Source of the DNA: Duncaniella dubosii
GTDB lineage: Bacteria > Bacteroidota > Bacteroidia > Bacteroidales > Muribaculaceae
Length of the DNA: 64,000 bases
Direction: 5' to 3'
Assembly: GCF_004803915.1 (NCBI RefSeq)
Contig: NZ_CP039396.1
Coordinates: forward strand, 62,001 to 126,000
The position numbers and the translations under genes are program-made. The notes below the pieces were generated by a model. It was not told the origin of the DNA, made no database searches, and worked only from the letters and a program-made list of their open reading frames with translations. Below are positions 1 through 64,000 of the stretch, piece after piece. Numbering within the stretch: position 1 is the stretch's first letter; each line of letters opens with the position of its first letter.

Positions 1-373
1 CATTTTTATCGCAGCTCCGACTATCTTATGGGGATTGTTTGCCGTGCTTTGGAGCGGGGCCCCACTATTGGCAGTAGTGCTTTTAGCACGATATATATGG
101 GGTAATGTCACTTATGCCATAGATGACGATGTATTACGCATATCAACACCTTTGAAGTCATTAGCCATCAATATAGACAACATCAAGAAAATACGACGTG
201 GAAAATTCTGGGTTGAAAGTGGCCGAAATTACTCGGCGACTTACATCAAGCTCCGTATTATATACGACAGAAACAGTTACATTTACGTGTCGCCTGAAGA
301 TGAGGAATTATTCGTTGACACGCTGCAAGCTATAAATCCCAATATCGAATATAGCAGCGAACGCGGCTTGTAG
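1..373 (+). CDS. PH-like domain membrane protein, 3' part only
   Basis: The frame is open from the left edge, so the start lies outside the window and the visible part is about 123 residues. It begins with a hydrophobic stretch (about residues 1-30, rich in A, L, V, I and W) that looks like the last membrane segment. A compact alpha/beta domain follows, with the strand pattern YAIDDDVLRIST, a short basic turn (NIKKIRRGK) and a closing helix before the stop. This resembles the bacterial PH-like domains found at the C-terminus of small membrane proteins. No partner or substrate can be inferred. The gene ends 199 bases before pyrK, and a promoter lies in that gap, so it is not part of the pyr operon. 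Confidence 0.5.
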   Translation, partial: IFIAAPTILWGLFAVLWSGAPLLAVVLLARYIWGNVTYAIDDDVLRISTPLKSLAINIDNIKKIRRGKFWVESGRNYSATYIKLRIIYDRNSYIYVSPEDEELFVDTLQAINPNIEYSSERGL

Positions 374-440
374 TCGTAGGCAATACGGACGAAATGCGAT
401 AAATAGAACCGTAATACCCTCCAATGTTTTTATCCCGATT

Positions 441-472
441 TTTGACGGTTTGTAGGGAATTTATTACTTTTG
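441..472 (+). promoter_or_regulatory. Bacteroidales promoter upstream of pyrK
   Basis: A -33 TTTG at 441-444 is followed, after exactly 20 bases, by a -7 TACTTTTG at 465-472, matching the Bacteroidales consensus TTTG-N19-21-TANNTTTG. Transcription would start near 479, leaving a leader of about 95 bases before the pyrK ATG at 573. I see no convincing terminator or attenuator hairpin in that leader. Confidence 0.75.
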
Positions 473-572
473 TGGTGACTGAAGGATTATTGCCTGATGT
501 CACCGCTTATGGATTAGTGCATGGCTTACAAGGCCATTCCGATTCAAGAAATTGAAATGTAATCAATCAACC

Positions 573-1343
573 ATGAAACAAGTTAAAGATTTCATCATTA
601 TTGATAACTGCAAGTCAGGCGACTCATACTGCAGGATGGTTCTTTCACCTGCCGACGGCAGCCGGCTCCCCGAGATGCTTCCGGGGCAGTTTGTCGAAGT
701 CGGAGTAGAAACGTCCGGAGTGCTTCTCCGTCGCCCAATCTCAATCAACGATGTCGATTACGAAGCCAATACACTTACACTCCTTGTCCGGAATGCCGGA
801 CGAGGGACTTCGGCTCTGATGGACATGAAATCAGGCGACAGAATCAACCTTCTGCTGCCCTTGGGCAAGGGGTTTTCCACAGAAGCTCCACAAGGAGCGA
901 AACTCCTCCTCATCGGAGGAGGTGTCGGTGTCGCTCCGCTTCTATATCTCGGAAAGGTGCTGAAGAATGAAGGTTTCGCGCCTGAATTCCTGCTCGGAGC
1001 ACGCACTGCCGCCGATCTCCTCTCACTCGATGAGTTCAAAAGCGTCGGGACAGTACATGTATGCACCGAAGACGGCTCTGACGGAGTAAAGGGATTCGTG
1101 ACCGCTCATCCGTGCCTTTCGGAAGCCTACCACCGTTATTATTGCTGTGGCCCCGCCCCGATGATGAAAGCTGTTGCAGCCGTGGCACGACGCAACGGCA
1201 CTGATTGCGAGGTGTCTCTCGAAAACATGATGGCTTGTGGACTTGGCGCATGTCTGTGTTGCGTCGAGAAGACGGTGAAAGGCAATGTGTGTGTCTGCAC
1301 CGAAGGCCCTGTATTTAACATTAACGAATTAACTTGGGAGTAA
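573..1343 (+). CDS. pyrK: Dihydroorotate dehydrogenase B, electron-transfer subunit
   Basis: This is the FAD and [2Fe-2S] subunit of type 1B dihydroorotate dehydrogenase. It passes electrons from PyrD to NAD+ in pyrimidine synthesis, in the cytoplasm. The 256-residue protein has a ferredoxin-reductase fold. Visible motifs are the flavin-binding RRPISIND (about residue 60), the NAD-binding GGGVGVAPLL (about 115), CGPAPMM (about 200), and a C-terminal cysteine cluster CGLGACLCC followed by VCVC, which binds the iron-sulfur centre. I chose ATG 573 over the upstream TTG at 552 because the family normally starts close to the first beta strand. Its stop overlaps the pyrD start by one base (TAATG), so the two subunits are translationally coupled. 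Confidence 0.95.
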   Translation: MKQVKDFIIIDNCKSGDSYCRMVLSPADGSRLPEMLPGQFVEVGVETSGVLLRRPISINDVDYEANTLTLLVRNAGRGTSALMDMKSGDRINLLLPLGKGFSTEAPQGAKLLLIGGGVGVAPLLYLGKVLKNEGFAPEFLLGARTAADLLSLDEFKSVGTVHVCTEDGSDGVKGFVTAHPCLSEAYHRYYCCGPAPMMKAVAAVARRNGTDCEVSLENMMACGLGACLCCVEKTVKGNVCVCTEGPVFNINELTWE

Positions 1344-2251
1344 TGGCAAATCTTTCAGTCAACATAGGCGGTCTGGAACTCAGCAATCCGGTGATGACCG
1401 CATCGGGAACTTTCGGTTATGGCGAAGAGTTTACACCCTTCATCGACATCGACCGGTTAGGCGCATATATAATAAAAGGTACTACCCTCAATCCACGTCA
1501 GGGCAACGACTATCCGCGCATGGTCGAGACACCGGCCGGCATGCTTAACGCCGTCGGACTCCAGAACAAAGGAGTGGATTACTTCATCGAACGCATCTAT
1601 CCCCGCATCAAGGACTACAAGTCACGGCTTATCGTGAATGTATCCGGTGCAAACGTCGACGATTATGCCGAGACCGCACGCCGTCTCCACCCTCTCGACG
1701 GAATAAAGGCCATCGAGGTCAATATTTCGTGTCCCAACGTCAAGGAGGGAGGAATGGCATTCGGCACGACAACCAACGGAGCAGCATCCGTCACCCGGGC
1801 AGTCCGTCAGGCATACCCCGACAAGACCCTGATTGTAAAACTCTCTCCCAACGTGACATCAATTGCCGACATCGCACGAGCCGTCGAAGCCGAAGGCGCA
1901 GACTCCGTTTCGCTTATCAACACACTCATGGGCATGTCGATTGATGTGGAAAAACGCCGTCCTCATCTGTCGACCGTCACAGGAGGCCTTTCCGGACCTG
2001 CGGTGCGCCCCGTCGCAGTCCGTATGGTTTGGCAAGTGGCAAAAGCCGTAAAAATCCCGGTCATCGGACTTGGAGGCATCATGAACGGCCGCGACGCCAT
2101 CGAATTCATGCTCGCCGGCGCACGAGCCGTCGAGATAGGCACTGCCAATTTCGTAGACCCCGCAGTGACAATGAAAGTCATCGACTTCATGGAAGACTAC
2201 TGCCGGCGACACGGCATAAACGACATCAATGAGATTGTAGGCTGTATCTAA
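1343..2251 (+). CDS. pyrD: Dihydroorotate dehydrogenase B, catalytic subunit
   Basis: This FMN-dependent subunit oxidises dihydroorotate to orotate, the fourth step of pyrimidine synthesis, and forms a heterotetramer with PyrK. The 302 residues give a TIM barrel with ASGTFGYGEE near the N-terminus, KGTTLNPRQGN, the catalytic-cysteine segment VNISCPN (about residue 130, Cys as base, typical of class 1), VKLSPN, and the phosphate-binding end GLGGIMNGRDA followed by ARAVEIGTANF. The start is the ATG that overlaps the pyrK stop, preceded by GGGAG. A further in-frame codon three triplets upstream lies inside pyrK and is unlikely to be used. Length and motifs are normal for the family. Confidence 0.96.
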   Translation: MANLSVNIGGLELSNPVMTASGTFGYGEEFTPFIDIDRLGAYIIKGTTLNPRQGNDYPRMVETPAGMLNAVGLQNKGVDYFIERIYPRIKDYKSRLIVNVSGANVDDYAETARRLHPLDGIKAIEVNISCPNVKEGGMAFGTTTNGAASVTRAVRQAYPDKTLIVKLSPNVTSIADIARAVEAEGADSVSLINTLMGMSIDVEKRRPHLSTVTGGLSGPAVRPVAVRMVWQVAKAVKIPVIGLGGIMNGRDAIEFMLAGARAVEIGTANFVDPAVTMKVIDFMEDYCRRHGINDINEIVGCI

Positions 2252-2299
2252 CATGAGACAGCCTGCAATTAAATCAGAATGACACATCATTTTAACGCA

Positions 2300-2704
2300 A
2301 TGAAATCAGCCCGCACCGCAATCCGCCTCTCCGTCATCGTCGCATGTGCGATGAATCTGTGTGCATGCTCACATCTGAGTAAAGAGGCCGAAGAAATCAT
2401 CGGTACATATTACAATACCGAGCTATCGCAGACCGACCCCGTCATGGAGCTGCACAAAGATGCAAAATGTATAATCCGGGCAATAAAACCGGGAATCCTG
2501 ACGTATAGCGTAGACGGAAAGTGGAATGTGGAAAATGATTCATTGATTGTTACGCTCGACCCCGAAAGCATGACTTTTGAAGGTGACAGCACTCTTATCG
2601 GACGAATACCGACACGCATTGCCCAGAAAGTTGTCAGCTATAATGATTTCTCACTACAGCTTGAGACCGACGGCATCACCTATCTATATCAGAGGCGTAA
2701 ATAA
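2300..2704 (+). CDS. Small lipocalin-like lipoprotein
   Basis: This is a 134-residue secreted protein of unknown role. It opens with a basic and hydrophobic signal peptide ending in a lipobox-like NLCAC, so it is probably a lipoprotein. The mature part is mostly predicted beta strand, with an alternating pattern around GTYYNTE, GKWNVENDSLIV and DFSLQLETDG. That pattern recalls the small lipocalin-like barrels common in Bacteroidota (fold is inference). An upstream ATG at 2279 would add seven residues before the basic n-region; ATG 2300 gives a cleaner signal peptide. The gene follows pyrD by 48 bases on the same strand and may be co-transcribed, but nothing links it to pyrimidine synthesis. 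Confidence 0.6.
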   Translation: MKSARTAIRLSVIVACAMNLCACSHLSKEAEEIIGTYYNTELSQTDPVMELHKDAKCIIRAIKPGILTYSVDGKWNVENDSLIVTLDPESMTFEGDSTLIGRIPTRIAQKVVSYNDFSLQLETDGITYLYQRRK

Positions 2705-2773
2705 CGTGCCTGCTTCCTCCGAAAAGTTTAGTATCCTGATGTGTTTTTCCATTTATCCTCTTTTTAAACATTT

Positions 2774-3268
2774 ATGAAACACGCATTTTTATTTAGTTGT
2801 ATAATCTGCGGAGCGTTGTCTTTCAATTCATGCGGTGGCTCTGATTCTATAGCGGAGCGCATTTCGGCAGCCGAACTTGCATTAGCCAATGAAAACGTCG
2901 ACGCAACACGCCAACTGTGCGGTGAAATCATCGGACAAAAAGACCGCCAGTCAGTTGAAGCCAAGCAGATGGCACGGCTGTCCATCCTCTATATGCAGCT
3001 CAACGAACGGACTGATGATCCGGAAGATGTGGAGTATGCCGTCCAATGCTTCCGCGAGGCATTCAAGATAAATGCCGATTCTGCAAAAGCCTATTATTCG
3101 TCACTGCCGGTCGAGCAGGACAAATATGCCATGACTCTTGCAACAATAGTCCATACTCTTGACAATCCTCGCGAGATACCTGCCGACCATGACTGTGACC
3201 CGACAACAACCGATGCTGATGAACTTCAGCAAATGAATGCTGAGACTGATAATTCTCAGCCGGAATAA
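2774..3268 (+). CDS. TPR-like alpha-helical lipoprotein
   Basis: This 164-residue lipoprotein has a signal peptide (MKHAFLFSCIICGALS) and lipobox FNSC. After a GGS linker the rest is almost wholly helical. Helix pairs with A/L/Y spacing (residues about 25-115, for example AVQCFREAFKINADSAKAYY) look like two or three TPR-type repeats, which usually mediate protein contacts in the periplasm. The tail is acidic and disordered (rich in D, T and E). It lies 69 bases after the previous lipoprotein on the same strand. Function is unknown. Confidence 0.6.
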   Translation: MKHAFLFSCIICGALSFNSCGGSDSIAERISAAELALANENVDATRQLCGEIIGQKDRQSVEAKQMARLSILYMQLNERTDDPEDVEYAVQCFREAFKINADSAKAYYSSLPVEQDKYAMTLATIVHTLDNPREIPADHDCDPTTTDADELQQMNAETDNSQPE

Positions 3269-3311
3269 GACGTGGCGGAGTCTAAACACTGTACACACTG
3301 AAAACAAATCT

Positions 3312-3644
3312 ATGGACTGGAAAGATATTTTAGCGCAGAAAGTGAATGACGGAGAACTTGCCCGCGAAGAATTCGTCATTGAAGAAAAAAACGACAAGAA
3401 AACACCCGACGTTATCGATGTGTGCATTGACCGCAAAGGTCGCAACGGGAAAACAGCCACAATAGCCAGCGGATTTACATGTGACGATGACGAACTTAAG
3501 AAAATCGCATCGAAGCTGAAAATCTGCCTCTCGACCGGAGGTTCGGCACGTGGAGGAGAAATCCTGATTCAAGGCGAACGCCTCGACGAGACAAAAAAAA
3601 TATTATCGGAACTCGGATTCAAGATAAAAGGCTACCGCAAATAG
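3312..3644 (+). CDS. SUI1/eIF1-like translation initiation factor
   Basis: This 110-residue protein carries a SUI1 domain over its C-terminal 80 residues. It has the basic segment DRKGRNGKTATIASGF, the conserved LKICLSTGGSARGGEILIQG, and an end in LGFKIKGYRK. The family is eIF1 in eukaryotes and archaea and YciH in bacteria, where it helps monitor start-codon choice. Its role in Bacteroidota has not been settled as far as I know. A longer open frame begins at 3237, but it overlaps the previous gene. ATG 3312 gives the normal family length and starts just before the domain. It is followed 13 bases later by the helicase-nuclease gene. Confidence 0.85.
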   Translation: MDWKDILAQKVNDGELAREEFVIEEKNDKKTPDVIDVCIDRKGRNGKTATIASGFTCDDDELKKIASKLKICLSTGGSARGGEILIQGERLDETKKILSELGFKIKGYRK

Positions 3645-3657
3645 CAGACTGTCCATC

Positions 3658-6600
3658 ATGATTAACATCTACAAGGCTTCAGCCGGTTCAGGCAAAACCT
3701 ATACCCTTGCCCGCGAATACATAAAACTGATTCTCGGATATAAAGACGAGGAAGGTCGCTACCGCCTCAACCGTCGCGGAGGTCTTGCCCACCGCTCAGT
3801 ACTCGCAATTACCTTTACGAACAAGGCCACCGAGGAAATGAAGACCCGTATCATACACGAACTGGCGGTGATTGCAGGTCTCGAAAAAGGATGGACAAAG
3901 GAGAGTCCGTATGCCGACGAACTTTGCACAACATTCGGCTGCTCGCGCGGAGAACTGAAGACCGTAGCGGCAAGAGCGCTTCGCGATCTGCTCTACGATT
4001 TCAATTTTTTCAGCGTCTCGACAATCGACTCTTTTTTCCAGACAATACTCCGCTCTTTTGCACGCGAGGCCGAGGTCGCAGGCAATTATGAACTTGAGCT
4101 TAACGACGAAGCCATAATCGGCATGAGCGTCGACAAACTCCTGCAGGATCTTAACCACGGCGAAAATAACAAACGCACACGCTATCTCATAAACTGGCTG
4201 TCCAGCTACATGACACAGCTCATCGAAGATGGCATGCCGTTCAATGTATTCAACCGCTCACTTCCGATACATCGCAATCTTATCCAGTTCATCAACAAGA
4301 TAACCGATGATTTCTATCGCGAAAACGAAGCCCGGCTGTTGGACTATCTCTCCGACGAGACAAAATTCAATGATTTCAAAAACAGAGTCTATTCACAGCT
4401 AAAATCCATAAAGCACCAGACGGCCGAAGCCTGCACTGAAGCGCTCGACATGATTTCCACATGTGGCATGAGCGATATGGTCAAGACTCACGTCACAAAC
4501 GGACTGCGTAAATGGGCATCCAAAGGTTATGTGTCTGACGGCTATTCGCAGAGCATGGCAAATGCGATGGACGACATCACCACAGCCTATAAAAAGCCTA
4601 AAAAAGGACAGCCCGCACCCTCCGACGAGCTTAACGGAATCATTGCCAAAGCCCTCGACATGGTAAGATTCTGTGACGGACAGGTAGGGACACTCCAGCT
4701 TATTGCAGCCAATCTATATCAGCTCGGTCTGCTATCGTCACTTGCGGAGTATATCGACAAGTACCGGCGTGAGAATTCCACAATATTACTAAGCGACACC
4801 AACGCTCTGATTTCAAGAATAATCGGCACTGAAGATGCCCCGTTTCTCTATGAGCGCGTAGGCGTATGGTTCAGACACTATCTCATCGACGAGTTTCAGG
4901 ATACATCATTCAGCCAGTGGAGCAATATCCGTCCGCTTATAAACGAAAGTCTTGCTTACGAATATGACAATCTCGTCATCGGTGATGAAAAACAATGTAT
5001 CTACCGTTTCCGTAACAGCGACCCATCACTCCTCCACAACCTGCACACCGACAGCATGGCAGAAGGACGGTGTGAAGTGCGTGGTGACAGCATATCGGAA
5101 AACACAAACTGGCGTTCATCATCAGATGTCATAAGATTTAACAATACATTCTTCTCCGCCCTTGTCAGGAATCTCGGCTATGAGGAAATCTATTCCAACG
5201 TAGCGCAACAGATTTCAAAAAAACACGCCGATCATCGCGGCTATGTCAGAGTCAGAATGTATGACGGTGATAAGAAATCTGACTGGTTGCCGGAAGCACT
5301 TGAAAATCTGACTCACGAACTGCGCCGGCAACTTGAATCAGGATATCGTCCCGGCGACATAGCGATTCTGGTCAGGAAACGCGACGAGGGCAATATAATC
5401 ATCAGGCATCTTGAGGACACGGTAAAATCCGACCCACAGTTTCCTCCTTTCCGCATCGTATCCGATGCCTCATTGTTTCTTGGAAATTCACCGACGGTCG
5501 GACTCATCGTCAGCCGTCTCAAGCTTATCAGTGCTACGGATTTTGCCTCCGGCCCGCGAAAAAAGACAAAACGTGAGATTGCAACCCTGATTAACAGCTT
5601 CGAAAATGAAAAGAGCCGTGGAGCAAGTTCTTCGGAGTCTCTGCTAAAGGCTATCGCGATTCTTGAGTCCGGCTCAAAAGATGCCGGACATGAGGATGCT
5701 CCGGTAGCAGATGGTCAGGATAGCCGGACATCATCCGTGTCTTCCGCATCGGAAACTTCAGTCGATCTCATATCTCTTGTCGAAGAAATCGTCTCGACAT
5801 ACATCCCCGAAGCAAACCTGAAAGAAGAAAATCTATATATCAACGCGTTTCAGGACCTTGTGACGGAATTTGTCGGCAGAGGCCACGGAGACATCCGCTC
5901 ATTCCTGTCATGGTGGGATGAAAAAGGCTATGCCACGCCGGTAGCAGGCGCTCAGGACGATTCGGCGCTGAATATACTCACCATACATAAATCAAAAGGT
6001 CTGGAATATCCCTGTGTCCACATTCCTTTTGCAGAAATGACCGAAAGCAATCGGCCTGAACCGGCATGGTTCGAACTCAAGTCGATACCCGGAATACCCG
6101 ACGAACTCCTTCCCCTATGCTTCCTCTTGAACTGTCATCAGCCATGAGGAGGACACCTTTTGAGGATCGATACGATGAAGTCTGCCGGCAAAAGAAACTT
6201 GACACTGTAAACCTCCTCTACGTAGCATTCACACGTGCCGTTAACGAACTTTGCATAGGATTCCCCAAACCAAACCGAGAGCAAAAAATATTGCATCCGA
6301 TCTGATAGATGCGATAGACATGTGCACACCCGAATTCTGCCATGAGCTTGAAAGCGGCGACAACCTGTCAGGCAGCATGTCACCCTACACCTATTTCTCT
6401 TTTGCAGATGAAACAATAACCATCGGCTCTCCGACAATTCCACAAGCTAAAGAAAAAAGCGAAAAGACAGCCCTGACTCCGGGTGAGTTATGGGATATGG
6501 GCGAATACTACACCCACACCCAACGCAATATCTGGGACAATACAACCCTTGAAGATAAATACTACAACATCGAGGATGCACGCGACCGAGGCATAATGCT

Positions 6601-7018
6601 CCACGACACGATGGCAAACATTCTGACCGTAAAGGACGTTGAAGTCGCAATCAACAGCCTGCGTCATTCTAAAAAAGCCAAGGAGCTGACAGCGGCAGAC
6701 ATTTCTGAAATCCATGCCATAATCATGGACCGCGTAAATGATCCAAAAGCGGCCGGATGGTTTGAAGGATATAAGAAAGTGATGATTGAACGTCCGATTG
6801 CAATCGGAGGCGACGACTCGCGCCGACCTGACAGAGTCGTATGGACTGCTGACGGGTATATCGATGTAATCGACTTCAAAAGTGGAAATCAAAAACCTCA
6901 GCGCTACATCAAACAGGTCAAGGAATACGTCGGACTAATGTCAATGCTCGGCTATAAAAACGTCAGAGGCTTCCTCTACTACCTTGACACCGGACAGATT
7001 GTGAAGATAACGGATTAA
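3658..7018 (+). CDS. AddA-like UvrD/RecB helicase-nuclease (two frameshifts)
   Basis: This is a superfamily 1 DNA helicase with a C-terminal RecB-type nuclease, the AddA-like subunit used for double-strand-break repair. Motifs in order are Walker A ASAGSGKT (residues 8-15), TFTNKATEEMK, LIDEFQDT (Walker B), IGDEKQCIYRFR, NWRSS, and LTIHKSKGLEYP; then, after the first break, NLLYVAFTRA (motif VI) and a nuclease signature VIDFKSG near the end. The reading frame breaks twice: near 6114-6117 (CCCC; a fifth C restores LLPPMLPL) and near 6285-6290 (AAAAAA; a seventh A restores EQKNIASD). With both repairs the protein is 1,120 residues, normal for the family. No AddB-like gene is adjacent. It could be a true pseudogene, but assembly error is the better explanation. 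Confidence 0.85.
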
Positions 7019-7049
7019 GTAGCCGTTTATCCGCCATTGATACCGCCAC

Positions 7050-9116
7050 TCAATGCAGGATAGAGGTTGAAATATTCTTCCCGCCGTTCAGTTCTCCCGT
7101 CTGACTCACTTTTTTACCATAATTGATAGTGTAGGTCACATTCAGTGATATTCGGCGATGGAAGTCCGAGCCAAACCGGGTCATTTCACAGCCATACCAA
7201 CGGGCTGTCAACGAATCTTTGCTGATTTTCCAAGACGATTGCAACAGATTGACAACCGATAGCTGGATATTCCATCCGCGAGAGGCCCATCCCGCACCTG
7301 CTGAATATGACATCGGCATCTTTCGAAGATAGGCCGTCTCCCCGTCAACATAACTGCTTCCTGAATCCCAGTAAGCGTTAAAGAAAAATTTTCCGAGATA
7401 GTAGTCAATATTTACACTGGCGTTAAACGGACAGTGAGAAATACTGTTGCTACCCGTCGTCTTGTAAAGCAATAGTCTTGGAGAAACGGATAACGAGAGT
7501 TTACCATTGATAAACTTTCCTGTCAGACTTCCTCCAATCTGTCCGTGATTATAGTCTCCGTCATTCTGATATTTTTTCAACATCATGCCGTCCGGTCCGT
7601 CGGGAGTATAGACCGGTATCTGGCGATTAATAATCCTGAACAGAACCGCGTATGCCGACATTTGCCAAGTGTTGCCGGGCAGAAAAGTATAGCTTATATT
7701 GGCTGCCACATGACGTGAACAATCCAGATCCGGGTTACCGCTTACATACATAAGTTCCGATTGCTGAATGACATTGGGATTCTTCATCGTTGCATCCGGC
7801 GACATTGTAGCATATTGGAACCACAGACTCAGCGAATTTTTATGATTAGGAGCATACTGCAAATTGATATGTGTAAACGGATAGCGTTCGTCCATCGTTT
7901 TACCGTTTATGAAGTTTGACTCGAAGGCATAACCGCCGTCAATACTACCGGAAACATGCCGGCAATTTAAAGATAGCCCCAGAGACACACCCGTGAATGT
8001 CTGGCGGAAACGATTGACTGCGACACTTGAACCGGAATAGTCAATCTTTGTACGCCCTCCACCTGACGACACACTTGAAAACAGTGTGATCTTATCAGTC
8101 AAGTATTTGTTAGCCTGAACCGTAGTACGCAGCCACCAAGAATCTTCGTCCGCATGATTTTCAATCGATTCGTCTCCTGCCGAATAATTGGACATTGTGT
8201 TATTACCTATGAATTCGGCTTGGAAATTACCATTGACCGACCATCCATTGCCAAGAGCGGCATAAAGTTCGCTGTCCCAACCGAGAGCATTATTTGCAGA
8301 AGGAGATTCTGTGTGAAATGCCTCCGACGGATAGAGACTTGAAAAATTTACATATCCCGAAGTACTATATTCCGGGATTTGGATTCGACGATATGAGACA
8401 AGATTTCTAAATGAGAATTTATCGTTTCTGTTCCATGATGCCCTGAAAGCGGAATAGAAACCTCTCTGGCGGTATCGTGCCGCTTCCGTCCCGTGCTCAC
8501 GTCGGACAGTCTGTGACTCCAACCTGAATGTTTCATTCGCGGCTGAGCCTATATGGGAATTATAGTCATAATCACCGGATACCATAAGGTCATACTCCAT
8601 CTTTCGGCAAGCGAACTTTGAATACACTGAAGCCTCTCCACTGTGTACCAGAAATCGTTCTTTACCATTTAATTTAGTATAACCTCCGTATGTATATGAG
8701 TGTGTGATGAAGTTTACAACATGTTGCGAACGCTGAAATCTCGGATCGACAGGAAAATCAAGATATTCAACCCGTTTTACATCTTCCGGATTAAGTCCGC
8801 TAATATCCTCGTCGGTGGCGGGATGATAATTTATAAACAAACGTACCCCTTGATTATCAACTGTCTTCACAGTTTCTGCAATAGGATTTACACTCAATTG
8901 CGGAATATTCATATGGGAAAGCAGCGAAATGCCGCCGGATGCTGTTGACTTCTGGTTTACAGACGGGATATAGACCGTCTTGGTTGCGCTTGTGCGCTGT
9001 GCATCGGCGACAACGGTTACTTCTCCAAGTTCTTTTACGGTCACAGTATCCGGCTCGGTGATCTGTCCGTGTGCCACAAGAGGGAGCACTATCAATGGTA
9101 ATATATAATGTTTCAT
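7050..9116 (-). CDS. TonB-receptor-like outer membrane beta-barrel protein
   Basis: This 688-residue outer membrane protein has a signal peptide (MKHYILPLIVLPLVAHG), then a short segment VKELGEVTVVADAQR that marks the start of a TonB-receptor-like plug. The plug continues with NPEDVKRVEYLDFPVDPRF, the usual plug motif before the barrel. From about residue 140 to the end the sequence alternates polar and aromatic residues, as expected for a beta barrel. It lacks the N-terminal carboxypeptidase-like domain of SusC and has no SusD partner, so it is the smaller barrel type often found beside two-component systems. Ligand is unknown. It is divergent from the kinase gene, and the shared 113-base gap carries repeats that the regulator probably binds. 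Confidence 0.8.
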   Translation of the reverse strand: MKHYILPLIVLPLVAHGQITEPDTVTVKELGEVTVVADAQRTSATKTVYIPSVNQKSTASGGISLLSHMNIPQLSVNPIAETVKTVDNQGVRLFINYHPATDEDISGLNPEDVKRVEYLDFPVDPRFQRSQHVVNFITHSYTYGGYTKLNGKERFLVHSGEASVYSKFACRKMEYDLMVSGDYDYNSHIGSAANETFRLESQTVRREHGTEAARYRQRGFYSAFRASWNRNDKFSFRNLVSYRRIQIPEYSTSGYVNFSSLYPSEAFHTESPSANNALGWDSELYAALGNGWSVNGNFQAEFIGNNTMSNYSAGDESIENHADEDSWWLRTTVQANKYLTDKITLFSSVSSGGGRTKIDYSGSSVAVNRFRQTFTGVSLGLSLNCRHVSGSIDGGYAFESNFINGKTMDERYPFTHINLQYAPNHKNSLSLWFQYATMSPDATMKNPNVIQQSELMYVSGNPDLDCSRHVAANISYTFLPGNTWQMSAYAVLFRIINRQIPVYTPDGPDGMMLKKYQNDGDYNHGQIGGSLTGKFINGKLSLSVSPRLLLYKTTGSNSISHCPFNASVNIDYYLGKFFFNAYWDSGSSYVDGETAYLRKMPMSYSAGAGWASRGWNIQLSVVNLLQSSWKISKDSLTARWYGCEMTRFGSDFHRRISLNVTYTINYGKKVSQTGELNGGKNISTSILH

Positions 9117-9139
9117 GTCGCGAAATTACCCTGTTATGT

Positions 9140-9176
9140 CTTAATCAATCCTTATGCTCCCTTATTTAGTCTTAAT
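9140..9176. promoter_or_regulatory. Four CTTA direct repeats, probable response-regulator box
   Basis: CTTAAT begins at 9140, CTTATG at 9151, CTTATT at 9161 and CTTAAT at 9171, so four near-identical half-sites lie 11, 10 and 10 bases apart on one face of the helix. OmpR-class regulators bind direct repeats with this spacing, and CTTAAT with an 11-base period is also the enterobacterial PmrA box. The array sits in the divergent gap between the outer membrane protein and the kinase gene, so the encoded regulator probably controls both. Confidence 0.6.
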
Positions 9177-9214
9177 CTTTCAGTAAGAGTGAATCGGGAT
9201 TGGCTGAATTTTAA

Positions 9215-9222
9215 TAAATTTG
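9215..9222 (+). promoter_or_regulatory. Possible -7 element of the kinase-regulator operon
   Basis: TAAATTTG fits the -7 consensus TANNTTTG, but 20 bases upstream there is no TTTG (GAAT instead). A missing -33 would fit a promoter that needs an activator. The start would lie very close to the ATG at 9230, giving an almost leaderless mRNA, so this call is tentative. Confidence 0.3.
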
Positions 9223-9229
9223 CACTGAG

Positions 9230-10561
9230 ATGAAACACTTTAAGCTAATACTGGCCTCAATCCGTATACTTGTTTCGCTGCTCTTTGCGGCCAACGTTAT
9301 TTTTATGGTGCAGTTATACGATTCAATAAAAGAGCGATATATAAATGATGTGGAGCAATGCCTCGGAAGGGCAGACCAGATAGAAATGGTCGACCGCATA
9401 ATTGGAGCCGGACTTGGAGAGGATGATGACGTGGTATGGATTAAGCTCGGTTTGCAGAAATCGGATATCGGCTCGACAATGAGTGCAGAAAAATTACGTG
9501 AAATGGACTACTCTCAGGGATTCCGCCGTTTCGACAAGCAGATACTATCAATAATTGCACAATATCTTCATGACAATTACGACGACTGGATTGGAAAACC
9601 AAATATATCAAAAATAGAAGAAGCATTTCGCCGCGACCTGAATTTCTCGGGATACTATCCGGAATACGTCCATATCACATGCCCGGGCGATACATTCGAA
9701 TATCATTCCGACTTATGGAAAATAGAATATAGAATTAATGGAGAAATGACATATTATGCCTACATAACTCCGTTGACAGAAAACATATTGAGCGAAATGA
9801 GGGGAGTCATCGTGACTTCCGCCCTGATTGCTCTTGTCCTGACCTTCGGATTCTGGTATCTCCTTCATGTCATAAAACGTCTTCGCACTATAGAGGAGAT
9901 GAAAGATGACTTCACCAACAATATGACTCACGAACTAAAGACACCAATCGCAATAGCCTATGCGGCAAATGATTCATTGCTGCAGTTTCCAGACCCGCAT
10001 GATGAAGAACGGACAAAAAAATACCTCTCAGCATCTCTTGAACAGTTGTCAAAACTTGCAGGATTGGTCGAGAGTATCCTTGCCATGAGTATGGAGCGGA
10101 GAAAGCACCTTGTCATGGAAAAGGAAAAGATTGAACTTCGGTCCTTTCTGAGCTCTATAATCGAGCAGCAGAAGCTAAGAGCCGAAAAGAATTGTGAAAT
10201 AACTTTTATTTGCCCGAAGGATGCCTCTGTCGATGCTGATCCGACCCATTTTTCGAATGTAATCAGCAATCTGATTGATAACAGCATAAAATACTCCGGC
10301 ACGAATGTAAGAATAACGATAAGTGCCGATTCAACCGGTATGTCTGTCTCCGACAACGGAATCGGCATTCCTGAAAAATCTTTACCTGACATATTCAATA
10401 AATTCTACCGTGTGCCTCATGGCAACACGGTAGAAGTCCGTGGATATGGCATCGGCCTGTTCTATGTCAAATCAATTGTCGAGAAACATGGTTGGCAGAT
10501 AAGTGTGGAAAGCAGAATAGGAAAAGGAAGCAAGTTTAATATTAAATTCAACAAACAATGA
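9230..10561 (+). CDS. Membrane sensor histidine kinase
   Basis: This 443-residue kinase has one membrane helix near residues 8-27, a periplasmic sensor domain of about 160 residues without a motif I recognise, and a second membrane helix near 190-213. The HisKA domain follows, with FTNNMTHELKTPI (phosphorylated His at 234). The ATP domain has the N box NLIDNSIKYS, G1 DNGIGIP, an F-box-like FNKFYRV, and G2 GYGIGLFYVKSI. It phosphorylates the regulator encoded next, whose ATG overlaps this stop by four bases (ATGA). This is a classical kinase, not a hybrid, so it is not the HTCS type that usually drives polysaccharide loci. The divergent outer membrane protein is the likeliest target. The signal sensed is unknown. 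Confidence 0.92.
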   Translation: MKHFKLILASIRILVSLLFAANVIFMVQLYDSIKERYINDVEQCLGRADQIEMVDRIIGAGLGEDDDVVWIKLGLQKSDIGSTMSAEKLREMDYSQGFRRFDKQILSIIAQYLHDNYDDWIGKPNISKIEEAFRRDLNFSGYYPEYVHITCPGDTFEYHSDLWKIEYRINGEMTYYAYITPLTENILSEMRGVIVTSALIALVLTFGFWYLLHVIKRLRTIEEMKDDFTNNMTHELKTPIAIAYAANDSLLQFPDPHDEERTKKYLSASLEQLSKLAGLVESILAMSMERRKHLVMEKEKIELRSFLSSIIEQQKLRAEKNCEITFICPKDASVDADPTHFSNVISNLIDNSIKYSGTNVRITISADSTGMSVSDNGIGIPEKSLPDIFNKFYRVPHGNTVEVRGYGIGLFYVKSIVEKHGWQISVESRIGKGSKFNIKFNKQ

Positions 10562-11265
10562 GCAATGTTAATCGGACAGCCGTTTGCACAGCAAGAATTT
10601 TATTGGTGGAGGACGACTCCACTCTGTCGATGATAATCTCTGAAACGTTGCAACGCGATGGTTTTGAGGTTGAGACAGCATGCAACGGAGTGGAAGGTCT
10701 GCAAAAATTCACAAAGTACGGAGCCGACCTTATAGTAGCCGATGTCATGATGCCTCGTATGGATGGCTTTGAAATGGGGCGGAAAATCCGACAGATCAGC
10801 CGGACTGTGCCGTTATTGTTTCTCACAGCCAAATCAGGAATAGACGACATTGTTGAGGGATTCGAACTGGGCGGTAACGACTATCTCAAGAAACCGTTCA
10901 AAATGCTGGAGCTGATAGTAAGAATCAAAGCATTGTTGCGTAGAAACATCAATGAAGAAGACCATAAATTTGAAATCGGCAGATATGTTCTGGATTTATC
11001 CACGCAGACACTGTCATATCCAGACAAAGACAACATAGAGCTTTCACTGATCGAAGCAAAACTGCTAAAGGAACTCGCAGTAAACGTCGGACAAACAGTG
11101 GAAGCCTCAACAATGATGCAACTTATATGGCAGCGTGATGACCCTTACAGCCGAAACTCTCTTCACGGATTCATCCACAAACTCCGCTTCTATCTTCGCC
11201 ACGACACATCCATATCTCTGTTGAATCAGCGAGGCATAGGGTATATGCTCACGAAAAGAACATGA
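10558..11265 (+). CDS. OmpR-family response regulator
   Basis: This 235-residue transcription factor has a receiver domain (about residues 12-130) and a winged-helix DNA-binding domain (about 140-235). The acidic pocket VEDD, the phospho-acceptor Asp62 in VADVMMPRMDG, the switch Thr in LFLTAKSG, and the Lys in YLKKPF are all present. The DNA-binding half has the OmpR pattern ELSLIEAKLLKEL and SRNSLHGFIHKLR, with a hairpin wing RGIGYML at the end. The start overlaps the kinase stop (ATGA), so the pair is coupled. Its probable binding site is the CTTA array at 9140-9176, upstream of its own operon. Confidence 0.93.
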   Translation: MSNVNRTAVCTARILLVEDDSTLSMIISETLQRDGFEVETACNGVEGLQKFTKYGADLIVADVMMPRMDGFEMGRKIRQISRTVPLLFLTAKSGIDDIVEGFELGGNDYLKKPFKMLELIVRIKALLRRNINEEDHKFEIGRYVLDLSTQTLSYPDKDNIELSLIEAKLLKELAVNVGQTVEASTMMQLIWQRDDPYSRNSLHGFIHKLRFYLRHDTSISLLNQRGIGYMLTKRT

Positions 11266-11417
11266 AATTTTCGTTCCGTTGCGCTGTCAATGCAGCACAA
11301 TATCCATCAAACTAAGTCCAACGCTGTCATAAGTCATTGCAAACCATCAACTATCATAATAAACCTACTCAAAATACATTATATTTTTCGACGGCATTTA
11401 TTTGAATAGTTTTAATA
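11266..11417. other. Gene-free spacer after the response regulator
   Basis: About 150 AT-rich bases lie between the regulator stop and the palindromic terminator. I see no open frame with coding character, no promoter match and no strong hairpin here. Confidence 0.5.
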
Positions 11418-11457
11418 CAAAAAAGTCTTATAAACTTAAGTTTATAAGACTTTTTTG
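11418..11457. terminator. Perfect 40-bp palindrome, bidirectional terminator
   Basis: The two 20-base arms are exact reverse complements centred on CTTAAG at 11435-11440. Each outer end is a run of six A or T, so a hairpin followed by a U tract forms in either direction. It serves the regulator gene on the plus strand and the tRNA-Ser gene on the minus strand, which converge here. Confidence 0.85.
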
Positions 11458-11466
11458 CTCCTCTGC

Positions 11467-11552
11467 GGAGAGAACGAGATTCGAACTCGTGGTAGGATTG
11501 CTCCTACGTCAGTTTAGCAAACTGGTGGTTTCAGCCACTCACCCATCTCTCC
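11467..11552 (-). tRNA. tRNA-Ser (anticodon GCT)
   Basis: Read on the minus strand, the 86 bases fold as a class II tRNA. The 7-bp acceptor stem pairs GGAGAGA with TCTCTCC, the discriminator is G, and the D arm includes GAGTGGCTGAAA. The anticodon loop TTGCTAA carries GCT, reading AGC/AGU serine codons. A long variable arm (GTAGGAGCAATCCTAC) and the T arm GAGTTCGAATCTC complete it. The CCA end is not encoded. A consensus promoter lies about 80 bases upstream. Confidence 0.95.
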
Positions 11553-11634
11553 AATATTTTCGGACTTTAACTCTTCAAATCCGAACTTTCAAGATTCTGC
11601 CACAATCAACAATGCGTTTCTCTTAAAAGCACTG

Positions 11635-11666
11635 CAAAGTTAGTGCTTTAATTGGAATCTACCAAA
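11635..11666 (-). promoter_or_regulatory. Promoter of tRNA-Ser
   Basis: On the minus strand, TTTG (11663-11666) is followed after exactly 20 bases by TAACTTTG (11635-11642). The start would be near 11628, about 75 bases before the mature tRNA 5' end. Confidence 0.75.
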
Positions 11667-11870
11667 TGTTTTTACTATTTTTTATCACACAAAAATATCA
11701 TTTTTCAACAACAATGACTAAACATGTTGATTACCAATCAAATCTACACATTGCTTTTTTTATAATATTATAATTTGGCAAAATATGCTAACATTTCTTG
11801 CAGAAAGACCAATTTATCAACTCCTCTGAATTGATAGACACATATAACCAATAAGTTTTTTTATTTCAAT

Positions 11871-11990
11871 AGTTCGGTAAAATTTGCATATTCAATTGAA
11901 TATCAATAAGATGCAACAACAATTCAATATCAATGCAAACTATTGTGTATCAGTGCGATACAGCTATGCCTGCTCAAAAATTACCGAACT
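11871..11990. promoter_or_regulatory. Nested inverted repeats upstream of GH28
   Basis: AGTTCGGTAA at 11871-11880 is mirrored exactly by TTACCGAACT at 11981-11990. Inside, TTTGCAT (11883-11889) is mirrored by ATGCAAA (11933-11939). A perfect 16-bp palindrome, ATATTCAATTGAATAT, occupies 11888-11903. The right outer arm ends 29 bases before the -7 element of the GH28 promoter, a position suited to an activator or a looping repressor. Confidence 0.5.
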
Positions 11991-12019
11991 GTTGTGCATA
12001 AAAAATCGCTGTTTTTGTT

Positions 12020-12027
12020 TACCTTTG
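12020..12027 (+). promoter_or_regulatory. -7 element of the GH28 promoter
   Basis: TACCTTTG matches TANNTTTG and lies 27 bases before the GH28 ATG. There is no TTTG 20 bases upstream (GCAT instead), so the promoter may depend on an activator bound at the adjacent inverted repeats. Confidence 0.45.
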
Positions 12028-12054
12028 CACAATCTTATTTCTAAATGAAGACTT

Positions 12055-13371
12055 ATGAATTTAAAGACCAAGGCTATCGCCCTTACATTATTCTCGCTGT
12101 TTGCCGTTAACTCACGTGCTGAATTCAAGACATTTCCCGACGGAAGCGCTGTGCCCGCATGGTTTAACAATGCGGAAATTCCCCAGATTGATAAATTAGG
12201 CAAAAAATATGTAGTAACTGATCATGGAGTGATAAATGACAGCACTGTCATCCAGACTCCGGCTTTACAAGCTGTCATCGACAAAGCCGCCGGCGAAGGA
12301 GGCGGAGTGATTGTCATTCCTGAAGGAACATTCCTAAGCGGATCACTATTCTTCAAACCCGGAACCCATCTTCACATTCAAAAAGGCGGTAAACTCAAAG
12401 GCAGCGATGCGATTACCAACTATGAGATTGTCAAGACCCGCCTCGAAGGACAGACAATCGACTATTTCGCCGCTCTTGTCAACGCCGACAGATGTGACGG
12501 CTTCACCATTTCAGGCGAGGGGACGATAGACGGAAACGGTCATCGCTTTTATGACGAATTCTGGCTTCGACGCAAAGTCAACCGCAAATGCACTAATCTT
12601 GAAGCCCTGCGTCCGCGAATGGCCTATATTTCTAATTCAAAGGATGTGACTGTCAGCGGAATCCACATGGTCAATTCCGGATTCTGGACTAACCACCTGT
12701 ATAATTGCGAACGAATCAAATATCTCGGAGTCACCATACTTGCCCCGACCGACGGCTATCCCAAAGGCCCAAGCACCGATGCAATCGACCTTGACGTGTG
12801 CAACGATGTGCTCGTCAGCAATTGTTACATGAACGTAAACGACGACGGAGTCTGTCTCAAAGGCGGCAAGGGCACATACGTCGACACGATTGCAGGAAAC
12901 GGCCCTGTCGGACGTGTGATAATCGACCGCTGCACATTCGGCAAGACAAATGCAGGTGTGACCTTCGGAAGCGAGGCATGGGACTGCTCAAATGTCATTA
13001 TGAAAGACTGCAAGTTTGAAGACACCTACCATGTGCTGCTATTCAAAATGCGCCCCGACACCCCGCAGCAATATCGCAATGTATTAATCGACGGAGCGAC
13101 AGGTCGCGTGCGCAATGCTGTCGAAGTCCAAACGTGGAAACAATTCTTCAATAAAGTAGACCGCGATCCGATGCCGGCATCAGGGGTCGACAATGTGACT
13201 TTCAGAAACGGCAAACTCGAATGCACCCGCGATTTCTATAAGGATAAGAAAATTGACGAATACACTCTTACCAATTTTACATTCAAAGATATCTGGGCCA
13301 TAGACCCGTCGAAGTCATTCGACACCAAAAACATCGAAAACTGTGTGATTGAAAACGTGGTTCTCAAATAA
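12055..13371 (+). CDS. GH28 polygalacturonase-like pectinase
   Basis: This secreted right-handed beta-helix protein of 438 residues cleaves alpha-linked galacturonic acid, probably in exo mode or within the RG-II backbone. It has a signal peptide (MNLKTKAIALTLFSLFAVNSRA). GH28 landmarks are the start of the helix VIVIPEGTFLSGSLFFK, then GPSTDAIDLD (first catalytic Asp), NVNDDGVCLKGG (the Asp pair), and GVTFGSE, which replaces the GHG motif of classic endo-enzymes and is usual in Bacteroides exo-acting members. FKMRPDT stands for the RIK motif. It lies alone on the plus strand, 4.7 kb from the end of the RG-II operons. As I recall it, the B. thetaiotaomicron RG-II locus has its GH28 (BT1018) beside the esterase and GH78 genes, so this copy appears displaced. 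A strong terminator follows. Confidence 0.88.
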   Translation: MNLKTKAIALTLFSLFAVNSRAEFKTFPDGSAVPAWFNNAEIPQIDKLGKKYVVTDHGVINDSTVIQTPALQAVIDKAAGEGGGVIVIPEGTFLSGSLFFKPGTHLHIQKGGKLKGSDAITNYEIVKTRLEGQTIDYFAALVNADRCDGFTISGEGTIDGNGHRFYDEFWLRRKVNRKCTNLEALRPRMAYISNSKDVTVSGIHMVNSGFWTNHLYNCERIKYLGVTILAPTDGYPKGPSTDAIDLDVCNDVLVSNCYMNVNDDGVCLKGGKGTYVDTIAGNGPVGRVIIDRCTFGKTNAGVTFGSEAWDCSNVIMKDCKFEDTYHVLLFKMRPDTPQQYRNVLIDGATGRVRNAVEVQTWKQFFNKVDRDPMPASGVDNVTFRNGKLECTRDFYKDKKIDEYTLTNFTFKDIWAIDPSKSFDTKNIENCVIENVVLK

Positions 13372-13416
13372 TCACATCTCTATACTATCCAAGAATAGGA
13401 TATTCTTTCCGACCGC

Positions 13417-13469
13417 AAATGCTCAGGATTCAGGAATCTGCCTACAGATACCAGATCCTGAGCATTTTG
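13417..13469 (+). terminator. Terminator of the GH28 gene
   Basis: AAATGCTCAGGAT (13417-13429) pairs with its exact complement at 13455-13467, a 13-bp stem that ends in a short T run. Confidence 0.75.
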
Positions 13470-13556
13470 TAAATCATAAGCCAGACTGACACATTACAAT
13501 GAAAAGCACAATAAAAATTTATAGTATCTCACCGACGGCATTAGAAAAAGAATCCT

Positions 13557-13564
13557 TATCTTTG
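13557..13564 (+). promoter_or_regulatory. Possible -7 element of the symporter gene
   Basis: TATCTTTG matches the -7 consensus exactly and lies 84 bases upstream of the symporter ATG. There is no TTTG at the expected -33 position (CGAC instead). Confidence 0.4.
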
Positions 13565-13647
13565 CGACATTGTAAAAATTTAATTTGGACGTGTAGCCAC
13601 ACATGGGTTCAACCACACTCAAATGTCTAACTTGCAAAGTTTAAAAC

Positions 13648-14990
13648 ATGACTGAAAAACGCGCACAGTTTGCAACCCGTCTCGGAGTCATAGCGACGAC
13701 CGTCGGTTCGGCCGTGGGGCTCGGCAACATATGGCGCTTCCCTTTCGAGGCGGGAGTCCACGGAGGAGGCGCATTCCTCCTCATTGACCTATTTTTCATA
13801 TTTATAATAGGTGTGCCGGTAGTCTGCGCCGAATTCATTATCGGACGTCATACAGGGCTGAATATCCGCGGAGCATTCCGCAAACTCGCGCCCGGAAAAT
13901 CGTGGGGAATCGTCGGCTATCTCGGACTGCTGGCCTCGATGCTTATTCTAAGTTTCTATTCCGTCGTTGCCGGATGGACTCTTGAATACATCATTCAGTC
14001 AATGTCAGGCTTCGGTGGAATCACGTCTGTAGCCGGACTACACGGGCAGTTCGACTCATTTGCCACATCCGACATCCGCCCTGTCATCTGGACACTCGCC
14101 TTCCTTACCATAAACTATTTCATCCTTGCCCGCGGAGTCCAGAAAGGCATTGAAAAGATGTCAAACATCATGATGCCAATGCTTTTTGTAATACTAATCG
14201 TATTCTGCATAAACTCGCTGCGCATGGATGCCGCCACCGAAGGCCTTAGCTTCCTTTTCAAACCGGATTTCTCGCAGGTGACACCGTCGGTTATGCTTGG
14301 TGCAATGGGACAAGCCTTCTTCTCGCTAAGTCTCGGTCTCGGATGCCTTATCACCTATTCAAGCTATTTTAAGAAAGAAACCCTGTTGCTGCGCACCGCA
14401 GGGATAATGGCTTCGCTTGACACTCTCGTGGCCATACTCGCAGGAATAATAATTTTTCCTGCGGTATTTTCATTCGGTTTAGAGCCTGCCGCCGGGCCAA
14501 AACTCGTCTTCGAGATACTCCCTTCCATATTCATGCAGATGCCCGGAGCAATGCTCTGGTCCGCGCTCTTTTTCATACTCCTGTTCCTTGCATCGCTGTC
14601 ATCAACCATATCGATGAGTGAAATCACCATAGCCTACATGACAGATGAGTTCGGTTTCTCACGTCGCAAGGCAACTGCAATCAATATCGTCATTGCAATG
14701 TTATTCGGGACACTGTGTGCCCTCTCCTTCGGCTCGCTCTCGGAGTGGACCATATGCGGGATGACAATATTCAACCTATTTGACTACGTTTCGTCCAACA
14801 TCCTTCTGCCGGTGGGAGGCATGATTATCTCCATCTTTGTCGGATGGGTGCTTGACCGCAGTGTGGTCTGTGAAGAGTTAATCACCCGGACAGCAGTGTC
14901 AGGCCGTGGATGGTGACAGCTGTCATCACATGTCTGCGTTATATAGCCCCGCTCTGCATAGGTCTCGTTTTTATTTACGGATTAATCTGA
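13648..14990 (+). CDS. SNF/NSS-family Na+-dependent symporter (3' frameshift)
   Basis: This inner membrane symporter of the neurotransmitter:sodium symporter family probably imports an amino acid or related solute with Na+. TM1 holds the signature GLGNIWRFPF with the unwound Gly-rich segment. Ten or more hydrophobic helices follow, and GMTIFNLFDYVSSNILLPVGG marks the late helices. The first frame stops at 14916 after TAVSGRGW, which would remove the last helix. In the -1 frame from 14904 the sequence continues PWMVTAVITCLRYIAP and ends at 14990. Restoring one G to the GG at 14902-14903 joins the two (TAVSGPWMV) and gives 447 residues, a normal length. I annotate the joined gene. Nothing ties it to the pectin genes. 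Confidence 0.88.
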
Positions 14991-15067
14991 CCACCCGGAA
15001 AGAGGCTGTCATCAGCCAATCGGAATAAAAATTCGACTATTATAGCTGACTATTCGAAAATTATTGT

Positions 15068-15075
15068 TAAGTTTG
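15068..15075 (+). promoter_or_regulatory. Possible -7 element of glgB
   Basis: TAAGTTTG fits TANNTTTG and lies about 130 bases before the glgB ATG. The -33 position is not TTTG. The leader between it and the start shows no clear structure. Confidence 0.35.
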
Positions 15076-15201
15076 TAGAAACAAACCAAGCGATGAGCAG
15101 GTTTTGTTTATTGGTAAAGCATATTCAATTCCGACGTGCCTGAGACTCTGACACAACGCCACTTGCAACAGGCATTCAGAAATAATCTCTATTTTCTCCC
15201 C

Positions 15202-17253
15202 ATGAAAAAGAAGACTCTCAACATCATTAAAAACGATCCTTGGCTTGAACCATATACCGATGCCATCGTCGGACGTCACAATGAAGCCCTAAACAAAGAA
15301 GCTGAGCTCTGCGGGCCGGACGGCACTCTTGAAAGCTTTGCAAACGCCCATAACTTCTTCGGTCTTCACCACACAGCCGACGGAGGATGGGTGTTCCGCG
15401 AATGGGCACCGAATGCCACTGCAATCACTCTTATCGGCGATTTTTCCAAATGGAAGATCATGAAGAAATATGCCCTTAAGCCAAAGAAAAATGGTGTCTG
15501 GGAAATAAAGCTGAAGCCTAACGACATCCACCACGGCGACCTCTACAAGATGATGGTCAGCTGGGACGGCGGACAGGGCGAACGAATTCCCGCCTACGCG
15601 ACCCGCGTGGTTCAGGACGAACAGACCAAAGTTTTCTCGGCTCAGGTATGGTCGCCGGAACCTTACAAATGGAAAGTGCGCCGTTTCCGCCCCGACACTC
15701 GTCCGCTCATGATCTATGAATGCCATATCGGCATGGCACAGGAAAGAGAAGGTGTCGGCACATACACCGAATTCCGCGACCTCATCCTGCCGCGTATAGC
15801 AGCCGACGGTTATAATGCAATCCAGATTATGGCCATTCAGGAACATCCCTACTACGGCTCGTTCGGCTATCATGTGTCGAGCTTTTTTGCTCCATCAAGC
15901 CGCTTCGGAACTGCCGAGGAACTGAAAAGCCTCATTGACCGCGCCCATGAACTTGGCATTGCAGTCATTATGGACATCGTACACTCTCATGCCGTAAAGA
16001 ATGAAGTCGAAGGTCTCGGCCGCCTTGATGGCAGCTATAACCAATACTTCTACGGAGACTCGCGTCGCGAACATCCGGCGTGGGATTCGCTCTGCTTCGA
16101 CTATGGAAAAAACGATGTGCTCAACTTCCTTCTTTCCAACTGTAAATATTGGCTTCAGGAATTCCGTTTTGACGGTTTCCGTTTTGACGGAGTGACCTCG
16201 ATGCTCTACTACAGCCACGGACTCGGACAGGCATTCAACGGCTATGACGACTACTATAACGGCGGACAGGACACAAACGCAATCACCTATCTTACCCTCG
16301 CCAACAAGCTCATCCATAAAATAAACCCCAACGCTATCACCATCGCCGAAGAAATGAGCGGCATGCCGGGTCTCGCTGTACCCATCAAGGATGGCGGCAT
16401 CGGATTTGACTACCGCATGGCGATGGGCATACCCGACTACTGGATCAAGACTCTCAAGGAGAAAAAAGACGAGGACTGGCATCCGACCTCTATTTTTTGG
16501 GAGCTGACCAACCGCCGTGCCGACGAAAAAACCATATCGTATGTCGAAAGCCATGATCAGGCTCTTGTCGGTGATAAGACTGTCATCTTCCGTCTTATTG
16601 ACAAAGAAATGTACTGGCACATGATGCGCGACGATGACAATATGGTCGTTGCTCGTGGCATGGCTCTCCACAAGATGATTCGTCTTGTGACAGCATCGAC
16701 CATCAACGGTGGCTACCTTAACTTCATGGGTAATGAATTCGGCCATCCCGAATGGATCGACTTCCCGCGCGAAGGCAATGGATGGAGCTATAAATATGCA
16801 CGCCGTCAATGGGATCTCGTTGACCGAAAGGAATTAAAATACATGCTGCTCAACGCATTTGACAATGCAATGGTACATCTAATTTCAAGTGTCTACAACT
16901 TCCAGTCGCTTCCTGTAGTGAAACTTTGGGAGAAAGACGATGACCAAGTGCTTGCCTACATGCGCGGTGACCTCGCGTTTGTGTTCAACTTCAACCCGTC
17001 CAAAGCATTTACGGGCTACGGCATCCTCGCTCCCGCCGGAGAATACGACGTTGTGCTTTCAACCGACAATCCTGACTTCGGGGGCTATGGCAACATTGAC
17101 GAAAGTGTCAGCCATCTGACACAGAACGACCCGCTCTTTGCGCCTTCAGGCAAGGAATGGCTCCGCCTTTACCTGCCACCGCGTTCGGCTCAGGTATTGC
17201 GTCTGCGTCGTGCGACACCGCCGAAATCCTCCAAAAAAGGATTCAAAGCATAA
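15202..17253 (+). CDS. glgB: 1,4-alpha-glucan branching enzyme
   Basis: This cytoplasmic enzyme makes alpha-1,6 branches in glycogen. The 683-residue protein has a CBM48-type domain at about residues 50-150 (HHTADGGWVFREWAPNA) and a GH13 barrel from about 190. Barrel signatures are MDIVHSHA (region I), FRFDGVTSMLY with the nucleophile Asp (region II), TIAEEMSG with the acid Glu (region III), and YVESHDQ (region IV). These forms and the length fit the eukaryote-like subfamily GH13_8, which Bacteroidota often use. The ATG at 15202 is chosen because the extra N-terminal stretch available from 15136 does not look like the family. It is a single-gene unit with its own terminator. Confidence 0.95.
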   Translation: MKKKTLNIIKNDPWLEPYTDAIVGRHNEALNKEAELCGPDGTLESFANAHNFFGLHHTADGGWVFREWAPNATAITLIGDFSKWKIMKKYALKPKKNGVWEIKLKPNDIHHGDLYKMMVSWDGGQGERIPAYATRVVQDEQTKVFSAQVWSPEPYKWKVRRFRPDTRPLMIYECHIGMAQEREGVGTYTEFRDLILPRIAADGYNAIQIMAIQEHPYYGSFGYHVSSFFAPSSRFGTAEELKSLIDRAHELGIAVIMDIVHSHAVKNEVEGLGRLDGSYNQYFYGDSRREHPAWDSLCFDYGKNDVLNFLLSNCKYWLQEFRFDGFRFDGVTSMLYYSHGLGQAFNGYDDYYNGGQDTNAITYLTLANKLIHKINPNAITIAEEMSGMPGLAVPIKDGGIGFDYRMAMGIPDYWIKTLKEKKDEDWHPTSIFWELTNRRADEKTISYVESHDQALVGDKTVIFRLIDKEMYWHMMRDDDNMVVARGMALHKMIRLVTASTINGGYLNFMGNEFGHPEWIDFPREGNGWSYKYARRQWDLVDRKELKYMLLNAFDNAMVHLISSVYNFQSLPVVKLWEKDDDQVLAYMRGDLAFVFNFNPSKAFTGYGILAPAGEYDVVLSTDNPDFGGYGNIDESVSHLTQNDPLFAPSGKEWLRLYLPPRSAQVLRLRRATPPKSSKKGFKA

Positions 17254-17283
17254 AAAACGGTACATGCATTCAACCATACACCA

Positions 17284-17331
17284 CCGGGGAGCATCCGACA
17301 TTGAAATTGCCGGAAACTCCCCGGATTTTTT
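17284..17331 (+). terminator. Terminator of glgB
   Basis: CCGGGGAG (17284-17291) pairs exactly with CTCCCCGG (17317-17324) and is followed by A and six T (17326-17331), a standard intrinsic terminator. Confidence 0.75.
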
Positions 17332-17381
17332 CCCGGTCTCTGCAATCCGATAAAAGCCACAATAACGCAACTCAAATGCGA

Positions 17382-17413
17382 TTTGCTTTATTCATGGCAT
17401 TTCACTAATTTTG
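17382..17413 (+). promoter_or_regulatory. Promoter of the yhcH-family gene
   Basis: TTTG at 17382-17385, exactly 20 bases, then TAATTTTG at 17406-17413: a full match to the Bacteroidales consensus. Transcription would start near 17420, about 50 bases before the ATG at 17472. Confidence 0.75.
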
Positions 17414-17471
17414 CAATCGGTTGCAACCAACCCGCGCAACATTGTTTCAACTCCATAAATCACCAACAACC

Positions 17472-18029
17472 ATGTCAACAGAAAAAGTTATGACCCCTGA
17501 AGAGGCCCGCGAGTGGATGGAAACCCGCGAATGGGCAAACGGATGGAACGTCAATCCCGACGCGACCATCGACGCAGTCGAATTTGCGACACAGTATCAC
17601 CGCAACAAACCTCTCTGGGACAAGCTCTTCAAATTTCTTGCCGAGCATGACCCGATGACTCTCGAGCCCGGAAAAATAGAGCTTGAAAAAGGCCGCGTAT
17701 GGATTAATGTTCCGGAAGAATACACTCCGAAATCGATTGAGGAAACACGCACTGAAAACCACCGCAAGTACATCGATCTCCAGTACACTTTCGTCGGCGA
17801 TGAACTCTATGGCCTCGCCGACCCTGACAAAGTGACCCCGACAATGGAATATGATCCGATAAAAGACCGCACATTCTATACACTCGACGCTCCCGCATCA
17901 TACGTCCACGCAGGAGCTGACCGCTTCTTCCTCTATTTCCCGAAAGACCTTCACCAGCCTTCGGTCAAGGCTTCGGAAAATCACGGTATTTCGCGCAAAC
18001 TCGTAGGCAAGATAGAATACGCTGAATAA
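17472..18029 (+). CDS. YhcH/YjgK/YiaL family protein
   Basis: This 185-residue protein belongs to the YhcH/YiaL (DUF386) family, cupin-fold proteins that bind a metal and often sit in sugar or sialic acid catabolism operons, where an anomerase-like role has been suggested. Visible family landmarks are GKIELEKGRVWINVPEEY, the histidine-bearing ENHRKYIDLQY, and the conserved C-terminal block YVHAGADRFFLYFPKDLHQP with a likely metal-binding His. No signal peptide is seen, so it is cytoplasmic. The start is ATG 17472, before MSTEKV, because the longer frame from 17421 begins at the transcription start. It is monocistronic here, convergent with the pectin operon. Confidence 0.85.
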   Translation: MSTEKVMTPEEAREWMETREWANGWNVNPDATIDAVEFATQYHRNKPLWDKLFKFLAEHDPMTLEPGKIELEKGRVWINVPEEYTPKSIEETRTENHRKYIDLQYTFVGDELYGLADPDKVTPTMEYDPIKDRTFYTLDAPASYVHAGADRFFLYFPKDLHQPSVKASENHGISRKLVGKIEYAE

Positions 18030-18045
18030 TCCGCCTGAAAATCAC

Positions 18046-18102
18046 AATAAAAAGACAGATGCCACAGAAATTTTTGATGTCTGTGGCATCTGTCTTTTTA
18101 TT
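18046..18102. terminator. Perfect bidirectional terminator ending operon B
   Basis: Two 23-base arms are exact reverse complements around an 11-base loop (18069-18079), with A/T runs at both outer ends. The stem core is GACAGATGCCACAGA. It terminates the yhcH-family gene on the plus strand and the seven-gene operon on the minus strand. Confidence 0.9.
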
Positions 18103-18121
18103 AATACGCTTTTTCGCAAAT

Positions 18122-19462
18122 TCACTTCTTCACGTAACGAATTGCATTGGCAGGCATATTCTCACCGTCATGGCCGAAACTTTTCATTGCATCATGCGGC
18201 TCTATCGTCACCTTTGATTCATCGAGTTTCGAACGGTCAAGCCCGAAAACTTCAATGAAAAAGTCATAGACAGCATTGCGCTTGCTCGGGCCGAAGTCAT
18301 GACCTTCGTTCGGGAGATGGATATTCGAGACCTCATCCTTTGCGCCATAGAATCCATAGACACGCTGAAGATAGGGATATTCATTTTCAGGCACAATATT
18401 GGTCCAGTCCTTGCCGTCGGAAACAATGCACATCGGACGTGGAGCGAAAGCGGCTGCAAGCTCGGCATTGGTAGTACCACCGCCGGCACGCATTATAGGC
18501 ATACCGCTTTCACACGGACAGCCGCCATCGAAATAAGATGACAGGCTCACCACCGGACATGAAGCTGTATAGCGCGGGTCGATAACCGACAGGAGCACAG
18601 ACTGCGAACCGCCGCCCGAACCACCGTTGACACCGACGCGTGTAGAGTCCACATCCTTGCGGGCAATCATGAAATCGAGTATCGAGATTCCATTGAGAGC
18701 TTGTATGACATGAGCTTCAGGTTTGTGATGACCTTCGCCACCAACCTGCAAAGCGGATTCACCCCATCCATAAAGGTCATAATCCACACATATAGCTCCC
18801 ATACGCGCAAGTGAGGCAAGGCGCTGCTGCTGAGCGTCGTTGTAACGGCCGTTGCCGAAATGTCCGTTCGGACAGATAATCAGCGGGTGCTTGCCTTTTG
18901 AATCAGGAGCATAAATCGAACCGCACACATAGAGACCCGGAAGAGTTTCAAGATAGAAATTCTGAACGGTATATCCGTCAAATTTACGCACTTTCGAAAA
19001 GACCGGTCTTGCTTCGACACGCTTTGCAAGCGCATCGTCAATGGTAAGAAGCTCACGGACTTCCTGACGGATAGAGTCTCGTCTCGCTTCCCAAGAATCC
19101 TTGTCGGAATAGAGCGAATTGAGCCATGCAACCATCTTGCGACCATCGGCTTCAGTGCGACGCGGATATTCATAACGTTTCAGTTTATAAGTCTTCTCAT
19201 TCTGCTTCACGAACTTAAAGTCAAACGGCATAAGCACATTGGCCAGAGATTCCTCTACCGAATACGGACGGATACGAGAGTCGGCATACGGTAGTACAAG
19301 ACCGGTAGTATCAATGTCATATTTCAATTTGACCTGAAAACGTTCGCTTATCTCTGTGAGCACTTCTCCCAAAGGACGGCGGAACTGGTTTTCATAATTA
19401 TTCTGAGCCATTGCCGGCATGGCTGCAAGCGCCATGCCGAAAATGATAGTTGCTGATTTCAT
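18122..19462 (-). CDS. Secreted alpha/beta-hydrolase esterase with STN-like N-terminus
   Basis: This 446-residue secreted enzyme is most likely a pectin esterase acting on RG-II. A signal peptide (to about residue 19) is followed by an STN-like small domain (about 27-97: RPLGEVLTEISERFQVKLKYD, then YSVEESLANVL). An alpha/beta hydrolase domain occupies about 155-415. The catalytic triad appears to be Ser282 in NGGSGGGSQ, Asp349 in VSDGKDW, and His388 in EGHDFGP. It is the last gene of operon B, three bases after GH78. In the B. thetaiotaomicron RG-II locus an alpha/beta hydrolase in this position (BT1017) was shown to be a pectin methylesterase; the match here is by position and fold. An acetyl esterase is the alternative. 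Confidence 0.75.
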   Translation of the reverse strand: MKSATIIFGMALAAMPAMAQNNYENQFRRPLGEVLTEISERFQVKLKYDIDTTGLVLPYADSRIRPYSVEESLANVLMPFDFKFVKQNEKTYKLKRYEYPRRTEADGRKMVAWLNSLYSDKDSWEARRDSIRQEVRELLTIDDALAKRVEARPVFSKVRKFDGYTVQNFYLETLPGLYVCGSIYAPDSKGKHPLIICPNGHFGNGRYNDAQQQRLASLARMGAICVDYDLYGWGESALQVGGEGHHKPEAHVIQALNGISILDFMIARKDVDSTRVGVNGGSGGGSQSVLLSVIDPRYTASCPVVSLSSYFDGGCPCESGMPIMRAGGGTTNAELAAAFAPRPMCIVSDGKDWTNIVPENEYPYLQRVYGFYGAKDEVSNIHLPNEGHDFGPSKRNAVYDFFIEVFGLDRSKLDESKVTIEPHDAMKSFGHDGENMPANAIRYVKK

Positions 19463-19465
19463 CTG

Positions 19466-22226
19466 TTACTTTATTTTTGAAGAAAAGGTATATTTACCGG
19501 ATTTGACAGTCTTTGCCTGAGTTTCACCCGGAATAATCACGTCTGCCGACACATTGGCCGGAAGAGTCAAATCCAAAGTAAAATCGTCGCCATTGCGTCG
19601 CCAATCGACCTCAACGTCGCCGTAGAGGGTAGCGGTACGTCCTCTGACACTCGTCAGGTCACCCACAACCGAAGGCTCGATTATGAGATGCTGCATTCCG
19701 GGACGGCTCTCGTCAATCCTGATTCCTGCAAGCGAACGGAAAAGCCATTCGTCAATCTGCCCCATCATGAAGTGATTCCATGACGAACCCTGACGGGGAT
19801 CCCACTGCTCGGTGAGCGTCGTAGCTCCGAACTGAAGCTGGAAACCATAGCCCGGAGTGTCGTAATGGTTATGCATTCTATACATGATTGAGTCAAGACC
19901 GTTGTCGGCAAGAGCACGGAAGAGATAGCGGTTACCGACGTCGCCTGTGGTAAGGCGCACGCCGTGCTCACGGATGTCGCCGACAAGATTATCAAGCACA
20001 GCCTGTTTCTTGTCTTCAGGAATCATGCCGAGGAAAAGCGGAAGGGCGTTTGAGGTCTGGCTACCCGTACCATAGTCGGATGTAGCCGGATCAAAATATT
20101 TCTTGTTAAACGCATCGTGCACCTTGTCAGCAATGGCCTGATAGCGCGCTGCATCATCCTTCTTGCCAAGCAGCTCGGCAGCCTTTATGACGTGGATAAG
20201 ATCCATGTAATAATGAGCCGATGCGACAAGGCCGACAGGCGTGTTGCGCGAGAAGCCTGCACGGAAATCACCATAGTCATACCAGTCGCCGAGACCGAAG
20301 TCTATCAGATTGCCGTCTGCACGAGTGCCGAGATAGTCGACATAGGCAAGCATATTGGGATAGTATTCACGTATAAGACTGTCGTCGCCATAAGCTTCGT
20401 AGTACATCCACGGAGCAATAATCAATGTAGCTCCCCATTCGGGTGACTCGGCGAAATCATCCATACCCGGGCCTTCAAACACAACATATTGCGGGGCGAC
20501 AGTCGGCACCATGCCATCGGCTCTCTGGCTGTCAGCTATATCGCGGAGCACCTTCGGATAATACGACGTGAGGTCGTAGTTATACAAAAGCCCCGGCCGT
20601 TTAGATGAACCTGCTCAAGCCATCCGAGCTTCTCGCGGTGCGGACAGTCGGTAAACACTGACTGCATATTACTCCTGACAGCATTGCGTATAAGACTATG
20701 GGCGGCTGTCAACACTTCGCTTGAACATTCAAACTCTCCGCCTTCAGAAGCCGAGTTATAGATGAAACATGATTTGATGTCCTCGATGACAGGCAACCCT
20801 TCAGGATTCGGTTCTCCGGCAAAGACCGCACCCTCGACCTGTATGTAGCGGAAACCGTAGTATGAGAAACGTGGATGCCACGTCTCCGGTTTGTCGCTGC
20901 GGAGTGTGTACGTGTAGTAATGCTGACGGCCGGTCTGTCGCTGATTGGCGGCATTATCGTCAGTGATACTTTCACCTACGACCATCGTAACTTTCTGACC
21001 CGGCTTGCCCTTGAGCGTGATTTCTGGGAATCCGGCAAGATTCTGTCCCATATCAAGAAGAATGGCAGAAGGATCGATGGTCCGCTTTGTAGCCTTGTTT
21101 CCCTTCTCAATTTCATCGGCAGTCAGCTTATGACGGCTTTTGACCGGAAAACGTTCCATAATCTTCACAGGAGGCGCAAGCTGAGGAGTCAGTTTGCCTT
21201 TAGGTGACTGCTGCACTACTACAGGATGCCATTTGCTGTCATCGAAACCGGCTTTATCCCATCCCGGCTGTTCAAGACGCGCGTCATAGTTCTCTCCTCC
21301 ATAAATTGAATGGAAAGTAATCGGGCTTAGGTCATATTTCCAATTGTCGCCTGTCTCTATGATTTCTGACGAGCCGTCGGTATAGCGCACAAGCATCTTA
21401 ACCCATAAGGTCTCAGGACCGAAACCAATCTGAAGTTTGCTGTAACGGTTACCGCGCACCACATTATAGAAACCGTTACCGAGCAAAACACCCATAGCGT
21501 TCTCGCCGGAATGGAGCATGTCGGTAACATCATAGGTGTTGAAATAGACAGTCTTGTCATAATCGCTCCAAAGCGGAGTGAACTCACCATCACCGACTTT
21601 CTCGCCATTGAGTGAAAGTTCATAGTGCCCGAGACCGCAGACATAGACTGTCGCATCAGCAATCTTTTTCGGCAAATCGAATTCTGTGCGGAGTATGATA
21701 CTGCGCGATGCCATTGAGTCGACACGCTCCCAAGCTTCCTTCACTTCAGGTTTCTTCCATTTGTCGTAAGTATAATTGCGACCGTCAGGGAGATTTGCCT
21801 GCTCATAGCTGACAGCGCCGATCCATTTCCCATCAAGAAACTTGCTGTCGGGGGCTATGCGGAACTCAGCAGGATTGCTCCATGCCGATGCCTTGCCCTT
21901 CTCGTCCCAGACCTTCACACGCCAGTAGTAGCGTGTCATCGGTTCGAGACGCGGCCCGGAATAGGCCACAAGCTGGCTCTGTGGAGATTTAATTTTGCCA
22001 GAATTCCATACCTTGGAAGTTTTCTTACCGTCACGCGTGAAGAGCTCAATCTGATAAGCAGACTGCATCGTCCGTTGTCGCCTTTGAGCTGCCAACCGAA
22101 ACGTGGGGTATCGGTGTCGACTGCTAAAGGAGTGTCGGTCATTTCGCATGTCATCCTGCCGACCTCGATTCCCCTTAACGGGAGCGAGGCCAGCAGAAGA
22201 ATTGCCATATAAAGTATTCGCTTCAT
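19466..22226 (-). CDS. GH78 alpha-L-rhamnosidase (two frameshifts)
   Basis: This secreted rhamnosidase is read in three pieces. The first 52 codons (signal peptide MKRILYMAILLLASLPLRG, then MTDTPLAVDTDTPRFGWQLK) stop matching near 22072-22073; one more G restores GDNGTMQSAYQIE. The second break is near 20590-20600, where a fifth G in the GGGG run restores NGRGLLYNYDL. Joined, the protein is 920 residues: an N-terminal beta-sandwich, a carbohydrate-binding sandwich (VYVCGLGHYELSLNG), and the (alpha/alpha)6 barrel with the acid-bearing DCPHREKLGWLEQ. A C-terminal sandwich ends it. That acid motif is the DCPHREK variant rather than DCPQRDE. It stands between the GH143/GH142 gene and the esterase, the place of BT1019 in B. 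thetaiotaomicron as I recall it. Confidence 0.85.
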
Positions 22227-22244
22227 ATAATTCTGTATTGATGA

Positions 22245-25200
22245 TTAGAGGACATCCTTGCAGACAAGACGCTCAAGCGACGGTGCATGGCCGACTTCCT
22301 TGCCGTCGACATAGACACGCAGACCGCTGCCTTTGTGATAGCGCTGACCGTCCTTATCCCAGAGGATAGTGACATTTCGGCCATGATAGGGGACATTGTC
22401 AAGGCAGAACCAGTCCCATTCGCCTTCGGGGACAAGGGGATTGACCTCAATGGTATTGTCGTTGCGCGGGCGCAGACCGACGAGACCGGTTATGACGAGG
22501 TCGTTGAATGTCGAGTGATTATAGTAGCGGCTACGCTCCTGATCACCCTTCAGCCAATAGCCTGTAACCTCGTCGAGATACTCGCCTATATAGGGACGGC
22601 CACGATGGTGCTGCGACTCGACGTAGCGTTTCATCTGAGCGAAATAAGTGCTGTCGGTGACGACCGGATTCTCTTCGGTATTCAGATAGTTGGCAAGTGC
22701 GGTCAGAGTTTGGGCAGAGGCAAATGGCCAGATTGCACCGTCCCATTCGCATTTACCCACACCGCGCGTGCGGAATTCAGGGTGACGGCGCTCGGCAGTC
22801 GTAAGACCATAAGGAGCTGAGAAGCCATTCTCATCATTGAGCTGAAGCCAAGCCTCATCATATTTACCCTTGTCGGGAAGATTGAAATACCAAGGAATAT
22901 AGCCGATGGCCTCGCGTGCCTGTGCGCAAGTGTCGCCTCTGACTGTCTCAAAGAAGGCGTGATCCTTATTCCATAGACGTGACTGCACAAGTTTTTTGAT
23001 TTCTTCAGCTTTCTTCTCGTAAAGTTCCTGTTCATCCTTCTTGCCAAGCTTTTCAGCTATGGAGGCAAGAGCCTTGGCATTGCCATACATATAGGAGTTT
23101 ATGGTCGGGCGCGCATATTTCTTCTTGCGGCCGCCGCTGATGCTTTCCTCCATACCGTCCTGCACATCGCCCTGCCAGTACAGTCCGTTTGGCAGACGGT
23201 GTTGCTCTTCCCATCGGGCATATTCGGCCTTCAGGTCAGGATACATCTTGGCGAGTGCGTCAAGATCACTATCGACAAGGTAACGGTTATAGACTGCATC
23301 AGGATTCCACGAGCTGAACTTCATCATCTTGGCCATAGGCTGACCGTCGTTGCCATGATACCATGTGTTGATGATGCCGTCGAGATACTTAGGGTCGCGC
23401 AGCCAGCGGCTTTCATAGATATGATGGCCGATGGCACATGCAATCAGGTTGTATTTGTCTGCATAGCTACGATCAACGAGGAATTCCGTCATTCCATAGC
23501 CTACAGGAGTATTCTTGATGTGCTTGCGCAGAGTCCACCAACGGTAATAATACATCTCTTCCATATCCTTGTCGGGACATTCGAACAGAGGTATGTTTTC
23601 CTTCATCCACTCCGACGATTCCGAATTGGGAATTGCCTGTGCGATGTTCTCATCCTCCATGTCATTGAAATAATCGGCATGATGTGAAAAATCATCGTAT
23701 TTCAAGACAGATGCAGTGCCGTCAATGTCACGCGACGAGCTCTTGAAGTTTGCGATACGGTAGACGGCCTCCTTGTCTACGTCATTGGCACGGAGCATGT
23801 CGTTGTGCTGGTCGGCCTCAGTATCGACATTGGGGAAATTAGAGTGTGGACCTGTGCGGAATACCACGCGCTCAACCTCCTTGACAGGAGCGAAAAGCAT
23901 TCGTGTAGTCTTCTTTTCTCCGTTGATATAGACTGTCGAATTGCGGTTGTCGAGCGAAAGGTCGACTTTCACATGATATGGCTTTCCGGGTTCGTAGTTG
24001 AGGATTTTGCCGTAGCGCGCTCCACCCTTCGAACGGAATTCTCCTTCCGGCGTGAGGTCAAGACGTGCGCAGGCTGTTCCCTCGTCATCAACGAACTCGA
24101 TTAGCAGGTTGCCATAATCGTTTTGATCGGCCATAAGGTCAAACTCGACAGAAAGCTCACGTGTCGGCGGAATCTTTCGTTCCACTTTCGATATGTCAAA
24201 CGGATCTTTGTCCGCAAGAGTCAGCCATGTTTTCCCATCTTTCTCCTGAAGCGAAACGGGAGCCCATACGGGTGAATAGATGTTCCACATCGTGAGATCG
24301 GAAAGCGACTTGAAATTGCCGAAATTCTCATCGGCATGTCCCGTAGCCACAAGCTCGACAGGGACAGGCACGCGTGCCACCCACATGTCTTCTTTACCGA
24401 CGCTGTATGTCACCCAAAGGTCACCGTCGGGAGGATTCCCGTTGCCTTCCTGAATGCCTCTCACATATTGCGGACCGAACGACTTGTATTGGCCGGCATA
24501 GCGCATAGGCGGCACTTCACCGTGAACAAGATTAAGCGTAGTGTAGTCAAGACCGTCGGAACTGAGGGAGATTGCGAGCGGCCAACGGAATTCCGATGGA
24601 TTATATACGGTGGCATAAGTGCCGTCGCTCAGTTTCTGTCCCCAGATTTTCGCGTTGCTGTTGACAAATCCTTTGGCGCGCTCCACAGGCTCGGCCCATG
24701 TATTGCCTCCGTCTTTGCTCACAGAAGTCAACGCATGTTTCCAGAGTGATGCTATGTCACCGTTGGGGAGCGTGTACCAGCAGAATGCCTTGTATGGTTT
24801 TGCAAGAGGAATCATCGGATCGTTGCGGTCGGCCTCCTCGACCCACTGCATGCGGTAAAGCGGATTGGCGATGATTTCCTCACAAGCTTCACGAAAACCC
24901 TTGTCCTTACTTTTCTTATAGTTGGGATAATTTGTATTCTTCTCGTTGAAGTCGTGATTGTAGTAGATAAAATATATCGGGCCGAACGAGCCGTCCTTAT
25001 AGATCTCACGTACCACGCGTCCGATTCCGTTGCCGTCGTTTGGATCATCCTTGTGATGAAGGGCGATACCATAGTTGCCGATTGCAAGCAGACGGCCTGA
25101 TTTCGACACATAGAATCCGACACGCTGGTGCATAACTGCGTCCTGACCTGAAGCTACGGCATCGATTCCTTCCTTCTTAAAACCGTCGGGGACGGGGTAG

Positions 25201-25568
25201 ACAGGGAAAAGAATCTGAGGAGCACTCCAGTTGTAACCGTCTTCGGAGGTCTGGAGCAGAGTGCGGCCTCCGCCTACGTGTTCGTCGACCGGATTGGAAA
25301 GATAGTGCATGTAGAACTTGCCGTTCCAGTATGCCATCATCGGCTGATGATTGTAGGTCCAGCCGTTATCGTTCGGCGAATAGAGGTCATAGCGACGGTT
25401 GGCACGCATAGTCTGGATATTGTGCACGCCGACAGCCGGCGAAAGTGCTCCGTCGTGACGGTTGGGATTCGAAAGTTTTGTCCCTGTATAATGTATGCGT
25501 TCCTCGGCAGTAAGCCCGAAGGCTGTCAGACAGGCTGCCGATACGAGGACTAATTTTGTCAGCTTCAT
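22245..25568 (-). CDS. GH143/GH142 fusion for RG-II side chain D
   Basis: This 1,107-residue periplasmic enzyme matches the architecture of BT1020, founder of GH142 and GH143. The N-terminal part (about residues 25-410) is a sialidase-like propeller with repeats such as LQTSEDGYNWS and SVSKDGGNTWAEP; in GH143 this removes the acidic sugar Dha. A beta-sandwich linker follows (about 420-620: LLIEFVDDEGTACARLDL, VYINGEKK). The C-terminal (alpha/alpha)6 domain (about 640-1,107: GYGMTEFLVDRSYADKYN, GDVQDGMEESISGG, GVGKCEWDGAIWPF) is the GH142 beta-L-arabinofuranosidase. Together they would take apart side chain D, Araf-beta-1,5-Dha. It overlaps the upstream gene by four bases (ATGA). Confidence 0.88.
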   Translation of the reverse strand: MKLTKLVLVSAACLTAFGLTAEERIHYTGTKLSNPNRHDGALSPAVGVHNIQTMRANRRYDLYSPNDNGWTYNHQPMMAYWNGKFYMHYLSNPVDEHVGGGRTLLQTSEDGYNWSAPQILFPVYPVPDGFKKEGIDAVASGQDAVMHQRVGFYVSKSGRLLAIGNYGIALHHKDDPNDGNGIGRVVREIYKDGSFGPIYFIYYNHDFNEKNTNYPNYKKSKDKGFREACEEIIANPLYRMQWVEEADRNDPMIPLAKPYKAFCWYTLPNGDIASLWKHALTSVSKDGGNTWAEPVERAKGFVNSNAKIWGQKLSDGTYATVYNPSEFRWPLAISLSSDGLDYTTLNLVHGEVPPMRYAGQYKSFGPQYVRGIQEGNGNPPDGDLWVTYSVGKEDMWVARVPVPVELVATGHADENFGNFKSLSDLTMWNIYSPVWAPVSLQEKDGKTWLTLADKDPFDISKVERKIPPTRELSVEFDLMADQNDYGNLLIEFVDDEGTACARLDLTPEGEFRSKGGARYGKILNYEPGKPYHVKVDLSLDNRNSTVYINGEKKTTRMLFAPVKEVERVVFRTGPHSNFPNVDTEADQHNDMLRANDVDKEAVYRIANFKSSSRDIDGTASVLKYDDFSHHADYFNDMEDENIAQAIPNSESSEWMKENIPLFECPDKDMEEMYYYRWWTLRKHIKNTPVGYGMTEFLVDRSYADKYNLIACAIGHHIYESRWLRDPKYLDGIINTWYHGNDGQPMAKMMKFSSWNPDAVYNRYLVDSDLDALAKMYPDLKAEYARWEEQHRLPNGLYWQGDVQDGMEESISGGRKKKYARPTINSYMYGNAKALASIAEKLGKKDEQELYEKKAEEIKKLVQSRLWNKDHAFFETVRGDTCAQAREAIGYIPWYFNLPDKGKYDEAWLQLNDENGFSAPYGLTTAERRHPEFRTRGVGKCEWDGAIWPFASAQTLTALANYLNTEENPVVTDSTYFAQMKRYVESQHHRGRPYIGEYLDEVTGYWLKGDQERSRYYNHSTFNDLVITGLVGLRPRNDNTIEVNPLVPEGEWDWFCLDNVPYHGRNVTILWDKDGQRYHKGSGLRVYVDGKEVGHAPSLERLVCKDVL

Positions 25569-26524
25569 TTTTTATTGCTTGCTTCAATAAGGTTTTTGAC
25601 TACCGAACGCGGAGCGCGGAATATAGTGCCGTGCTTGTGGTCCTTTGGTACGCTCACACTGTCTGTAACATCAGTGAATGTCACAAAGTCCTTTGTCTTG
25701 TGGGCGCTGTAGATGAATTTTCTGTAAGTATCATAATAGATGTAGTAGTCATCTCCGACTTTGGCTACCGACGGGCCTTCGGTGAAAGACTCTGTGAACG
25801 GCTCTGAAGCAGGAGAGTAAGGACCTTCGGCCGACTTTGCAAAAGCCACCTTGATGTTGCGGTTGGGACGAGTATTGTCCTTGACCACCATCACATAGTC
25901 ATCAGTGCCACGCTTCACGAGTGTAGCGTCGATGCAGCTGAATCCCGGATCATAGAAAAGTTTCGGCTCGGAGAATGTATTGAAATCTTTTGTGGTGACG
26001 TAGTAGAGACGATGGTTGTTTTTCTCATCCTCGATGCCAACATCAAATCCGGCATCAACGACACATGAGGCGTATATGATCATGAACTGATCCTTAACAT
26101 CGTCATAGAAAAGTTCGGGCGCCCACAGATTCTGGGTAGATGCAATCGAATCCATTGCCGGAATGCGACGCTGCTCGCTCCAATTGATAAGATCCTTGGA
26201 GCTTGCATAACCGAATCCCGTATCACCCTTCCACGCAATTGTCCACACAAGGTGATAAGTGCTGTCAGGACCGACAACAATCGAAGGGTCGCGCATGATG
26301 TTCATGCCGATTTCTGGCTTGAGCCATGTGCCGGCGATACTGTCCCAGTGAATACCGTCCTCACTGTAAAGGAAGCGCAAACCTTCGTCGGCTGGTTCGT
26401 GGAACGATGTGAACATATATAAATCGTTTTCGGGCTGCGTTTCAGTCTTGTTAGCACCCGAACTACACGAATAGAGGCCAAGACCAAGCCCGACTGTCGC
26501 TATAGCTGCTGCAAATATTTTCAT
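25565..26524 (-). CDS. GH43-like five-bladed propeller lipoprotein
   Basis: This 319-residue lipoprotein (signal peptide and lipobox LYSC near residue 20) has a five-bladed propeller of the GH43/GH32 superfamily. Candidate catalytic residues are Asp in IMRDPSIV, Asp in CIDATLV, and the acid Glu in FTEGPSV, so the usual triad looks intact. Blades can be followed through GLRFLYSEDGIHWDS, GFGYASSKDLINWSE, and HRLYYVTTKDFNTF. In the B. thetaiotaomicron RG-II locus a propeller gene lies next to BT1020 as here; I do not know a settled substrate for it. An arabinofuranosidase or xylosidase activity is plausible. The ATG at 26524 starts the signal peptide directly. Its stop overlaps the GH143/GH142 start. 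Confidence 0.72.
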   Translation of the reverse strand: MKIFAAAIATVGLGLGLYSCSSGANKTETQPENDLYMFTSFHEPADEGLRFLYSEDGIHWDSIAGTWLKPEIGMNIMRDPSIVVGPDSTYHLVWTIAWKGDTGFGYASSKDLINWSEQRRIPAMDSIASTQNLWAPELFYDDVKDQFMIIYASCVVDAGFDVGIEDEKNNHRLYYVTTKDFNTFSEPKLFYDPGFSCIDATLVKRGTDDYVMVVKDNTRPNRNIKVAFAKSAEGPYSPASEPFTESFTEGPSVAKVGDDYYIYYDTYRKFIYSAHKTKDFVTFTDVTDSVSVPKDHKHGTIFRAPRSVVKNLIEASNKK

Positions 26525-26538
26525 GATGGTTAAATTCT

Positions 26539-26567
26539 GTAGGGACACGGCGACACCGCATCCCTAC
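26539..26567. repeat. REP-like imperfect palindrome between operon genes
   Basis: GTAGGGACACGGCG is followed at once by a near-complementary arm ending in GCATCCCTAC. The 29 bases form a hairpin of about 14 bp with three weak pairs in the 69-base gap between the GH78/GH33-like gene and the GH43-like gene. It resembles the short GGGAC palindromes scattered between genes in many bacteria. Confidence 0.55.
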
Positions 26568-26593
26568 TGTTGATTATTGTTGTTATGAGTTTT

Positions 26594-29500
26594 TTATAAA
26601 TCAAGTCCCGCGTATTTCACACGCTGACGACGCCACGTATATATTGCATGCAACTTGCCGTCTTTACCCTGTATGATACTCGGATAAGAATACTGACTGA
26701 CAGGGCTGTCTTCAAGCGTCATGACATTCTCCCAATGGATTCCATCGTCTGAAACGGCCACACAAAGAGGATTGCGGACACCTTTAGGTGTTCCCGGAAG
26801 AGTTGCGAAATCATTGTAGATAAGCACATGGCGACCGTCTTTGAGAGTCACGGCATCAGTTCCCGAATTATTGTTGGGCATATCGATGAGCGTGACGGGA
26901 GTCCAAGTGTCACCGTTGTCACTGCTCCAGCTTGTCGCAATCTTTGAGTTGCGTGTGCGGCAAAGAATCTGCAGACGGCCGTCGGAATGACGCAGGATGC
27001 TCGGCTGAATCGCATAGATTGGTTCGGGCTCTGTACGGTCGGTGCGTATTGCCGAATCCGAGGGAAGCGCTCCGGCTGTGTGCCACGTCTTGCCTTTGTC
27101 ATCGCTGATTTCAATCCATGCACGCCAGCCGTTGCCTTCACGGCTGCTCGGCGAAATGATACGTCCGTTGATATATTCCGGCTTATTCTTGATCGGACCA
27201 AGGATGCCTTCGGGGAGAGGCTCGCGGTCACTCCACGTTTTTCCCCCATCGGTCGACCGGACTACCCATCCGGTCCAGTCACCCACGCTTGAACCTATCT
27301 TATAGAACAGCATCAGTTCCTTTTCACCGGGAATCTGGAAAAGCACCGGATTCCAGCATGCCTTGCGGCGCGCATTGTTGATATCGCCCTTGAAATGCGG
27401 ACCGACAGGCCCGGCTGTAGCCGGAGTTGTCTCGGCGTTGATGCCTGAAAGACCTGCAAGCTTGATATTGGGGTCATTGAGATCGAATACGCCATCAGCT
27501 GCAATCATAGGCTCGCTCCATTCGGTAGCACCTTTTGGTTTACGGCATACCCAGATCACGCAATCTGGATTGCGCTCCTTTGTTCCGCCAAAAAACGAAG
27601 CCACAAGATCGCCGTTGTCAAGCTCTACGATGGTAGCGCCATGACATTCAGGGAATGAGGCGGTTTCATAGAGGAACTCGTCATTGAGAATACCTTTGCG
27701 CTTGTCGCCCAAGGAGGGATCAACCTTTATGTCAAGATTATATACTCCAGAGCCTACACTCCAGTATGAATTCAGACCTTCAGAACGCATATATTTCGCT
27801 CCCGGGGCTTTCACAGCCTTTTTGTCGGGAGTCGGGACACAAAGCACAGCCGTGGTGTTGCACGGAATCTCGACACGCCATTCTATGTGCATCGGAGTCT
27901 TGACCCAACGGCTTGCAAGCAGGCCGTAAGGTGTGCGGTAGGATGCGTTCACGCTGTCGAGCTGCTGAATCGAGAAGTCGGGTTTGAGAAGAATCTCCTT
28001 GTAGCCCGGCTTAGCAGGATTGAAACCTGCGAGATCCTGATAATACCAGTTCAGATGGTCTCCGAGCATCATGACGTGGTTGTTGCTGTTCATCTTCCGG
28101 CTGGCGGTGTCGCCGTTCCAAAGTTCCCAGATAGTAGTAGCGCCCTTTGAAATCTCGTAGCCGTAGCTCGGATAGGAAGTGTTGGAGGCAAGCATAGCCG
28201 CAACATCGCCGCGTCCGATGCGCGATAGTTCACGCATGAGCCAGTTGACTCCGATGACACCGGTAGATATATGCCCTTTGTTGGTTTCGATTATAGTCTT
28301 TATCAGATTATCGGCCACCGGCTGGCGATATTCTTCGGGCACCATGTCAAATGCGAGCGGCAGCACATTGGCTGTAGCAGTATTGTTGCCGTAGAAAATG
28401 CTGTCGGGATACAGGATATGTGGAGTCTTGACAGGCGAAGTCCCTTTCTTGACAGTCAGGAACTGCCTGTTGAAAGCATCCTTTACCTTGTCGGCATCGC
28501 TTTCCCATGCTGAAGCCTCGGCATCGAGCCCCTGTATGCGGGCAAACTTGGCCATCAGCTGACACATCTTATAATAATAAGCGGAAGCTATCAGAGTGCC
28601 GTCAGTCTTGCGGGCCGGATCCTGACTGTGGATCATATCAGGCTTTTCAGGCGGGACACACCAGTCGCCATATTTGTCGGCCGTGATAAGACCGTCCTTG
28701 TTTGTAAAATCAGTCCTGATATGGTTCATCCACTTCTTCATCGCATCATAATTGCGGATGATTGGCTGCGGATTACCGGTCTGTTCATAAATCATATCTG
28801 ACACGACGGGCAGTGTTGATGACCATGTCATATCGGAAGTGTAGTAATTATAGAACGCCGGAGCGATGTCGGGCAGACAGCCGTCCTCGCGCTGCGACTC
28901 GCGCATGTCGTCCATCCACTTGGCATACATATTGGCATTGTCGAAAAGGAAGTTTTCGCCCCATGTTCCCATGTTGTGGTCGCCTGTCCACGGCTGACGC
29001 TCGTCGCGCTGGGGACAGTCCACGGGCACACCTTTATAATTGCTGGCTATACCCCACCATGCGTTGCGGTGGATAGCATTCATGGTCTTGTTTGAGCTGG
29101 CAAAAGAGCCGTTGTCAGGAAGAGCGTCGTAAACGAACTCTGCCACGATGTCTTCCGGCTTAAGGTCCTTGACACCTGTAACCTCAACAAACTGGAAACC
29201 GTGATATGAGAACTTCGGACTCCACTTCGCTCCATTTTCAGTGCCGTTGGCTATGTAGCGGTCGGTGCTCTGCGCATGACGGAGATTCTCGACATCAAGC
29301 TGGGTGCTGTCAGGCGAGATACGCTCGGAGTAGCGGATAACGACAGTGTCGCCCTTGGCAACATCTGACACTGCTATCTTGACCCATCCGGCCATATTCT
29401 GGCCGAAATCAACCATAAAACGGTCACCGAGCTTGCGGACACTCTTGGGAGTGAGAGTTTTCATGACCTTCATGTTGGGGGCGGTATTGCCACGGAGTGT

Positions 29501-30499
29501 ACCGAAAGGAAGCTCCGCGCGCTGAGCCTTCAGCCATTTCGAATCATCGTAGCCCGGCTTTGTCCAGTCGCCGAGATCGAGGCGGGCATCATAGATTTCA
29601 CCGTCATACTCATTGTTGCTGCGGATAGGCCCTTCGGCTGTGAGACTCCACTTTTCATCTGAGTTGACACGCTGCTTTGTCCCGTCGGTGTACTCGATAA
29701 TCATGTTCATGCGCATCTTCGGATAGCCGAACGTAGGAATCTTGTAAGGCTTATAGTTCTGGCGCATTGTATAGAAACGGCCGTTGCCAAGAGTCACGCC
29801 GACGGCATTTGCCTCACCGTTGCCTTTAAGAAGGTCAGTGACATCGTAGGAATTATAGAGTGTTGTCCGGCGATAGTCAGTCGGAGCGGGCGCGAGCACA
29901 TCGTCGCCAACTTTCTGTCCGTTGATATAGAGCTCATAGAGACCGAGACCTGAAATATGGGCGGTTGCACGCTTGATTTCCTTTTTCTCGCTGTTGAACT
30001 CCTTGCGGAGATAACGGGAACTCATGCGGCTGTGGGAGTCTTCGATATCCCACTCGAACGGGCCTTCCCATCCTATCCAGCGTCCGCCCCAATGTCCTTC
30101 GCCGACAATACCCATCCCCCACTCTGCCTGAGGGCTCCAAGACGAGTCACCACGTGTGGTCGATACTTTCACTTTCCAGTAGCAGCGGGTATTGTCAGCA
30201 AGTTTCGGGCCTGTATATTCGACCCACACCGAACGGTCGGAAAAAACTTTTCCCGAATCCCAGATGTCACCCTGACCAGCTGCGAGCTTTTCGGGCGACG
30301 AGGCAACGAGAATATGGTAGGCTGTCTGCATCACATCTCGGTCAGACGATGTGATTATCCAGCTCAGGCGCGGATTAGGCGTCTCGACATTGAGAGGACA
30401 GACAAGCCCCTCTGTCGTCAGCGAACCGACATTCACACCTGCGCTGACACCTGTGACGATGAGCAATGCAAGAAGCAGGGTTGAAATCCGATACATCAT
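26594..30499 (-). CDS. GH78 rhamnosidase fused to GH33-like propeller
   Basis: This 1,301-residue secreted protein joins two catalytic modules. Residues about 20-920 are a complete GH78: N-terminal sandwiches (ISGLGLYELYINGQKVGDD), the barrel with the acid motif DCPQRDERQPWTGD, GATTIWELWNGDT, and a closing sandwich. From about 925 a six-bladed sialidase-type propeller begins (ECHGATIVELDNGDLVASFFGG), with Asp-boxes STDGGKTW, SDDKGKTW, SSDNGDTW, and SDDGIHW. No FRIP motif is visible, so a true sialidase is doubtful. Rhamnose alpha-1,5-linked to Kdo is side chain C of RG-II, and Kdo is chemically close to sialic acid, so the fusion may remove Rha and then Kdo. That assignment is inference. The first of two consecutive ATGs is used. 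Confidence 0.8.
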   Translation of the reverse strand: MMYRISTLLLALLIVTGVSAGVNVGSLTTEGLVCPLNVETPNPRLSWIITSSDRDVMQTAYHILVASSPEKLAAGQGDIWDSGKVFSDRSVWVEYTGPKLADNTRCYWKVKVSTTRGDSSWSPQAEWGMGIVGEGHWGGRWIGWEGPFEWDIEDSHSRMSSRYLRKEFNSEKKEIKRATAHISGLGLYELYINGQKVGDDVLAPAPTDYRRTTLYNSYDVTDLLKGNGEANAVGVTLGNGRFYTMRQNYKPYKIPTFGYPKMRMNMIIEYTDGTKQRVNSDEKWSLTAEGPIRSNNEYDGEIYDARLDLGDWTKPGYDDSKWLKAQRAELPFGTLRGNTAPNMKVMKTLTPKSVRKLGDRFMVDFGQNMAGWVKIAVSDVAKGDTVVIRYSERISPDSTQLDVENLRHAQSTDRYIANGTENGAKWSPKFSYHGFQFVEVTGVKDLKPEDIVAEFVYDALPDNGSFASSNKTMNAIHRNAWWGIASNYKGVPVDCPQRDERQPWTGDHNMGTWGENFLFDNANMYAKWMDDMRESQREDGCLPDIAPAFYNYYTSDMTWSSTLPVVSDMIYEQTGNPQPIIRNYDAMKKWMNHIRTDFTNKDGLITADKYGDWCVPPEKPDMIHSQDPARKTDGTLIASAYYYKMCQLMAKFARIQGLDAEASAWESDADKVKDAFNRQFLTVKKGTSPVKTPHILYPDSIFYGNNTATANVLPLAFDMVPEEYRQPVADNLIKTIIETNKGHISTGVIGVNWLMRELSRIGRGDVAAMLASNTSYPSYGYEISKGATTIWELWNGDTASRKMNSNNHVMMLGDHLNWYYQDLAGFNPAKPGYKEILLKPDFSIQQLDSVNASYRTPYGLLASRWVKTPMHIEWRVEIPCNTTAVLCVPTPDKKAVKAPGAKYMRSEGLNSYWSVGSGVYNLDIKVDPSLGDKRKGILNDEFLYETASFPECHGATIVELDNGDLVASFFGGTKERNPDCVIWVCRKPKGATEWSEPMIAADGVFDLNDPNIKLAGLSGINAETTPATAGPVGPHFKGDINNARRKACWNPVLFQIPGEKELMLFYKIGSSVGDWTGWVVRSTDGGKTWSDREPLPEGILGPIKNKPEYINGRIISPSSREGNGWRAWIEISDDKGKTWHTAGALPSDSAIRTDRTEPEPIYAIQPSILRHSDGRLQILCRTRNSKIATSWSSDNGDTWTPVTLIDMPNNNSGTDAVTLKDGRHVLIYNDFATLPGTPKGVRNPLCVAVSDDGIHWENVMTLEDSPVSQYSYPSIIQGKDGKLHAIYTWRRQRVKYAGLDL

Positions 30500-30538
30500 A
30501 ATGAAAATGTATTGTTAATAGCGTGAATATGCTAGGGA

Positions 30539-31984
30539 TTAGTTCTTGGAAGGAAGATTTTTCCAATCTTTTCCGATGTAGTCCTTGGCGGAATCCACCG
30601 CTATGAGCACACGGTCATTACCTGCACCGTGGCCACCGTCATACTGGAAAGGTGTAACCTTGCTGTCAAATTCACCGATATACTCAAGATTTCCGTCTTT
30701 CGGGTCATACCACCATGCGTTTTTCTTTTTTCCTGAAATTTTTGTGAGATCAATCTCCATCGGACGATTTGTATAGTTGTAGACAAGCAGATAGTCATTG
30801 CCACGGGTGGCAATGAGACGGTCGTAGCGAGTGCCGTTCTCACCTGCGATTATGCTCTGGTCGGGGACACGCTCAAAAAACGGGAAAGCAAGGATAAGAT
30901 TCTTAAGGTGCTTCATCTGATTGAAACCGGGATCTTTCATACCTTCATACCATGTCTTGACAGCTCCGTAGCCACCGACGTTGGCCGGTTTGAGCATCTG
31001 CATGATTGAATTGTGTCCGTAGGTATGGCCGAAAGCCCCTGCAAAAACAGCCCAGTATGCGTAGCGACGCACATCGGGAGCTTTCCACCAAGGCTGCGAA
31101 GGATCATGTAGACCCTGAGGGATTTCCTCGTAACTCGGTTCGGCATCAAATATAGGCTTGCGGGGCTTCATGGCAAGACCGGCTTCAACATAACGCCAGT
31201 TGTCCTCAGCCTGTGCAGCCTGTGCGGTATCGTCGCCGTCGCCACGCACTTGGTCATAGCGGCGATGACCGCTCTGGAACATATTGAAGTCAAGCCACTC
31301 TGCATTGTGAAACCAGTTGATTGACGATGTGCGGCCGAAAGGATGGTAGCTCATGAGATGGTTCTTGTCAATCGACTTGATTGTACGTGCCATCGCATTC
31401 CACTGGTCAGGATTTATGTCGCCCTTGACATCACCGCCCATGACCCAGATGATATTTGGAGAATCCTTGTAGCGCTCGGCAAGGAACTTGCCGTATGCCT
31501 TGGCATCGTCTACGCTCATGAGTCCGGCTTTCACAAGGCCACCCCAGATAGGGACCATCGCGATGTATATACCCTGATTTTCAGCCTGCTTGATGATATA
31601 GTCCATGTGATCCCAGTAACCGTAGACTCCTTTTTTGTTGATTTCAGAGAAGTCCCAGCCGTCGGGATTTGAAAGCTGTCCATAGAAATTGATGGCCGGT
31701 ACACCGTTGATGGTCTGCACCTGCACCACATTGTAGCCGGCCTCGCGGCAACCATTCAGATAGTAGGAAGCCTCGGAGCGGTCAAGACGTTCAGGCAGGA
31801 GCCAGCCTGTCTCACCCATCCAGAAGAATGGAGTGCCGTTTTCATGCTGAAGATAAGTTCCGTTGTCGGAGACACGCAATTTTCCATTGTCCCAAGGCTT
31901 ATAAACTTTCTTCACAGGGTCCTGTGCATAGATGCCTGACATCGCCGCAATGAAGAGACAGATGAATAAGCTTAATTTTTTCAT
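30539..31984 (-). CDS. GH140 apiosidase
   Basis: This 481-residue secreted enzyme matches BT1012, the founder of GH140, which cuts the apiose-galacturonan link and frees side chains A and B from the RG-II backbone. After a signal peptide (to residue 20) comes a TIM barrel (about 30-380) and a small C-terminal sandwich (about 395-481) of the putative collagen-binding type. The acid Asp185 in WVMGGD and the nucleophile Glu282 in FDAEPSYE sit two residues before the catalytic Asp187 and Glu284 that I recall for BT1012, an offset consistent along the protein. It lies downstream of GH95 in operon B, behind a 225-base gap with a long inverted repeat. Confidence 0.92.
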   Translation of the reverse strand: MKKLSLFICLFIAAMSGIYAQDPVKKVYKPWDNGKLRVSDNGTYLQHENGTPFFWMGETGWLLPERLDRSEASYYLNGCREAGYNVVQVQTINGVPAINFYGQLSNPDGWDFSEINKKGVYGYWDHMDYIIKQAENQGIYIAMVPIWGGLVKAGLMSVDDAKAYGKFLAERYKDSPNIIWVMGGDVKGDINPDQWNAMARTIKSIDKNHLMSYHPFGRTSSINWFHNAEWLDFNMFQSGHRRYDQVRGDGDDTAQAAQAEDNWRYVEAGLAMKPRKPIFDAEPSYEEIPQGLHDPSQPWWKAPDVRRYAYWAVFAGAFGHTYGHNSIMQMLKPANVGGYGAVKTWYEGMKDPGFNQMKHLKNLILAFPFFERVPDQSIIAGENGTRYDRLIATRGNDYLLVYNYTNRPMEIDLTKISGKKKNAWWYDPKDGNLEYIGEFDSKVTPFQYDGGHGAGNDRVLIAVDSAKDYIGKDWKNLPSKN

Positions 31985-32048
31985 GATTCGCTGGTTTATT
32001 ATTCGTTGATTTTAGATTATTCGTTGATGATTCATGCCGGATTCTTAC

Positions 32049-32204
32049 CGACGAAATTGCAGGGACAGCCTTCAAAACGCCTCCATCCCCTTGGACTCAG
32101 CCTCAGAGACGGGATTGACGTTGATTTTGATTGACGCAACTGATTGACGTAATTGAGCCTGATTGACGCTTACGGCGTTTTAAAGCGTCCCTGCAAAGCC
32201 GTCG
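32049..32204. repeat. Long imperfect inverted repeat with four internal GATTGACG copies
   Basis: The left arm (32049-32081) and the right arm (32174-32204) share three complementary blocks: CGACG, TTGCAGGGAC and AAAACGCC. The 92-base loop contains GATTGACG at 32113, 32129, 32142 and 32161. It fills most of the 225-base gap between GH95 and GH140, the longest gap in operon B. It could act on mRNA processing or be a relic of a small mobile repeat. Confidence 0.6.
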
Positions 32205-32209
32205 TTATT

Positions 32210-34654
32210 TCACTTTCCGAACAGCGTATAGGTTTCCCCAGCTTTTGTGGGGAGATCGTAGAGATAGGTTTTCTTCAGTTCGACAGGATTGAGCTTTGCT
32301 TCCGGGCTGATAATAGGCGCGAGACCTTCGTTGACAGCAAACATAACATTGCTGTTGCCACCTTTGGCAGCCTTAAGTCCCTTACCTTTGAGTGGAGTGA
32401 GTGTGCGCAGACGGCAGTTTCCTCCAAGAGTCGATTTGACGGTTACTTTTTCGATACGGCCGTTTTTCCATGACATGTCTATCACAAATCCGCCACGGGC
32501 TACGAGACCGGTAATCTCGCCGTCGGGCCACACGGAAGGAAGAGCGGGAAGAAGATAGATGAATCCGTCATGGCTCTGCATCAGCATCTCGGCGATACCT
32601 GCCACACAACCGAAATTTCCGTCAATCTGGAACGGCGGATGCGCGTCAAAGAAGTTGGGATATGTCCCTCCCTTTTTCTTTTCATTACGCACGAGAGTCA
32701 GCTGGTCGGTGATCAGTTTATAGGCATGATCGCCGTCAAGCATGCGTGCCCACAGACAAACCTTCCAGCCCATGCTCCATCCGGTCGAGGGGTCTCCACG
32801 ATGAATGAGCGATGTGCGGGCCGCATCAAAGAGTTCGGGAGTTCGGAAGGGAGAAATCTGATTCGAGGGGAACATGCCATAGAGGTGTGAGACATGACGG
32901 TGGTTGTCCTCGGGATTATCCCAGTCTCCCATCCACTCCTGAAGCTGTCCCCACTTGCCTATTCGCATCGGCGAGATTTCGTTGACACGCTTTTTAAGAT
33001 GATTGGCAAATTCTTTGTCTGTATCAAGGATCGTAGAAGCCGTAATGATATTGTTCCATAGCTCGGTCACAAGCTGATTGTCCATCGTAGCGCCGGCGGT
33101 AGTTGTCGCGTTGTGACCCTTGGGCGCATTTTCCGGCGAATTGCTCGGAGCTACGACAAGCATTCCGCTCTGTGGCTCGTAGACCATAGTCGCATCAAAA
33201 AATTCACCGGCACCCTTCATGATAGGATATGCCTCACGGAGAAATTCAATATCGCCGGTGTGGAGATAATGTTCCCAAAGGTGACGGCAGAGCCATGCGC
33301 CTCCACTCATCCACATGCCCGAAGGAGCATTGTCAATCGCACCGGTGACGCGCCAGATGTCAGTGTTGTGGTGGAGCACCCAGCCCGGAGCGCCATACAT
33401 GATTTTAGCAGTCTCTGCACCGGTCTTGCTCACTTCCTTGATGAGACGGAACAGCGGTTCGTTTAGCTCTGTAAGATTGGTGATCTCCGCTGGCCAGTAA
33501 TTCATTTCAAGGTTGATGTTGCAGGTATATTTGCTATCCCACGAAGGGAACATCTTGTCGTTCCATATACCCTGAAGGTTCGCGGCCTGACCGCCCGGCT
33601 GAGAACTGCTGACAAGCAGATAACGGCCAAATTTGTAATAGTTGGCCACAAGTTGGTTGTCATGGGTATCCTTGAATCGTTCGATGCGGATGTCGGTCGG
33701 AACATCGGCATACTTGTCAGGACCGAGGTCGAGAGTCGAAGTGCCTATCTGCTTCTGATAGAAATCGACATGCTCTTTCTTCGCCTGTGAGAAAGGCTTG
33801 GTGACAGCCTTGGCAAGATAAGCCTTGCTGCGTGCTTCCTCATCTCCTGTGATGTCAGTATAATCGTTAAAATTTGTAGCGATTGAAGTATAGATGACAG
33901 CCTCATCGGCGTTCTCGACTGAGATCACCCCATCGCTTGTCGACATGCGGCCACCCTTCGGGACAGCAGTTACACGCCCCTGAAACTCTACTTTACCTTT
34001 GAGGCCCTCGTGGTTCGAGCTGACTCCGCTAAGAGTGATATCGTTGCCTTCGGAGGCAATCATCACATCGGGATGGGGTGAAGTGAGTGAGGCGTTGAAT
34101 GTCACACTGCCGGGCTTGTCGGCAGTAATGCGGGTAATCACGACCTGATCTGGAAAAGACGTAAAGGTTTCACGAGTGAAATTCACACCGTCGACCTTAT
34201 ATTTCACAACCGTGCGGGCCGAGTCAAGACTCAGTTCACGGTAGTAGTCTTCATAGCGCGTATGACCGGGGAAAGTTATACGAAGGTCACCGAATGGCTG
34301 ATATGGCATACCTTGATTTTTATGAGACTTCACATGAGCTGTAGCCATGTCCTGAGCCTCACGATACTTACCTTCAAACACGAGCTGGCGAATCTTTGGA
34401 ATCCACTCCAGTGCATCGGGATTGGCATTGTTGTTCGGCTGGCCGGCCCAGATTGTCTCTTCGTTGAGCTGAATCTGCTCTGCTCCCGGATTACCATAGA
34501 CCATGGCTCCGAGACGACCGTTGCCAAGAGGCAATGCCTCGGTCCAGACCTGAGCCGGTTTGTCGTACCATAACTTGTGTTCCTGCGACGCTGAAGCATC
34601 CAGCGCCATCATTGCGATTGCGGTGATGATTAGTTGTTTCGAAAGTACTTTCAT
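32210..34654 (-). CDS. GH95 alpha-L-galactosidase/fucosidase
   Basis: This first gene of operon B encodes an 814-residue secreted inverting enzyme. GH95 members remove alpha-1,2-linked L-fucose or L-galactose; in RG-II the likely target is the terminal L-galactose of side chain A, as for BT1010. The N-terminal sandwich starts with LWYDKPAQVWTEALPLGNGRLGAMVYG, and the (alpha/alpha)6 barrel holds CNINLEMNYW (the two Asn that activate water), QLQEWMGDWDNPEDNHRHVSHLYG (acid Glu), and QIDGNFG (conserved Asp). ATG 34654 gives a clean signal peptide; the longer frame from 34693 would start upstream of the promoter's -7 element. The leader is only about 14 bases. Confidence 0.9.
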   Translation of the reverse strand: MKVLSKQLIITAIAMMALDASASQEHKLWYDKPAQVWTEALPLGNGRLGAMVYGNPGAEQIQLNEETIWAGQPNNNANPDALEWIPKIRQLVFEGKYREAQDMATAHVKSHKNQGMPYQPFGDLRITFPGHTRYEDYYRELSLDSARTVVKYKVDGVNFTRETFTSFPDQVVITRITADKPGSVTFNASLTSPHPDVMIASEGNDITLSGVSSNHEGLKGKVEFQGRVTAVPKGGRMSTSDGVISVENADEAVIYTSIATNFNDYTDITGDEEARSKAYLAKAVTKPFSQAKKEHVDFYQKQIGTSTLDLGPDKYADVPTDIRIERFKDTHDNQLVANYYKFGRYLLVSSSQPGGQAANLQGIWNDKMFPSWDSKYTCNINLEMNYWPAEITNLTELNEPLFRLIKEVSKTGAETAKIMYGAPGWVLHHNTDIWRVTGAIDNAPSGMWMSGGAWLCRHLWEHYLHTGDIEFLREAYPIMKGAGEFFDATMVYEPQSGMLVVAPSNSPENAPKGHNATTTAGATMDNQLVTELWNNIITASTILDTDKEFANHLKKRVNEISPMRIGKWGQLQEWMGDWDNPEDNHRHVSHLYGMFPSNQISPFRTPELFDAARTSLIHRGDPSTGWSMGWKVCLWARMLDGDHAYKLITDQLTLVRNEKKKGGTYPNFFDAHPPFQIDGNFGCVAGIAEMLMQSHDGFIYLLPALPSVWPDGEITGLVARGGFVIDMSWKNGRIEKVTVKSTLGGNCRLRTLTPLKGKGLKAAKGGNSNVMFAVNEGLAPIISPEAKLNPVELKKTYLYDLPTKAGETYTLFGK

Positions 34655-34674
34655 GGAAGATAATTTTGGGTAAA

Positions 34675-34706
34675 CAAAGATAGTGTTTTTCATTCATTCC
34701 TACAAA
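34675..34706 (-). promoter_or_regulatory. Promoter of operon B (GH95 to esterase)
   Basis: On the minus strand, TTTG (34703-34706) is followed after exactly 20 bases by TATCTTTG (34675-34682), a perfect consensus. The start would be near 34668, so the mRNA leader is very short. It is the only good minus-strand promoter I find across the enzyme locus, which supports one transcript for the seven genes downstream. Confidence 0.82.
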
Positions 34707-35002
34707 TCTTATTGTAAAATCATTTCGCTGTAATATCCAAGATTATAAGGCAGAAACAAATTTCAATAGGGTAATCAGTCCATCGTCCGACAGACACCCG
34801 CAATCTAAAGGCGTGGCTTTTAAGTGTATATTTTACACTTTTATTCTCAATACCCGTATTTTTACCCTTCACAATCTATCCGGCAATTTTTGACGGGTAT
34901 CATTTTAACCATCTCTCCCCCTCTTATTTTGCTTTTAAACCTTTTTTAGTTTTATTTTGTTTCTATAAGTAGCTATAACCATTTCATAACTACGGTTTTA
35001 TT
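34707..35002. other. Divergent control region between operon B and a small plus-strand gene
   Basis: About 300 AT-rich bases without a gene. They contain two short inverted repeats: AAGTGTA (34822-34828) with TACACTT (34834-34840), and ATACCCGT (34850-34857) with ACGGGTAT (34893-34900). Lying 120-220 bases upstream of the operon B promoter, they are candidate regulator sites. I find no full promoter for the plus-strand gene. Confidence 0.4.
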
Positions 35003-35266
35003 ATGCAGAAAATCAAGAATCCGACTTTAAATCAACTGTGCTTGCTGTTGATACCCGTATTAATCGCCTATGCAGTCATGATAATACAAAAATCTTATCT
35101 GACATGGGCTATTGTAATGGCTATTGCATCAGTGGCAGTCTTTGTCATAGCTTCAGTCTATTTTTGCATCCGCCAGAAATGCTACCAACAACTGGCTATA
35201 ACTTTAATTGTACTTCTCATCTGGGGATTGGTATTACTGTCAAACCATACTATATCTTCCATTTGA
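35003..35266 (+). CDS. Small membrane protein, 3 helices, unknown
   Basis: This 87-residue protein has three predicted membrane helices, about residues 12-27, 33-53 and 62-79, with short basic or polar loops (CIRQKCYQ). I do not recognise a family. The frame is clean, starts with ATG, and occupies a plus-strand pocket between the two minus-strand enzyme operons, followed by a terminator-like hairpin. Against it, no consensus promoter is seen upstream. It may be a small accessory protein of the locus or an unrelated orphan. Confidence 0.5.
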   Translation: MQKIKNPTLNQLCLLLIPVLIAYAVMIIQKSYLTWAIVMAIASVAVFVIASVYFCIRQKCYQQLAITLIVLLIWGLVLLSNHTISSI

Positions 35267-35291
35267 CAGATAGAAGAGACATCATGTAATA

Positions 35292-35332
35292 AATACTCCG
35301 CCGCAGTTCAGAGTTACCACGACGGAGTATTA
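35292..35332. terminator. Terminator-like hairpin at the end of operon A
   Basis: AATACTCCGCCG pairs, with one mismatch, to CGACGGAGTATT across a loop of about 16 bases. It lies in the 90-base gap where the small plus-strand gene and the PL1 gene converge. The T run is weak, so termination efficiency is uncertain. Confidence 0.6.
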
Positions 35333-35356
35333 TCCTGTTGTTGGAATTTTCAGGTC

Positions 35357-36978
35357 TTATTCAGCAAGCTCATTGGCATACACCTCAATCCATGTGTAGC
35401 CGTTGCCCGAATCCTTTGCTGAGTCAGTCGGGTTGTTGGGATTGAGACCATGTTTCTTCTCCCATGCGTCGGGCAGACCGTCGTTGTCGCTGTCAACGCG
35501 GGGTTTACCCTTGTATTCGGGAAGTCCGCCAACCTGACGCGGATCGGTGATAATACCGTTTTTATAAGAGTCGGAAGGCAGACGGCGCTTCACGTAGGGA
35601 GTGGAGCTGGTGTACTTGTCGGCATCCTTCTCATAAATAGCCTTACCGGTCTTCACGGTCTTAATGACACGCGCGTCGACGGCATCGCGCTTGGGCTTGG
35701 TAGCTCCGGCATTCTTAAGCACATATTCATAGGCGGGAGCGGTCTCCATAATGGTCACATCGGCCATAGGGAAAGGAGCGTCGGCCTTAAGCTCTGCAAT
35801 GCGTTCGGCGGGCACTGGGCCATTGTAGATCTGCACACCTCCAGCCCAGTTATCGGCAGTCACCTTGTCGTTGCCCCACACCTTGTTGCCGCTGACATAG
35901 GCCTTGCCAAACTTGTCTTTGAAAGCCTTGTCGCGTCCGGCTTCCATCTTGACAATGCGGTAGCGGATGGGAGCGTTAGCCGAATTGGTTTCGGTGATAG
36001 GTCCGGGCTTGAAATTATTGTTGATAATGTTGAGCCGGCTCGTGTGGTCACCGCCGTCAACCGAACGATTCCACCAGTTGTAGGTCACGTTATTAATGAA
36101 GTTGAAGTCTTCGTCCATACCTATCGAGCAGTTGCGGGAGATATTTGAAGCAAAGAGGTTGCGGGCGAAAGTGCTGTTGTGGCCGCCGATAGTCGCACCG
36201 AAGGCGTGATTATAGAGGTCAAGCGCCTCAGAGAAAATCGAGTTCTGGATGGTGATATTTACTGTAGGTAGTTTCTCTCCCTTACCGGTCTCGGAATCTC
36301 GGTTGTAGACATGACGGTAAATCGACATGTTCTCATCAAGCCCCAAGAACCTGACACATGGTCAATGATTATGTTGCCGACGGCATTACCTCCGAGAGCA
36401 TCGTCACGGAAAGCGACATCCTGTGCGCCTCGACGGAAACGCATGTGACGGATAATCACATCATGAGTATCAATAAGGAATGACGCACCGGTCACGCATA
36501 CACCGTCGCCCGGAGCAGTCTGACCGAGGATGGTGATATAGGGCGCGCGGACAGTGATTGGCGAATTCAGTTTGATGACACCTGCGACATTGAACACGAT
36601 TGTGCGCGCACCACCCTTCTCACATGCCTCACGAAGAGTGCCGGGGCCACTGTCGGCAAGGGATGTAACCACATATACCTTGCCACCACGACCGCCGGGA
36701 GTATATGCGCCTCCACCTTCAGCCCCGGGGAATGCCACGATGTCAGCCTTTATCAGATCTTCGGGTTTCGATGCCCACGGACGGTATGGACGGCCGTTTT
36801 CAGCCTCTTCTTTCATCACTATGGGATATGCTTCTGCCCAAGCCTTGTCGGAATGAGCGTCCCATTCTGCCTCCTGACGAGCCGCACGAGCCTTGATTGA
36901 ATCAGGAATTGTGGGATACTGGGCAGCTATGTCCATCGTAGCCATAGCTGCAAGCACTAACACTGCTGTTTTCTTCAT
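35357..36978 (-). CDS. PL1 pectate lyase (one frameshift)
   Basis: This secreted parallel beta-helix lyase cleaves de-esterified galacturonan by beta-elimination. It has a signal peptide (MKKTAVLVLAAMATMDIAA), then AFPGAEGGGAYTPGGRGG, VYVVTSLADSGPGTLREA, and VIIRHMRFRRG, all typical of Bacteroidota PL1. The frame breaks near 36341-36344 inside IIIDHVSGSWGLDENMS, the best conserved block of the family; a fifth G in the GGGG run restores it exactly. The rest of the helix follows, then a C-terminal calcium-type repeat DSDNDGLPDAWE. The joined protein is about 540 residues. It is the last gene of operon A, 25 bases after a GH2 gene. It would open the homogalacturonan attached to RG-II, like BT1023. 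Confidence 0.87.
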
Positions 36979-37003
36979 ATTAATATATGTTTCTATAAGA
37001 TTT

Positions 37004-39633
37004 TTATTTCTGAATACCGAATTCCTGCTGCTGGAGGTCGACTTCCTCAAGGATTTTGCGCTTCTCTTCTTCCGACAGCGACGGAGCATTCACATCGGCA
37101 TTCTGACGCTTTGCAGACGAACCGATTTTGCGCTGATCGCTATAGAGCGCCGGGATTGTGGAAGGAACGCTCTCTATTTCAATCTCAGCAGGTGTTGGAG
37201 CATGAGTACCGGGAGCTTCAACACGGGCCTTTATCTTGATTTTGCCGGGAGTACGGGTCGAACGGATAAGCACAGGAGCTGATCCCCATTCAACGGGACG
37301 GGGATTGGCATGGATAGAGGCATCGCCGATTATCTCACCTTCACCCTCGACCTCAAACACGATGTTTTCCTTGGCAAGACGGCGCACATTGCCGTTATCG
37401 TCGGTTACCTCGGCAACAACAACGATGAAATCAGAACCGTCGGCAACAAGGGGCTTGCCATCCCAATCAGCATAAAGACGAAGTTTGGTCGAACGACGCG
37501 ATGGCATCTTCTTTTCAGTAGCGACTACCTTACCGTCGACAATACCCTCGGCAACCATATTGACAGCCTGCCAGTTCTTGTTGGTATAGCTATAGTTGCG
37601 GGCTTCCCAGAAATCCCACACATTTTCAAAGACAACAGGAGCGGACGGCATGCCTCCTTCGCGATGAACCACCGGAAGTGTCCATGACTTGGCACCGTCA
37701 TAAATTGAAAGACGGACTGAATCACAGTTACTGAACACGACAACATCAGGATCGGAGAACTGTGTCATTTCGTGCATGATATAGACCATCGGGCCTGACT
37801 CGGCTGTAGGATGATTAAGGTCGTGGGCTGTCTGGCTGCGGAACATGTGGTAGGCATACTTGGGCTGACGGAACGCGTCGTAGATACCGCCCCAGTATGG
37901 ATCGGGATGATAACCGCGCTGATGGTCAAAAGGATGCCATTGTGCACCGCCAATAAACTTACCCGTAGTGCGGTAGAGCCCGTCGTAAGTCTTGGCAAGC
38001 GAAAGAGCCTGTACCTTCATCGGGCGTTCACCCCAGCTGCGCGATGCACGGTTGTCGTTGTTATGCGCATACCAGTCGTCGACATTCTCACCAAATTCGC
38101 GGGTAAAGATATTCTGACGCGGAGCATCTGCCTTCTCATCGTCGCCGGGCCATCCGTAGACAAGATCATAGTTTTCCTTCACCCCTGCCGAGTGCATGTC
38201 GGCTGCGGCAATCGGTCGGCCCGGATAAGGATATTCATCCTTTGTAATCTGAAGGGCCTCAAGTGAAAAATTCTCAGGATAGCGGGTCTCGTTAAGAATC
38301 GGTTCCCACATAAGCACTGAAGGATGATTGCGGTCGCGACGGATAATCTCACGGGTGTTCTGATGGACTTTTTCGGCAAACTTCGGATCTTTGTTCCAGA
38401 ACTGCCAGCCGGGAGTAGCGACAATCACAAACATTCCAAGTTCGTCGCAAGCATCCATAAACGAAGGGTCTTGAGGATAGTGAGCCACACGGATGATACG
38501 GCATCCTGCATCACGCAGACGCTTTGCATCGCGCCACTGCTGCGAATTAGGGACTGCATTGCCGACATAGGCGAAATCCTGATGACGGTTTGCGCCGACA
38601 AGCTGACCGAAAGGCTTGCCATTGAGTATGAATCCTTTGTCGCCGTCAAACTCGAAATAGCGTATGCCTACACGTGTCGCACCACCGTCGACAGTTTCTT
38701 TACCGTCCTTTACACGCGACTCTATGCGATAGAGCGTCGGGCTGTCAGGGCTCCACAGCTGCGGATTTTTCACATGGAAAGTCTGCATCACAGTTTTTGT
38801 CTGGCCGGGCTTGAGTGTGATGGCCGAAGCACTGCTTTTCTGTATGAGCTTACCTTCAGGGTCAATCAGCGAAGTCTCGACATAGACCTTGCGCGACTTG
38901 TCGCCATTGTTGGCAACATCGGTATTGACCATGACTTCGGCACTCTTGTCGGAAACCTTGTCGAAATGCACAAATACACCGCCGCCGGCCACGCGGTTGG
39001 CCTCGACGGCATCAGTGATGGCTACAGGTGATTTGACAATCATCCACACATCACGGTAGATGCCTCCATGATAGGCAAAGTCGAGTGAATGCTGTGGCTT
39101 GCCGGGAGGGAAACTCTTGTCATCGCTGTTATCTGCCATGACTGCTACGACACAGCTGTCGCCTGGCTGCACACCGGCTTCTGAAAGTGAAATGGTTATG
39201 GAAGATAACCACCGAAATTCGCCTTGACTTCCTTGCCGTTGACAAAAAATTTCTGTTTGCCCATCACGGCCTCAAAATGGAGCGAGACATCCTTACCTTT
39301 TGTGTCGGAAGGCATCACGAAATGTTTGCGATACCACGCCACACCCTGATAGTTGCGACATCCGCTTCCTTCGGCCGGAAGAAGTTCTACTGTGTGGGGC
39401 GTAGACACGACTTCCCACTTGGAATCGTCAAGTCCTACGGCCTGGCCATCGGTCACGTCGCCGAGATGATAACGCCAGCCATTGTTAAAGTCATAGACCT
39501 GTCGGCCGGAATCCTCGATTGGGAAAAATCCGGCGACAGAGATTTCCTGCGGAGTCACTTTTCCCGTGTTCTCAGTAGCGATAGCCACTGTCGGAAGGAG
39601 CAGGAATGATAGGATAGTTGCAAGTATTTTCAT
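37004..39633 (-). CDS. GH2 glycosidase, candidate BT0983-type (one frameshift)
   Basis: This secreted GH2 enzyme is about 876 residues once joined. The first frame runs from the signal peptide (MKILATILSFLLLPTVAIA) through the jelly-roll (VAWYRKHFVMPSDTKGKDVSLHFE) and ends at GGYLP. One extra C in the CC near 39203-39204 continues as ITISLSEAGVQPGDS. The barrel holds the acid-bearing ILNETRYP and the nucleophile region FTREFGENVDDW, both intact. The C-terminus has extra sandwich domains and a helical charged tail (SLSEEEKRKILEEV). By gene order it corresponds to BT0983, which I recall as the RG-II alpha-L-arabinopyranosidase. Other GH2 activities (beta-galactosidase, beta-galacturonidase) cannot be excluded from sequence alone. 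Confidence 0.78.
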
Positions 39634-39648
39634 GTTAATAGTCAATTT

Positions 39649-41931
39649 TTATTTCAGTTCGGTTGGCAACACGATGTCGGATGCTCGTGTGGCCGGAGTC
39701 ACGACAAGCTTTGTCAGCTTCCCTTCCTTCAGCTCTGCCTCGACCGTCGTATTTGCCGGGGCATGGAGCTTGAAGCTTATATCACGGCCGAGCGGCCACG
39801 CAGGGAAAAGATAAATCTTATCGCCATCTGTCTGCATCAGCATTTCTTGAAAGCCGATCATGGCACTGCCGCCCCAGTTGTGGTCGGGAGTCCAGTCGTA
39901 ACCCGGTCCGAGGAAAGCCGGGAAGCGGTGAGAACCGTCGGCCCACTTCTGCGAGTTGAGTTCAAACGCCTCGTCTGTCAGCCCGAGACATGCAGCCCAG
40001 ATGTTATCCTGCTTCCAGCCCGTAGTGGAACGGAATCGCAGTGCATCCGGATCATACAGATATGTATTTCTGGCAATATCGAGCATAGCAGTGTCGCCGA
40101 CAGTCGCACCGTAGAAGCGCCAAGGCCACACGGGATATAGCTGCGGTGTCTCCACATTGTTGATGCGCTCCCACGTCTTAGCCGGAGCAATCATCATACG
40201 TCCGTCGAGATAACGGTGAGGAATTTCAGGAATACGGGAAAGGAGATCATTCCATTTTGACACAGCCGTGTCGCCCTGAGTCTTCATGTAATTGACATAG
40301 TCGCCGGTGACACGACGGAGTGCTGCCACAGTCGAGGCGGCATTGTTGGTCATTTTGTATGTCTCGCAACCCGAACCGGGAAAAAGAATCAGTTTCCCAT
40401 CGCCATCAAGACTCTTGCTGCCACGGCGCGAGGCAAGATAACGGTAATGCTCATCAAAAAAAGTGAGCGAACTTTCGATGAGGGGCCGGTAGGCAGAAAT
40501 GTCTGTCCCGTGATAACGGGCGCTTTCAAGCATCATCTGGCAGAATTCAAGCACCGTGTCCCATTCATATTCAAGCCATGCGTTGTATTCAACGCCGGGA
40601 TCGGCATACGCAGGACGTTTAGTGCCATATTCCATCATGTTAGGCAGACCGAACAGCTCGATTTGCTCGGCGAAGCATGCCCCGTCGTGATTCCAATAGA
40701 CGCGCGACCTCAATTCTGCATTTGATAACATGCGGTTATAGAAATCAAACTGAGGCTTCATCATGTCAAAATCACCGCTTTTAAGCATCGGCCAGTAGAC
40801 CAGACGCTGATTCTGCGCAGTCATTGTGCCACCTCCCCAGTTACGGTAGTCAGGGGTAAAAGCCTCGGTCGACTTGACATGGTGGGGATCAAAGGTGAAA
40901 AGGCCACCGTTGAACTTTGTCGGTTCTTTTCCGTAGGCATTACACCCTAACATATAGCGGAAAAGCGTATAGTTGCGCGCCATCCGGCTGACTACGCTGT
41001 CTGCATCAGTCGGCGAGGCGATGTAGCTACGCTTCCAGTAATCACGCCACCAGTCGCGGGAGGCTTTACGGTCTCGGCTGAGGCTGACTGTGCGCTCAAG
41101 ACTGTCAAGACCATTCTGCCATTCAGCGGCTTCAGTGGTCTGACGGTTATGGAGGGCTATTGTATAGTGGTGTTTTTTTGACGGTCTTACACTTTCGAAA
41201 TTCCATGCGCGGAAATCCGTACCGTCATATTCACCGTCTGAAGTGCCTTTGAAACGCAGATTATCACCATGAAGACGGCCACCTGAAATCAGATTGGCAA
41301 GCGGATTCCACAGCTTGTGTTTCACCGAATCAAGCCCTTCGCGCGCTACTGTCACATCAAAAACCGTCGACTGTGGATTCCGATGGAAAAATGTCACCTT
41401 GTTTCCATCGGCCATAATCGAATCGCGTGTCGTCACCAGATTCTTGGGTGATGACCATTTCCATGAGTTCTGCCGTCCCTCCCCTTTCTTGAAAGGACGG
41501 TCGGCATATCGCCAACTCTCATAGCTAAGCTCAGGCGAGATAGCCTTGGGGCTCTCAACCTCAACATGGATCACAGGCCGGAACACATCAGCCCATACCT
41601 CAACCTTCGAGCCGTTCACCAATAGTTCACAGTATCCCTCATTAAGCTTAAGACGCTGTGAAAAAGGCGAAGACTTGTCGCCGGGAATGTGAAGGCGCAG
41701 ACGCCCCTGCTTCAAAAGAGTATTATTTTCGTCGTATGCGCCGCTACGGCTTATATAAAAAAGCACATCTCCGTCCTCGGTCCACACATTCATTCCGATG
41801 TCGCCACCACCCACCGGCATAGAAGCCGATGAGTCGTGACTCATGCTGTTCCACACATAATCGGTAGGGACATTGGCAGTCATCGTTATGGCTGAGGCCA
41901 AAATGACAGGCAGTAGCACTCGTCTTTTCAT
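39649..41931 (-). CDS. DUF5703-type (alpha/alpha)6 glycosidase, candidate GH139
   Basis: This 760-residue secreted protein has an N-terminal beta-sandwich of the DUF5703 type (YVWNSMSHDSSASMPVGGGD, VLFYISRSGAYDENN) and an (alpha/alpha)6 barrel (about 320-690) with YWNHDGACFAEQIELFG, WLEYEWDTVLEFCQMML, and DWTPDHNWGGSAMIG. The overall plan resembles GH95. The gene lies between an esterase and a GH2, followed upstream by GH106; in B. thetaiotaomicron the equivalent place belongs to BT0984, the founder of GH139, which removes 2-O-methyl-L-fucose from side chain B. I assign it to GH139 on position, not on memory of the sequence, so the activity is a candidate only. ATG 41931 starts the signal peptide MKRRVLLPVILASAI. 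Confidence 0.6.
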   Translation of the reverse strand: MKRRVLLPVILASAITMTANVPTDYVWNSMSHDSSASMPVGGGDIGMNVWTEDGDVLFYISRSGAYDENNTLLKQGRLRLHIPGDKSSPFSQRLKLNEGYCELLVNGSKVEVWADVFRPVIHVEVESPKAISPELSYESWRYADRPFKKGEGRQNSWKWSSPKNLVTTRDSIMADGNKVTFFHRNPQSTVFDVTVAREGLDSVKHKLWNPLANLISGGRLHGDNLRFKGTSDGEYDGTDFRAWNFESVRPSKKHHYTIALHNRQTTEAAEWQNGLDSLERTVSLSRDRKASRDWWRDYWKRSYIASPTDADSVVSRMARNYTLFRYMLGCNAYGKEPTKFNGGLFTFDPHHVKSTEAFTPDYRNWGGGTMTAQNQRLVYWPMLKSGDFDMMKPQFDFYNRMLSNAELRSRVYWNHDGACFAEQIELFGLPNMMEYGTKRPAYADPGVEYNAWLEYEWDTVLEFCQMMLESARYHGTDISAYRPLIESSLTFFDEHYRYLASRRGSKSLDGDGKLILFPGSGCETYKMTNNAASTVAALRRVTGDYVNYMKTQGDTAVSKWNDLLSRIPEIPHRYLDGRMMIAPAKTWERINNVETPQLYPVWPWRFYGATVGDTAMLDIARNTYLYDPDALRFRSTTGWKQDNIWAACLGLTDEAFELNSQKWADGSHRFPAFLGPGYDWTPDHNWGGSAMIGFQEMLMQTDGDKIYLFPAWPLGRDISFKLHAPANTTVEAELKEGKLTKLVVTPATRASDIVLPTELK

Positions 41932-41991
41932 AATTAAGTTATTTTTAAAGGCTGTTGTTAAGGCTGATAAACCGGATAGAAAGACCATGCG

Positions 41992-43461
41992 CTATTCTTT
42001 AATCGGTCTCTCATCAGGCCAGTCATCGGAACGGAATGAGGAGACAGGGAGTCCGTCGGTGCTGAACAAGTCTCCTTCCGAAGCATTCTCAAACGCATAG
42101 CGCACAGCGACAGGATGAGGAACCTTGTCACTCTTCACCATGACCTTGCTACGCGATATCCAAGCCTTTGCAGGATAGAACACACGGTCCTCGCCCGCAA
42201 GCTTAAACTGTTTCGACTCGAAGCTCTGCTTTCCGGCAATCCATTCGGGAGCACGGTCAAAACTTACAATCACGGTATCGCCTTTCACCTCCATCGATTT
42301 GTAGACGGGGCTTTCAGCACCTATGCCCTTTATGCCGTATGTCTTGTTGAGAGCAAGAAGCGCGAGGCGTTCGCCGGGTATCTGTTTTTTCGGAGGATGG
42401 ATTCCCTCAGGCCAGCCGGCATCCATCAGCACTGCCATACCTGTGTTCGGTACGATATGCTCCACACGAGCCTGTGCCTCGCGAAGATAGGCGGAGTTGA
42501 TAATCTCTTTTCCCGATTCGGTGATAATTGCATAATCATACGGGGCTATCTGGCAATAGTAGAACGGAAATTCGCCCTGTCCCCAAAGGTTGCGCCAACC
42601 CTTGATCATGGTCGAAAGCATGTCGGTGTAGGAATGGGCACGGTTCCAGTTGTCCTCGCCCTGATACCAGATGACACCACGCATCGCCATGCCGATAAGC
42701 GGATTGAGCATGCCTTTGAAAAGCACACTCGGAGTTCGGTTCTTGGATGGAATCTCGCCGTTGACAGCAGGTATCTTGGCAGCAGCTTCGGGGAAAGCCT
42801 GAAGCATCTCGTCGTTCATCCATGCCTCGCAGGCCGAACCACCCCACGACACAACTACAAGTCCGACAGGGACATCGAGAAGCTCTTCAATCTCACGTCC
42901 GAAAAAGTAGGCGGTGGCACTGAAGTTTCTCACGCTTTCGGGCGAAGCCTCAGACCATGAGCCGGTCACATCGTCGACAGGGACAGTGGATGAATTACGC
43001 TTGACGGTAAAAAGACGGATATTAGGGTTACGGCTTTTCAGTGTGGCCATGTTCGCACCCTCTACCGGCTGGTTCTTATATCCTTTCATCGGCATCTCCA
43101 TGTTGCTCTGTCCTGAACAGAGCCACACTTCGCCAAGCATCACATTGTTGAGCGTCAGTGGAGTGCCGTCGCTGACAGTGACAGTGTAAGGCCCTCCGGC
43201 CGCAGGGGTCGGGATAGAGATTTTCCATTTTCCATCTTTTCCGGCTTTTGTCTTGTAGACTTCCGATGTCCATCCGGGTGTGACAGTTACGGTTGACGAA
43301 GCTTTGGCAGTGCCCCACATATTTGCATCCGTATTCTGCTGCATCACCATGTTGTCGCCAAAAAACGCAGGCATCTTGACCTCTGCCTCTGCCATCAAAC
43401 CAAAGGTCAGAAAAGCAGCGAGGCTTAAACCTTTATACAAGGAACGATTATTATTTTTCAT
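41992..43461 (-). CDS. SGNH sialate-O-acetylesterase-like carbohydrate esterase
   Basis: This 489-residue secreted esterase belongs to the sialate O-acetylesterase (DUF303) group, SGNH fold. After a signal peptide and a small sandwich comes the nucleophile block LCSGQSNMEMPM (Ser in GQSN), then VSWGGSACEAW, GVIWYQGEDN, and the catalytic Asp/His pair in DAGWPEGIHP. The family removes acetyl groups from sugars. RG-II carries acetyl esters on the 2-O-methylfucose and aceric acid of side chain B, so this enzyme probably prepares side chain B for the glycosidases encoded around it. It follows GH106 by 20 bases. Confidence 0.85.
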   Translation of the reverse strand: MKNNNRSLYKGLSLAAFLTFGLMAEAEVKMPAFFGDNMVMQQNTDANMWGTAKASSTVTVTPGWTSEVYKTKAGKDGKWKISIPTPAAGGPYTVTVSDGTPLTLNNVMLGEVWLCSGQSNMEMPMKGYKNQPVEGANMATLKSRNPNIRLFTVKRNSSTVPVDDVTGSWSEASPESVRNFSATAYFFGREIEELLDVPVGLVVVSWGGSACEAWMNDEMLQAFPEAAAKIPAVNGEIPSKNRTPSVLFKGMLNPLIGMAMRGVIWYQGEDNWNRAHSYTDMLSTMIKGWRNLWGQGEFPFYYCQIAPYDYAIITESGKEIINSAYLREAQARVEHIVPNTGMAVLMDAGWPEGIHPPKKQIPGERLALLALNKTYGIKGIGAESPVYKSMEVKGDTVIVSFDRAPEWIAGKQSFESKQFKLAGEDRVFYPAKAWISRSKVMVKSDKVPHPVAVRYAFENASEGDLFSTDGLPVSSFRSDDWPDERPIKE

Positions 43462-43481
43462 CTGTGAAATATCTATTTGTT

Positions 43482-46400
43482 TTATTTTTCTGAAATCACA
43501 CTCACCGAGACAGGACCGATCAGACCGGCAGGAATCAGCGTCGTGTCAGGCCGACGATACTTACCGTTTGTCCAAATACCATCGAAAGGAGCTTTGCCGT
43601 TATCCGCACCAAGGAGTGCGTTTGCCCATGTGTTGGTAACATCGATGGTCAGAGTATTACGGCCTTTCTTAACTGCATCGGTGATATCTACGGTATATGG
43701 CGCAGTCCAGACTATGCCACATTCCTTACCGTTGACCTTGACTGTAGCGACATCGCGGAGACCGTCAAGATTAAGCACCACACGGTCACCCTTGGAAAAT
43801 TTCGGGGCTTTAAATGTGGTTAAATAGACAGCTGTGCCAGAATAATATCGGATGTCATCATCCGACGCTGAAGTCCAGTCAAATAATTCCGTGTTCTCAA
43901 TCTTACGCCCTGTGGTTTTGAACTCGACAGTCCATTTTGAACCGTCGAGCATCCAGTCAGTCTTTCTGACTGCCGGAGCTTTCCCGGAAGTAGTCTGTGT
44001 CGGCTCGCGGAACACAATGAAGGCGGATTCCGCTCCGTCAAGATTCATTTTTACATCAGTGCGGCCATTGTCGCTAGTCCAGTCAAGATTTCTGTCAATA
44101 CGGCCGGTCATAGGATTCCATAGCTCGGGGACACGGCCCGACACACGGAATGAGGCAGTAAATTCACGAGGCTGTTCCTCCTGATTCGAAATGAAATAGA
44201 GATCTACGTTGTCACCATCATGACGACGGTGAGTCCACGCAACATTTTCCGGCACTTTTACGTCACGTTCAAGTCCGTAAGCCGAGAAATCATCATTCAC
44301 ATAAGGCAGCTGCGGAACGACGACACCCGCCTTGACAAGCTCGTCGACTTTTGCTCTCACCTCAGGACTGAGCGTAGTGTCCGGCATAAGCGGATGTGCC
44401 ATCGGGAGCACCAGCACACGGTAAGACGCGCCACCCGGGAGAGTCAGACATCCGTTTTCAGCCTTCGCAAGACGCAGAAGCGCATCCTTGTTCATTGAAT
44501 CATAGTTGTAGCCACGCATCGGGTTAACCCATTTTTCAGGATCGGCCATATTTGCCGAATGCGACACGCCTACAGGCTTGGTACGCAGCGGTTGTCCCAC
44601 GTTGGCCAGACGCACACGCTCTGATTCGACACGTTCAGCGCCAAAAATTCCCGGTAGCGACGGCACAAGACGGTCGGGCAACACGGCTCGGCGCGGAATC
44701 TCCTCACCCGTAAACACGGCTATGTCAGTCACCGGCGTTCCATATTGTAAAAGAGCCTGCGCACGGCGCATATAGTCTGTAAGCCCCTTTCCTCCGTCGG
44801 CAAACCATGTGTTGTCACGCTGGAAAAAGAGACCGATACCATCGAGGGTCATGCCCGGCTTCTTGTCAAGATAAGGATTATGTGTGTTGACGTGATAGAA
44901 AATTCTATTGATTCCGAGTGCATAATTCCTGTCAAGCAGAGTTTTAAGAGTGGCTGGAGTCTCATCCCATGTCCCGCGCAACTCGGTGAAACCTTCGGCC
45001 TGAATGATATTCTTGCCATACACATGACCTCCGTGAATAGCGTCGATCATATCGTTCGGCTTGTCGTGGGTAGGACTGTTAAGCCAGAATTCACCCATAG
45101 GAAAGTCTACAGCCTGATAATGGAGCATACCGTCGCTCACCATCGTAGGCGACACACACTCGGCAGAAAAAAGACAGTCGTATTCCTTGGCTTTCCCGGC
45201 AAGAACTTCGTAGAACACATCAACCACAAGTTCGGCAATGGTAGTGCGAACATCACGGAGCACTTTCTCGGAAGTCTCAACGTTGTCGACAGGCACACCG
45301 GCAAACAAAGGCAGATAAGGCATGATATCGTAGCCGCGACGACGCTTGAATTCGTCAGCGAAATTATCGCTCCAGTTCTGGCTTCCGCATTCCCAGCTGT
45401 CGACGTGCATGTATTTCAACACCTTCCGGGCGATTTCAGGATTGACCTTTTCAAATGCCTTGCCAAACCAGTTGTCAAACTGCTTGGCGACAGCCGCACG
45501 GCTGAATTTATCGGCTTCAAGCCCCAGCCCTGCTCCGCCGGTGGCATTGGTGTGGCCGGTGGCGGTGTGGCCTATACGCATAATTCTCCATTCTCCTTCA
45601 GGCAGTGAGGCCGACAGAGAGCCGTTGCGCAGTTGTGAAGTCAGGTCGATAATCTCCTCCTTTTTAACACACAGCTCTGCAGGAATCTCTGTCGAGGTGG
45701 TCTCGGGAGCTACACGCCAAACAAGCCCTGCCTTTCCTTCCCATTGGTTGAGTTTTGGCTCTCCGCTGAGCACTATGTCCTTTATCTTCAGATTGGGTTT
45801 CCATTTTGCAGCATCCATGTCCTCGCTTCCGGGTTCACTTCCGGCCGGAGTCCAGTCAAAACGGAAATACTTCGCTTTTGTCGGAGGAATCGCATGCGTG
45901 CTCTGGGCATCCGTATTCTGCCAGCCCTGACGTGCAGGCTGCAACTGCTTTACTTCCTGAAAATATTTCCCGTCGTTGCTCGCGTATATTTTCAGACGGT
46001 GAGCCTGATAATTGTTGCCGGAAAGAATTATTTCCACATTATCGACATCAACCGACTCTGAATACTCATATTGTATCCAGCATGGCACCGACGAACGTAT
46101 CACTCCCTTGTCGTCAATGTTGACACCCTTGCCTTCAGGGACAGAAGCATCGACATTCCCGACTGTGATTTTAGGTCTTTCAGCAATCTTTCGGCCTTTG
46201 ACCGGCATCGCAAGAATCGCTATATCCTCATAATATCCTTTATAATTTTCAGGTATCGGAAGTATGAGATTTTCGACTTTCCCACCTTTAATAATAGTAT
46301 CGGCAGTCACGACTTTCTGCATTGACTCAGCCGGACTGATCCACGGACCGCCGGCAAGTGCAAAACCGTCGCAGATGTGCATGCCGAGCTTCAGTCCGAG

Positions 46401-46718
46401 ACTGTCGGCAATCTCCATGCTGCGCCCGACCAGACGCCACCATTCGGGCGAAAGCTGAGGGGCTTTTCCTTCATACTGCGCACCGGCCTCTACCGATTTG
46501 ATAGGCATGAGATACGTTCCACCCAGCCCGACCTGTTTCATGGCCTCAAGGTCAGCCTTTATGCCTTCCTCTGTAACCGCACCATACATCCAGTACCAGA
46601 AACACCACGGATTGGCCTCGAAAGGAGGATTGGCAAAAGCCCGCTCAAGTGTCGGACCGGCCGACACATTGAGAGCGAGCATTGCGGTTACAGATAATAA
46701 TATGCTGCGTAATTTCAT
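43482..46718 (-). CDS. GH106 alpha-L-rhamnosidase
   Basis: This 1,078-residue secreted enzyme has the GH106 plan of BT0986: a TIM barrel from the N-terminus (NPWCFWYWMYGAVTEEGIKADLEAMKQ split around residue 36, then MHICDGFALAGGPW), inserted sandwiches, and a C-terminal galactose-binding-like domain (VVLNLDGLRDVATVKVNGKE). Conserved acidic positions lie in HVDSWECGSQNW, LFSAECVSPTMV, and IIQAEGFTELRGTW, any of which may include the calcium ligand and the catalytic Glu pair. In RG-II this family removes L-rhamnose alpha-1,2-linked to arabinopyranose in side chain B. It lies between a GH2 gene and the acetylesterase. Confidence 0.9.
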   Translation of the reverse strand: MKLRSILLSVTAMLALNVSAGPTLERAFANPPFEANPWCFWYWMYGAVTEEGIKADLEAMKQVGLGGTYLMPIKSVEAGAQYEGKAPQLSPEWWRLVGRSMEIADSLGLKLGMHICDGFALAGGPWISPAESMQKVVTADTIIKGGKVENLILPIPENYKGYYEDIAILAMPVKGRKIAERPKITVGNVDASVPEGKGVNIDDKGVIRSSVPCWIQYEYSESVDVDNVEIILSGNNYQAHRLKIYASNDGKYFQEVKQLQPARQGWQNTDAQSTHAIPPTKAKYFRFDWTPAGSEPGSEDMDAAKWKPNLKIKDIVLSGEPKLNQWEGKAGLVWRVAPETTSTEIPAELCVKKEEIIDLTSQLRNGSLSASLPEGEWRIMRIGHTATGHTNATGGAGLGLEADKFSRAAVAKQFDNWFGKAFEKVNPEIARKVLKYMHVDSWECGSQNWSDNFADEFKRRRGYDIMPYLPLFAGVPVDNVETSEKVLRDVRTTIAELVVDVFYEVLAGKAKEYDCLFSAECVSPTMVSDGMLHYQAVDFPMGEFWLNSPTHDKPNDMIDAIHGGHVYGKNIIQAEGFTELRGTWDETPATLKTLLDRNYALGINRIFYHVNTHNPYLDKKPGMTLDGIGLFFQRDNTWFADGGKGLTDYMRRAQALLQYGTPVTDIAVFTGEEIPRRAVLPDRLVPSLPGIFGAERVESERVRLANVGQPLRTKPVGVSHSANMADPEKWVNPMRGYNYDSMNKDALLRLAKAENGCLTLPGGASYRVLVLPMAHPLMPDTTLSPEVRAKVDELVKAGVVVPQLPYVNDDFSAYGLERDVKVPENVAWTHRRHDGDNVDLYFISNQEEQPREFTASFRVSGRVPELWNPMTGRIDRNLDWTSDNGRTDVKMNLDGAESAFIVFREPTQTTSGKAPAVRKTDWMLDGSKWTVEFKTTGRKIENTELFDWTSASDDDIRYYSGTAVYLTTFKAPKFSKGDRVVLNLDGLRDVATVKVNGKECGIVWTAPYTVDITDAVKKGRNTLTIDVTNTWANALLGADNGKAPFDGIWTNGKYRRPDTTLIPAGLIGPVSVSVISEK

Positions 46719-46739
46719 CTGTCTATATTTTAGCTGCGA

Positions 46740-49580
46740 CTATTCGAAATTAAGAAGGATGCGGCCGGTGCGCTGTCCGGCGACCCATTTGGGCTGAGAT
46801 GACGGGCCGATAAGGTCAGTCGTGTTGACCTTGTTGCGGACGGGAGGAATCACCTCCATGATTGCGATGCCTGTCTTTGGAAGTTCATAGAGGATGTGGT
46901 CACGTCCGTCACGTGGTTCATAGACACCGACATAGCTTTCAGGAGTCTCGTTGACGATGCTGATAGTTCCATCCTGAGTCTTGATGTCCATCCAATCGAC
47001 ATTTGCAAAATAACCCTTGAATTCCGGATATGTGAAACTTTCGGCAGGGATGGGGTCGTTATAGTCATTCTCCCATACACCATACTGCGGACCGTGGAGA
47101 CGGTTTTGCCATACGCGATAAGGACCGTCGCCTACCCAACGCTTGCTGATGACCTTATTTTCAGGAAAGTCAAACTTTACACCCATAAGGTCAATGACAC
47201 CGTTGAAATTATAGGCGAAGTCAAGTGCCGCGCTGCCGTCGGGAGCGATCGTCCACTTGGCGTTGTCGAAGTTTCCGAGTTTATAGTCGGCGGTCACGAC
47301 AACATCATTGCCAATCTTCTCGGCCTTAATGCCGGTGAACTGGCCGGCGTCATCAAATTCTGTATATTGGGTTTTCTTCTTCTCGGCTTCCTTATCGTCA
47401 TGATTGTAGAAACCGTCCATCGAGCGGTCAGAACGTTTTGCCACGATCACACGTGGACCGTCGGTCAGTTCGATGCGACGTCCGTTGACATCGACCCCCA
47501 TGAGTCGGCCATTCTTCTTGCTGAAATGATATGTACGACCATTGGCGCTGACTATTAGCTCATCGGCTGTCTCGTTCCAAGAAGGAGCGACACCTGATTT
47601 AACCGTCTGAGCGGCCTTTGCCTTACCCTCCACCGGGTGAGACCATGTGAAGAGGTCTTCGCCATTGTTATCGGTTACAGTAAGTTCGAGCGCATCAGTT
47701 TCAGGTTTAAGAGCGGGAATTTTTACCGATCCGTTGCTACGGGCAGGTATATCCGGGAATGCAACCTTGCCTTCAGCTACAACCCGCGCATCGCCCTTTG
47801 TTCCGGCAGCAGGCATGGCAAGCTGACGCCATGTGAGCGAACAATCCCTGAGGTTGGTGAAGTCATAGCGGTTCTCAACGTTGAGCACTCCGTCAAAATC
47901 GGGAGTAAACGTATCGTTCATTATCTGGATAGGGTTCCAGACCTCCTTGACTGTCCAGTAGCTACCCTCCTTCTCGTGGTGAGGACCGACGATGCCGTCC
48001 GCACCATAGTTTCCGCAGTTGTCGATAAAGCCGTCCATGTCCACTCGCTTGACTCCCTCGTCGGCCAGAACCCAGAGGAAACCACCGGCACAGCGCGGAT
48101 AATTGCGCATCATTTCCCAATAGTCATAGAGACCTGCACCGTGACCGCCGTCATAGAGGCCGTGGAGAAATTCGGTAGGCATGAAGATTTCGGGAAGACG
48201 CATGTAGTTCTGGCTTTCACCATACGAACGGTAGTGCATGGTCTCGAATCCGCCGAAATTGCCCTGCGGATGAAGCACCGGGCGCTTCTGCGGGTCATAT
48301 TTGTGGAATTCACCGTTGAGTTCGTCGTTCCAGCCCTTTTCGTTGCCGTTACTCCACCAGATGATTGAAGGATGGTTGACATCGCGTTCCACCATCTCCT
48401 TGACAAGCTTCTGACCGTTGATGGTCTCATGCTTGCCGTGCCAGCCTGTAAGCTCATCCATCACATAAAGGCCGAGCGAGTCACAGATTTCATAGAACTC
48501 AGGGTCTGCAGGATAGTGTGACAGACGGACGGCGTTCATATTCATAGACTTGATAAGCTTCACATCTTCCAGATTCATCTGTCGGCTGAGAGTACGGCCG
48601 CTTTCAGGACGGAAGCTGTGACGGTTGACACCACGGATGTTGATTTTCTTACCGTTGATATAAAGACCGTCGCTTTCACGGACCTCGATTGTACGGAAGC
48701 CGAATTTCTTGTTTTCCTTGTGCAATACTTTGCCTGAAGCGTCGGCAAGTGTAAATTCAGCCTTATAAAGTTCAGGGGTTTCCGCGCTCCAAGTCTTGGG
48801 GGTATCGACCTTTACCTCAACCTGAGTGTCGCCCGCACCGGGACGCAGCGCTGTCACCGACTCTCCTACCTTCTTTCCATTTCTATCGGTAATGACAGTT
48901 GTTATTTTTCCACCCTCGACAGGCATGCTCAAAGTGCAGTCAGCCGTAAATTTTCCATCGGCCTTAGCGTCAATGGCTATATGCTTGAGATTGAGAGCCG
49001 GACGCGCCTGCATGAAAACAGGACGCCAGATTCCACCGAAATTCCAGTAGTCGGCACGACGTTCGGCAAGATTGACACCAGCATTCTCGCTCTCTTTTTC
49101 GACCGTCACCTCAATGCGGTTTTTCTTCTTCGGGCCGAAGAACACACGGTCGCTCACGTCATAGATGAAACGATAGAAACCGCCTTGATGCTTCGAGCCG
49201 GCCTTACGTCCGTTGATAAGCACATAGGTGTCGGTCATTGCCGCTTCAAACACGAGTTCAATCTGCTTGCCGCGCCACGACTCCGGAAGTTCGAATTCAT
49301 ATTTATAAATACCTTTTTCGTCGGCAACCCCTTCGGGGAAAGCTTTGCCGTAAAATTTCATTCCATACTGATATGTGCCGAATCCCTGCAATTCCCAGCA
49401 CGACGGCACTCCGATTTTAGACCATTTGCCTGAATTGTTACCGTCGGTACACATGAAGTCCCATTCGACCATATCGTCTGCACCAGTTCCTGAAAGGTAC
49501 TGACGCTCGGTGTTGACAGACTGTCCCATCAGCGTCATACCTGCAAACAATGAGCAGATAGTTACTACAGATTTTTTCAT
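46740..49580 (-). CDS. GH2 glycosidase (beta-galactosidase-like)
   Basis: This 946-residue secreted GH2 enzyme starts with a signal peptide (MKKSVVTICSLFAGMTLMG), a jelly-roll (VPSCWELQGFGTYQYGMKFYG), an Ig-like domain, and the barrel (RGVNRHSFRPESGRTLS, AVRLSHYPADPEFYE). The acid Glu is in SNGNEKGWN and the nucleophile Glu in MPTEFLHG, both present. The C-terminus contains a Bgal-small-chain-like sandwich (RVWQNRLHGPQYGVWENDY). In B. thetaiotaomicron two GH2 genes in this part of the locus act on RG-II side chains A and B (one, BT0992, I recall as a beta-galacturonidase). Which of them this is cannot be decided here. Confidence 0.8.
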   Translation of the reverse strand: MKKSVVTICSLFAGMTLMGQSVNTERQYLSGTGADDMVEWDFMCTDGNNSGKWSKIGVPSCWELQGFGTYQYGMKFYGKAFPEGVADEKGIYKYEFELPESWRGKQIELVFEAAMTDTYVLINGRKAGSKHQGGFYRFIYDVSDRVFFGPKKKNRIEVTVEKESENAGVNLAERRADYWNFGGIWRPVFMQARPALNLKHIAIDAKADGKFTADCTLSMPVEGGKITTVITDRNGKKVGESVTALRPGAGDTQVEVKVDTPKTWSAETPELYKAEFTLADASGKVLHKENKKFGFRTIEVRESDGLYINGKKINIRGVNRHSFRPESGRTLSRQMNLEDVKLIKSMNMNAVRLSHYPADPEFYEICDSLGLYVMDELTGWHGKHETINGQKLVKEMVERDVNHPSIIWWSNGNEKGWNDELNGEFHKYDPQKRPVLHPQGNFGGFETMHYRSYGESQNYMRLPEIFMPTEFLHGLYDGGHGAGLYDYWEMMRNYPRCAGGFLWVLADEGVKRVDMDGFIDNCGNYGADGIVGPHHEKEGSYWTVKEVWNPIQIMNDTFTPDFDGVLNVENRYDFTNLRDCSLTWRQLAMPAAGTKGDARVVAEGKVAFPDIPARSNGSVKIPALKPETDALELTVTDNNGEDLFTWSHPVEGKAKAAQTVKSGVAPSWNETADELIVSANGRTYHFSKKNGRLMGVDVNGRRIELTDGPRVIVAKRSDRSMDGFYNHDDKEAEKKKTQYTEFDDAGQFTGIKAEKIGNDVVVTADYKLGNFDNAKWTIAPDGSAALDFAYNFNGVIDLMGVKFDFPENKVISKRWVGDGPYRVWQNRLHGPQYGVWENDYNDPIPAESFTYPEFKGYFANVDWMDIKTQDGTISIVNETPESYVGVYEPRDGRDHILYELPKTGIAIMEVIPPVRNKVNTTDLIGPSSQPKWVAGQRTGRILLNFE

Positions 49581-49631
49581 TGTATCGTTAGATTTATTTT
49601 CATTAGACTGTGTTTCGGATTGTATATTATG

Positions 49632-57061
<7,430 letters not shown>

Positions 57062-57099
57062 GTATGGGGATTGAGTTTCAATTATCCGTATTATTAATG

Positions 57100-59793
57100 T
57101 TAATAGAACAGCCAGTCCATAGCCTCGTCAGCGCCTGCGAGAGCGACATTTCTCGGACTGATTTTGTCGGATGTCATACCGAGAACAAGCGCATAGCCCT
57201 TCGGAAGATTCAGCGAATGGCTGCCGGCCTCGAAATTATAGGCATGCACATTGGCCAAAGGCATCTTGTCGAGATGGATGGCATTGGTAAGCACAGGTTC
57301 TGCCTGACCATATTCGTTTGCAGTTGCGTCGGTTTCAAGTTTTGGAGCCTTGGCATACTTTTTCTGGTCATCCTTGAAATATGCAACGAGAAGTTTCACC
57401 GGCTCTGCACACTCGAAATCAATAGTAGTTCCTTCCTTGCGCTGCACGTCTCCGTTGACGGTGAAGGCTGTCAGACCCTTTAGCTCAGGAGCAAGCCCGA
57501 CAATCTTTGCTTCAGGCATGTTTGCGAGCAGCACCGCACCTTCATCGAGGCGTGTGCGGTTCCACTGACCCTTAAACTTGACAGCAGCATTATTCAGTGA
57601 TTTTATGGCAACATCTTCTGTTGAAATCTTGCCGGCGGCCTTGTCTTTAAGCATGGCTATGTTATTCTTGAAATTCTCAAGCTCAGCCTGATAGTGGACA
57701 AGCAGCTCGCCCCAAGTCTTGTTCTTTCCATCGTCTCCGGCAATAGGAATACGGCGCATGGTCGTCTGCATACTGTTGGCATACAGATAAGTTCCTTCTG
57801 TCAGACCTACCAGTTTTTTGTAGTGTTCGAGACTTTCCTCAAGCAGAGGCACAGCCTCATCAAGATACTTCAAATCCTTTGTCCACTGATAGTTCAGAAC
57901 CTGCTGCGCAGCCTTTACCTTACGGTCAAAGAAGTATGCGAAGGTGCGGTAGCAGTTCATATCGTTGACAAGACGCTCGAATTCGGCGCTGTTCGACTTG
58001 ACCTTGCCCACTGTTTCGATGGCAGCGACAGCCTTGTCGCCATGTTCGACACATTCCGCAGTGATGTCAAGAGGAAGTTCACCGACATGAGCCTCACCCT
58101 TGTGCTCACGCTCTACAAATTCAATCAGTTTCTCGCCTTCCGGTCCACAGCTTTCATAGAAACCGGGATAGATGGTGTATTTGTAAGGATTGACAAGCTG
58201 GCTCATAAACATTCCGAGCAGAAGTGTCTGGCGGTTACCCTCCGTGATGCCGAAACGGCGAAGCAGTTTTGGTGCGATTTCACCCGACTCCTCGAATGCA
58301 GTGCGGATTGCCCCGCCCTTGTCGTCACTGAGACCGTAAGTGCGGGCAAAACGGTGATTCCAATACTTGATTTCATCTTCACGGTCACGACGGCAGTTCC
58401 AAGCATAGCGTCCCCAGCCTTCATACCACGTACTGTCGCGCACGAGCTGAAGCTGACGCTCGCCTCCTGCTATGCTGTCGGCCGAATAAGGCCAGTCCCA
58501 GTAAGATGCCTGAGGATAGAGATGGAGTGCGTTCGCTCCATGTACATCGTGCATGGCAGTCACGGCTTTCTGAGTGAAATCGGGCGAACTCCAGCGCCAC
58601 GGTTCAAGATTGGCAAGAATATGGACATTGCTGATATGCACACTTCCGAGTGAGCTAAGGCCGCGATGGATTTCTGTCCACGGTCCGCGAGGCTCGTATG
58701 TGGTGAGCGACTCTCCGTTATACTTGTGCATGGTGTAGAGATTCTTATAGAGCGGAAGCGCAGCATCCATAACGGCCTTGCAGTCTGTGTCGTGGGCACG
58801 GAGAAGTACCGGCGGCTCGTCATCACGGCCGAGTTTGGCAAGACCGTCCTTGACTCCGGGAATAATAGTCTTTGTAAACCATTCAACATCATCCTCGTAG
58901 GTATCCATAGCCTCGCCAAGACACACGAGCAGACCGACATTGGGATATTTTTCAATAAAAGCGGCCACGCTCTTGCGCGTATAGTCGCTCACGAGAGGAG
59001 TGATGGGACGGTTGCGGTCCTGAGTCTTCATGCCGTAGTGTTCGGCGAAAGGCTTTGAAAGCAAAATGTTGTAGAACATCTGAATCACGAATATACCGCG
59101 CTTGTCGGCTTCAGCTGTCAGAAATGAGAACATCTCTTCATTTTTCTTAAACGTCTCGTCATCGACCTCTACAGCAAACGGATAGTCCTCAAGCTTTACA
59201 AGAGAGGCAAACGGGTGACCGTTCCATAGATATAGTGAGTTCATGCGGTTGGCCACCAGCATGTCAAGATACTTTACCCACAGCTCCTTGTCATAGAACC
59301 ACGGAAAATTCTCCGGAGTATAGGGATATTCGTAGACACTGCGCCCGGGAAGCAGGTAAGGTTTCTGCACACCGACACAAGCACCGCGAAGCACCATTTC
59401 GGGGGCATCCGTGAATTCAGCAGGCAGATTGTCAAGATTGCCGTCCATTTCCAGACGGTCGGCGAGTTCACGGCAACCGTAGATCACGCCTGACCCGTCA
59501 TTTCCCTTGACATCAATAATATTGTCTGCCGAGCTGATTGTGAATCCCTCTTTCGGTCCTACACTGTCAGTAGCCTCCGACAGACGGATTATTTTGTCAC
59601 CTTCAGCCGCTTCACTGACATCAATGACACGGTAGCCCTTGCCTTCAAGCACTCCTGTCAGATGTTCGGCAGCAAACTTAACACGGTTTGAGGCATCATC
59701 GGGATATTGCAGGGCTATATTTTCGCGACCGGCGCAACTCCAGACCATAGTGGCTACCAATGCCACAAATACATGTCTCAGCAATCTCTTCAT
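57100..59793 (-). CDS. GH138 alpha-galacturonidase
   Basis: This 897-residue lipoprotein (lipobox VWSC, Cys20) has an N-terminal alpha-glucuronidase-like domain (GVIYGCRELADRLE) and a TIM barrel (about 130-480). By counting, Glu294 lies in CLGEAMDTYED and Glu361 in KYNGESLTTY. Those are the same numbers as the two catalytic glutamates I recall for the characterised Bacteroides GH138, so the assignment is strong. GH138 (BT0997) removes the alpha-linked galacturonic acid from the rhamnose of side chain A. A helical region (about 590-740) and a C-terminal sandwich follow. It overlaps the upstream GH78 stop by four bases (ATGA) and lies next to GH137/GH2, as BT0997 lies next to BT0996. Confidence 0.9.
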   Translation of the reverse strand: MKRLLRHVFVALVATMVWSCAGRENIALQYPDDASNRVKFAAEHLTGVLEGKGYRVIDVSEAAEGDKIIRLSEATDSVGPKEGFTISSADNIIDVKGNDGSGVIYGCRELADRLEMDGNLDNLPAEFTDAPEMVLRGACVGVQKPYLLPGRSVYEYPYTPENFPWFYDKELWVKYLDMLVANRMNSLYLWNGHPFASLVKLEDYPFAVEVDDETFKKNEEMFSFLTAEADKRGIFVIQMFYNILLSKPFAEHYGMKTQDRNRPITPLVSDYTRKSVAAFIEKYPNVGLLVCLGEAMDTYEDDVEWFTKTIIPGVKDGLAKLGRDDEPPVLLRAHDTDCKAVMDAALPLYKNLYTMHKYNGESLTTYEPRGPWTEIHRGLSSLGSVHISNVHILANLEPWRWSSPDFTQKAVTAMHDVHGANALHLYPQASYWDWPYSADSIAGGERQLQLVRDSTWYEGWGRYAWNCRRDREDEIKYWNHRFARTYGLSDDKGGAIRTAFEESGEIAPKLLRRFGITEGNRQTLLLGMFMSQLVNPYKYTIYPGFYESCGPEGEKLIEFVEREHKGEAHVGELPLDITAECVEHGDKAVAAIETVGKVKSNSAEFERLVNDMNCYRTFAYFFDRKVKAAQQVLNYQWTKDLKYLDEAVPLLEESLEHYKKLVGLTEGTYLYANSMQTTMRRIPIAGDDGKNKTWGELLVHYQAELENFKNNIAMLKDKAAGKISTEDVAIKSLNNAAVKFKGQWNRTRLDEGAVLLANMPEAKIVGLAPELKGLTAFTVNGDVQRKEGTTIDFECAEPVKLLVAYFKDDQKKYAKAPKLETDATANEYGQAEPVLTNAIHLDKMPLANVHAYNFEAGSHSLNLPKGYALVLGMTSDKISPRNVALAGADEAMDWLFY

Positions 59794-61994
59794 CCTATTT
59801 CCTTATATTTAATTGTGATTTCCTTATCTGTATCTATATAGAGACGATAGCTTTTATCGCCCGTCTTCTCGACTGTGCCGTAATCAGACTTAGGCTGCGA
59901 TTTCGACTTGATGTTGATATATCCCTTCCCTTCGGTAGCCTTCACCTTGATTTCCTTGTCGTTGACATAGAGAGTGATTTCTCCGTTAGGAGTCGGAACT
60001 GTACCCTCCATCCATTTCAGTCCGCCAAGATCCGGTGTGATTGAAAATTCCTTGTAGCCGGGTTCGAGCGGCTTGACACCGAGATAGTATTTGCCTATGA
60101 GATAAATCGGACTTGCACCCCATGCGTGACAGAGGCTCTTGCCGAACGGACGTCCGTACATGGCAAGATGCTGTGTTCCCGAATCAGATGGATTATATTT
60201 TTCCCAGAAAGAAGTCGCACCCTCGCGGAGCATTCCTCCCCAATAATCCTTCATTTCCTTGAGCACCTGTTTCTGAAGTCCTTGGTCACAGAGCGATTCA
60301 AGTTCATAGAAACGCATATAAGGAGTGGTGATTGCCGGAACTTCAGGATTGAGCATCACGTTTTCCATCACCGATTTTGTAGTCGGCTCGTTAAAGTAGC
60401 CGTAGTTTATGGCAAACATGTTGGCGAATTTATTGACCTGTTCGCTCTTCTTACCATTCTCGACATTATGGACAAGTGCCTGACGCTCCTCATCCCAGAA
60501 TGTCGGGAGAAGTTTGTCACGTAGCTCCTTTGCAAGACGGCCATATTTCACTGCATCAGCCGAGTCACCGACAATATCCGCACAGAGTTTCATCGTTTCA
60601 AGGCTCTTACAGAACAACACCTGCTCGAATGAAAGTGCGCCCTGTTTGCTCATAGGAAAATCAGCCCAATCGACAAATACCCAGTCGCCAGTCATGCCCT
60701 CAAGCATTCCGTCCTTGTTGGTACGGCCGAGAACATAATCCATGAGACTCTGCATCTTGGGATAGATTTCCTTGACAAACTCCTTGTCACCGGTATAGAG
60801 ATAGTAGTCATAGATACCGTTGAACCAATAGAGCGTATAGTCCATGATGGTGTTGATGTGAGCGGTAACTGGGTCTTTTCCACGCAGCAGACGGGTCGTG
60901 CGCTTCACCGTAGGGCTGTCGAAGAAGAGATAGTAGTTCATGAGGTAACTCTGAACCGCATCACCGCTCCATACCCAACGGTCGCGCTTGATACCGTCGA
61001 TAAAAAACTCACGTGTAGTCAGGTGCATAGTATAGGCACCGACATCCCAGATTTTATTCAGTTCGGGATCGCTGCATTTGAACTTGCCGCGATATTCCAC
61101 AGGCGCATACTCATAAAGCATAGCCGCATCTCCAAAGTTCACTCCGGCTTCAGGAGCTACATAGACATAGCGGAACGCCTTGGTGTTGTCAAGCGTGTAG
61201 TCGCCCTCGTTCTTACGGACAGCGTTAGTTGCAAGGTCTGTGACCTTATCGCCGTCAAACAAGATTTTGTCAAGCGTTTCGCAATGTTCGAGGTCAAGAG
61301 CTTCTTCGGGGCTTTCACCATAATATATATTCACCACACCGTCACCGACAGGCTGTTTCAGCACTATACGACCGAAAGTTTCCTTTCCGAAATCATAAAG
61401 TCTGCCTCCATCAGCGGTTTTCTGCTCCACTGCGACATAGTTCTTCGGCTCAAGGTTGAGACTGTAGGCCGACGGCGGATTATTCATGTCGTCGAAGTCC
61501 CAGTATCCGGCCAAGGCATAGACCGTAGCCGAAGTGTCGCTTGCCTTACCGCTCTCGTCAATCCACTCCTTGTCCTCGTTGGTGACCTTCCATGTCGGAT
61601 CAGAGTTGACCGTCTTGCCTTTGACATAGATTGCGGGAGGAGTCGACTGATTCCACACCTTTATATTAAGCTTATGCTTTCCGGCCGGAATAAGGAATGT
61701 CGATGGCTGTCCGAACTGAAGCTTACCGTCAAGTTTCACGTTGTATTTTCCTTCTGCCTTGATGACAATCTCCTCGGCTTCGGACAAATCGAGATCTTTA
61801 CTGAACTCGACAGTAACAAAATGGCTGTCCGTCTTCCAGAACGGAGGAAAGAACGCCCCTCGTTCGGTGCGGTTGTTGTTCATTCGGTTTCCAAGCCATA
61901 TCTCGTAATCGCCGGGATACCATATCCATGTCTGAGCCGAAGCGGCAAGGCCGAAAGCCGCTGCGGCAAGGAGGGTAGACACTCTCTTTTTCAT
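59790..61994 (-). CDS. GH78 alpha-L-rhamnosidase, BT1001-like
   Basis: This 734-residue secreted rhamnosidase is the short form of GH78. After the signal peptide (MKKRVSTLLAAAAFGLAASA) there is one N-terminal sandwich (about 25-130), a second (about 150-290), the (alpha/alpha)6 barrel (about 300-650), and a small C-terminal sandwich (PNGEITLYVNDKEIKVKA). The acid region is DGIKRDRWVWSGD in place of DCPQRDE, and the second acidic motif is GATSFWEKYNPS. In B. thetaiotaomicron, BT1001 stands between GH141 (BT1002) and GH138 (BT0997), as here, and removes L-rhamnose from RG-II side chain A. The stop overlaps the next gene's start (ATGA). Confidence 0.88.
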   Translation of the reverse strand: MKKRVSTLLAAAAFGLAASAQTWIWYPGDYEIWLGNRMNNNRTERGAFFPPFWKTDSHFVTVEFSKDLDLSEAEEIVIKAEGKYNVKLDGKLQFGQPSTFLIPAGKHKLNIKVWNQSTPPAIYVKGKTVNSDPTWKVTNEDKEWIDESGKASDTSATVYALAGYWDFDDMNNPPSAYSLNLEPKNYVAVEQKTADGGRLYDFGKETFGRIVLKQPVGDGVVNIYYGESPEEALDLEHCETLDKILFDGDKVTDLATNAVRKNEGDYTLDNTKAFRYVYVAPEAGVNFGDAAMLYEYAPVEYRGKFKCSDPELNKIWDVGAYTMHLTTREFFIDGIKRDRWVWSGDAVQSYLMNYYLFFDSPTVKRTTRLLRGKDPVTAHINTIMDYTLYWFNGIYDYYLYTGDKEFVKEIYPKMQSLMDYVLGRTNKDGMLEGMTGDWVFVDWADFPMSKQGALSFEQVLFCKSLETMKLCADIVGDSADAVKYGRLAKELRDKLLPTFWDEERQALVHNVENGKKSEQVNKFANMFAINYGYFNEPTTKSVMENVMLNPEVPAITTPYMRFYELESLCDQGLQKQVLKEMKDYWGGMLREGATSFWEKYNPSDSGTQHLAMYGRPFGKSLCHAWGASPIYLIGKYYLGVKPLEPGYKEFSITPDLGGLKWMEGTVPTPNGEITLYVNDKEIKVKATEGKGYINIKSKSQPKSDYGTVEKTGDKSYRLYIDTDKEITIKYKEIG

Positions 61995-62090
61995 TTATGC
62001 TTAATGTGATTTAAGGTGCTACGGTTTATAGCAACCTGTGTGATGATGGATGATATTTAAGTGTTAAAACGTTGGTGAGGAGGATTCGCG

Positions 62091-63914
62091 TCAGAGCGAT
62101 TTCAGATATAGGAAGTCTTTTGTCAGGCCGGCGTTCTGACGAATTGATTCGTCTACATTCGGGCCGTTGTTTTCCCATACATTACCCGGGCCGTTGGCAT
62201 TCTGGAGATACTTTTCTCCCTCAGTCCAGTTATCCTTGACGTTGATGAACGACGAGCCCTCGTCAGTGTAAAGATAGAACCAATGGTTTGGATCATGTGC
62301 ATAGCCGGGGACATAGATGTCACGCACACAGTTTTCAGTTACCCAGCTGTGAGGCTGAGAACCAAGGGTATATACACCTGCCACGTCATACATGTGCTTG
62401 GCGTAGTGGTGGATAAGATTAGCATGCACCCGGTTGTTGCGCATGCAGTTGACGGTGCGCGTCCATCCCCAGCCGAGATTGATGCCGCTATATGACACAT
62501 CGTTGATTTCATTGTGCTCGATGTTGATTCCTTTGACATATCCTGCACAGATGCCGAGAGTGCCCCAATCCTCATTGGTCACATCAGTTATGAGATTGTT
62601 AGCAATCGTAAGATCGGCACATACCTCACGTCCGTCAGCCGGATCGTATGGCAAATGGGTTTCATGGGAAGCAGGGCTGAAACTGCCGACAACGATTCCA
62701 TTTCCGGCGATGTCGCGGAACAGGCATCCCTCAATCAGTCCTCCTTCGGTTCCCCACTCGTAGTCAAGACCTGAAGAACCGAGATGTTCGAAACGGCATT
62801 TTAGGAAATCGACATCATTCGCTCCCTTTACCGTCACGGCAGCCTCGGGGCGGCCAAGCCATCCCTGATTGTCAAGTTTATGGTTCTGCGGACGCTCCAT
62901 TTTAGGATTTATCTTGTAGCCGTCGGTCATATACATGCCGGCCTGGAGAGGGACATGCCCTTTAAGCGACGGACGCATCCATGTGGTGTATTCAAAACCG
63001 ATATTTTCGATTCTGACATTTTCCACTCTGCGGTCAAGAGTTCCTTCGATATTCATAAGCGTCTCCACTGCAGGGACAACGGCTTCAGCCACCGTCTCTC
63101 CGGGAAGAGGATAATAATACAGTTTACGTGTATCGATGTCATGATACCATTCACCCGGCACATCAAGCAGTTCTTTGGCATTGGTGAGGTAGAAAGCTGA
63201 ATTGTGTCCGTCGGTAGTCACCATAGGGCGTGGCCACGGATGTTCAAACTGAATCCGGCTTTCAGGATTGTGAAATCTCACAGCGGCGCTGTCGCCTTGG
63301 ATATCAATTGATTTAATACGCAGATTGGCTACACACCACATTTCGTGAAGCACCATTTCCGCGTATGGCGACTTTACAATTTTCTTTACCGCTTCAGCAG
63401 GCACCCAGAGCACTTCGTTTGCAGGGTCGTTGTTCAGAATACGATACATCTTTTCAAAATCCTCGACATCGCGGGCCCGCACGGCCTTCTTTCCGTTGAC
63501 ATAGAGCTGACGGAAATCGAGCGGACGGCCGTTGAACTGAGGGACATCGGCCACAAGCAGTTTGCCTTGACGCTTCCAGCCATCAATCTTAACACCACCG
63601 CTCAGCCATGCGCCGCCCTCGGAGGTGATTACAGTCGGCGACGACGGAGTACCGCTGTCCTCAGGACGGATGAACACCGGCTCATATACATCGTAGACAC
63701 CCGAAGCCATATGAATAGAGATTCCAGACCCCACTCCTTCGACTGCCTGCCGGCGCATTTCGCGAGCCTGACGCAGTGCGGAAGTCAAAGTCGCCTTCGG
63801 TGAGTTTTTGCTTCCGTCGTTGGCATCGTTACCGTTAGGCGACACATAGACATCGGCCGCTGAAAGTGAGAATGCAGTGAGGACAAGCCCCACTGCCATT
63901 ATTTTTTTTCTCAT
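62091..63914 (-). CDS. GH141 alpha-L-fucosidase (beta-helix)
   Basis: This 607-residue secreted right-handed beta-helix enzyme corresponds to BT1002, founder of GH141, which removes L-fucose in side chain A of RG-II. The signal peptide begins at MRKKIMAVGLVLTAFSLSA. YVSPNGNDANDGSKNSPKAT opens the helix, and regular coils such as RIENIGFEYTTW, DFLKCRFEHLGSSGLDYEWG, CLFRDIAGNGIVVGS and NIEHNEINDVSYSGINLGWG follow. Catalytic acids probably lie in these turns, but I cannot place them with certainty. The upstream frame from 63983 is rejected because it runs back into the preceding gene. It precedes GH78 by 96 bases. Confidence 0.85.
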   Translation of the reverse strand: MRKKIMAVGLVLTAFSLSAADVYVSPNGNDANDGSKNSPKATLTSALRQAREMRRQAVEGVGSGISIHMASGVYDVYEPVFIRPEDSGTPSSPTVITSEGGAWLSGGVKIDGWKRQGKLLVADVPQFNGRPLDFRQLYVNGKKAVRARDVEDFEKMYRILNNDPANEVLWVPAEAVKKIVKSPYAEMVLHEMWCVANLRIKSIDIQGDSAAVRFHNPESRIQFEHPWPRPMVTTDGHNSAFYLTNAKELLDVPGEWYHDIDTRKLYYYPLPGETVAEAVVPAVETLMNIEGTLDRRVENVRIENIGFEYTTWMRPSLKGHVPLQAGMYMTDGYKINPKMERPQNHKLDNQGWLGRPEAAVTVKGANDVDFLKCRFEHLGSSGLDYEWGTEGGLIEGCLFRDIAGNGIVVGSFSPASHETHLPYDPADGREVCADLTIANNLITDVTNEDWGTLGICAGYVKGINIEHNEINDVSYSGINLGWGWTRTVNCMRNNRVHANLIHHYAKHMYDVAGVYTLGSQPHSWVTENCVRDIYVPGYAHDPNHWFYLYTDEGSSFINVKDNWTEGEKYLQNANGPGNVWENNGPNVDESIRQNAGLTKDFLYLKSL

Positions 63915-63961
63915 GATGTTGATTCGAAATATTGGAAAAAATGAAAGTTCAGACCGCTTTA

Positions 63962-64000
63962 TCAGCGTGCGAGAGGAAGCCATACACTCATTTCAGACTT
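63962..64000 (-). CDS. C-terminal end of a probable GH127 enzyme
   Basis: Entering from the right edge on the minus strand, one frame reads KSEMSVWLPLAR and stops at 63962, 47 bases before the GH141 start. GH127 (DUF1680) proteins typically end in YYAWANRG-EMxVWL or close variants, which this tail fits. In B. thetaiotaomicron the gene next to GH141 is BT1003, a GH127 enzyme acting on aceric acid in side chain B. Only 12 residues are visible, so this rests on motif and position. Confidence 0.4.
   Translation of the reverse strand, partial: KSEMSVWLPLAR

Follow-up and report, generated by a model that had tools for sequence, protein, structure and literature searches.

The 64,000-nucleotide stretch of DNA analysed here (the window) encodes a protein in which a GH78 rhamnosidase module is followed by a sialidase-fold propeller. 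It is very probable that this protein is a secreted, exo-acting enzyme of an RG-II locus, of which the GH78 half is predicted to remove Rha and the propeller then Kdo of side chain C. This division of labour, put forward in a preliminary description of the DNA, is supported by the locus, the co-occurrence of the modules, the fold, the catalytic residues that are kept, and the literature. Removal of the Rha-Kdo side chain C is not a new idea and has already been reported for relatives. A passage in one paper names "Kdo hydrolase (GH33...)" among the RG-II enzymes (PMC11214529), a passage in another includes Kdo hydrolase in the GH33 activities (PMC9120202), and a third states that the bacterial glycanase described by Ndeh 2017 could serve to remove side chain C (PMC11288761). 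The GH142 part of BT_1020 is covered in a passage of PMC7263609.

Modules of the fusion protein and its locus

The GH78 half consists, in this order, of Ig-like, N-terminal, concanavalin-like, six-hairpin catalytic and C-terminal domains (Pfam). It gave a PF17389 match of 7.5e-108 together with four GH78-associated Pfam domains, and 510 bits to the solved chain 6i60. It has the (alpha/alpha)6 six-hairpin catalytic fold and the accessory domains expected of a GH78 enzyme. In the alignment to 3w5m both the acid and the base glutamate of GH78 are kept (E500 and E792, Table 1), the corresponding positions 636 and 895 being the general acid and the general base of SaRha78A. For the propeller, the sialidase fold is confident at sequence identities of about 12-23% in the structural matches listed, and four Asp-box-like motifs are present, three full and one shortened (STDGGKTW, SDDKGKTW, SSDNGDTW and SDDGIHW). 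Both modules are complete, and the proposed union of a rhamnosidase with a sialidase-like propeller in one protein was confirmed.

Table 1. Features of the fusion protein and of its locus, in positions of the window
Feature	Position	Strand	Remarks
GH78-propeller fusion, 1301 aa	26594..30499	-	signal-peptide-like N-terminus
GH78 module, residues 26-898	27806..30424	-	domain matches; alignment to solved GH78 chains 6i60, 3w5m
E500, GH78 half	29000..29002	-	aligned with 3w5m chain position 636
E792, GH78 half	28124..28126	-	aligned with 3w5m chain position 895
Sialidase-fold propeller, residues 940-1301, PF13088	26597..27682	-	fold, Asp-box-like motifs
H953 (propeller H14)	27641..27643	-	invariant in 43/43 propellers
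E975 (E36)	27575..27577	-	invariant in 43/43; acid/base candidate
Q1165 (Q226)	27005..27007	-	invariant in 43/43; stands for Tyr-activating Glu
R1181 (R242)	26957..26959	-	second Arg of sialidase triad by alignment; invariant in 43/43
R1242 (R303)	26774..26776	-	third triad Arg by alignment; invariant in 43/43
Y1272 (Y333)	26684..26686	-	invariant in 43/43; aligned to sialidase Tyr (NanB/NanC alignments)
6goc orthologue	18122..19462	-	
Second GH78 gene of the locus	19466..22149	-	read as two overlapping ORFs that differ in frame
BT_1020 orthologue: N-terminal propeller (PF24067) and GH142-type barrel	22245..25568	-	
GH43-like gene	25565..26548	-	immediately downstream of fusion
GH140 apiosidase-like gene (PF13204)	30539..31984	-	immediately upstream of fusion
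GH95	32210..34693	-	
GH106, BT_0986 orthologue	43482..46718	-	1631 bits to 5mqm
GH78, orthologue of 3cih (BT_1001)	59790..61994	-	1164 bits
GH141, orthologue of 5mqp (BT_1002)	62091..63983	-	1020 bits

Among 31 ORFs of the window that were scanned with Pfam, only the fusion and the BT_1020 orthologue matched BNR/sialidase-type families, and no second match to the fusion's propeller was found in its own genome. The fusion protein gave no PF24067 match at E 0.001, although its BT_1020-type neighbour has this domain, which corresponds to family GH143. The 6goc orthologue is presumably a BT1017-type pectin methylesterase.

The fusion resembles BT_1020 (GH143 and GH142) in its design; in BT_1020 the propeller handles a 3-deoxy ulosonic acid and is joined to an exo-glycosidase for the capping sugar. 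The substrate pair is Araf-Dha in BT_1020, whereas we predict Rha-Kdo for the fusion. Moreover, the propeller of BT_1020 is N-terminal and belongs to PF24067, while that of the fusion is C-terminal and of the PF13088 type. The profile of our propeller alignment A2 reached 5mqr weakly (0.0003).

We propose that the fusion protein is secreted and probably periplasmic. The GH78 half would cleave the terminal alpha-1,5-linked L-rhamnose from side chain C, with E500 and E792 as acid and base; the GH78 mechanism is inverting. The alpha-linked Kdo would be exposed once the rhamnose is gone, and the propeller would hydrolyse it off the galacturonan backbone, with Y1272 as the putative nucleophile and R1181 and R1242 as the likely carboxylate-binding arginines. 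The two modules may be fused because the propeller would be able to act only after GH78.

An RG-II-locus fusion of Bacteroides likewise has both modules in one ORF and GH95 and GH140 as neighbours, and several Bacteroides loci also share the methylesterase, the second GH78 and the BT_1020 type with the window. The protein of B. faecis MAJ27 is 60% identical to the fusion over nearly the full length. The host lineage differs, that of the window being probably Muribaculaceae-like, since its closest named proteins come from Duncaniella. So does the arrangement, since the fusion of the window lies directly between GH140 and GH43 with all genes on one strand, whereas the opposite strand carries the BT_1020 side in the loci L069, L070, L072 and L077. 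The assignment of the fusion to BT_1019 in Bacteroides was rejected, because in these four loci a plain second GH78, near the methylesterase, adjoins the BT_1020-type gene. From this gene order, the counterpart of BT_1019 in the window is the split second GH78, and the fusion follows the apiosidase. As the next gene after the BT_1012-type apiosidase, the fusion is probably BT_1013 in B. thetaiotaomicron, a number derived from gene order.

Active site of the propeller

A FRIP motif, which would supply the first Arg of the carboxylate triad, is absent from all 43 propellers, in agreement with the preliminary description, where no such motif had been visible. An invariant His (H953) stands 10 residues ahead of the blade-1 Gly, which is the spacing of the FRIP Arg in ordinary sialidases. 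The Glu partner of the Tyr is absent as well, with Gln instead in all 43, and this Q1165 lies 16 residues ahead of R1181, as the Glu lies ahead of the second Arg in sialidases. A lack of active-site residues had been named in advance as speaking against a Kdo-releasing propeller. It applies to the FRIP Arg and the Tyr-activating Glu, both invariantly replaced, and does not apply to the Tyr and two Arg, which are retained. GH33 sialidases (1w8o, NanB, NanC and others) share the sialidase fold, the Asp boxes, the Tyr and two of the three Arg in the alignment with the propeller, and differ in having Arg and Glu at the two replaced positions. With these two residues exchanged, it would be premature to assume the usual GH33 mechanism. 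The active site of the sialidase-shaped half is unusual.

Five ordinary sialidases from the window's order were aligned by hhalign to the profile of the propeller (98.7%, global). In this alignment Y1270, and not Y1272, is placed at the sialidase Tyr; Y1270 varies (Tyr in 33, Phe in 9 and Leu in 1). We prefer Y1272, since it is invariant, fits the NanB and NanC alignments and has a gap-free spacing to the last strand. At the position of the sialidase Asp acid/base, the propeller loop is three residues shorter in the hhalign alignment; D979, found in 42 of the 43 sequences of alignment A2, is the other acid/base candidate besides E975. A sequence search for a solved structure of the propeller subfamily returned none, the best match being NanC with 59 bits.

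The replacement of two hallmark sialidase residues could also suggest a non-catalytic binding module that positions GH78 on RG-II. We hold this to be very improbable, since the substitutions are invariant and without drift, and across 43 divergent sequences no change is seen in the His, the Glu, the Gln, two Arg, the Tyr and further polar residues. Moreover, several genomes have the propeller on its own, and in G006 it has outlasted the neighbouring GH78 barrel, of which only a remnant is left alongside.

Co-occurrence with GH143 and natural splitting of the fusion

Among 295 genomes of the window's order, a propeller of at least 165 bits was found in 15 of the 16 with strong PF24067 (GH143) and in 18 of the 279 without (Fisher p 2.6e-15, a statistic that ignores relatedness, at thresholds picked after the lists had been seen). 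Four genomes with best PF24067 matches of 20-28 bits (G008, G011, G170 and G250) were classed as without strong GH143, and 20 of 53 genomes were excluded from the propeller count with a best match below 165 bits. Propellers of at least 270 bits occur in 13 genomes, all within the 16. Orthologues of the GH78 half are present in 15 of the 16 and are, the window itself aside, 43-58% identical, while its paralogues reach at most 38% over the full length and 41% in one partial match.

Both modules are fused in 8 of the 16 GH143 genomes, and in G193 and G200 they are two separate adjacent genes, GH78 before the propeller. The GH78 half is on a different contig in G098 and G183, G018 has a GH78 half and no propeller above about 42 bits, and in G156 the propeller is divergent and no match to the GH78 half exceeds 37%. 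The two modules need not be fused; in G098, G183 and G057 the BT_1020 type, too, exists as two genes. A search of genomic contigs, with patterns drawn from the window's sequence that favour close relatives, gave the fusion within one ORF in 31 of 40 loci, and for 27 of these 31 the stretch retrieved also contained the apiosidase gene; the 40 include L084, which starts near a contig end, L085-L087, which are other fusions, and L088-L092, which are weak matches. The fusion, which the preliminary description had proposed to look for in other RG-II loci, is real and widespread. The protein searches listed 120 of more than 2300 matches and admitted lengths of 0.55-1.75 times the query, so that standalone propellers could not show up in them.

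These counts bear on the question of which GH78 of the locus would cut Rha-Kdo. The propeller could be a Kdo hydrolase while the GH78 joined to it serves chiefly a different RG-II rhamnoside, such as one in side chain B, and the second GH78, as the counterpart of BT_1019, cuts Rha-Kdo. We consider this unlikely, since the fusion-type GH78 is joined to the propeller in 8 of the 16 GH143 genomes and lies next to it in 2, and a frame change interrupts the second GH78 in the window, which is either broken here or affected by an assembly error. On the other hand, the locus holds three GH78-type genes and one GH106, the propeller and the GH78 half are non-adjacent in some genomes, and in L069, L070, L072 and L077 it is the second GH78, not the fusion, that adjoins the BT_1020-type gene. 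BT_1019 is moreover called a characterised GH78 rhamnosidase in a passage that gives no substrate (PMC6828813; accession as printed). The assignment of Rha-Kdo to the fused GH78, which we prefer, is suggested by physical linkage.

Standalone propellers and the fate of the released acids

With standalone relatives of the propeller in 18 genomes that lack strong GH143, the wider family extends beyond RG-II. A NanA/DapA-family aldolase was found by BLAST near 4 of these 18 propellers (one weak, at 25% identity; three of the four among the first four examined, and some stretches short, such as L162 with 4.6 kb), and a symporter near 5. This count weakens the idea that a nan-like aldolase operon proves the release of ulosonic acids in general.

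In L124, L125 and L126 such relatives lie beside both a symporter and a NanA/DapA-type aldolase, which would fit any ulosonic acid, as would the sialidase fold. That the propeller of the fusion acts on Dha, Kdn or sialic acid is nevertheless very unlikely. The GH143 propeller next door already serves Dha. The FRIP Arg and the Glu are replaced, the neighbours are pectin enzymes, and it is a Kdo hydrolase that the passage in PMC11214529 puts in GH33 for RG-II. Kdo hence remains the preferred substrate.

Rather tentatively, we propose that a sialidase-fold subfamily with the His/Gln apparatus releases 3-deoxy ulosonic acids as a class of its own apart from GH33, and that some RG-II degraders, including this one, burn the freed Dha via a dedicated five-gene operon. 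The operon would encode import of the acid, its aldol cleavage into pyruvate plus a C4 aldehyde acid, and reduction of the latter to D-threonate, after which a DUF1537 kinase and a PdxA-type dehydrogenase would lead to DHAP. The listings of a literature search did not bring up such a route. The proposed subfamily is marked by the PF13088 type, the invariant blade-1 His and a conserved IQP motif.

Overall, our data show that an RG-II enzyme found in Bacteroides also occurs in a Muribaculaceae-like lineage, and the natural splitting and the co-occurrence place both halves in one pathway. From the exchanged catalytic residues it can be predicted how the fold of a sialidase may have been retuned from sialic acid to Kdo. 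The linked operon would give a testable answer to the fate of one rare RG-II acid after its release.

Genomic context and spread of the fusion

As observed in the preliminary description, the protein of 1301 residues joins a GH78 half to a C-terminal sialidase-fold propeller, and our analysis confirmed this fusion, which is of an already known kind. The gene set around it is an RG-II locus (Table). We take 5msy and 6goc to be the BT1012 apiosidase and the BT1017 methylesterase, and the BT_1020 propeller to be GH143. In the cited passages, 3cih is named BT_1001 (PMC7263609), 5MQM is named BT_0986 (PMC6828813), and BT1012 and BT1017 are an apiosidase and a methylesterase, respectively (PMC7939467). 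The second GH78 gene, from its place in the gene order a putative BT_1019 type, is split over two ORFs in different frames and may be either a pseudogene or a sequencing error; in relatives, e.g. locus L119, it is one frame. Further frame errors possibly underlie a PelZ-like pectate lyase spread over two overlapping ORFs and an adjoining GH2 that is apparently shortened at its start. A YhcH/YjgK/YiaL (DUF386) gene, of a family common in sialic acid operons, adjoins the RG-II genes.

Locations of the features discussed (L, fetched loci)
Feature	Location	Strand	Remark
GH140, apiosidase-like		as fusion	749 bits to 3kzs/5msy
GH43		as fusion	neighbour
BT_1020 orthologue		as fusion	1810 bits
Second GH78, two reading frames	window 19466-22149	as fusion	ORFs overlap at 20536-20587
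6goc orthologue		as fusion
GH95		as fusion
GH106, BT_0986 type		as fusion	1631 bits to 5mqm
3cih orthologue (BT_1001)		as fusion	1164 bits
GH141 (BT_1002)		as fusion	1020 bits
DUF386 gene	window 17421-18029	opposite
PelZ-like lyase, GH2	window 35357-39172
Propeller-sulfatase	L085 5016-7427
Propeller-FG-GAP repeat part	L086 3728-6802; L087 787-3825
PF01261 barrel/propeller	L118 8585-13213; L113 16501-18438; L114 15901-17889; L122 15615-16517		L113 protein with lipobox-like start
Standalone propeller clusters	L124 672-5542; L125 8486-13368; L126 6576-11485
Five operon genes, own genome	C1:1736217-1741997 (L136 9218-14998)		~1.6 Mb from window
Operon, other genomes	L113 5752-11612; L114 4990-10781; L137-L140; L142		L142 without Fe-alcohol dehydrogenase

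The same fusion, which the preliminary description proposed to seek in other RG-II loci, was found there: among 40 genome_contigs loci, retrieved with patterns taken from the sequence of the window's fusion, 31 carry GH78 in the ORF of the propeller, and for 27 of these 31 the fetched stretch includes an apiosidase gene (exceptions L060, L062, L080 and L081). A protein search with the propeller part took in only proteins of similar whole length, thereby excluding standalone propellers; PF17389 and PF13088 occurred together in all 120 proteins listed, of 2382 propeller matches, with Duncaniella, Muribaculaceae and Bacteroides among the names. Named carriers include B. cellulosilyticus, B. xylanisolvens XB1A, B. 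salyersiae and B. faecis, whose protein shares 60% identity with the window's (778/1304 positions). The fusion comes after the apiosidase in gene order, which points to BT_1013 as its probable counterpart in B. thetaiotaomicron, a number deduced from that order. The same kind of propeller was seen with other fusion partners in Verrucomicrobiales and Pirellulaceae; partners observed were a sulfatase and an FG-GAP repeat part.

Association of the two halves with GH143

A strong PF24067 (GH143) match (at least 286 bits; four genomes at 20-28 bits were counted as lacking one) was found in 16 of the 295 genomes of the window's order. The propeller, at 165 bits or more, is present in 15 of these 16 genomes versus 18 of the 279 others (Fisher p 2.6e-15, with kinship ignored and cut-offs chosen after the lists were seen), and all 13 genomes with a propeller of at least 270 bits belong to the 16. 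Likewise, every GH143 genome except G156 has an orthologue of the GH78 half (15/16), with 43-58% identity, the window's own excepted; other full-length matches reach at most 38%, and one partial match (G018) 41%. The halves are fused in eight of the 16 (G000, G015, G057, G101, G120, G145, G271, G280) and are separate adjacent genes with the order kept in two (G193, G200); the remaining six either show them as non-adjacent on the contigs seen or lack one of the two. The GH78 barrel is gone from the G006 protein, which leaves the propeller with a signal sequence, the GH78 C-domain and, at the N-terminus, a few GH78-like residues; a GH78-half orthologue lies on a different contig.

The tree covered 43 propellers, among them 13 standalone copies whose genomes lack strong GH143. 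Of these 13, 12 fall into one supported set (99/99) of 17 rows, which also holds L022 and L023, both of GH143 genomes, and three rows belonging to other phyla. The remaining copy, L016, groups with the RG-II copies. Three genomes without GH143 hold the standalone propeller in a small cluster with a symporter, a NanA/DapA-type aldolase and a protein of ~435 residues, which had no Pfam match in the two clusters scanned.

The propellers of G098 and G183 have a xylose-isomerase-like barrel as fusion partner in place of GH78, and G120 has GH78, propeller and barrel in a single frame of 1543 residues. Several RG-II loci showed such a TIM barrel (PF01261) fused to the propeller or just downstream; our guess is an epimerase or isomerase of a freed sugar.

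Active site

In the GH78 half, E500 and E792 align to 3w5m chain positions 636 and 895, the acid and base of SaRha78A. Residues invariant in all 43 propellers include H953, E975, Q1165, R1181, R1242 and Y1272; position 979 is D in 42 of 43, and two fusions in alignment A1 (P0061, P0075) have N there. The ordinary sialidases compared have the FRIP Arg 10 residues before the blade-1 Gly and a Glu 16 residues before the second Arg, where the window propeller has His and Gln, respectively. Alignments with NanB and NanC matched Q1165 to the sialidase Glu, R1181 to Arg and Y1272 to Tyr, whereas hhalign paired Y1270 with the Tyr and gapped the Glu stretch differently. From these alignments and spacings, the possible absence of active-site residues raised in the preliminary description holds in part: Tyr and two Arg are kept, while two hallmark residues are changed (FRIP Arg to His, Glu to Gln). 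Judged on defining features, the propeller is no ordinary GH33 sialidase, although it has the fold of one. Judged from sequence, E975 or D979 may serve as acid/base.

A linked aldolase/DUF1537 operon

Inside the RG-II loci of G098 and G183, between GH142 and GH28, we found a five-gene operon encoding a DHDPS-family aldolase, an SSF symporter, an Fe-alcohol dehydrogenase, PdxA and a DUF1537 kinase, accompanied in G098 by a LacI regulator. Few genomes of the order have DUF1537 (PF07005; 13/295): nine of the 16 strong-GH143 genomes versus four of the 279 without (p 1.8e-10); by BLAST, none of those four matched the proteins of the L113 operon. The complete set of five genes occurs together in seven of the nine (G000, G006, G057, G098, G101, G183, G193); G200 shows four and lacks the dehydrogenase, G156 shows two, and the stretches of both terminate at or near a contig end.

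DUF1537 kinases and PdxA2 act in a D-threonate pathway. Aldol cleavage of Dha would split off pyruvate and leave a C4 aldehyde acid with stereocentres matching those of D-threonate; this acid could then be reduced, phosphorylated and, in a PdxA-type step, oxidised to give DHAP. On this general chemistry and the known pathway, the operon reads as Dha catabolism via D-threonate, and it favours Dha over Kdo, since Kdo would yield D-arabinose instead. As PF07005 was found in none of the eight named Bacteroides genomes with the fusion, and seven of the 16 GH143 genomes are without it, the operon is not universal among RG-II degraders.

Predicted release of Kdo

Side chain C is described as Rha-alpha-1,5-Kdo, linked alpha-2,3 to the backbone (PMC12282258, passage cited), in agreement with the preliminary description. 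Its prediction that GH78 removes Rha and the propeller Kdo is sound as an interpretation and is supported, the function being predicted. According to the passages cited, RG-II degradation requires a 'Kdo hydrolase (GH33...)' (PMC11214529), Kdo hydrolase counts among the GH33 activities (PMC9120202), and the bacterial glycanase of Ndeh 2017 could take off side chain C (PMC11288761); these passages name no gene behind the statements. As far as these secondary sources go, the predicted role has in essence already been reported for Bacteroides, and we infer that the published Kdo-removing enzyme is the counterpart of the window's fusion. The altered active site and the linked operon are the parts that deserve bench work.
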